Virus record (IMG/VR): IMGVR_UViG_3300045930_000367
Location: 1-27,055 of that record
DNA: 27,055 nt
Strand: one strand, 5' to 3'
From: a virus
Made by a program: the position numbers and the translations under genes. The notes below the pieces were generated by a model. That model was not told the origin of the DNA and searched no databases. It saw nothing but the letters and a program-made list of their open reading frames with translations. Positions 1 to 27,055 of this stretch are shown here, in pieces (position 1 is the first letter of the stretch; the number at the start of each line of letters is the position of its first letter).

Positions 1-176
1 CCAGCAGCGCGACCGATGGGCTCTATCCGGTGCGGGTGCAGGCAAAGGACGCGGCGGGCGCGGCGATCACCGGCGTCTATGACTACTTCCCGGTGAATGG
101 CATCCTGACCGTTGCCGTGGCGCAGGGCGACGACCCCGGCAGCGTGGCGGTCACGATTCGCTATCTGGCGCCCTGA
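1..176 (+). CDS. C-terminal end of a phage structural protein (5'-truncated)
   Basis: The frame is open from base 3 to a TGA at 174-176, about 57 residues, and its start lies outside the window. The residues alternate hydrophobic and polar positions (PVRVQAKDAAG, ILTVAVAQGDD, VAVTIRYLAP), as in a beta-sandwich. The downstream ATG at 179 is two bases past the stop, so the two genes are in one operon. The position, upstream of LamG-like virion proteins and head-tail connectors, suggests a capsid-associated or decoration protein. The family is not recognised. Confidence 0.6.
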   Translation, partial: SSATDGLYPVRVQAKDAAGAAITGVYDYFPVNGILTVAVAQGDDPGSVAVTIRYLAP

Positions 177-178
177 CG

Positions 179-2008
179 ATGGGCGCGATCTGGCTCTCGC
201 TCGGCATGGGGATCGGCGGTGGGCGGGGGGCGGGCAGCGCTGGCGACCCCGCCTACTACGTCTTCCGTGACCAGTTTACCGCCGATCTGGACGCCGCCTG
301 GAACGACACCGGCGCCAACTTCACCGTCGAGGGCGACCGGCTGATCCTGGGTGGGGCGGCACCCGCCGTCTGGTCGGAGCCCCTGGAGCATACTGCCGGG
401 ATTGCCCGCGCCACCGGCCGGGCGCTCGCCGCCTGGGTCCTGGTGGGGGATCGCAACGGCGATTTCTTTCTCGGCTGGTCATCTGCCACCGGCGAGACCG
501 ACCCGCGCACCGATGGGCACGGCTGGGTCATGGAGGACGGGGCGCTCGCCGTCTCCGAACCGGGCGCGAAGATCGCGTTCGCCGGTACGGCCGGCAATGC
601 CTTCGAGGTCCGGCCGCTGGAACACCTCTTCGTCGCGGCGCTCAACGACCGCGGCGCGGTCTACCTACTGCGTCCCTTTGATACCGGCGACGGGAGTCCG
701 GCGCTCTCGGCGACGTGGCCCCTCCCGGCCCTTGCCGCCGATGAGGCGTGGGTCCTCCATGTTGCCGTCACCGACACCGACGCCACGCTGCACCCGGCCA
801 TCTCGGCGAACGCCGGACTCGGCTGGGTGGATGACGTGCGCGTGGTGGACGTGGCCGACTGGGCGAGCGCCGACTTCCTATCAACCCTGGCCGACCGCTT
901 TACCCGCATCGACTCGGCGACCGATCCCGGCCCGCTCTGGACGACGACCCTCGGCACCGCCGGCATCAGCAGTAATCGCCTCTATTTCCCGAGCGTGCCC
1001 GGCCGAGTCATCAATACGGATGTCGGATTTACGGACGGCGCCTGGTGTTTCACGGCGAACCCCGGCGCCTCGGCGAGTAACGGGATCTACTGCCTGCTGC
1101 GCTACCTCGATGGTAGTAACTTTATCTACTTGACCAATAACGCCGGCTCAACGGAGATTCACCTGCGCAAAGTCGTCGCGACGGTGGACACCGCCATCGA
1201 CAACACCGCGTTTACGTGGAATGCGAACACCGACCACCGCATCATCATCCGCGCTATCGGCAACAAGTACGCCGTCACGGTCAACGGCGTCGATCCGTTC
1301 GGCGGCGTCGTCACGGACGCCGGGTCGGCGCATCTGACCCGCACCGGAGTGGGGATGCAGGTCGGGTCAGATGCCGTGCGCTTTGATGATGTCGCCGGCT
1401 TCCCCGCCGTGGTCACGCTGCCCGAAGAAATCCTGCACGGCCTGGTGCCGCAACCCTGGACGGTCGGCGCCACGCTGGCGAGTGACGCTTTTACCGGCAG
1501 TAACGGCACGATGTTGACCGCCCATGACGCCAACTGGACGAGCCTCGGCGGCACGAGCGAGATTCAATCCAACCGGGCCGTGGTCACGGTCGGGGCGACC
1601 TACGCGATCACGGGCGACGACCTCGAGGTGTCGGCTGACCTGATCCTGCCGGCCACGGCAACACCGCTGCGGGCCGGGCTCTATGCCCGCTACCTGGACA
1701 GCGATAACTGGGTGCGCGTGCGGATCTACGAAGACGGCACCGGCACCGACGAGCTCGAGGTCGAGGAGTCGGTGGGTGGCTCGGCGTCGATCGTCCACAA
1801 GACGCAGTTTGGCTCCTACTACACCAACGGGGCCACGGTCGCGCTCAAACTCCAGGTCCGGGGCGACCTCCTGCGCTACCTGCTGGACGGAGAGCCCTGC
1901 GGGTCCTATGTCACCGCGATTGCGGCCGGCGACCCCGGTCTGTACTGTGAGGACGCCAACGATAACGGGACGGTCTTTGACAACTTTACCGTCACGGCGG
2001 TGTCGTGA
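179..2008 (+). CDS. Virion surface protein with three concanavalin/LamG-like modules (609 aa)
   Basis: This is a large beta-rich structural protein. I see three modules that open with a similar strand: RDQFTADLDAAWNDTG near residue 30, LADRFTRIDS near 234, and ASDAFTGSNG near 431. Each closes with an aromatic/Asp strand: WVDDVRVVDV near 216, VRFDDVAGF near 400, and VFDNFTVTAV at the C-terminus. This layout is typical of concanavalin A-like/LamG jelly rolls, which bind carbohydrate in many phage adhesins. It has a short Gly-rich N-terminus and no membrane segment. It starts two bases after the previous stop and has no strong Shine-Dalgarno, so it is probably translationally coupled. It could be a head fibre or a tail-side receptor binder. 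The gene lies upstream of the connector genes, which favours a capsid-attached adhesin, but that is inference. Confidence 0.75.
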   Translation: MGAIWLSLGMGIGGGRGAGSAGDPAYYVFRDQFTADLDAAWNDTGANFTVEGDRLILGGAAPAVWSEPLEHTAGIARATGRALAAWVLVGDRNGDFFLGWSSATGETDPRTDGHGWVMEDGALAVSEPGAKIAFAGTAGNAFEVRPLEHLFVAALNDRGAVYLLRPFDTGDGSPALSATWPLPALAADEAWVLHVAVTDTDATLHPAISANAGLGWVDDVRVVDVADWASADFLSTLADRFTRIDSATDPGPLWTTTLGTAGISSNRLYFPSVPGRVINTDVGFTDGAWCFTANPGASASNGIYCLLRYLDGSNFIYLTNNAGSTEIHLRKVVATVDTAIDNTAFTWNANTDHRIIIRAIGNKYAVTVNGVDPFGGVVTDAGSAHLTRTGVGMQVGSDAVRFDDVAGFPAVVTLPEEILHGLVPQPWTVGATLASDAFTGSNGTMLTAHDANWTSLGGTSEIQSNRAVVTVGATYAITGDDLEVSADLILPATATPLRAGLYARYLDSDNWVRVRIYEDGTGTDELEVEESVGGSASIVHKTQFGSYYTNGATVALKLQVRGDLLRYLLDGEPCGSYVTAIAAGDPGLYCEDANDNGTVFDNFTVTAVS

Positions 2009-2042
2009 TGCGTCGCGTTTCGCACCCGTGGAGGATTAGCAC

Positions 2043-2519
2043 ATGGTGAAGCAGGGCACCGAGCGGGCTATCGAGTGGTTCGGCGCGGACGTGGAGGAAG
2101 ATCCTGACCGCCGGCGCACGGCCGTCTACCTCGACGGCTTCCGGGGCGTAGACGCGACGGTGATGCGCCCGCAGCGGCAGCCGGACGGGACGGTCGCGGA
2201 CGTGCCGGTGCGCCGCGCCGCGCCGACGATCATCCAGGCCAAGACGACCGCCGGGCCGCGCGCCGGTCACGACATCGGCCGGCTGACCGCTCGCTTCAAG
2301 ACGTTCCGAGAGGCGGCGCGCTTCGCCCCGCCCGACGATCGGGCAACCTGGGAAACGCGGCGGGATATTTCCTTTGCCGAGATGCAGATTGCGCGATTTC
2401 GGCAGAAGTTGGAGCGGTACGAGGCGACCGACAACCCGCGGCCCGAACAGGTCGCGCTCCTGCGGGACCACGTCGCGAAGTGGCGCGTCCGCTTTGCCGA
2501 ATTGACCGGGCAGGGATAG
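2043..2519 (+). CDS. Hypothetical phage protein, 158 aa, in the structural operon
   Basis: I do not recognise the family. The ATG is preceded by GGAGG at 2030-2034. The N-terminal half is mixed and charged (FGADVEEDPDRRRTAVYLDGF). The C-terminal half (about residue 75 on) is strongly helical and basic/acidic, with EMQIARFRQKLERYEATD and a final VAKWRVRFAELTG helix, so a coiled coil or scaffold-like helix is plausible. A 13-codon mini-ORF (2008-2049) bridges the upstream stop and this start through TGATG and ATGGTGA overlaps, which could couple translation. The setting, between two virion genes, suggests a morphogenesis role. Nothing in the sequence shows an enzyme motif. Confidence 0.7.
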   Translation: MVKQGTERAIEWFGADVEEDPDRRRTAVYLDGFRGVDATVMRPQRQPDGTVADVPVRRAAPTIIQAKTTAGPRAGHDIGRLTARFKTFREAARFAPPDDRATWETRRDISFAEMQIARFRQKLERYEATDNPRPEQVALLRDHVAKWRVRFAELTGQG

Positions 2520-2528
2520 GAGGAAACA

Positions 2529-2975
2529 ATGCCGAGCGCGACTGGAAAGTTGTATGGGAATGGTTTGCTCAACCTCCTCGACGGCGGTGTCATCTGGGGC
2601 ACCGATGACGTGTACCTGGCGCTGGCGAGCTCAAGCTACACCGTGGACATCGACGCGCACGACAACTGGGATGATGTTGTCGCGAACGAGGTCACGGGGA
2701 CCAACTGGTCCGCCAACGGCCAGCAGGCGGACGGTGAAGCGCTCTCGCTCGTCGGCGCCAACAATGATGTCGAATTCGACATCACCGACGAGGTGACGGC
2801 GACCGTCACCCTGACGGACGGGAAGCACCTGATCGTCTACTCCCGCACCAACGGCACCGACGCGACGCGCGAACTGATCGGCTACGGCACCTTCGACACG
2901 GCACTCGCCCCGCAAGGGGGGAGCCTCACGCTGGACTTTGCGACGACGGGATTCGTACTTATAGATTATACGTAG
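2529..2975 (+). CDS. Small beta-rich phage structural protein, 148 aa
   Basis: The ATG follows AGGAGG at 2519-2524, an excellent ribosome-binding site. The protein begins with a short helix ([16 protein letters not shown]), then reads as alternating strands: [20 protein letters not shown]-like segments, [18 protein letters not shown], and a C-terminal [18 protein letters not shown]. This pattern is common in small phage virion proteins with a jelly-roll or Ig-like fold. It lies nine bases downstream of the preceding gene, so the two are probably co-transcribed. The first HNH endonuclease gene is inserted directly after its stop. The exact role (decoration, fibre or neck) is not determined. 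Confidence 0.7.
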
Positions 2976-2982
2976 AGAAATC

Positions 2983-2991
2983 TGTTATACT
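2983..2991 (+). promoter_or_regulatory. Extended -10 promoter of HNH gene 1
   Basis: TGTTATACT is a TG-n-TATACT extended -10 element in an unusually AT-rich 40-base stretch (2951-2992), ahead of the HNH gene at 3028. No good -35 is visible 17 bases upstream, which is normal for extended -10 promoters. The neighbouring ATTATAC at 2965-2971 also reads as TATAAT on the other strand. Confidence 0.5.
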
Positions 2992-3027
2992 TCTGGCGAC
3001 GGATTGTCGGTCGCTGGAGGTGTAACA

Positions 3028-3576
3028 GTGAAGCTCTACGGAAGCTCCGAACGATGGACACAGCGCGAGGACGGGTCGTGGTGGTACCGCAGCGTGGTGG
3101 ACAAGAAATACGGCCATCAGGTCTGGCTCTCGTCCATCGAGACGGCGTGCGGCCAATGCCGCGAACCGTTGGTTGTTCCGCGCTCTCGCTTCATTCAAGC
3201 AGGACGCAAGGGGCAGGAGCTTTTCTGCTCTCGCGCCTGCGCTGCGGCAGCGTTGCCGCGAACCCGCAAGAAGCCGATCGGTCGGCCACAACTTCCGGAA
3301 GGCGGTCGTCGCGTCGATCGAACGAGCGGGTATGTCTACGTCTGGCTTCGGGGCGAAGACGGGAAGAAGCGACAGTTCGCCGAGCATCGTCTCGTCATGG
3401 AGCGGCAGCTTGGGCGAAAGCTCCGGCGCAACGAAACCGTCCACCACAAGAACGGGGTGCGGGATGACAACCGACCGGAGAACCTGGAACTTTGGGCGTC
3501 GAACCACCACAGCGGACAGCGGGCATCCGAAGGGGAACCGCATTGCCCGACCTGCCGGTGCTTCGAGCACGAGTGA
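3028..3576 (+). CDS. HNH homing-type endonuclease with zinc ribbon (182 aa)
   Basis: A free-standing HNH nuclease expected to cut double-stranded DNA. The catalytic motif is [19 protein letters not shown] near residues 137-155, with the HH pair and the downstream Asn-rich strand-helix of HNH_3-type enzymes. An N-terminal treble-clef-like zinc site (CGQC near residue 34, CSRAC near 67) and a C-terminal CPTC supply further metal ligands. A GTG at 3028 is preferred over the in-frame TTG at 3004 because GGAGGTG lies at 3016-3022 with proper spacing. It has its own AT-rich promoter and interrupts a run of structural genes. Both are typical of a mobile homing gene. It is on the sense strand, unlike the other two HNH genes here. 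Confidence 0.88.
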
Positions 3577-3588
3577 CTACACGTGGGC

Positions 3589-3810
3589 ATGACCGCGCCG
3601 CGTGCCACCTGCGCCATCTGCGGCCGGCAGTTCTGGCCGAGCCATGTGCCGCGGGCCGGCCTGGTCGCCTGCGGGCCGGCCTGCGCCGAGCGGCTGCGCC
3701 GGCATGACACCGCGACCGTCGCGTTGATCCTGGCGACGCTGGCGAAACCGATCGATGCCGGTCGGGCGCGGGCGTGGCTGTGCTTACAGCCGGTGCGAGA
3801 CGGTCAATGA
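3589..3810 (+). CDS. Small CxxC...CxxxC zinc-finger protein (about 73 aa)
   Basis: The N-terminus carries CAICGRQFWPSH followed by ACGPACAERLR, giving a C-x2-C ... C-x3-C zinc site. The spacing and flanks resemble the N-terminal zinc ribbon of the HNH protein encoded just upstream (CGQC ... CSRAC). The rest is a helix (TVALILATLAKPIDAGRARAWLCL). The start could be ATG 3589 or in-frame GTG 3583, and neither has a clear Shine-Dalgarno. The gene follows the HNH gene by 12 bases. It may be cargo that arrived with it, or a phage protein that donated the ribbon. Its function is unknown. The coding potential looks moderate. Confidence 0.5.
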   Translation: MTAPRATCAICGRQFWPSHVPRAGLVACGPACAERLRRHDTATVALILATLAKPIDAGRARAWLCLQPVRDGQ

Positions 3811-3867
3811 GCGACGACGACACCGTCACCGCCGGCGTGAGCGCGGTCGTCGCTACAGGGTAGGGCG

Positions 3868-6285
3868 ATGGTGCGCGCCGGGTTTTCGGGCGCCGAGACG
3901 GGGCACGAACACGCCGAGGGCATGACCCTGACCGCCGGCGGGTCGGCGGCGACCATCCAGACCTCCGTCAAGCGCAGCGGGGTCTATGCCTATCAGTGCA
4001 ATTCCGGCGCGGGGAACCAGACGAGCTACGTCTCGACTCCGTGGACGAGCAGCGGCAGTACCTTTTTCCGCGCGTATTTCCGCGTCAGCGCCCTCCCGTC
4101 CTCTACGGTCAGCCTCCTTCGGCCCATCACGAACCGCATCTCTGCCCGGCTGACATCGGGCGGGAAGATTCAGCTCTGGAACGACAACGCCGGGACGCAG
4201 ATCGGCTCCGACTCGTCGGCGACGATCGCGATTGATACGTGGTATCGCCTGGAACTGTGGAACGGCGAAGGGGGTTCCGGCGCCGTTGACGACGGAGCGT
4301 TGCGGCTCGACGGCACAACGGTTGCGTCGTTCACCGATCTCTCGCTCGGCGATACGTCAAGCCTCTGGACTGTCGGCTGGCTGGACGCTCCTGGGGCGAA
4401 TACATCCCTCTATTTGGACGATCTCGCCATCAACAATTCGACCGGCTCCGATCAAACGTCGTGGCCCGGCGAGGGCAAAATCATCCTCCTTGTGCCGACC
4501 GCCGATTCGGTGCGTGACGCGCTCTGGACCGGCGGGGCCGGCGGCACGTCCAACCTGTATGAGGCGGTCAATAACCTGCCGCCGACCGGTGCCGCGTCCG
4601 CGTCAGCAACGGATGCCAGTCAGATTGAGCACGCCGGCGGCGCGGGCGGGACCACTGACGATTACGAAGCGACCATGACGACCTACTCTGCCGCCGGTCT
4701 GGTGAGCGGAGATACGGTCACGGTGGTCCAGTACCTTGCCGTGCACGGTGAGGACATTTCCACCGGCGCCAAACTCCTGTCATTCCAACTCCTCTCCAAC
4801 CCGAGCGACACCGACTCCGGCAACGTCACCGCCGGCACCAGCGCGGTCGGCGCCTATCCGACGAACTGGCTCGTCCGCCGCAACGGGGCGGTCTACGCGC
4901 CATCGGTGACGCTCGGGACCGCGCCGGTGGCGCGGGTGCGCCGGCCGGAGACGGCATCCCGCGTCGCCTCCGTCTGCTTTATGGGCATCCTAGTCGAGTA
5001 CGTCCACTCCGAGGGCGACGACACCGGCACCATCTCATCCGGCACGCTCGCCGTCGCCGGCCAGAGCGTCACCGGGCAGACGGACACGCTCGCCGCCGTG
5101 GCAACCGGCGGGCACGCCGTCACCGGCCAGAGCGTCACCGCTAACCCGGTGGCGTTGGGCGAGGTCGCGCCCGGCGACCTCGCCGTCGCCGGGCAGACGA
5201 TCACGGCGGACACCGGATCGGTCGCCACCGTCGCCGCCGGCGCTCATGCCGTTGCGGGTCAGACGGTCACGGGCGAGGCCGGGTCGGTCGGCACGATCGC
5301 GACCGGGAGCCACACCGTTGCCGGCCAGACCGTGACCGGCGAGGCGGGGTCGGTCGGCACCATCGCCACCGGGGCACATACCGTCGCCGGCCAAACCGTG
5401 ACCGGGCAGGTGGGCAGCGTCGGCACGATCAGCACCGGCGAGCACGTCGCCAGCGGCCAGACCGTCACCGGGATCGACGGCGGCACGGGCGACACCGGCA
5501 CGATGAGCACCGGCAGTCACGCCGTCACCGGTCAGACCGTCACCGGCACGGCCGAATCGACGGCCGCGATTGCCACCGGGAGTCATGCGGTTGCCGGGCA
5601 GGCCGTGACCGGCGAAGCCGGCGCCGTTGGAGCGGTGGCGGTCGGCTCCCTCACGCTGTCGGGGCAGGCCGTATCCGGTACCGCCGGGGCGGTCGGTACG
5701 ATCGGCGCGGGCGAGCTCGCCGTGTCCGGACAGACCGTCATCGGTGAGGAAACCGGCGGCGCCAGCGAAACGGGGACCATCCTGGCCGGATCGCTCGCCG
5801 TGACCGGGCAGGCGGTCGCGGGCATCGCCGCATCGGTCGGGACGGTGGCGACCGGCGAACTCGCCGTCTCCGGGCAGGACGTAACCGCCGATCCTGCCGT
5901 GCTCGCCGCTGTCGCGACCGGGGGCCATGCTGTCAGCGGGCAGGCGGTGTCCGCTGATCCCGCGGTCCTTGGGGCGATCGCGTCCGGCGCGCTCGCGATC
6001 GACGGGCAGACGATCGTCGCGCTGTGGGATTCGGTCGCCCTGATCGCGACGGGCGAGTACGCCGTGGCGGGGCAGACGATGACGGGCTTTACCGGCATCA
6101 TCCCGTCCGCCTGGCTCGCTGACCTCACCCGCGTCGTGGCGTCCGGCCCGGACCTGAGCCGGGCAACTGTCCCGCTGGCGTTGACCCGGACGACCACCGG
6201 CCTGGCGCTACGTCGAGCAACCGCTTCGCGAGCATTGACCCGGACAACCACCGACCCGCCGATCCTGACCCGCACCCCGGACTGA
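3868..6285 (+). CDS. Repeat-containing phage adhesin with N-terminal LamG-like domain (805 aa)
   Basis: Residues 1-200 form a concanavalin/LamG-like domain that ends in YLDDLAINNSTGS...SWPGEGKI, a signature seen in many phage surface proteins. Residues 205-385 form a second beta domain (ILLVPTADSVRDALW ... GILVEYVHSEG). Residues 385-743 hold 16 tandem copies of a 22-residue unit with consensus SVGTIATGSHAVAGQTVTGEAG; the invariant GQ is followed by T/S/A-V-T. The tail (745-805) has six 9-10-residue repeats of an LTRxxTxxA type. There is no signal peptide or membrane segment. The alternating small/hydrophobic pattern suggests a beta-strand stalk or fibre. The gene lies between the HNH insertion and a baseplate/fibre-like gene. 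It is probably a capsid or tail fibre, but the attachment site on the virion is unknown. Confidence 0.75.
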   Translation: MVRAGFSGAETGHEHAEGMTLTAGGSAATIQTSVKRSGVYAYQCNSGAGNQTSYVSTPWTSSGSTFFRAYFRVSALPSSTVSLLRPITNRISARLTSGGKIQLWNDNAGTQIGSDSSATIAIDTWYRLELWNGEGGSGAVDDGALRLDGTTVASFTDLSLGDTSSLWTVGWLDAPGANTSLYLDDLAINNSTGSDQTSWPGEGKIILLVPTADSVRDALWTGGAGGTSNLYEAVNNLPPTGAASASATDASQIEHAGGAGGTTDDYEATMTTYSAAGLVSGDTVTVVQYLAVHGEDISTGAKLLSFQLLSNPSDTDSGNVTAGTSAVGAYPTNWLVRRNGAVYAPSVTLGTAPVARVRRPETASRVASVCFMGILVEYVHSEGDDTGTISSGTLAVAGQSVTGQTDTLAAVATGGHAVTGQSVTANPVALGEVAPGDLAVAGQTITADTGSVATVAAGAHAVAGQTVTGEAGSVGTIATGSHTVAGQTVTGEAGSVGTIATGAHTVAGQTVTGQVGSVGTISTGEHVASGQTVTGIDGGTGDTGTMSTGSHAVTGQTVTGTAESTAAIATGSHAVAGQAVTGEAGAVGAVAVGSLTLSGQAVSGTAGAVGTIGAGELAVSGQTVIGEETGGASETGTILAGSLAVTGQAVAGIAASVGTVATGELAVSGQDVTADPAVLAAVATGGHAVSGQAVSADPAVLGAIASGALAIDGQTIVALWDSVALIATGEYAVAGQTMTGFTGIIPSAWLADLTRVVASGPDLSRATVPLALTRTTTGLALRRATASRALTRTTTDPPILTRTPD
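5020..6096 (+). repeat. 16 tandem 66-bp coding repeats (22 aa each)
   Basis: The repeat unit is 22 codons and recurs about 16 times without breaking frame. Units 4-7 (about 5215-5450) are the most alike, with near-identical DNA such as GGGTCGGTCGGCAC repeated 66 bases apart. Two units carry 4-5 extra residues (IDGGTGD and EETGGASE), which look like insertions at the turn between units. Later units have drifted. This graded divergence suggests growth by unequal recombination in the central part. Confidence 0.85.
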
Positions 6286-6294
6286 GGAGGATCT

Positions 6295-6657
6295 ATGGCA
6301 CGCGGCACGATCAGACTCACCCGCGGCGACGACTACTCCGAGACGCTCTCCTTTGACGAGAGCGACGGCAGCGACTACGACCTGACCGGCGGCTCGGTCC
6401 GCTTCACCCTCAAGGTCAATCCCGGTGACGCCGACCTTGCCGCCGTCGTCTCCCACGTCTCCGGCGACGGCAATCTCACCATCACCAGCCCGGCTACCGG
6501 CACCGTTACTCATCAGATCACGGCGACGGAGACGGAGGCGCTGATGCCCGGCGTCTACTACTACGACTACCAGCTCGTCGCGGTGGATAGCACGGTGGCG
6601 ACGCTGGAGCGTGGCCGCGCCGAGGTGGCCGCGGACATTACTCGGACTGCCGCCTAG
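6295..6657 (+). CDS. BppU-like / Ig-like structural protein (120 aa)
   Basis: The ATG follows GGAGG, which overlaps the upstream TGA region (6283-6290). The protein opens with TIRLTRGDDYSETLSFDE and SDYDLTGGSVRFTLKVNPGD, then LPGVYYYDYQLVAVDS-type strands and a closing ERGRAEVAADITRTA. This is the pattern of the N-terminal domain of baseplate upper proteins and related phage Ig-like domains, where 'L.RGDD...' precedes 'YDLTG.tVRF.lK'. It is a single domain, much shorter than full BppU proteins. It may serve as an adaptor that anchors the upstream repeat fibre to the virion. The family assignment comes from pattern only. Confidence 0.65.
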   Translation: MARGTIRLTRGDDYSETLSFDESDGSDYDLTGGSVRFTLKVNPGDADLAAVVSHVSGDGNLTITSPATGTVTHQITATETEALMPGVYYYDYQLVAVDSTVATLERGRAEVAADITRTAA

Positions 6658-6768
6658 CATCCGCTATACTGTCATCAACCGAAGAGCCGCCGATGGGTTC
6701 AGCGGCCCGTTTCTCGACCAGCGCAGCGCGCCGGTCGGCGAAGCGGGCCGTTTGTGTTGGGGCGCAGG
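6658..6768 (+). promoter_or_regulatory. Intergenic region with TATACT element before head-completion genes
   Basis: This 111-base gap separates the fibre module from the connector genes. It contains TATACT at 6665-6670 (a -10-like hexamer with a poor -35) and two GC-rich segments that can fold (GCCGC/GCGGC at 6686-6705, then CGGCGAAGCGGGCCG near 6737-6751). An internal promoter or a small structured leader is possible. Neither is certain. Confidence 0.25.
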
Positions 6769-7368
6769 ATGCCGGTCGCGACCGTCTACGCCAGTCTGGA
6801 GGAAATCAAGTCGCGGCTGCCGCACACTAGCAGCGCGAACGATGCCGACCTCCTCGATTGCCTGCTGTCCGCATCGCGCGAGGTGGACGGACTGACCGGG
6901 CGTAGCTTCGGACAGACGGCGAGCGAGAGCCGCACGGCAACGGCCGAATGGGGCGACTGGCTGCCCGTGGACGATCTGGTGAGCGCGAGTGCCGTCGTCA
7001 CCGACGAGGACGGCGACCGGACCTATGAAATCACCTGGGCCGCCACGGACTATGACCTCGAGCCGGAGAACGCCTCAGTCTACGGCACGCCCTATACAGC
7101 GCTACGCGTTGCCCCGAGCGGCACCCGGAGCTTCCCCACCGGCCGGCGTGGCGTGCGGATCACCGGCGTCTGGGGCTGGCCGGCGGTGCCGGAGGATGTG
7201 CGTGAGGCAACGCTCGTGCTCGCCATCCGGCTCTACAAACGCAAAGATGCGCCCTACGGGATCGCCGGGACGACGGAGTTGGGCCAGGCGGTCTACGTGC
7301 CGCGCGATGACCCAGACATCCGGGGGCTGATCGCGCCCTACCGGCGGATGGGAGTGGCGGCGATATGA
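6769..7368 (+). CDS. Head-tail connector / adaptor (gp6-like)
   Basis: A protein of 199 residues from ATG 6769. An in-frame GTG at 6754 is an alternative. Residues 6-45 (YASLEEIKSRLPHTSSANDADLLDCLLSASREVDGLTGRSF) match the helical start of phage head-tail adaptors of the HK97 gp6/SPP1 gp15 group ('..dLK..L....d.dD..L...L.aAs..id..tgR.F'). A beta insertion follows (residues 55-150), ending in GVRITGVWGWPAVPEDVREATLVLAIRLYKR, the usual C-terminal helix preceded by the 'G.WGW..vP..v..A' motif. It plugs onto the portal and receives the tail. It overlaps the next gene by ATGA, and the gene order after it fits head completion. Confidence 0.85.
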   Translation: MPVATVYASLEEIKSRLPHTSSANDADLLDCLLSASREVDGLTGRSFGQTASESRTATAEWGDWLPVDDLVSASAVVTDEDGDRTYEITWAATDYDLEPENASVYGTPYTALRVAPSGTRSFPTGRRGVRITGVWGWPAVPEDVREATLVLAIRLYKRKDAPYGIAGTTELGQAVYVPRDDPDIRGLIAPYRRMGVAAI

Positions 7369-7844
7369 GCGTGACCGTCATCCTCACCGGCGACCGCGCG
7401 CTCGCCGCCAAGCTGACACCGGAGCGGATCGCCGGCCCCCCGGCGCGGCGGTTGCTCACCCGCTCGGCTATCGCCGTGCAGGGCAACGCGCGTGGCTTCG
7501 CCAGGGTCGATCGGGGCCAGTGGCGGAACAGCATCGTCACCGCCGTGGACGCGACCCCGTTCCCGACGTGGGCGAAGGTGGGTAGCAATCTCTCTTACGC
7601 GCCGTTCGTCCACAACGGCCGGCGGGCCGGGAGGATGCCGCCGGACGCGCCGATCCGGGGCTGGGCACGCCGCCACGGCATCCCCGAGGAGGCGGTCTTC
7701 CCGATCCGCCGGGCCATCGGCCGGCGCGGCACCACGGGCGACAAGGCCCTCACGCGCGGGCTCAATGCCAGCAAGCCGGCCATTCAGGGGTTCGTCGCCA
7801 TCTGTGCGCGGGAGATCGAAGCCGGCGCGGGGAGTGGTCGATGA
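7365..7844 (+). CDS. HK97 gp10-like head-tail joining / neck protein (159 aa)
   Basis: The start overlaps the previous stop (ATGA at 7365-7368). The core motif SNLSYAPFVHNGRRAGRMPPDAPIRGWARRHGI (described here by residues 74-106) is the hallmark of phage gp10/neck-type proteins, where 'YApfvE.G...'. is followed by a basic 'P...l..W...hg' helix. The N-terminal helix (RLLTRSAIAVQGNARGFARVDRGQWRNSI) also fits. The protein works in the neck, between connector and tail terminator. No unusual features beyond high Arg content. Confidence 0.8.
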   Translation: MSVTVILTGDRALAAKLTPERIAGPPARRLLTRSAIAVQGNARGFARVDRGQWRNSIVTAVDATPFPTWAKVGSNLSYAPFVHNGRRAGRMPPDAPIRGWARRHGIPEEAVFPIRRAIGRRGTTGDKALTRGLNASKPAIQGFVAICAREIEAGAGSGR

Positions 7845-8347
7845 GTCTGGACGACGCCCTCGCCGCCGTGACATTCGCCTACAAGAGCGACGCCGCTTTC
7901 GTAGCGTCGCCGGCGGCGGTGATCGCCGGCCGGAGTGTGGTCTTCCCAGGTGATCCGAGCGCAACGGAGACGGTGGACCTCAACGAACAACAGAGCGAAT
8001 GGCCGGCGTTCGTCCTCTATCCCACCTCCGGCTACGAACGTCTGTTGACGCATGGGAGCAGCACTAGCCTGGCCGTCTACACCGTCCGGCTAGCAATCGA
8101 GACGCCGCGCGACGACCAGGATTTGGCGTGGCGCGAGCTGATGGCGGTCCGGCCGCACGTCCGCCGCGTCTTCTGGGCGGGCTGGCACGGGCGCTTCGCT
8201 GGTACGGTGGCCTTCCTGGGCGACCCGAGTCTCGGCGGCGGTACGCCGCCGTTCCGCTGGGAGGTGGTGGAGTCGGAGTGGGGCGGCATCCAGACGTTCC
8301 GCCTCGCCCACGAGTTCACCGTGAGCATCGAGGAGGCGTTGGCATGA
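7841..8347 (+). CDS. Tail terminator / tail completion-like protein (168 aa)
   Basis: It overlaps the previous stop by ATGA. It contains an N-terminal helix (DDALAAVTFAYKS), a strand pair (WPAFVLYPTSGYERLL, SLAVYTVRLAIETPR), a helix with LAWRELMAVRPHVRRVFW and a final strand (TFRLAHEFTVSIEEAL). Alternation of alpha/beta elements ending in 'hEFtVsi.e' is what tail terminators of the gpU/gp17 type look like. The position between gp10-like and major tail genes supports this. The call rests mostly on gene order. Confidence 0.6.
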   Translation: MSLDDALAAVTFAYKSDAAFVASPAAVIAGRSVVFPGDPSATETVDLNEQQSEWPAFVLYPTSGYERLLTHGSSTSLAVYTVRLAIETPRDDQDLAWRELMAVRPHVRRVFWAGWHGRFAGTVAFLGDPSLGGGTPPFRWEVVESEWGGIQTFRLAHEFTVSIEEALA

Positions 8348-8652
8348 GCGAGCCGCGGGCGCCGGTGTCCTACGTCTGGATGACCACGCAGCGCTACCGC
8401 TGTCCCTACTGCCCGGCGGACTACGACACCGAGACGGAGGCGCGGCAGCACATGGCGACCTGCCGGCGCTCGCCGACCGAGCCGACCGAACTGCAACAGA
8501 TGACAGCGGCGGCACGAGCCGCCGCGGCAGCGCCAGCAATGGAGGACACGACCGATGCCACGGGATACCGTGACGCCGCAGAGCCGGGCGACCAAGCAGA
8601 CGACGACGCTGACCGACCTCACGTTCACCGCAAGCGACGCGGTGAACTTTGA
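8344..8652 (+). CDS. Zinc-finger small phage protein (102 aa), overlapping the next gene
   Basis: It starts with an ATGA overlap at 8344. Residues 16-40 hold a C2HC-type finger: YRCPYCPADYDTETEARQHM followed by ATCRR (C-x2-C-x13-H-x4-C). The rest is Ala-rich and then acidic (AAARAAAAAPAMEDTTD). The last 98 bases overlap the next gene in another frame, and the C-terminal residues become charged and low in complexity there, so the shorter frame may be tolerated rather than selected. The finger is in a place where head-tail genes sit. Nothing indicates whether it binds DNA or only stabilises a fold. Confidence 0.6.
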   Translation: MSEPRAPVSYVWMTTQRYRCPYCPADYDTETEARQHMATCRRSPTEPTELQQMTAAARAAAAAPAMEDTTDATGYRDAAEPGDQADDDADRPHVHRKRRGEL

Positions 8653-8902
8653 GCAAGTGGCGTGGTCCGATGGGCTCTACATCATCTGGCGCAATAGCGA
8701 CGGCGCGGTCGCCTACGACGTGACGCTCGAGGCGGCGCCGGACAGCCTTGGCCGGGACGTGGACTGCCTGACGGAGTTGGCCGCCGGGGACATCGCCATG
8801 ACCGGCCTGATCGAGGCTGAGGGATGGAGGCAATCGGACGGCTACGTCTACTTCAAGGCGGAGAACGCGGCCATCCTCTACGCGGTCGTCAAGGTGCGAT
8901 AG
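8555..8902 (+). CDS. Small tail-region structural protein (115 aa)
   Basis: The ATG at 8555 has GGAGG at 8541-8545, good spacing. After a Thr/Ser-rich start, the protein reads as beta strands: TLTDLTFTASDAVNFEQV, GLYIIWRNSDGAVAYDVTLEAAPD, and a C-terminal YVYFKAENAAILYAVVKVR. The strand pattern resembles small virion proteins that sit near the major tail protein. It overlaps the upstream zinc-finger gene by 98 bases in a different frame. Its Shine-Dalgarno is better than that of the upstream gene, so both are probably translated. Its exact role is unknown. Confidence 0.7.
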   Translation: MPRDTVTPQSRATKQTTTLTDLTFTASDAVNFEQVAWSDGLYIIWRNSDGAVAYDVTLEAAPDSLGRDVDCLTELAAGDIAMTGLIEAEGWRQSDGYVYFKAENAAILYAVVKVR

Positions 8903-8930
8903 GCGCGGAACGCGCTAGGAGGCTTCTGCT

Positions 8931-9347
8931 ATGGCCGTTCACGCGCACGGCACGCTCCTCAAGATCGGTGACGGCGGTGGTCCAGAGACGTTCACCACCA
9001 TTGAAGACGCCTTCGACATCGCCGGCCCAACCACCTCGACCGACATCATCGACGTGACCACGCACAGTTCCCCGTCCGTCTGGCGGGAGAAATTAGCCGG
9101 GCTGATCGACCCCGGCGAGATCACCTTCTCGATCTACTACACCGGCCACGCCACGCAGGATCAGTTGCGGACCGATGCGCTGGCCCGGACCTACCGCAAC
9201 TTCCAGCTCCTCTTCGCGCCGCTCGCGGTGGACGAAACCATCGCCTTTAGCGCCTACGTCACCCGCTACGAAACCGCGACGCCGAACGATGGGGCGATGC
9301 AGATCAACTGTACGCTCACCATTGGCGAGGCTTGGACATGGAGTTGA
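8931..9347 (+). CDS. Major tail protein (tail tube, 138 aa)
   Basis: A strong AGGAGG at 8919-8924 precedes the ATG. The sequence follows the tail tube pattern: HGTLLKIGDGGGPETFTTIEDAFDI, then TTSTDIIDVTTHSS..VWREKLAGLIDPGEITFSI, then ending NDGAMQINCTLTIGEAW. The 'D.Td..s..gw.e.laGl.d.G.it.s..y' segment and the closing 'tlTigg' strand are typical of siphovirus tube proteins. It forms the hexameric tube around the tape measure. It is the gene directly before the chaperone pair, as in lambda-like tails. A hairpin-locked ribosome-binding site after it probably limits downstream expression relative to this abundant protein. Confidence 0.88.
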   Translation: MAVHAHGTLLKIGDGGGPETFTTIEDAFDIAGPTTSTDIIDVTTHSSPSVWREKLAGLIDPGEITFSIYYTGHATQDQLRTDALARTYRNFQLLFAPLAVDETIAFSAYVTRYETATPNDGAMQINCTLTIGEAWTWS

Positions 9348-9394
9348 TTGTAACGCAACGTTGTGCGTAGGGCGTTCGACGCTCGGCAATGCTT

Positions 9395-9444
9395 GGTGCC
9401 TCCTAGGCGTCGGGCGTCGGGCGCTAACCAGCCAAGGAGGCACC
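9395..9444 (+). promoter_or_regulatory. Hairpin that sequesters the Shine-Dalgarno of the tail chaperone gene
   Basis: GGTGCCTCCT (9395-9404) and AGGAGGCACC (9435-9444) are perfect 10-base inverted repeats with a 30-base loop. The right arm contains the AAGGAGG used by the ATG at 9450. Formation of the stem would hide this site. A smaller hairpin (ACGCA/TGCGT, 9353-9368) lies just after the major tail stop. No U-tract follows, so a terminator is less likely. Confidence 0.6.
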
Positions 9445-9449
9445 GCGGC

Positions 9450-9980
9450 ATGGACGGCAGAGCGATCGACTTAGACCGGATGGCGGCAGACGAAGAGCGG
9501 TTGCGCTTCCCGGCGCTGCCGGAGACGGATGACGACGACGAGCTGGAGCCGTCCGGCCCCGCCGTCAAGCGCTTCAAGGACGCCGCCGAAATCCTCTCCA
9601 TTCCCGACATCGAATACCGCGATGTCTGGGTGCCGGAGTGGGACACCCACGTCAAGGTGCGCGGGCTGTCGCAGTTGGAGCGCGACCGCATCATTGACAC
9701 CTGCCGGCGCGGCAAGGGGCGGAAAGAGAAGTTCGACGCGACCGGCATGGAAGCCAAGTTCGTCATCGCCGCCGCGCTGAAACCGGAGGACAGCACGCCG
9801 ATGTTCGGGCCCGAACACCTCTACCCGCTGATGCGCAAGTCCGCCGGGGCGGTCCACCGTATCTACGTGGTGGTCGAGCAGATGTGCGGCTTCGACGCCG
9901 ATGCGGACGCCGAGGACCCACTGGCGGCGACGCGGGGAAAATCGAGTCCGACCCCGAACGGCGCTTCGCCTTTCGCCTAG
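9450..9980 (+). CDS. Tail assembly chaperone G
   Basis: 176 residues from ATG 9450, with AAGGAGG at 9434-9440. It is acidic at the N-terminus (ETDDDDELEPSG), then has KRFKDAAEILSIPDIEYRDVWVPEW and a helix with RGLSQLERDRIIDTC. The domain ends in a helix containing VHRIYVVVEQMCGFD. These features and the place between major tail protein and tape measure match the G-type tail chaperone that coats the tape measure before tube assembly. The final 12 residues (SSPTPNGASPFA) are encoded after the slippery heptamer and are low in complexity, as expected for the unshifted product. Confidence 0.82.
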   Translation: MDGRAIDLDRMAADEERLRFPALPETDDDDELEPSGPAVKRFKDAAEILSIPDIEYRDVWVPEWDTHVKVRGLSQLERDRIIDTCRRGKGRKEKFDATGMEAKFVIAAALKPEDSTPMFGPEHLYPLMRKSAGAVHRIYVVVEQMCGFDADADAEDPLAATRGKSSPTPNGASPFA

Positions 9981-10351
9981 CCGGCCATCTGCGGGCACCG
10001 TCCGTGGCGCGTATGCTGGCCGGGATGTCGGCGCGGGAGTTTCGCGAGTGGATGGCCTACGACCAGGTGGAGCCGATCGGGTCCTGGCGCGACGACGCCC
10101 GGATCGCGCAACTCTGCCTCCTAGTCGCGACGGCCTGGTCGGACCCCAAAAAGGGCAGGCGGCCGACGCTCGACGACTTCCTGCCGTGGATTCCCAAGCC
10201 GGAGACGGAGGAGCCCGACCCCGACGACCCCGAGGTGATCGCGGCGGCGCGACTGCGGGCGCGGATGTTCCGGGCCGGGATGAAAGCCAAGCGGCTTGCG
10301 CCGGGCGAACGGCCGCCGGGGTGGACGGGGCCGGTGCCGGGTGGGGAGTAG
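9450..10351 (+). CDS. Tail assembly chaperone GT (programmed -1 frameshift product, about 300 aa)
   Basis: Ribosomes slipping back one base at GGGAAAA (9935-9941) join residues 1-164 of G to a 136-residue T domain ending at TAG 10349-10351. The T domain carries LAGMSAREFREWMAYDQVEP followed by WRDDARIAQLCLLVATAW, the 'M..reF.eWma.y..eP....r.d...a.l' motif of phage T-type chaperones (DUF4035-like), and a Pro/Asp-rich linker with the 'FLPWIP' element. Nothing good for independent start exists: the T frame opens with Arg-rich codons and no Shine-Dalgarno. In lambda the same arrangement uses GGGAAAG. GT binds both tape measure and tube protein; the family rule is that a few per cent of ribosomes shift. 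Confidence 0.85.
9935..9941 (+). promoter_or_regulatory. -1 ribosomal frameshift slippery site GGGAAAA
   Basis: In the G frame the codons read CGG GGA AAA, so the heptamer is X-XXY-YYZ = G-GGA-AAA. After slipping, codons GGG-AAA are followed by ATC-GAG-TCC in the T frame. It is 40 bases before the G stop. No strong pseudoknot could be judged by eye. Confidence 0.85.
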
Positions 10352-10352
10352 G

Positions 10353-10595
10353 TCAGCGTGGCTGCGGCCGGGTCATAAACCAGAGGATCGAGAGCACGAT
10401 AAAGCCGACGAACCAGAGGCAGAAGCTGAGTCCGAACCAGATGGCGCCGGCCACGCCGACTGCCAGGGTGCAATCCTCTTCGGTGCCATCGCAACCGGCC
10501 GCACTCAGGGCCGTCAGCAGGATCGCCAGGCCGACGAGTCCGAGCGTCCATCCCCAAAGTGCCCACGTCATAAAGCGCCATCGGAGCGGATTCAC
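10353..10595 (-). CDS. Small membrane protein with two transmembrane segments (80 aa), antisense in the tail operon
   Basis: On the - strand, a GTG at 10595 has AGGAGGTG immediately upstream, better than the in-frame ATG at 10655, so the start is set there. The protein has two membrane spans: WALWGWTLGLVGLAILLTAL (residues 10-29) and AIWFGLSFCLWFVGFIVLSI (about 51-70). A short loop with two Cys (AAGCDGTEEDC) links them, which could form a disulfide. Its stop is one base from the stop of the GT gene on the other strand. Such 'moron' genes often modify the lysogen surface or exclude other phages; here that is speculation. It should be expressed from its own promoter, independent of late transcription. 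Confidence 0.72.
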   Translation of the reverse strand: MNPLRWRFMTWALWGWTLGLVGLAILLTALSAAGCDGTEEDCTLAVGVAGAIWFGLSFCLWFVGFIVLSILWFMTRPQPR

Positions 10596-10621
10596 GGGCA
10601 CCTCCTGTTGCGGCGACGCAT
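10592..10621 (-). CDS. Possible nine-residue leader peptide (MRRRNRRCP)
   Basis: The ATG lies exactly six bases after a TGCTAGGAT extended -10, so a leaderless start is plausible. The peptide has five Arg in nine residues, its AGG-AGG codons are also the Shine-Dalgarno of the membrane protein, and its TGA overlaps that gene's GTG (GTGA). The geometry suggests coupled translation. It could be coincidental in a GC-rich sequence. Confidence 0.3.
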   Translation of the reverse strand: MRRRNRRCP

Positions 10622-10627
10622 CGCGCC

Positions 10628-10636
10628 ATCCTAGCA
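10628..10636 (-). promoter_or_regulatory. Extended -10 promoter (TGCTAGGAT) for the antisense membrane gene
   Basis: Read on the - strand, TG-C-TAGGAT is an extended -10. The same GTGNTAGGAT string lies before the antisense gene ending at 19639, at the same distance from an ATG. No clear -35 was found. Confidence 0.45.
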
Positions 10637-10671
10637 CGCCGTTCGGCGCTGCCATGTTTGGGGGGTGCTAA

Positions 10672-13269
10672 ATGGGCGGGATGGCCGGCACCCTCGCCAA
10701 ACTGAACGTGATCCTGGCCCTGGATGGGCGGAACTTCTCGCGCGGGTTGGACGAGGCCGAATCGCGGATGCAGCGGTTTGGCGCGGCGGCGCGACGTTGG
10801 GGCGCGATGCTTACCGCGGCCGTCACCCTGCCGATCGTGGCCGGATTCGGCATGGCGGTCAACGCCGCGTCCGACCTGGCCGAGGCGCAGTCGGCGGTCA
10901 ATACCGTCTATGGGGAGAGTGCGTCTCTCATTGCCGGCTACAACGAGTCGGTCGCGGAGAGTCTTGGCCTGTCCCGTCAGGAGGCACTGGCATCCGCCGC
11001 GACGCTCGGCGTCTACGGGCAGGCGGCCGGGCTGGCGGGCGACGAACTGGCGACGTTTACGAACCAGAATCTCCAGGCTGCGGCCGATCTCGCCAGTTTC
11101 TACAACGTCGCGGGTGGAGCGCCGGAAGTCCTCAACGCGATCCAGGGTGCCCTTATGGGCGAGTACGACGCCTTGCAGCGCATGGGCGTCCTGATCGATG
11201 AGGACATCGTCAATCAGTACGCATGGCAGCACGGCATCGCTGCAACCGGCGCTGAGCTCACCGAGCAGCAAAAGGTCCTGGCCCGCCACGGCGTCATCAT
11301 GGACGGGCTCGGCGCGGCGCAGGGCGACTTCGCCCGGACCCAGGGCGGGCTCGCCAACCAGTCACGCATCCTCCGGGCGCGGTTCAAGGACCTGGCGGCG
11401 ACGGTTGGGAGTGTCCTGCTCCCGGTGGCGCTCAAGTTGGCGAATGCGGTCGGCGATCTGTTTACCTGGCTGGAGGGGTTGTCGCCGGCCGCACTCAAAA
11501 TCGCGGTGATCTTCGGTGCCGTGGTGGCGGCGGTTGGCCCGCTCCTGCTGATCCTTGGGGCGCTGTCATCCGCTCTTGGTGGAGTTGCTGGCCTGGCTGC
11601 GACATTCGGCACCACCTGGGGCGCGATTGGTGCCGGCGCGCTCTCACTCCTTGGGCCACTTGCGCTGGTGGCGGCGGCCATTGCGGCGCTCTTCCTGGCG
11701 TGGCGGACGAATTTCCTGGGGATTCAGGACATCACCGCTGACGTGTTCGGTGGCATCGTGGACACCATCGGCCCGCCGATCCTGGCGGCGATTGAGCGCA
11801 TCCGGACGTTCGTTGCCGAGGTGACCGGATTCTATCAAGCGCTCCGTGACCAGGACTTGAGTCCGGTCGAGGCGGCGTTTACCGCGGTCGGCAATGCGCT
11901 CGACCGCCTGCTTGGGACCGATGTGTCCGGCTTCTTCACCGATCTGGGCGCGGGGCTCCAGACGGTCATCATTATGGTGTCGCTGACGGCGGGACTCATC
12001 AAGACCGAGTTATTGCCGGCAATCTATGCCTTTGCGATGGTGGGGGAAATCGGTCTTGGACTCGTGCTGGATCAATTGCGTATTCTGGCATGGTTGGTTG
12101 GGATAACGTTGCCGCCACTGATTCAAGGGCTCGGGCTCGGGTTTGTCCTGGTTTGGGCGCACGTCGCCGACGACATCAGGGCAGTTATCATGCTGTTAGA
12201 AATCCTGCTTCCCGAGGCAATTCGGGGCGTGACCGATCTTATCTATGCCGCCTACATCGCCTTCCGGCTCTGGTATGTGGGGATGAATATGGTTGGGGCG
12301 AGCATCCGCACGGGGTTCACCCTCGCCATCTTCCTGATTCGTGGGACGATCATGGCGATCGATGAGCTCATCGAAAAGCTGCCGAAAATCGATCTCCCCG
12401 AATGGATGGACCCTGGGAACATCAATTTGGGTGCGCTCAATCCGATGAATCTACTGGACGCCGACCCGGCGTCTGCTGCTGGGGGGCCAAGCGGGCAAGA
12501 CCTGACCGTGGCCGGAGTGGCGCCGTTCGAGAACATGAAGGATGGCATCCTGAGTGTCATGGAAGACATTGCCGCCGGGGTGGCTAATGCCTGGTTGGGC
12601 ATGAAGAATGATGCAATAAATATTGTCGGACAACTCAACGCCGAGGTGTATTTCACGTTTACTGATCTCTGGCAACCGATGAAGACCAACGCCGAGCAGA
12701 TTCGCGCGACGGTGGCGAACGAGTGGGTCGGCCTAAAGAACGACCTTGTGACGATCACCGGGCAGATTCGCGACCGGGTGATCGGGGAGTTTCAACCGAT
12801 CCGGGGCGACCTCTACACCCTGGCCCACGACAACATCGCACCGATGCTCGTCACCGAGTGGGACTTGATGGAAACGGACGCCGCGGCCGGCGGCTGGTCG
12901 ATCGGCAACGCGCTTGGCGCCGGGCTCTACAACGGGATCATCGCCTGGATCAATCCGATTGTTGTCGCGGCGTCCAGTGCGGTACGGGGCGCGATTACGG
13001 CCGCCCGTCTGGAAGCACAGGTCACGAGCCCGTCCCGCAAGACCATGTACATCGGGGAGATGATGGGCAAGGGGCTGGTGCTCGGCTTCGAGCGCGGCGT
13101 GGGCGGCGGCTCCCTCTTCGGGTCGGCCGGGTTCGCCTTCGCCGGCCGGCAGGGCGGTAGCACGACCGCCACCTTCAACAACTATGGGGCCGTTAGCGTC
13201 GGTCAGGGTGGTGGGGGCGACGACTGGAGCGCCATGCGTGGCTGGCGGTACGGCGAGACGCGAGCCTGA
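10672..13269 (+). CDS. Tail tape measure protein (865 aa)
   Basis: The N-terminus (LAKLNVILALDGRNFSRGLDEAESRMQRFGAAARRWG) followed by a long helical region with NLQAAADLASFYN and VLIDEDIVNQYAWQHG matches the phage tail tape measure domain (TP901-type), which includes the 'LG.qsg..a..e.a.f..nl..laaDlasf.n' motif. Hydrophobic segments lie at about residues 273-343 and 432-493, as usual for proteins thought to cross the host membrane. At about 1.5 angstrom per residue (family rule) the tail would be near 130 nm. ATG 10672 or the ATG at 10681 may be the start; both lack a strong Shine-Dalgarno except a GGGGGG tract at 10660-10665. It follows the chaperone pair, interrupted only by the antisense membrane gene. 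Confidence 0.93.
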   Translation: MGGMAGTLAKLNVILALDGRNFSRGLDEAESRMQRFGAAARRWGAMLTAAVTLPIVAGFGMAVNAASDLAEAQSAVNTVYGESASLIAGYNESVAESLGLSRQEALASAATLGVYGQAAGLAGDELATFTNQNLQAAADLASFYNVAGGAPEVLNAIQGALMGEYDALQRMGVLIDEDIVNQYAWQHGIAATGAELTEQQKVLARHGVIMDGLGAAQGDFARTQGGLANQSRILRARFKDLAATVGSVLLPVALKLANAVGDLFTWLEGLSPAALKIAVIFGAVVAAVGPLLLILGALSSALGGVAGLAATFGTTWGAIGAGALSLLGPLALVAAAIAALFLAWRTNFLGIQDITADVFGGIVDTIGPPILAAIERIRTFVAEVTGFYQALRDQDLSPVEAAFTAVGNALDRLLGTDVSGFFTDLGAGLQTVIIMVSLTAGLIKTELLPAIYAFAMVGEIGLGLVLDQLRILAWLVGITLPPLIQGLGLGFVLVWAHVADDIRAVIMLLEILLPEAIRGVTDLIYAAYIAFRLWYVGMNMVGASIRTGFTLAIFLIRGTIMAIDELIEKLPKIDLPEWMDPGNINLGALNPMNLLDADPASAAGGPSGQDLTVAGVAPFENMKDGILSVMEDIAAGVANAWLGMKNDAINIVGQLNAEVYFTFTDLWQPMKTNAEQIRATVANEWVGLKNDLVTITGQIRDRVIGEFQPIRGDLYTLAHDNIAPMLVTEWDLMETDAAAGGWSIGNALGAGLYNGIIAWINPIVVAASSAVRGAITAARLEAQVTSPSRKTMYIGEMMGKGLVLGFERGVGGGSLFGSAGFAFAGRQGGSTTATFNNYGAVSVGQGGGGDDWSAMRGWRYGETRA

Positions 13270-13276
13270 GGGGGTG

Positions 13277-13762
13277 CTAGTCGAGATGGCGCCAGTTTCG
13301 CCGATGCACAATAGCAAAGACGGTGGACACCGTGACGCCGAATTGCGCGGCAAAAATCTTGGCGTCGGTTGGTGTCACGTAGTTGCTCCGGATGAATCGG
13401 ACATCTGTCTCGGTCAGCTTGGCCCTCGGGTGTCGTTCGCCGGGGCTCCCATGGAGGATGGCGCGACCCTTCGCGACTGCATCTGCCACGTTGTCGGCGT
13501 TGGTGCCGACGAACAGGTGCACGGGATTGCAGCAGGGCGGATTGTCGCAACGATGCAAGACGCACTGATTCTCGGGCCAGTATCCGATGGCGAGCGCCAT
13601 TGCGTAGCGATGCGTCAGGACCGATCCCGAACCGGCCCAAAATCGTCCATATCCCAAAGGCGAAAAACAGCCCGTCCACGGCCAGCACGCATCGGGGCCG
13701 CCGGAGCGGTCCACCTTCGACCAGAAACGCGCAATCACGTTAGGGGTAAACTTGGGCTGCAT
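13277..13762 (-). CDS. HNH endonuclease with C-terminal helix-turn-helix (161 aa), antisense
   Basis: A homing-type nuclease. Residues 1-20 (QPKFTPNVIARFWSKVDRSG) lead to a Cys/Trp segment (DACWPWTGCFSPLGYGRF). The HNH_3 core is LHRCDNPPCCNPVHLFVGTNADNVADA, with His, paired Cys and the NxxH/NxxDN signature. The C-terminus (KLTETDVRFIRS ... DAKIFAAQFGVTVSTVFAIVHRRNW) is a DNA-binding HTH/NUMOD-like region. ATG 13762 is chosen because GGAGGT lies six bases upstream on that strand; the longer frame has no such site. It ends seven bases from the tape measure stop, facing it. It is not in an intron: both flanking genes are intact. It should be a selfish gene, transcribed against the late operon. 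Confidence 0.88.
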   Translation of the reverse strand: MQPKFTPNVIARFWSKVDRSGGPDACWPWTGCFSPLGYGRFWAGSGSVLTHRYAMALAIGYWPENQCVLHRCDNPPCCNPVHLFVGTNADNVADAVAKGRAILHGSPGERHPRAKLTETDVRFIRSNYVTPTDAKIFAAQFGVTVSTVFAIVHRRNWRHLD

Positions 13763-13838
13763 CTCGGGACCTCCATCCTGAGTGCCATACCCCCGGCTGG
13801 TGACACAGCGCGGGGGCTTTTGCTTGGATTGGTAAGGG

Positions 13839-13867
13839 ATTATACCATAGAGGAGGTGCCATATTAA
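13839..13867 (-). promoter_or_regulatory. Promoter of antisense HNH gene 2
   Basis: On the - strand the elements read TTAATA (13867-13862), a 17-base spacer and TATAAT (13844-13839) with an extended TG (TGGTATAAT). This is the best sigma-70-type -10 in the window. It overlaps the Shine-Dalgarno and start region of the + strand distal tail gene, so the two could interfere. Confidence 0.65.
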
Positions 13868-16316
13868 CCTCACCCACTTTGCCGGTACCGCGTTTAGCAC
13901 CTTCGGGCTCACCGCCGTCCTCGACCCACGGGCGCCGGGGGAGCCGACGCAACCGCTCTGGCTGGCCCGCGCCAACGCAACGCCGGTCCTGGCGGGATTG
14001 GCCCGCCCGGGGCGCACCATCCCGGTGCTGTTTCACACGACGCAGGGGACCGCCCGGACGGTGGACGAGGATCGCATCGTTCGGCTGCTGCGCCTGCTCG
14101 ACCCGACCAACCCGGAACCGCGCGAGCTCCGCGGCACGCTGACGCTCGATGACAACGCGGACGGCACGGCAGAGACGGCGCACACCGTCGCGGTGGACGT
14201 GGTCGTGGGGGCGCGCAATTGGGAGGAGGGCGGGCCGTACCGTGTCGTCTTCCACGCCGCCGAAGAGGTCTGGCGAGAGACGACGAACACGACGGACGGG
14301 CCGAACTCTCTGACGGCGGACGGCAGTTTTACCGTGGACAACGACGGCACGGCCCCGGCCCATCCGCAAATCCGCGTGACCTGGACGGCGCAGCGCTCCG
14401 CAGACGAGACGACGCAACTCGGGTGGAAGTACCGCGTGGTCGTGCCGGTCACGAACAACGGGACGCGGGATTGGAACAACGAGCTCATCCCGATCGCGCT
14501 CGGGGACACGACCGCCCTGACGACGGCGAAGGCGCTTGCCAGCGGGAACGACGTCCGGGTCCGTCTGGACGGCCGGGAGTTGCCGCGGCAGTTGCAGAAC
14601 TGGGATACCGCGTTTGGCTCCATGATCGTGCCCTTGACGCTCGGTGCCGGCGAGACGGCGAACCTGGAAATCGTCTACGGCAACCCGCAAGCCGGCGACC
14701 CGCGCGACGAGGATTTGACGCTCGACAAGTACGCGCATTCCGGCCTGCGTGGCTACGCCGCTTGGGACCTGGGGGCGGATACCGGCACGGCGACGGCGGG
14801 CGGCGCCTCGACCCTGACCGACTCCGGCAAGAGTTGGGTAACGAACCGGTGGGCGGGGGCAAGCATCCGCCTGGTCGGGGGCACCAGCGCCAACGAGACG
14901 CGGCGCGTCCTGAGCAACACGGATACCGTCATCACCGTCGATCGCGCCTGGCAGACGGCGCCGGACGCCACGTCCGTCTACGTGATCTGGATGTCGGGGA
15001 TCGCCTGTTGGGGCGGCGTGCGATCGGCCGGGGGCGCCGGGCCCACGATGACTGACGGATCGGCCAGTTTCCCGGCCGGCGGGCTGGTCGGCGGCGTGGT
15101 CGTGATTCACAACGGGACCGGCGCCGGCGCCACGCTCTACACCATCACCGCCAACACCGCGACCGTGCTGACGGTCACGCCCGATTTCCCGACGCTCGGC
15201 GCGTCGTCGGAGTACCGCGTGACCAAGTGGGGGTACGCCTCCTGGTACGTCGATCAGGTGGAGCATAGCGAACGGTGGCGCGGGCGCTTCCGGCTCAACC
15301 GGCATCAGTCGCGCCCGTCCCGCGTCTGGTTCCGCAGCGACGGCATCCCCGGCGCCTGGGATCGCGTCGTCACCCTGCGCAACGGCGACGACTACCGGCA
15401 ACTGCGCTGGACCGCCTTCGACGCCGGCGGCGGTGATAACGACTATATCGGTATGCTCGATGTCCGGCGCAAAAAGGGCGGGGATGATACGTTCCAGGAA
15501 GAGGGCTTTGCGGACGGGCTGGCCTACTACACGGCGTTGGGCATCATCGGCGTCCGCTTCGACTACGACTATTTGAACGAGGCCGGCGTGGGCAAAATCG
15601 TTTTACTCGCCAAGGCCCCCGGCGGCGAGGCCTGGGAGGTCGCGCACGAGACGACGACGACGCAGGCGACGCTGACCGCCCTTTCCCTGACCTACGTGGA
15701 CCTGACGCCGCTAGAGGGAGACTACCCGATCCACATCGCGCAATCGGTGTGGCCGGCGGACGAGGTGGAGATTCCGGACACGGCGGACGGCAACGACGAG
15801 GCCGATGTCTACGATGATGAAACGTTCGAGGTCTACCTCGATCCGTCTGACTGCCTGATCGACAGCACTGCGCCGTCCGCGTTCGAGGTGGATTGGGCGA
15901 CCGACGAAGCGGACGTGTACGACCTGCAAGCCACGATTGCCTACGGTGCTTCGGTCGCGGCGGCACTCGATCTGATCCGCATCGGCCGGCACGCCACGCT
16001 CGATGACTCCGGCGAGGGCGGCGGCTGGTTCCATCTGCCGTCTGGCGACGTGCTGGTGATCGATTGCGACACCGGCGAAATCTTCACCTACACCGGGGCG
16101 ATCGACGCCACGTCCTACACGAAAGAGCACGCCGCCTACGCCGCCGTCGTCTACGAGCGGATCACCGATCCGGACAATGACGGAAGCCTGATCGCCGTGC
16201 CGTCGTCGGACTGGATGCCGCTTGCCGGCGAGGCGACGACGACCGTGCAGGTGGCCGAGACGGGGATGGGGACGCTGTCGGTATACATAGTTTATCAGGA
16301 GGGCTACATTGTTTAG
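13863..16316 (+). CDS. Distal tail protein-like protein with large carbohydrate-binding-like insertions (817 aa)
   Basis: The frame continues upstream of the first in-frame TTG (13998) with good coding sequence (NLTHFAGTAFSTFGLTAVLD). A perfect GAGGAGG at 13850-13856 points to ATT 13863 as the start; an in-frame TAG at 13848 excludes anything further upstream. Residues 1-165 match siphovirus distal tail proteins (TIPVLFHT..., GGPYRVVFHAAEEVWRE, then FTVDNDGTAPAHPQI). Residues about 187-280 (YRVVVPVTNNGTRDWNNELI ... LEIVYGN) resemble DUF2341. Two similar 65-75-residue modules follow near residues 305 and 386, each ending in a 'T.iTV...W.t.p...S.Y.i' pattern. The rest (460-817) is beta-rich. 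Typical distal tail proteins are about 250-300 aa, so this is an evolved version that could bind host glycans. Confidence 0.75.
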   Translation: MNLTHFAGTAFSTFGLTAVLDPRAPGEPTQPLWLARANATPVLAGLARPGRTIPVLFHTTQGTARTVDEDRIVRLLRLLDPTNPEPRELRGTLTLDDNADGTAETAHTVAVDVVVGARNWEEGGPYRVVFHAAEEVWRETTNTTDGPNSLTADGSFTVDNDGTAPAHPQIRVTWTAQRSADETTQLGWKYRVVVPVTNNGTRDWNNELIPIALGDTTALTTAKALASGNDVRVRLDGRELPRQLQNWDTAFGSMIVPLTLGAGETANLEIVYGNPQAGDPRDEDLTLDKYAHSGLRGYAAWDLGADTGTATAGGASTLTDSGKSWVTNRWAGASIRLVGGTSANETRRVLSNTDTVITVDRAWQTAPDATSVYVIWMSGIACWGGVRSAGGAGPTMTDGSASFPAGGLVGGVVVIHNGTGAGATLYTITANTATVLTVTPDFPTLGASSEYRVTKWGYASWYVDQVEHSERWRGRFRLNRHQSRPSRVWFRSDGIPGAWDRVVTLRNGDDYRQLRWTAFDAGGGDNDYIGMLDVRRKKGGDDTFQEEGFADGLAYYTALGIIGVRFDYDYLNEAGVGKIVLLAKAPGGEAWEVAHETTTTQATLTALSLTYVDLTPLEGDYPIHIAQSVWPADEVEIPDTADGNDEADVYDDETFEVYLDPSDCLIDSTAPSAFEVDWATDEADVYDLQATIAYGASVAAALDLIRIGRHATLDDSGEGGGWFHLPSGDVLVIDCDTGEIFTYTGAIDATSYTKEHAAYAAVVYERITDPDNDGSLIAVPSSDWMPLAGEATTTVQVAETGMGTLSVYIVYQEGYIV

Positions 16317-16317
16317 C

Positions 16318-16866
16318 CTACTCCACGTTCGCCCAACTGACGCCTCGCCAAACGGCATAGACGGTTGTTGCCCCGACCCCGAGGCGGCGAGCGATGCGGT
16401 AGGCGCTCTCAGTCCCCCTGAGTGCCCGAATCTCGCGCACAAGGGCGGGCGTGAGTTTGGCCTGCGATCCGCGCTGGGTGTTCTCCGCGTTTGTTACCGG
16501 CTCGACGTGGTCAGGATTCACGCAGGATCGCTGCCGGCAGAGGTGGTCAAGTTGCATGCCGCCAGGGACCGGCCCCCGGAGTCGTTCGTAAACGATACGA
16601 TGGGCATACAAGCCACCCACGGTCCCATATCCGGTATCGGTATTGACGGCCCGCTGCCAAATCCAACAGGGGGTTTCGTGGCCCCGATCTTCCTCGATCC
16701 ATTCGACGGGGGAGCGGCCCAATCGGGCACGGTGCCCACGCAGAAACCGCTTAGGCTGCCCCTTGACATGACCGAATTCGGGCCAGTCGCACTTAGCGAT
16801 CGACGTCGTGCCACCGCACCCACACTGACACAGACCGAGGGGGATGGTGGTATCTTCCGGGGGCAT
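16318..16866 (-). CDS. HNH endonuclease with zinc site and C-terminal helix-turn-helix (182 aa), antisense
   Basis: ATG 16866 is set by AAGGAGGT seven bases upstream on that strand; the long upstream extension is a shadow of the sense genes. The N-terminus holds CQCGCGGTTSIAKC, a likely zinc knuckle. Then come TPCWIWQRAVNTDTGYGTV and the HNH_3 core MQLDHLCRQRSCVNPDHVEP with VTNAENTQRG. The C-terminus (KLTPALVREIRALR ... YRIARRLGVGATTVYAVWRG) is an HTH homologous to that of the other antisense HNH protein. Its stop is one base from the stop of the distal tail gene. It shares domain order, orientation and promoter type with that protein, so the two probably are related homing genes at two sites in the same operon. 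Confidence 0.88.
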   Translation of the reverse strand: MPPEDTTIPLGLCQCGCGGTTSIAKCDWPEFGHVKGQPKRFLRGHRARLGRSPVEWIEEDRGHETPCWIWQRAVNTDTGYGTVGGLYAHRIVYERLRGPVPGGMQLDHLCRQRSCVNPDHVEPVTNAENTQRGSQAKLTPALVREIRALRGTESAYRIARRLGVGATTVYAVWRGVSWANVE

Positions 16867-16945
16867 TCTGCTGACCTCCTTCTCAGGTCGGTGGGATGCC
16901 GTGGCCGGGGCGTTCGCAGCGCCGCCGGCCGTTCGCGTTGCCCGA

Positions 16946-16975
16946 ATTATACCGGAAAGGCAGGCTGAATGTCGC
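16946..16975 (-). promoter_or_regulatory. Promoter of antisense HNH gene 3
   Basis: The - strand has TATAAT (16951-16946) with an 18-base spacer from GCGACA (16975-16970). The -35 overlaps the ATG of the + strand gene at 16969. As with HNH gene 2, the promoter lies over the translation start of the next sense gene. Confidence 0.55.
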
Positions 16976-17262
16976 TGCGCACCTACCCGACCGATCTGGT
17001 CACGGATCCGGCGCTCGTGGCGGCGGCGACGGCGGAAGGGATGTCGCCGACCGATGCCGCCAACCTGATCGGTCGGCTGAAGCCGGAGCAGATCCGGGGG
17101 CTGGAGACGTGGATCACCTCGCCGGAGTCCTACGGCGCCGGGGTGGATGAGTGGCGGGCGAAGTGGCCGCAGCTCGCGAGCCGCACCGATCAGGAGGTCC
17201 GGGTGCTTATGCGCTGGCTGGCCGAGCGGACGCCGGCCATCGTGCACGATCCGGGCTTCTGA
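16969..17262 (+). CDS. Small helical tail-region protein (97 aa)
   Basis: The start follows GAAAGGCAGG, a weak ribosome-binding site. The protein is mostly helical (DPALVAAATAEGMSPTDAANLIGRL, PEQIRGLETWIT, DQEVRVLMRWLAERTPA). It lies between the distal tail protein and the hub-like protein, from which it is separated by one base. No family is recognised. It might be a small baseplate or chaperone protein. Its upstream region was probably split from the distal tail gene when the HNH gene inserted. Confidence 0.65.
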   Translation: MSLRTYPTDLVTDPALVAAATAEGMSPTDAANLIGRLKPEQIRGLETWITSPESYGAGVDEWRAKWPQLASRTDQEVRVLMRWLAERTPAIVHDPGF

Positions 17263-17263
17263 C

Positions 17264-18280
17264 GTGCCTGCCACCGCCCTTGCTCAGGTCGGATTCAATT
17301 GCCCGGACTGGCGTGCGCCGCGCCGGCTCAACGCCGCCAACGTCATCGTCGCCTGGCAGATGAGCGCCCCGGCGCGCTTCTCGGCGTTCTTCCCATCCGG
17401 CACGCGCTTCCCCTGCGCCGGCGGCGACCCGAAGGGGCTGTGGCTCTACTACCGACATCCGATTCATGGGGTGTTCGGCGGCTACGTGCAGGACGCGCCG
17501 ATTGATTGGGGGCAGGGTGTGGTCGAGGTGGCCGCGGTCGATTTCTCGGCGACCCTGGCGCACCGGCTGACGCCGGACGGCTATGCGCAAAAGGCGGCGA
17601 CGGCGGGGGAGCTGGTGACGCGGGCGCTGTCCGACTCCGAGACCGAGGACCCGCTCGGCTGGGAGGTCGAAGCCGACGAAGTGCCGCCCTACGTGGACTG
17701 GGAGTGGCGGGACGAGGACGTGCTCTCGGTGATGGCGTCGCTCGCCGCCTCCACCGGCCAGGAATGGCGGATGACGACCGATGAGCGCAAGGTCGTTACG
17801 CTCGAATGGCGGCACCGGATCGGGCGCGACCAGCGGCGGAAGGTGCTGCTCTGCGACGGCTACGGCGTGGGCGGCCGGCTCGACGACAGTATCGCCGGGG
17901 TGGCCAACGTCATCCGGGCGACGGCGAGTGATGCCCGGTGGGAGGATGCGGCGCGGGTCACGGTGCAGGATGACGACTCGGTCCTGACCTACGGGCGGCG
18001 CTACGCCAGCCGGCGCTATCTGGATGTGGGGACGCGGGCAACCGTCGAACCGCGGGCACGGGCGGATGTGGCGCAATCGGCCAAGCCGGCGCAGACGGTG
18101 GACCTGCTGATGGCGCACATGGACCCGCGCGGGCACCTGATCCGGGAGGGCGACACGATCCTCTACCAGAGCCGGGCGCAGGGGAAGCGCCTCGACGTGC
18201 GGGTGCTGGGCCGCGAGGTCAACACGGCAACCGGGTTCGTGCGGCTAGTGGGGACGGCGACCGATACGGAGTACGGCTAA
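17264..18280 (+). CDS. Tail hub / minor tail protein (Gp37-like, 338 aa)
   Basis: GTG 17264 is chosen because it follows the preceding TGA by one base; the long upstream frame is a shadow of the previous gene. Residues 20-95 (NVIVAWQMSAPARFSAFFPSG, WLYYRHPIHGVFGGYVQDAPIDWG, VEVAAVDFSATLAHRL) have the beta-barrel pattern of siphovirus tail hub proteins such as ReqiPepy6 Gp37-like or T4 gp27-like. A helical/strand region with DEDVLSVMASLAASTGQEWRM follows, then a second barrel half (ARVTVQDDDSVLTYGRRYASR) and a final LIREGDTILYQS. It would cap the tube and connect to the tip. It shares TAATG with the next gene. Confidence 0.72.
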   Translation: MPATALAQVGFNCPDWRAPRRLNAANVIVAWQMSAPARFSAFFPSGTRFPCAGGDPKGLWLYYRHPIHGVFGGYVQDAPIDWGQGVVEVAAVDFSATLAHRLTPDGYAQKAATAGELVTRALSDSETEDPLGWEVEADEVPPYVDWEWRDEDVLSVMASLAASTGQEWRMTTDERKVVTLEWRHRIGRDQRRKVLLCDGYGVGGRLDDSIAGVANVIRATASDARWEDAARVTVQDDDSVLTYGRRYASRRYLDVGTRATVEPRARADVAQSAKPAQTVDLLMAHMDPRGHLIREGDTILYQSRAQGKRLDVRVLGREVNTATGFVRLVGTATDTEYG

Positions 18281-18837
18281 TGCCCATCATCCGCCCTGCC
18301 GCCAAGACGCCGCCCGGCGCGGGGCTCGATCTGGTCGGGCCGCGCCGGGAAGGCTACCAGTCCAACCGGGAGATGCGCACGCAGGATGCGCGGACTGCCA
18401 AATACCGGCAGGAGCAGGCCATCGCCCGACCGACGATCACGATGGGGCCGTGGTACTGGGTCAATCTGCCGGCGTCCGCGACGACCGAGGGGCAGTTGAT
18501 CCTGCCGGACACGACGACAACATTAGCCCTCACCGGCAACCGACCACGGACGCCGGCCGCCGGCCGCGTGGTCGGCTGTACGTTGACGCTCTCGGCCGGG
18601 ACCGTCTCGGGTAGCCTGTCGGTCGGCGTCGAGATCGACAACGTCTATTTCGACCTGGCGGCGAGCGTAACGGCGGGCGACGGGTTCGCCCAATCGTGGG
18701 TCGGCTGGGCACTCGGCGTACCGTTCGCCGCCGGCGCGGCCATCGAGGCATCCATTCTCACCGCATCGCTGAGCCCGACGACGTTGGAGGCGCGGGTAGA
18801 GCTCTACCTGATGCTGGGCGAGTCCGCGGCAGGCTAG
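18280..18837 (+). CDS. Tail-tip beta-sandwich protein, possible receptor-binding head (185 aa)
   Basis: The start overlaps the previous stop (TAATG). Residues 25-50 form a charged helix (SNREMRTQDARTAKYRQEQ). From residue 55 on the sequence is beta (YWVNLPASATTEGQLIL, VGCTLTLSAGTVSGSLSVGVEIDN, FAAGAAIEASILTAS, TLEARVELYLML). A helical stem followed by a C-terminal sandwich is typical of small receptor-binding or tip proteins. There is no host-specific motif. The stop TAG shares the palindromic CTAG with the stop of an antisense mini-gene. Confidence 0.65.
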   Translation: MPIIRPAAKTPPGAGLDLVGPRREGYQSNREMRTQDARTAKYRQEQAIARPTITMGPWYWVNLPASATTEGQLILPDTTTTLALTGNRPRTPAAGRVVGCTLTLSAGTVSGSLSVGVEIDNVYFDLAASVTAGDGFAQSWVGWALGVPFAAGAAIEASILTASLSPTTLEARVELYLMLGESAAG

Positions 18838-18917
18838 ACCCACCCCAATGCCCGGAGCCAGAGGATGGCCAGCAAGATGGCGATGACGACGAACAACACC
18901 ACGATCCTCCGAGGCAT
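18834..18917 (-). CDS. 27-aa single-span membrane peptide, antisense
   Basis: ATG 18917 has GGGAGGG eight bases upstream on the - strand. The product MPRRIVVLFVVIAILLAILW plus a short LRALGWV tail is a classical one-span peptide with a positive N-terminus. Its TAG is read from the same CTAG as the stop of the sense gene, a four-base overlap. Too short for automatic gene finding. It could be a regulator or toxin-like or lysis-inhibiting peptide. Those roles are only guesses. Confidence 0.5.
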   Translation of the reverse strand: MPRRIVVLFVVIAILLAILWLRALGWV

Positions 18918-19118
18918 GGCGCGTCCCTCCCGTGGCACCGGGTCTAGGAACATCGGACTAGGCCGAACGGGTGAGGCGACACCATGCGCGGGAGTCTACG
19001 CCCGCCGTCGCCATTGTGCTAGCACCGTATCTCCCGTAACAGATCGGCGCATCGGTAGGGCTACCGGGATCGCCGGGGAGGCCGGCGAACCGCTCCGTCG
19101 TGTCGCGCGGTCGGTCCC
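18918..19118. other. 201-base intergenic region before the lysis genes
   Basis: No convincing gene. It contains the perfect palindrome GTGCTAGCAC (19016-19025) and two TCTAGG/ACTAGG copies near 18942 and 18957. These could be part of a regulatory site for the antisense peptide or the downstream genes. No clear promoter was recognised. Confidence 0.3.
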
Positions 19119-19430
19119 GTGGACGACGTAGGCGCGGCGTGGCAGATCGCCGGCCAAACCGTCCCGACGCCGACCGATCCCGGCGACGTGAACGCGGTCC
19201 TGGCGTGGGGGCTGACGCTGACGATCGCGGCGCTGGTGGCCCTCTTCTGGCAACTGGTCAAAACCAAGGACGGCGAACGGGACCGACTTATCAAAACCAT
19301 TGACGCCCTGACCGATGCGAATAAAGAGCACTCTGAGTCGAACGTGGCGGCGACGGCGACGATGCGGGACATGATTACCGAGCTGGTGCGCCTGCGGGAG
19401 CGCCTGGAGGATCGGAGGCCGGCGCGATGA
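19119..19430 (+). CDS. Single-span membrane protein with coiled coil (103 aa)
   Basis: GTG 19119 has no strong Shine-Dalgarno. The protein has one membrane span (AVLAWGLTLTIAALVALFW, residues 26-44) followed by a long charged helix (KTKDGERDRLIKTIDALTDA, then ATMRDMITELVRLRERLEDR). This resembles phage XhlA-type or holin-accessory proteins, which are anchored in the inner membrane with a cytoplasmic helix. The location at the start of the lysis region fits. The next gene overlaps by ATGA. A holin role cannot be shown. Confidence 0.6.
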   Translation: MDDVGAAWQIAGQTVPTPTDPGDVNAVLAWGLTLTIAALVALFWQLVKTKDGERDRLIKTIDALTDANKEHSESNVAATATMRDMITELVRLRERLEDRRPAR

Positions 19431-19633
19431 ACTGGCCACGCCTCTTCCGCCGCAAGCCCCGGCCCGTGGTCCTGACCGAGCGGGAGCGGGAGGTGCTTGA
19501 TCAGATCGCGCGCAACCGGCGGGCGGCGGTCGAGACGAAGCGCGCGGCCGAGGAGGCGCGGCGGGTGCTGCGCCGGATGCCCACGGGCAACACGTTCGAG
19601 TTGAGCGCATTCCCGGAGCAGGTGGACCGATGA
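19427..19633 (+). CDS. Small basic helical protein (68 aa)
   Basis: It overlaps the previous stop by ATGA. It opens with NWPRLFRRKPRP, then a single long helix (LTEREREVLDQIARNRRAAVETKRAAEEARRVLRRM, residues 16-51). The composition is strongly basic and coiled-coil-like. It is probably soluble and might pair with the helix of the upstream membrane protein. No family is recognised. Its stop lies five bases from the stop of the antisense gene that follows. Confidence 0.6.
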   Translation: MNWPRLFRRKPRPVVLTEREREVLDQIARNRRAAVETKRAAEEARRVLRRMPTGNTFELSAFPEQVDR

Positions 19634-19638
19634 GCGGA

Positions 19639-19929
19639 TTAGCGGTCCATGCCGAGCAGGCGCAGGTCCGCTTCCTCAAGCGTTTCGAGCAGCATCGTTA
19701 TCCCGAGCGAATCGTCACACAGCATTCGGTTCGCCCACATCGCCGCGATTACCGCCCCGATGCGCGCCAGGGAGGCGCGGAGGGCGTGCTCGGCTTCGGC
19801 CGCTGCATAGGCCCTGGGCGGGATCGCCGGCACCATATAGGTCCCGCGTCCTGTCGGCACGCCGGGGGGATCGCTGAGGTCGATCGGGCCGCGCGCGCGG
19901 AGTGCCCTGGTCAAGAGGTCATCGTCCAT
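19639..19929 (-). CDS. Antisense protein of unknown function (96 aa)
   Basis: On the - strand, ATG 19929 opens a frame with convincing composition: DDDLLTRALRARGPIDLSDP, then AYAAAEAEHALRASLARIGAVIAAMWANRML and a C-terminal MLLETLEEADLRLLGMD helix. The competing + strand frame (19630-19959) is rich in Arg, His and Cys and looks like a shadow. The gene has no Shine-Dalgarno. It has TGGTAGGAT exactly six bases before the ATG, so it could be leaderless. Its divergent partner starts at 19956. It ends five bases from the stop of the coiled-coil gene. Confidence 0.55.
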   Translation of the reverse strand: MDDDLLTRALRARGPIDLSDPPGVPTGRGTYMVPAIPPRAYAAAEAEHALRASLARIGAVIAAMWANRMLCDDSLGITMLLETLEEADLRLLGMDR

Positions 19930-19935
19930 GCCCCA

Positions 19936-19944
19936 ATCCTACCA
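19936..19944 (-). promoter_or_regulatory. Extended -10 (TGGTAGGAT) with leaderless spacing
   Basis: Read on the - strand: TGG-TAGGAT, TGGGGC (six bases), then ATG 19929. A transcript starting at the usual distance from the -10 would begin at the ATG itself. Confidence 0.5.
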
Positions 19945-19955
19945 CGGAGCGCGCC

Positions 19956-20348
19956 ATGACCGACCGTTGGCGACCGCTCTTCCTCTGGGCGCTGGCGGTG
20001 GCCGCGGTCTGGTGCGCCCTCCATTTGCTCGGCGTGGTCGGCTCGCGCTGGGGCCTGTACGCCCTGGTCGCCGGTGGCGTCGTCTACGCCAACATCGTCG
20101 TGGTCATGCTGGTGGGAACGCGGCGGTGGACGGCGCGTGGCCTGGGGCTGATGTGCGCCCTGCTGGTGGACGCCTACCTGTTCGGGCGGTTGCTCGGAGC
20201 GACGGCACTGGGCTGGGTCGATCCGCCGGGTAGGCTCGAGCGCGAGCTCAGCTGGGCGCTCTTCATCGTCGGGGGTGTGCTCCTGACCTGGGGCATCCTC
20301 GATTGGTGGCGGGAGCGCTGGGATGAATCGGCACGGCACGATCTGTGA
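19956..20348 (+). CDS. Four-span membrane protein (130 aa)
   Basis: ATG 19956 has CGGAG nine bases upstream. Four hydrophobic spans are visible: LFLWALAVAAVWCALHLLGVV, WGLYALVAGGVVYANIVVVML, GLGLMCALLVDAYLFGRLLGA and WALFIVGGVLLTWGILDWW. Short charged loops (GTRRWTARG, DPPGRLERE) separate them. It lies in the lysis region, upstream of the endolysin. It could be a holin or a host-surface membrane protein. No family motif is recognised. Confidence 0.65.
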   Translation: MTDRWRPLFLWALAVAAVWCALHLLGVVGSRWGLYALVAGGVVYANIVVVMLVGTRRWTARGLGLMCALLVDAYLFGRLLGATALGWVDPPGRLERELSWALFIVGGVLLTWGILDWWRERWDESARHDL

Positions 20349-20361
20349 CCGGAGGGTCACG

Positions 20362-20370
20362 TGATAAACT
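20362..20370 (+). promoter_or_regulatory. Extended -10 (TGATAAACT) with leaderless spacing
   Basis: TGA-TAAACT is followed by CGGCAC (six bases) and ATG 20377. There is no Shine-Dalgarno at that start, so leaderless initiation is likely if this promoter is used. Confidence 0.5.
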
Positions 20371-20376
20371 CGGCAC

Positions 20377-20856
20377 ATGACGCGGACGCTGTCGGTGGCT
20401 CTCTCGCTGATGCTGGCGGCGATCGTCCTGCTTGGAGCGGTGGCGCTGATCGGGTTGTCTGCGCCGCCTATCACCTCGGACGCGACGGCGCCGTCACCGT
20501 CGATCGTTTCGACTGCCAATCTGATGCCGGTTGGGACCTCCACGCCGGACCAGTTGTCCACCATCGAGGCGTTGTTATGGCCCACGCTGACGCCCTCGCC
20601 GGTGCCGACGCGGCGACCGACGCCGACGTTCGTGCCGTGCGGGCCGGAACCGCCGGACGGGGCGATCTGCTGGCACCCGGCCGTACCGAGCCCCACGCGG
20701 ACACCCAGCCCGCCCCTGACTCCCACGCCGTTGCCGGACTGTTCGTCCGTCTCGGACGACTACAGCGGCTTCTGTCGGCATTCCTCGACAAGCACGCCGA
20801 CCCGCGCGCCGGCCGGGTTGACGGGTGGGGACGCCGGAGGGTCGATCGGTGACTAG
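20377..20856 (+). CDS. Secreted or membrane-anchored Pro/Thr-rich protein (159 aa)
   Basis: The first 30 residues (RTLSVALSLMLAAIVLLGAVALIGL) form a signal peptide or N-terminal anchor without a lipobox Cys. The remainder is low-complexity Pro/Thr/Ser (TPSPVPTRRPTPTFVPCG, SPTRTPSPPLTPTPLPDCS) with two Cys pairs (C...C near residues 88-97 and 122-132). Such linkers are typical of cell-surface proteins in Chloroflexota and related groups. The gene lies just before the endolysin and overlaps it by eight bases. It may be a surface protein expressed in the lysogen, or an outer lysis partner. Neither is proven. Confidence 0.65.
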   Translation: MTRTLSVALSLMLAAIVLLGAVALIGLSAPPITSDATAPSPSIVSTANLMPVGTSTPDQLSTIEALLWPTLTPSPVPTRRPTPTFVPCGPEPPDGAICWHPAVPSPTRTPSPPLTPTPLPDCSSVSDDYSGFCRHSSTSTPTRAPAGLTGGDAGGSIGD

Positions 20857-22312
20857 CCTGACGCCGGAGAGCCCCTGGCGTACCTCGGGGGATACCACGC
20901 TAGCCGCCTTCGCCGCCGAACTGGCCGGCTCCCCCGTCGCCGCCGAGGCGGACGTGCTCTGCGACCTGGCCGATCCCTACGGCAGGTTGTACCTCGCGCA
21001 TTCGAAGATTGAGAACCAACACGATACGGTCGGTATCCTGATCGACCCTGGAATGCATAATAACTTGGCTTTGAGGCCACGCGGCTACCCCGAAGAGTTG
21101 GGCACGCGCAACGGGTTCGCGGTGTTCCCGCGCTACCAGGACTGCCTGACGGCGTGGCGGCGGCGGCTTTCCGACGTGCGCCTCTGCTACCTCGACGCCG
21201 TGACGATGCTCGAATACAGCACTTGCTACAACCCCGCCAGCGACACCCACCCCGTGACCGGCGTCGTCAACGATCCCGTCCGCTACTGCAACCGCCTGTT
21301 GACGACGATCAACCGCCTGCCCGAGGAAGGAGCACCGCCGATGGCCGAACCGCAAAATATCGTCGTCGTCGCCGGCCACCGCTCCACCGGCGATCCTGGC
21401 AACCCGAGCGAGAAGGAGCGCACCGACGACCTGGCCCGCGCCTACCGCGACGCCCTCAGAGCAGCCGGGCACGAAGTCTGGTGGCTGCAAGAGAACGACG
21501 GCGACGCCGACCCGGACGACACGGTCGGCGGGCTCGACACCGTGGGCCGGCGCACCCTCGCCCTCTGCGAGTCGGTCGGCGCGACGCTGATGCTCGACCT
21601 GCACTTCGAGGGGCACGGCAACACCAGCGTGCGGGGCTGCTTCGCCATCGTGCCGGACGTGACCGGCCTGACGACGGCCGTGCCGGGCGGGGCGCCGCCG
21701 CACGACACCTGGGCGAACAACCCGCTGGACCAGAAGGTCGGCCGCGCCCTGACCGAGGCGATCCGCTCGCAGACCGGCATCCCGCTCCGCACGGGCATCC
21801 GCGAGCCGGGGCTGATGGACGAGGGCGAGACGGGCGTCGGGGCGCAGGGATTCCGGCTGGCGATGTTCGCCTACACCGTGCCGCGCCAGCCCGAGATGGT
21901 GCGCCTCGTGGTCGAGCACGGCGCCCTGACCAACCCCCAGGACCGGGCGATCATCGACGCGCCGGGCTTCTACCAGAAGGTCGGACAGGCGGCGGTGATG
22001 GCGGTCAATACCGTCTTCGGGGCGCCGGAGGTGCCGGACGAACCGGACCCGCCCACGGACGAACTCGCCTACCCGCCGGGCTGGGACGCCCTAGTGGCGG
22101 CGGAGGTCTGGGGCACGGCCTACTCGCCCGATTGGGATTTCAACCCGGCCGGCGTCGTCAGCCGCATCTACATCGACGAGCGGGTCTGTAGCCGGCTGAT
22201 CTACCGGTTGCGGCAACCGGGCGGGCGCGACCTGTTCGTCTTTACCAGCGGGCACACGATCGGCCGGCTGGCCGACACCGAGAGCTACCGCGTCCTCGCC
22301 AAACCGAAGTAG
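20849..22312 (+). CDS. Endolysin: glucosaminidase/lysozyme-like domain plus N-acetylmuramoyl-L-alanine amidase (487 aa)
   Basis: GTG 20849 is preferred (GGAGGG at 20836-20841); GTG 20825 is possible. Residues 25-150 resemble a lysozyme/glucosaminidase fold with a candidate acid E55 in AHSKIENQHD and a NPASDTHPVTG-type loop. Residues 165-400 match Amidase_3: zinc ligands H177 (AGHRS), E190 (SEKER), H252 (LHFEGH) and catalytic E356 (VEHG). The C-terminal 80 residues (from ELAYPPGW) are probably a wall-binding module. It would cut glycan and peptide bonds of peptidoglycan during lysis. An in-frame internal start at 21341 could yield a shorter amidase-only protein. Confidence 0.85.
   Translation: MTSLTPESPWRTSGDTTLAAFAAELAGSPVAAEADVLCDLADPYGRLYLAHSKIENQHDTVGILIDPGMHNNLALRPRGYPEELGTRNGFAVFPRYQDCLTAWRRRLSDVRLCYLDAVTMLEYSTCYNPASDTHPVTGVVNDPVRYCNRLLTTINRLPEEGAPPMAEPQNIVVVAGHRSTGDPGNPSEKERTDDLARAYRDALRAAGHEVWWLQENDGDADPDDTVGGLDTVGRRTLALCESVGATLMLDLHFEGHGNTSVRGCFAIVPDVTGLTTAVPGGAPPHDTWANNPLDQKVGRALTEAIRSQTGIPLRTGIREPGLMDEGETGVGAQGFRLAMFAYTVPRQPEMVRLVVEHGALTNPQDRAIIDAPGFYQKVGQAAVMAVNTVFGAPEVPDEPDPPTDELAYPPGWDALVAAEVWGTAYSPDWDFNPAGVVSRIYIDERVCSRLIYRLRQPGGRDLFVFTSGHTIGRLADTESYRVLAKPK
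21326..21343 (+). promoter_or_regulatory. Internal ribosome-binding site and ATG at the endolysin domain boundary
   Basis: AAGGAG (21327-21332) lies eight bases before an in-frame ATG at 21341, exactly where the lysozyme-like domain ends and the amidase begins (APP-MAEPQN). Translation from here would give a 323-residue amidase with the C-terminal module. Confidence 0.45.
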
Positions 22313-22321
22313 GAGGCTCCC

Positions 22322-22456
22322 ATGCCAACCGCGCGAGAGATCCTGTATGCGTTTTTCATTCTCGTCGTCATCGTCATCGTCGGCTGGTTTTTGCTGGAGG
22401 TGATCGACCGCCTCGACAACGACCCGGCCGCGATCGGCTGGGAGTGGATGGACTGA
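22322..22456 (+). CDS. 44-aa single-span membrane protein
   Basis: GGAGG at 22312-22316 precedes ATG 22322. The product has one span (ILYAFFILVVIVIVGWFLL, residues 6-24) and an acidic C-terminus (VIDRLDNDPAAIGWEWMD). It directly follows the endolysin, where small holin or spanin-like proteins occur. It has no second segment, so a class III holin or a helper is possible. Confidence 0.6.
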   Translation: MPTAREILYAFFILVVIVIVGWFLLEVIDRLDNDPAAIGWEWMD

Positions 22457-22457
22457 C

Positions 22458-22688
22458 ATGCCGACCTTTCGCCTCGACATCGCCCACTCGTTCGTCTGCG
22501 ACTCGCAGGACCAGGCCATCGCCTTCGACGAGGCCGTGACGCTGGCGATTGAGCAAGCGATGGCCGATCACGGCGTGCGGATCAAGGTCGGCGGGCAGTT
22601 CGCGTTGGCGTCTTGCGAGGGCGACGGGTGCCTCGGCATGGTCCTCTGCTCCAGCGAGGGCGACCCGGCACCGGAGATCGAATCATGA
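22458..22688 (+). CDS. Hypothetical protein of 76 aa in the lysis region
   Basis: It starts one base after the previous stop. It has FRLDIAHSFVCDSQDQAIAFDEAVTLAIEQAM and an AsnC-like alternating pattern, then IKVGGQFALASCEGDGCLGMVLC with three Cys. Soluble, no membrane span. It overlaps the holin-like gene by ATGA. No function is recognised. Confidence 0.6.
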   Translation: MPTFRLDIAHSFVCDSQDQAIAFDEAVTLAIEQAMADHGVRIKVGGQFALASCEGDGCLGMVLCSSEGDPAPEIES

Positions 22689-22993
22689 TCGCCCAGACCG
22701 AGCCCGTCCGCCTCGTCGCCATCCTCACCGCCTTCGTCACCGCCGGCATCGGCGTCGCCGTCGCATTCGGGTTGGACGTGACATCAGACCAGCGCAACGC
22801 GATCCTCGCCGCGATCCCGCCGGTAGCGGTGGCGATTGCGGCCGGCGGGGAGTGGGCGCGGGCCAGAGTCACGCCGGTCCCGCGGGCGGACAATGCCGTG
22901 GCCGAGGCCGAACACGCCGGCTATATCCGCGGCATCACGGACACGCGGCGCGAACTCGCCGGGGTGCCGACGCCGATTGCGCGCGAGGGGTAA
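22685..22993 (+). CDS. Holin-like protein with two membrane spans (102 aa)
   Basis: An ATGA overlap couples it to the upstream gene. Residues 8-30 (VRLVAILTAFVTAGIGVAVAF) and 43-60 (AAIPPVAVAIAAGGEWA) are hydrophobic, separated by DVTSDQRNAIL. This 'TEPV.L.Ai..A.v..gia.a.fgld.t..Q..ai.a....' layout is that of many actinophage-type holins. The C-terminus is soluble and charged. It lies at the end of the lysis cassette, which supports a role in membrane permeabilisation. Confidence 0.7.
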   Translation: MIAQTEPVRLVAILTAFVTAGIGVAVAFGLDVTSDQRNAILAAIPPVAVAIAAGGEWARARVTPVPRADNAVAEAEHAGYIRGITDTRRELAGVPTPIAREG

Positions 22994-23036
22994 ACGACAA
23001 CGGCCGGTCCGTTCGCCGAAAATGGGTCATACTCGT

Positions 23037-23108
23037 ACCGGCGTAGTGTAGTGGTCCGACACGCCGTCTTGCGGGACGGAGACTCCGGTTCGAATCCGGC
23101 CGCTTGGC
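23037..23108 (+). tRNA. tRNA-like element, irregular; possible attachment site
   Basis: The cloverleaf is partly visible: D-stem GTGT/ACAC with AGTGGTCCG loop, anticodon stem CCGTC/GACGG, T-arm CCGG-TTCGAAT-CCGG. However, the anticodon loop has six bases (TTGCGG) and the acceptor stem pairs poorly (ACCGGCG with CGCTTGG). An isotype cannot be given. It may be a decayed tRNA, an unusual phage tRNA, or part of an attP that mimics a tRNA next to the integrase. Confidence 0.4.
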
Positions 23109-23111
23109 AAC

Positions 23112-23141
23112 GAACCTCCCGGGCATCCGTCCGGGGGGTTC
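23112..23141 (+). terminator. Strong 11-bp hairpin after the lysis genes
   Basis: GAACCTCCCGG pairs with CCGGGGGGTTC (one G-U) around an eight-base loop. There is no U-tract. It lies between the converging late and integrase transcripts. A second small hairpin (CGGCC/GGCCG) is at 23242-23257. Confidence 0.4.
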
Positions 23142-23168
23142 GCCCATCTCGGCGTCGGTCGTTTCCTC

Positions 23169-23369
23169 GGTCACGCCTGGTCACCGCGCCCGTCCAAACC
23201 GTCCATACTGACCCCCAACCGACCGCACGACCCGCGCCGATCGGCCCGTTTCGGCCGGCCGGGGATGCCCGCCGACAAGCGTGGCTAGGTGCCGTCCATC
23301 ACAGATTCCCCGTATCCATGCGGTTTTCTCGCCCGTTCGGCGACGCGTGGTCACCGCCTCGGTCACCGC
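23169..23369. repeat. GGTCACCGC repeats in two close pairs
   Basis: Copies start at 23169 (GGTCACG), 23179, 23349 and 23361 (GGTCACCGC). Spacing within pairs is 10 and 12 bases, about one helical turn. A further GGTCACG lies at 24531, before the integrase start. They might be arm-type sites for integrase or excisionase. Confidence 0.35.
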
Positions 23370-24519
23370 TCCCCGCAATCAGGCCCATCATGGCCGTCAC
23401 GCCGTCCGCCTGCGCGCCCGGCAGCAGGTGCGTGTAGATGTCCAGGGTGATCGAAATCTGGGCGTGGCCGAGCCGGTCGGAGACGACCTTGACCGGCACG
23501 CCGGCGGCGAGCATCAGGCTGGCGTGCGTGTGCCGGAGCTGGTGCGGCGTCAGGCGCGGCAACCCGTGGTCCGCGTGCAACCGCGCGAGCAGCGCCACCG
23601 CGCCGTCGCGACCCCGCACCCCGCCGGTCCGCCGGCGCGGGAGCACGAGGCCCTCGTCGCGCCACCGCTCGCCCGCCGCGGACCGCCACTCGGCCACCCG
23701 GCGGAACTGCGCCCGCAGTTCCGCCACCGTCTCGGCGTCGAGCGCCACCGCCCGGCCGCGGCCGCGCTTGGTGCCGTCGCGGGCGTAGGCGCCCTGCCCC
23801 TTGGGCCGGGTCACCGTGCGGCGCACGGACAGCTCCGACCGCTCGAAGGAGACGTCCTCCCAGCGCAGGGCCAGGGCCTCGGCGATCCTGAGCCCGCCGC
23901 AGAGCATCAGGCGCAGGAGCACGGCGTCGTCGCCGTCCACGGCGGCCAGCGCGTCTCGCGCCTCCTGGGGGCTCCAGACGGCCACGTCGCCGCGGGTGCG
24001 GTCGGTGCGCGGGGCGCGGACGCCGGCGAGCGGGGAACGGTCGATGAGCCGCCAGGCGACGGCCTGGGCGAGCGCGCCGGAGAGGACGGCGCGGTGGACC
24101 TCCAGCGACGTCGGCGCCACGCCCCGGGCCAGGGCGGCGCGCTGGTAGTCGACCAGGTCCAGCGGCGCCAGGTCGCGCAGGCGCAGGTGGCCCAACGCGG
24201 GCTTGAGGTGGCGGTCGACCACCGTCGCGTAGTTGCCGAGCGTCTTGGGCGCGAGGCGGTCGGCGGTCTCGACCAGCCAGCGGTCGAGGAAGGCGCCGAC
24301 CGTGAGCGCGGACGCCGCGGCGGTGCGGGCGGCGCCGCGCTCCCGCAACCCCCGGCGGAACGCCTCGGCCGCCTCCTCGGTGGCGAAGGTCTCGCTCTTC
24401 CAGCGGCGCTCTCCGGCCTCGTCGCGGTAGCTGTAGCGGACGCGGTAGGCGGTGCCGCGGGCGCCGGTGCGGCGCTGGACGCCGCGGACGGTCTTCTCGC
24501 GGGCGGGCTTGGCGGGCAC
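23299..24519 (-). CDS. int: Tyrosine-type phage integrase (406 aa)
   Basis: The GTG at 24519 has GGGAGG five bases upstream. An N-terminal arm-binding-like region (TAYRVRYSYRDEAGERRWKS), a core-binding domain with LTVGAFLDRWLVETADRLAP at 72-91, and a catalytic domain from about 180 are visible. Catalytic residues can be placed: R211 in GGLRIAEAL, K251, H326 and R329 in HQLRH, H352 in LGHAQ, and Y362 in IYTH. All are present, so the enzyme should be active. It would recombine attP and attB. It points toward the lysis genes, downstream of the repressor on the same strand, and is separated from it by a + strand gene. Confidence 0.93.
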   Translation of the reverse strand: MPAKPAREKTVRGVQRRTGARGTAYRVRYSYRDEAGERRWKSETFATEEAAEAFRRGLRERGAARTAAASALTVGAFLDRWLVETADRLAPKTLGNYATVVDRHLKPALGHLRLRDLAPLDLVDYQRAALARGVAPTSLEVHRAVLSGALAQAVAWRLIDRSPLAGVRAPRTDRTRGDVAVWSPQEARDALAAVDGDDAVLLRLMLCGGLRIAEALALRWEDVSFERSELSVRRTVTRPKGQGAYARDGTKRGRGRAVALDAETVAELRAQFRRVAEWRSAAGERWRDEGLVLPRRRTGGVRGRDGAVALLARLHADHGLPRLTPHQLRHTHASLMLAAGVPVKVVSDRLGHAQISITLDIYTHLLPGAQADGVTAMMGLIAGSGDRGGDHASPNGRENRMDTGNL

Positions 24520-24534
24520 TGCTGCCTCCCGGTC

Positions 24535-24579
24535 ACGTTCGCCGAAACCGTTGAGATTCGCGAACGTCGGCGCTATCCT
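24535..24579 (+). promoter_or_regulatory. Promoter TTGAGA-17-TATCCT and overlapping inverted repeat
   Basis: TTGAGA (24551-24556) and TATCCT (24574-24579) are 17 bases apart and point to the gene at 24630. ACGTTCGC (24535-24542) and GCGAACGT (24560-24567) form an 8-bp inverted repeat across it, a candidate operator that could also act on integrase expression. Confidence 0.5.
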
Positions 24580-24629
24580 CCGAATGTAGTACGGATGTTC
24601 TTGTTCCGATAGCGGCGAGGGGTGGTGAC

Positions 24630-24932
24630 ATGGCGTCTCGGGACGGGTCGGAGCCGGTCTCCGGGCGGGGCACGGCGGCGATCGCGCTGACGATGGCGGA
24701 CGGGAGTCGGGTGGTCTGCCTCAATCGGATCGGGCTGGACGTGGGGTCGGCGGCGGCGGGCGTGACGGTCGGGCCGCTCGATGGTGGCGGTGAGCTGGTG
24801 CCGGCGGAGGGGCGCGAGGCGAAGCTGCTGCTCTACCGGGCGATGGTGGCGATGCGCCGGCAGCACTACCGCAACTCCCCGCCCAACCCGGCGCCGAAGC
24901 CGGCGTCGGCGAAGCGGCGGCGGAACCGCTAG
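24630..24932 (+). CDS. Hypothetical protein (100 aa) between integrase and repressor
   Basis: The ATG follows GAGGGG at 24617-24622. The sequence begins with SGRGTAAIALTMADGSRVVCLNRIGLDVG, then AKLLLYRAMVAMRRQHYRN and a basic C-terminus (PAPKPASAKRRRNR). The basic tail may bind nucleic acid. It is divergent from the integrase and converges on the repressor, whose TAG shares CTAG with its own stop. No family is recognised. Its own promoter suggests expression in the lysogen or early in infection. Confidence 0.6.
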   Translation: MASRDGSEPVSGRGTAAIALTMADGSRVVCLNRIGLDVGSAAAGVTVGPLDGGGELVPAEGREAKLLLYRAMVAMRRQHYRNSPPNPAPKPASAKRRRNR

Positions 24933-25315
24933 CCCTCCCCTCCCGTCTGCCGCGCCGCCTTCCGTTCCAACCGCAGTTCCTCGAGGAAGAAATCCGCCTG
25001 GTTCTCGATCGCCTTGACCCAGAGCGGCCGGCTCCTCAACCGCCGCACCTTGCCGGCGATCCGCTCCACCGGGTCGTCCGGGTCGATGGGCTCGGTGGCG
25101 GGCAGGTGGCCGGCGAGTTGCATCAGCATCGTCACGTCGGCGTTGAGGACATCGGCGATGCGGTCGATGGATTCGGGGTCGGGGCGACGTCTTCCACGAA
25201 GCCAGTTGCTCACCATTCCGGGAGAGAAGCCAGACTCCCTGGCGAAGTCCGCTGCTCGCCACTCCCGCCGATCCAACTCGTCTTGTAGCCACATTGAAAA
25301 CTTCCCGACTTCCAC
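24929..25315 (-). CDS. XRE-family repressor (CI-like, 128 aa)
   Basis: A helix-turn-helix is visible near residues 8-55: MWLQDELDRREWRAADFARE, SGFSPGMVSNWLRGRRRP and SIDRIADVLNADVTMLMQLAG. The C-terminal half (DPVERIAGKVRRL ... WVKAIENQADFFLEELRLER) is helical without a peptidase motif, so it is not a LexA-type self-cleaving repressor. GTG 25315 is preferred; ATG 25294 is an alternative, and longer starts overlap the divergent gene. A TACAGT seven bases upstream of the GTG could be a -10, near-leaderless. It faces the Cro-like gene, forming a genetic switch. Downstream in the same direction lies the integrase. Confidence 0.78.
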   Translation of the reverse strand: MEVGKFSMWLQDELDRREWRAADFARESGFSPGMVSNWLRGRRRPDPESIDRIADVLNADVTMLMQLAGHLPATEPIDPDDPVERIAGKVRRLRSRPLWVKAIENQADFFLEELRLERKAARQTGGEG

Positions 25316-25329
25316 GGGCGCCACTGTAG

Positions 25330-25364
25330 TTGACGAATGCTTCAGATGGGTATAGAATCGCTTC
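25330..25364 (+). promoter_or_regulatory. Cro-like gene promoter (TTGACG-17-TAGAAT), leaderless, with two GAA...TTC operators
   Basis: TTGACG (25330-25335), 17 bases, TAGAAT (25353-25358), CGCTTC, then ATG 25365: a complete promoter with the start at the ATG. GAATGCTTC (25335-25343) and GAATCGCTTC (25355-25364) are similar, imperfect palindromes 20 bases apart, one next to the -35 and one at the start, as expected for repressor operators. Confidence 0.65.
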
Positions 25365-25640
25365 ATGGAGAAACACCTACGGTTCTCGGGCGAGAAGCTC
25401 GAAGCAATCCTCTCCGCGCAGGGGCGCCGCCGCGACTGGCTGGCTGCGCAGGCTGGCGTGGACAAGTCGCTCATCACGCATCTGATCGCTGGCCGAAGGA
25501 CGGTCGCTCACGAGGTGGCCGAACGAATCAGCCGGGCGCTTCAGGTCCCCTTTTTTGTGGCCTTCGAGTTCCCCAATGAAGCGAAATCGGATTCATCGGA
25601 AGCCAATCAAGAGCCCGACCTCATCGAGGCCGCCTCATGA
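25365..25640 (+). CDS. XRE-family Cro-like regulator (91 aa)
   Basis: Residues 8-60 (FSGEKLEAILSAQGRRRDWL, AAQAGVDKSLITHLIAGRRT, VAHEVAERISRALQVPFFVAFEF) form a helix-turn-helix of the XRE/lambda-repressor type. The C-terminus (NEAKSDSSEANQEPDLIEAAS) is acidic and disordered. There is no Shine-Dalgarno; the promoter places the transcript start at the ATG. It is divergent from the repressor and opens the early operon (overlapping the next gene by ATGA). It likely opposes the repressor. Which of the two acts as lytic repressor cannot be proven by sequence. Confidence 0.75.
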   Translation: MEKHLRFSGEKLEAILSAQGRRRDWLAAQAGVDKSLITHLIAGRRTVAHEVAERISRALQVPFFVAFEFPNEAKSDSSEANQEPDLIEAAS

Positions 25641-25957
25641 CCGCCGCATCCCCCCTCCCGACGACCTGCCCCGGCTGCGGCGCCCACCTGGTGCCGGCCC
25701 TCGCGCCGATCGCGGTCGGCGTCGAGGGCGCCGCCGCCCTCCTGGCCCTGCCGGCGACCTCGATCAAGGGGCTGGTCGCGATCGACGCGATCCCCTCCTA
25801 CAAGGTCGGCAAGCGGCGCCTCTTCGACGTGGCGGCGCTGGTCGCGTGGTCGGCGGCGCGCACCGCCGAGACGGCGCACTTGTTCGAGCGCGGCCGGCAG
25901 GCGGCGGCGCTCATCGACGTCGAGGTCCGGGCACGGGCCGGACGGCGGGTGGCGTGA
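25637..25957 (+). CDS. Excisionase-like HTH protein with zinc ribbon half (106 aa)
   Basis: It overlaps the previous stop by ATGA. The N-terminus has CPGCGAHL, half of a zinc ribbon. Residues 27-75 (VGVEGAAALLALPATSIKGL, AIPSYKVGKRRLFDVAALVAW) match the winged HTH_17/excisionase pattern 'v..aA..LgvS...v..l...g.ip..kvGrrrl.....L..w'. This domain is used by phage excisionases and by regulators. In this operon next to the switch it is a good candidate for a directionality factor or an early activator. It shares TGATG with the next gene. Confidence 0.72.
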   Translation: MTAASPLPTTCPGCGAHLVPALAPIAVGVEGAAALLALPATSIKGLVAIDAIPSYKVGKRRLFDVAALVAWSAARTAETAHLFERGRQAAALIDVEVRARAGRRVA

Positions 25958-26250
25958 TGGAGCCGACCGTCCCGACCAAGCGGTGCTCCCGGTGCGGAGA
26001 CGTCAAGCCGCTCGCCGCCTTCTACCGCAACCGATCCCGTCGCGACGGACGGACGGTGCACTGCGGCGACTGCATGAAGACCTACAACCGCGCCTGGCAC
26101 GCGGCGAACCGGCGCTCGCCGGCCTACCGCCAGGCGGCCATCGAGCGGGCACGGGCCCGGCGGGCAGACTTGCGTAGCGATCCCGATTTCCGCGCGGCAG
26201 AGGCCGCCCGGGTTCGCGCCTACCGCGACCGAAAGCGAGCGACCGGATGA
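25957..26250 (+). CDS. Zinc-binding basic protein (97 aa)
   Basis: ATG 25957 overlaps the previous stop (TGATG). The N-terminus has CSRCGDVKPLAAFYRNRSRR followed by CGDCMK, a C-x2-C ... C-x2-C treble-clef-like site common in phage endonuclease VII/HNH-like and 'FYRN' proteins. The rest is a long basic helix (YRQAAIERARARRADLRSDP ... RAYRDRKRA). No HNH catalytic His-Asn is visible, so it may be a DNA- or RNA-binding protein rather than a nuclease. Overlaps the next gene by ATGA. Confidence 0.65.
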   Translation: MEPTVPTKRCSRCGDVKPLAAFYRNRSRRDGRTVHCGDCMKTYNRAWHAANRRSPAYRQAAIERARARRADLRSDPDFRAAEAARVRAYRDRKRATG

Positions 26251-26339
26251 GCGGAACGACGGTCGTCTACCTGGTGCTCGACCTCTGGTGCGCGGTGATG
26301 CTCGGGGCCGTCCTGAGCCGCTACCTGCCCCGTGATTGA
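26247..26339 (+). CDS. 30-aa single-span membrane peptide
   Basis: ATG 26247 overlaps the previous stop (ATGA). The product (VVYLVLDLWCAVMLGAVL core) has one span and a short basic end (SRYLPRD). Tight coupling to its neighbours supports translation. The function is unknown. Confidence 0.5.
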   Translation: MSGTTVVYLVLDLWCAVMLGAVLSRYLPRD

Positions 26340-26409
26340 TCTGTTGTTCGCGGCCCTCTTGATCGGGCTGCTGACCGTCGCCTTGTGGGTCATCCGGGAG
26401 GAGTCATGA
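26332..26409 (+). CDS. 25-aa single-span membrane peptide
   Basis: GTG 26332 overlaps the upstream gene's end by eight bases. The product (MIDLLFAALLIGLLTVALWV, then IREES) is one hydrophobic helix. The Shine-Dalgarno of the next gene (GGGAGGAG) lies in its last codons, and its TGA overlaps that ATG. It may be a coupling peptide as well as a membrane peptide. Confidence 0.4.
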   Translation: MIDLLFAALLIGLLTVALWVIREES

Positions 26410-26711
26410 GCGCGCTGACGGTGCAGGACTACGACGCGCTGGACGCCGACCCGACCGACGCCTGGGACTACCCCGAGTGGTGCGCGCGAGCGGTCGATCC
26501 GACGACGCACAAGGAGCTCACGTTGCGTCCGACGACGGAGGAGCGGGCCTGCGAGCAGGCGCTTGACGCCGCGCGGCGCGGCTACATCCTCGTGCGGGTC
26601 CTGCGTCGCGAGACGCCAGAGTCGCCGTGGGTGGAGGTGTCCGGCGTCCAGCCGAGCCGCCTGCATCCGGTCAACGCGCGACCCTACTCCGTCATTCGCG
26701 GGCGGCACTAG
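26406..26711 (+). CDS. Hypothetical early protein (101 aa)
   Basis: ATG 26406 follows GGGAGGAG and overlaps the previous stop. The protein has an acidic start (VQDYDALDADPTDAWDYPEW), a CARAVDP segment, then ERACEQALDAARRGYILVRVLRRET and a closing VSGVQPSRLHPVNARPYSV. The mixed alpha/beta pattern looks like a small phage early protein. No family is recognised. It is the last clear gene of the early operon. Confidence 0.6.
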   Translation: MSALTVQDYDALDADPTDAWDYPEWCARAVDPTTHKELTLRPTTEERACEQALDAARRGYILVRVLRRETPESPWVEVSGVQPSRLHPVNARPYSVIRGRH

Positions 26712-27055
26712 ATGACCACGCCTGCCGGCTCCCTCGGCAAGTGCGCTGCCCGAACTCAGCGGCGCGAGGAAGGGGGCCGGTCTGTTTCTCCCCTCCGAAC
26801 GGGCTGTCCCGGTGGCAACACCGGGCAGTCCGAACGGGACAGGTCGCCGGTCCGTTCCGCGAACGCCTGTTGTCACGGCGGCGTGTCCCGTTCGGGCTGT
26901 GGTTGCTCCCAGCCCACCGTCTCCTCGGCCGGCGGTGTCCACGCGTTCGCCGCCGGCCATTCCCAGCCGAAGGAGGTGATGCCGCCGAGTCATGGCGCGC
27001 GAGTGAGGACCGGTCTGCGCGTTCCTACGGCCAGCACCGGACGCGCCGGCCGGGG
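26712..27055. other. 344-base region without a convincing gene, rich in inverted repeats
   Basis: A + strand frame from ATG 26712 stays open to the window end but encodes a Gly/Ser/Cys/Arg-rich sequence unlike a real protein. Perfect inverted repeats include CCCGGTG-GCAA-CACCGGG (26808-26825), CCGAACGGGACA/TGTCCCGTTCGG (26830-26841 and 26884-26895) and GGCCGGCGG/CCGCCGGCC (26927-26935 and 26950-26958). AAGGAGG at 26970-26976 sits before ATG 26979 with short spacing. It may hold a structured RNA, an operator array or a replication site. Confidence 0.45.

Follow-up and report, generated by a model that had tools for sequence, protein, structure and literature searches.

In phage PY54, the cI and cro mRNAs are both leaderless, and their 5' ends have been mapped (PMC4488713). 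Leaderless transcription has been proven for paaR2 of CP-933P, with lambda cI (from PRM) cited alongside it (PMC8630535). Among bacterial genes, a start codon with a TANNNT motif about 12 bp upstream and no Shine-Dalgarno (SD) sequence marks the leaderless, TA-led type (Zheng et al. 2011; PMC3160421), which was found in 4 of 12 Chloroflexi genomes with a mean of 4.7% and is commoner in Actinobacteria (PMC3160421). Leaderless micro-ORFs in an RTGA-coupled arrangement have been described from mycobacteria (PMC4633059).

The window, i.e., the whole stretch of 27,055 nucleotides analyzed here, belongs to a 27 kb IMG/VR virus record, has a GC content of 68%, and carries its virion genes on the + strand. 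Four TANNNT hexamers lie exactly six bases before an ATG (N6), at 10621, 19929, 20377, and 25365, and no further TANNNT-N6-ATG string occurs on either strand. The -10 extensions given in a preliminary description were confirmed as TGC-TAGGAT, TGG-TAGGAT, and TGA-TAAACT, as was the TTGACG-17-TAGAAT promoter (Table 1). All four ATGs had been proposed there as leaderless starts. Leaderless initiation is the best reading at 25365 and 20377 and plausible at 19929, given the published signal, the N6 enrichment in Chloroflexota, and the recurrence in G227, while ATG 10621 did not hold up as a gene start.

We assign a probability of about 0.7 to the reading in which 25365, 20377, and probably 19929 are leaderless starts following a host-wide habit, and in which the promoter at 10621 makes a leadered mRNA. 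The -10 hexamer (TANNNT) of a housekeeping-sigma promoter would be placed so that transcription begins on the A of the ATG (25365, 20377, and probably 19929), and the leader-free mRNA would be translated by recognition of the 5'-terminal AUG instead of SD pairing. Such starts would reflect a host lineage that uses leaderless genes genome-wide, most likely high-GC Chloroflexota, and would coexist with the SD-led genes that form most of this phage.

Table 1. Features of the window discussed in the text, with promoter elements as predicted.
Feature	Position	Strand	Remarks
HNH_3 (homing-type) endonuclease gene	3028-3576	+	free-standing among virion genes
Small membrane protein, 80 aa	10353-10595	-	GTG start with AGGAGG (-13.5 kcal/mol); predicted leadered
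Nine-codon micro-ORF MRRRNRRCP	10592-10621	-	stop after nine codons
Candidate extended -10 TGCTAGGAT	10628-10636	-	
HNH_3 (homing-type) endonuclease gene	13277-13762	-	free-standing among virion genes
HNH_3 (homing-type) endonuclease gene	16318-16866	-	free-standing among virion genes
96-aa protein antisense to late operon	19639-19929	-	GC3 0.86
Candidate extended -10 TGGTAGGAT	19936-19944	-	AGGA alternatively a weak SD
Perfect inverted repeat GTGACC-GGAG-GGTCAC	20345-20360	+	between stop codon and -10 of 20377 gene
Candidate extended -10 TGATAAACT before ATG 20377	20362-20370	+	
Signal-peptide / Thr-Pro-rich protein, 159 aa	20377-20856	+	GC3 0.87 in frame, codon score; without SD
Tyrosine integrase	23299-24519	-	strong SD start
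Divergent XRE regulator, 121 aa from ATG 25294	24929-25294	-	HTH_3 9e-9
Sigma70-like promoter TTGACG-17-TAGAAT of rightward XRE gene	25330-25358	+	10/12 consensus matches
XRE/HTH regulator, 91 aa	25365-25640	+	HTH_31 / HTH_3 just below Pfam cut-off; PHROG transcriptional regulator

At most of the phage's other starts, the anti-SD pairs with about -6 kcal/mol or more strongly; many starts lie between -7 and -13 kcal/mol, and many of these others reach -9 to -13 kcal/mol. Pairing at 20377 and 25365 is weak and misplaced (-2.7 and -3.8 kcal/mol, respectively). The claim that none of the four ATGs has an SD stands for these two, which carry no usable one, but it is doubtful for 19929 (GGTAGGA, -5.5 kcal/mol) and 10621 (AGGATGG, -6.4 kcal/mol), where the spacing is usable. 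Because AGGA sits inside the proposed -10, both hexamers could be weak SDs, with AGGA 7 nt before the ATG and transcription beginning farther upstream. We consider this somewhat unlikely, as many SDs in the phage are stronger and of the GGAGG class, a TGN extension precedes both hexamers, and no gene lies behind ATG 10621. As in published leaderless genes, a TANNNT precedes the start codon by about 12 bp at 20377, 25365, and 19929, and an SD is lacking at 20377 and 25365, with 19929 borderline. RNA folding near the starts showed nothing beyond that of shuffled sequences.

The shared geometry could also have arisen by chance among many ATGs, in which case the genes would be translated without an SD, from transcripts that are longer or coupled. 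The raw count is unremarkable in this respect, with four TANNNT-N6-ATG strings against 1.66 in dinucleotide shuffles (5 of 100 reached four) and 1.53 expected under a first-order Markov model (P 0.07), a weak excess over any ATG, and one of the four ATGs (10621) opens nine codons only. However, the excess is far larger at gene starts or with an extended -10. TANNNT was found at most 50 nt upstream in 6 of 34 curated gene starts, lying at N6 in three of them (19929, 20377, and 25365) and at 28, 32, and 36 in the others. Three occurrences at N6 compare with a mean of 0.06 per other spacing (Poisson P 3.7e-5), which is a strong enrichment at these starts. The string TGNTANNNT-N6-ATG, a pattern chosen post hoc, was observed three times against 0.08 expected (P 8e-5), and TGNTANNNT itself totals 13 copies in the window, three of them exactly six bases before an ATG. 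As the geometry also matches the genome-wide signal of the likely host phylum, chance is a quite improbable explanation.

The nearest genome relatives of the integrase are Chloroflexota (32-40% identity), which makes this phylum the likely host, set against best matches of the tape measure to Microbacterium phages. A high-GC Chloroflexota host is likely but unproven. TANNNT spacings were counted over whole genomes in 121 Chloroflexota, with low background taken as a sign of high GC. In many low-background genomes, N6 was well above N11, with 102 vs 19 in G032, 131 vs 28 in G108, 119 vs 25 in G100, and 151 vs 38 in G084. In a hand-picked subset, the 19 genomes with the lowest background had a median N6 enrichment of 2.8-fold, and some high-GC Chloroflexota (G348) had no N6 peak in their spacing profile. 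Among the HTH_3 genes of 12 genomes picked for having an N6 peak, TANNNT stood at N6 in 4 of 46 candidate starts, compared to about 0.35 per other spacing.

A degenerate tRNA-like sequence (23037-23108, +) is located just past the 3' end of the integrase gene. Its T arm is intact, a proper acceptor stem and anticodon loop are missing, and it is possibly an attachment-site remnant. It gave no match that could point to a host in 400 genomes at the strict threshold of E 1e-8.

The rightward XRE gene at 25365 is best read as predicted leaderless from its sequence. Its ATG starts at the seventh base past the -10 hexamer, a TAG at 25353 closes this frame to any start farther upstream, and GC3 as well as codon scores favor 25365-25640 over the ORF at 25337-25579. 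The surrounding layout is that of a lambda/PY54-type switch, with divergent HTH regulators, a short intergenic region, and the integrase on one side, and no clear operator repeat was seen in the intergenic sequence between the two XRE genes. The leftward XRE gene has an alternative start at GTG 25315 (128 aa), preceded by TACAGT-N7-GTG, from which it would possibly be leaderless too, as in PY54. The gene at 25365 heads a rightward operon that points away from the integrase and the other regulator, and by analogy with lambda this side would be the early or Cro-like one.

A search with both regulators led to a prophage-like region in G227 (L127/L128; C1:417388-420717), where int (-), XRE (-), a divergent XRE (+), and an HTH_17-like gene follow the same order as in the window at 26-35% identity. 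A single start was found for the left XRE gene, a GTG with TGCTAGACT-N6 ahead of it; the right gene has TTGACT-N17-CATTGT-N9-ATG, and both lack an SD. The spacing counts of G227 (480 kb) peak at N6 and N7 with 35 and 28, compared to 9.1. Promoters close to the start codon are thus shared by the window and one other switch, which is independent and weakly similar. Besides the one in G227, no divergent XRE pair was found in the integrase neighborhoods of 20 other elements. Viral relatives of the XRE genes, the amidase, and the integrase were sought for site conservation, and none was useful. The only tape-measure match found, the separate viral contig L008 (7108 bases), is 100% identical to 8610-15717 of the window and offers no variation. 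The searches yielded no close relatives that vary in sequence.

The gene at 20377 is likewise predicted to be leaderless, which is the best reading of its start. The inverted repeat upstream contains GGAGG, 21 nt from the ATG, and may be a putative operator or hairpin, or may hide the GGAGG. GTG 20361 was considered as the start of this gene and rejected; it has a good SD (-10.0), but its frame is a different one, in which third-position GC is lower and the codon score is worse. The gene for this Thr/Pro-rich exported protein is immediately followed by one for an amidase-domain protein (20825-22312).

The start at 19929 is a plausible leaderless one, predicted with less certainty than 25365 and 20377. 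GC3 and a positive codon score favor its reading frame over the opposing + ORF, whose codon score is negative, and its product had no match in Pfam or PHROG.

ATG 10621 had been described as the start of an antisense gene, but it opens only nine codons before a stop, and the 80-codon gene begins at the SD-led GTG 10595. If TAGGAT at 10633-10628 is a -10, this same promoter type would provide the mRNA of the GTG 10595 gene with a 26-nt leader. The 5'-terminal ATG 10621 may also be translated into a GTGA-coupled nine-codon peptide, as the TGA of the micro-ORF overlaps the next start as GTGA at 10595-10592; this junction is a single instance and may be a chance match. To our knowledge, the architecture of a leaderless micro-ORF coupled through GTGA is known only from mycobacteria. 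A broader picture, in which temperate phages of high-GC Chloroflexota place both switch arms on leaderless mRNAs and add a GTGA-coupled leaderless nine-codon micro-ORF (10621/10595), is doubtful.

Among the virion genes, a weak match in Pfam points to an XkdN-like tail assembly chaperone (9450-10351, +). Next comes, still ahead of the tape measure, an ORF that overlaps it in a different frame. A chaperone and overlapping ORF upstream of the tape measure are the usual location of a programmed frameshift.

Strong SD starts were found at the three HNH genes and the integrase, and the two antisense HNH_3 genes have near-consensus promoters of their own (13867-13839 and 16975-16946) and GGAGG starts. 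The preliminary description further proposed that a leaderless start identifies a gene as expressed in the lysogen. In its favor, the sites belong to genes that are not part of the virion set, and two of them are on the opposite strand like morons. The proposal is nevertheless highly improbable, as the XRE gene at 25365 heads an operon on the presumed early side, the stand-alone HNH genes as well as the integrase have SD-led starts, and both cI and cro of PY54 are leaderless (PMC4488713), so that leaderlessness does not separate lysogenic from lytic genes.

The start-site type and the phage precedents are already known, and the setting, probably Chloroflexota, is new. No new mechanism is revealed; a known start-site signal is extended to phage genes from a lineage that has been little studied and probably belongs to Chloroflexota. 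Gene callers that rely on the SD can misplace starts in this phage, and the prediction for the lysis-lysogeny switch is easy to test.

Compared to the mycobacterial micro-ORFs (PMC4633059), 10621/10595 likewise has an RTG-initiated short ORF and a GTGA overlap with the next gene, but its expression and its 5'-terminal ATG are only putative and the match can be due to chance. The window sites lie in a phage, unlike the TA-led genes (PMC3160421), whose published share in Chloroflexi is small, and they have in common with them the first T of TANNNT 12 bp before the start codon and the lack of an SD. As for lambda cI and PaaR2 of CP-933P (PMC8630535), a leaderless phage regulator in a divergent switch is predicted for 25365, which lies on the Cro-like side, whereas those two belong to the repressor side. 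PY54 (PMC4488713) differs in phage family and host, and its 5' ends are mapped whereas those of the window are predicted; the window shares with it the divergent HTH regulators of a temperate phage and the start-codon-proximal promoters.
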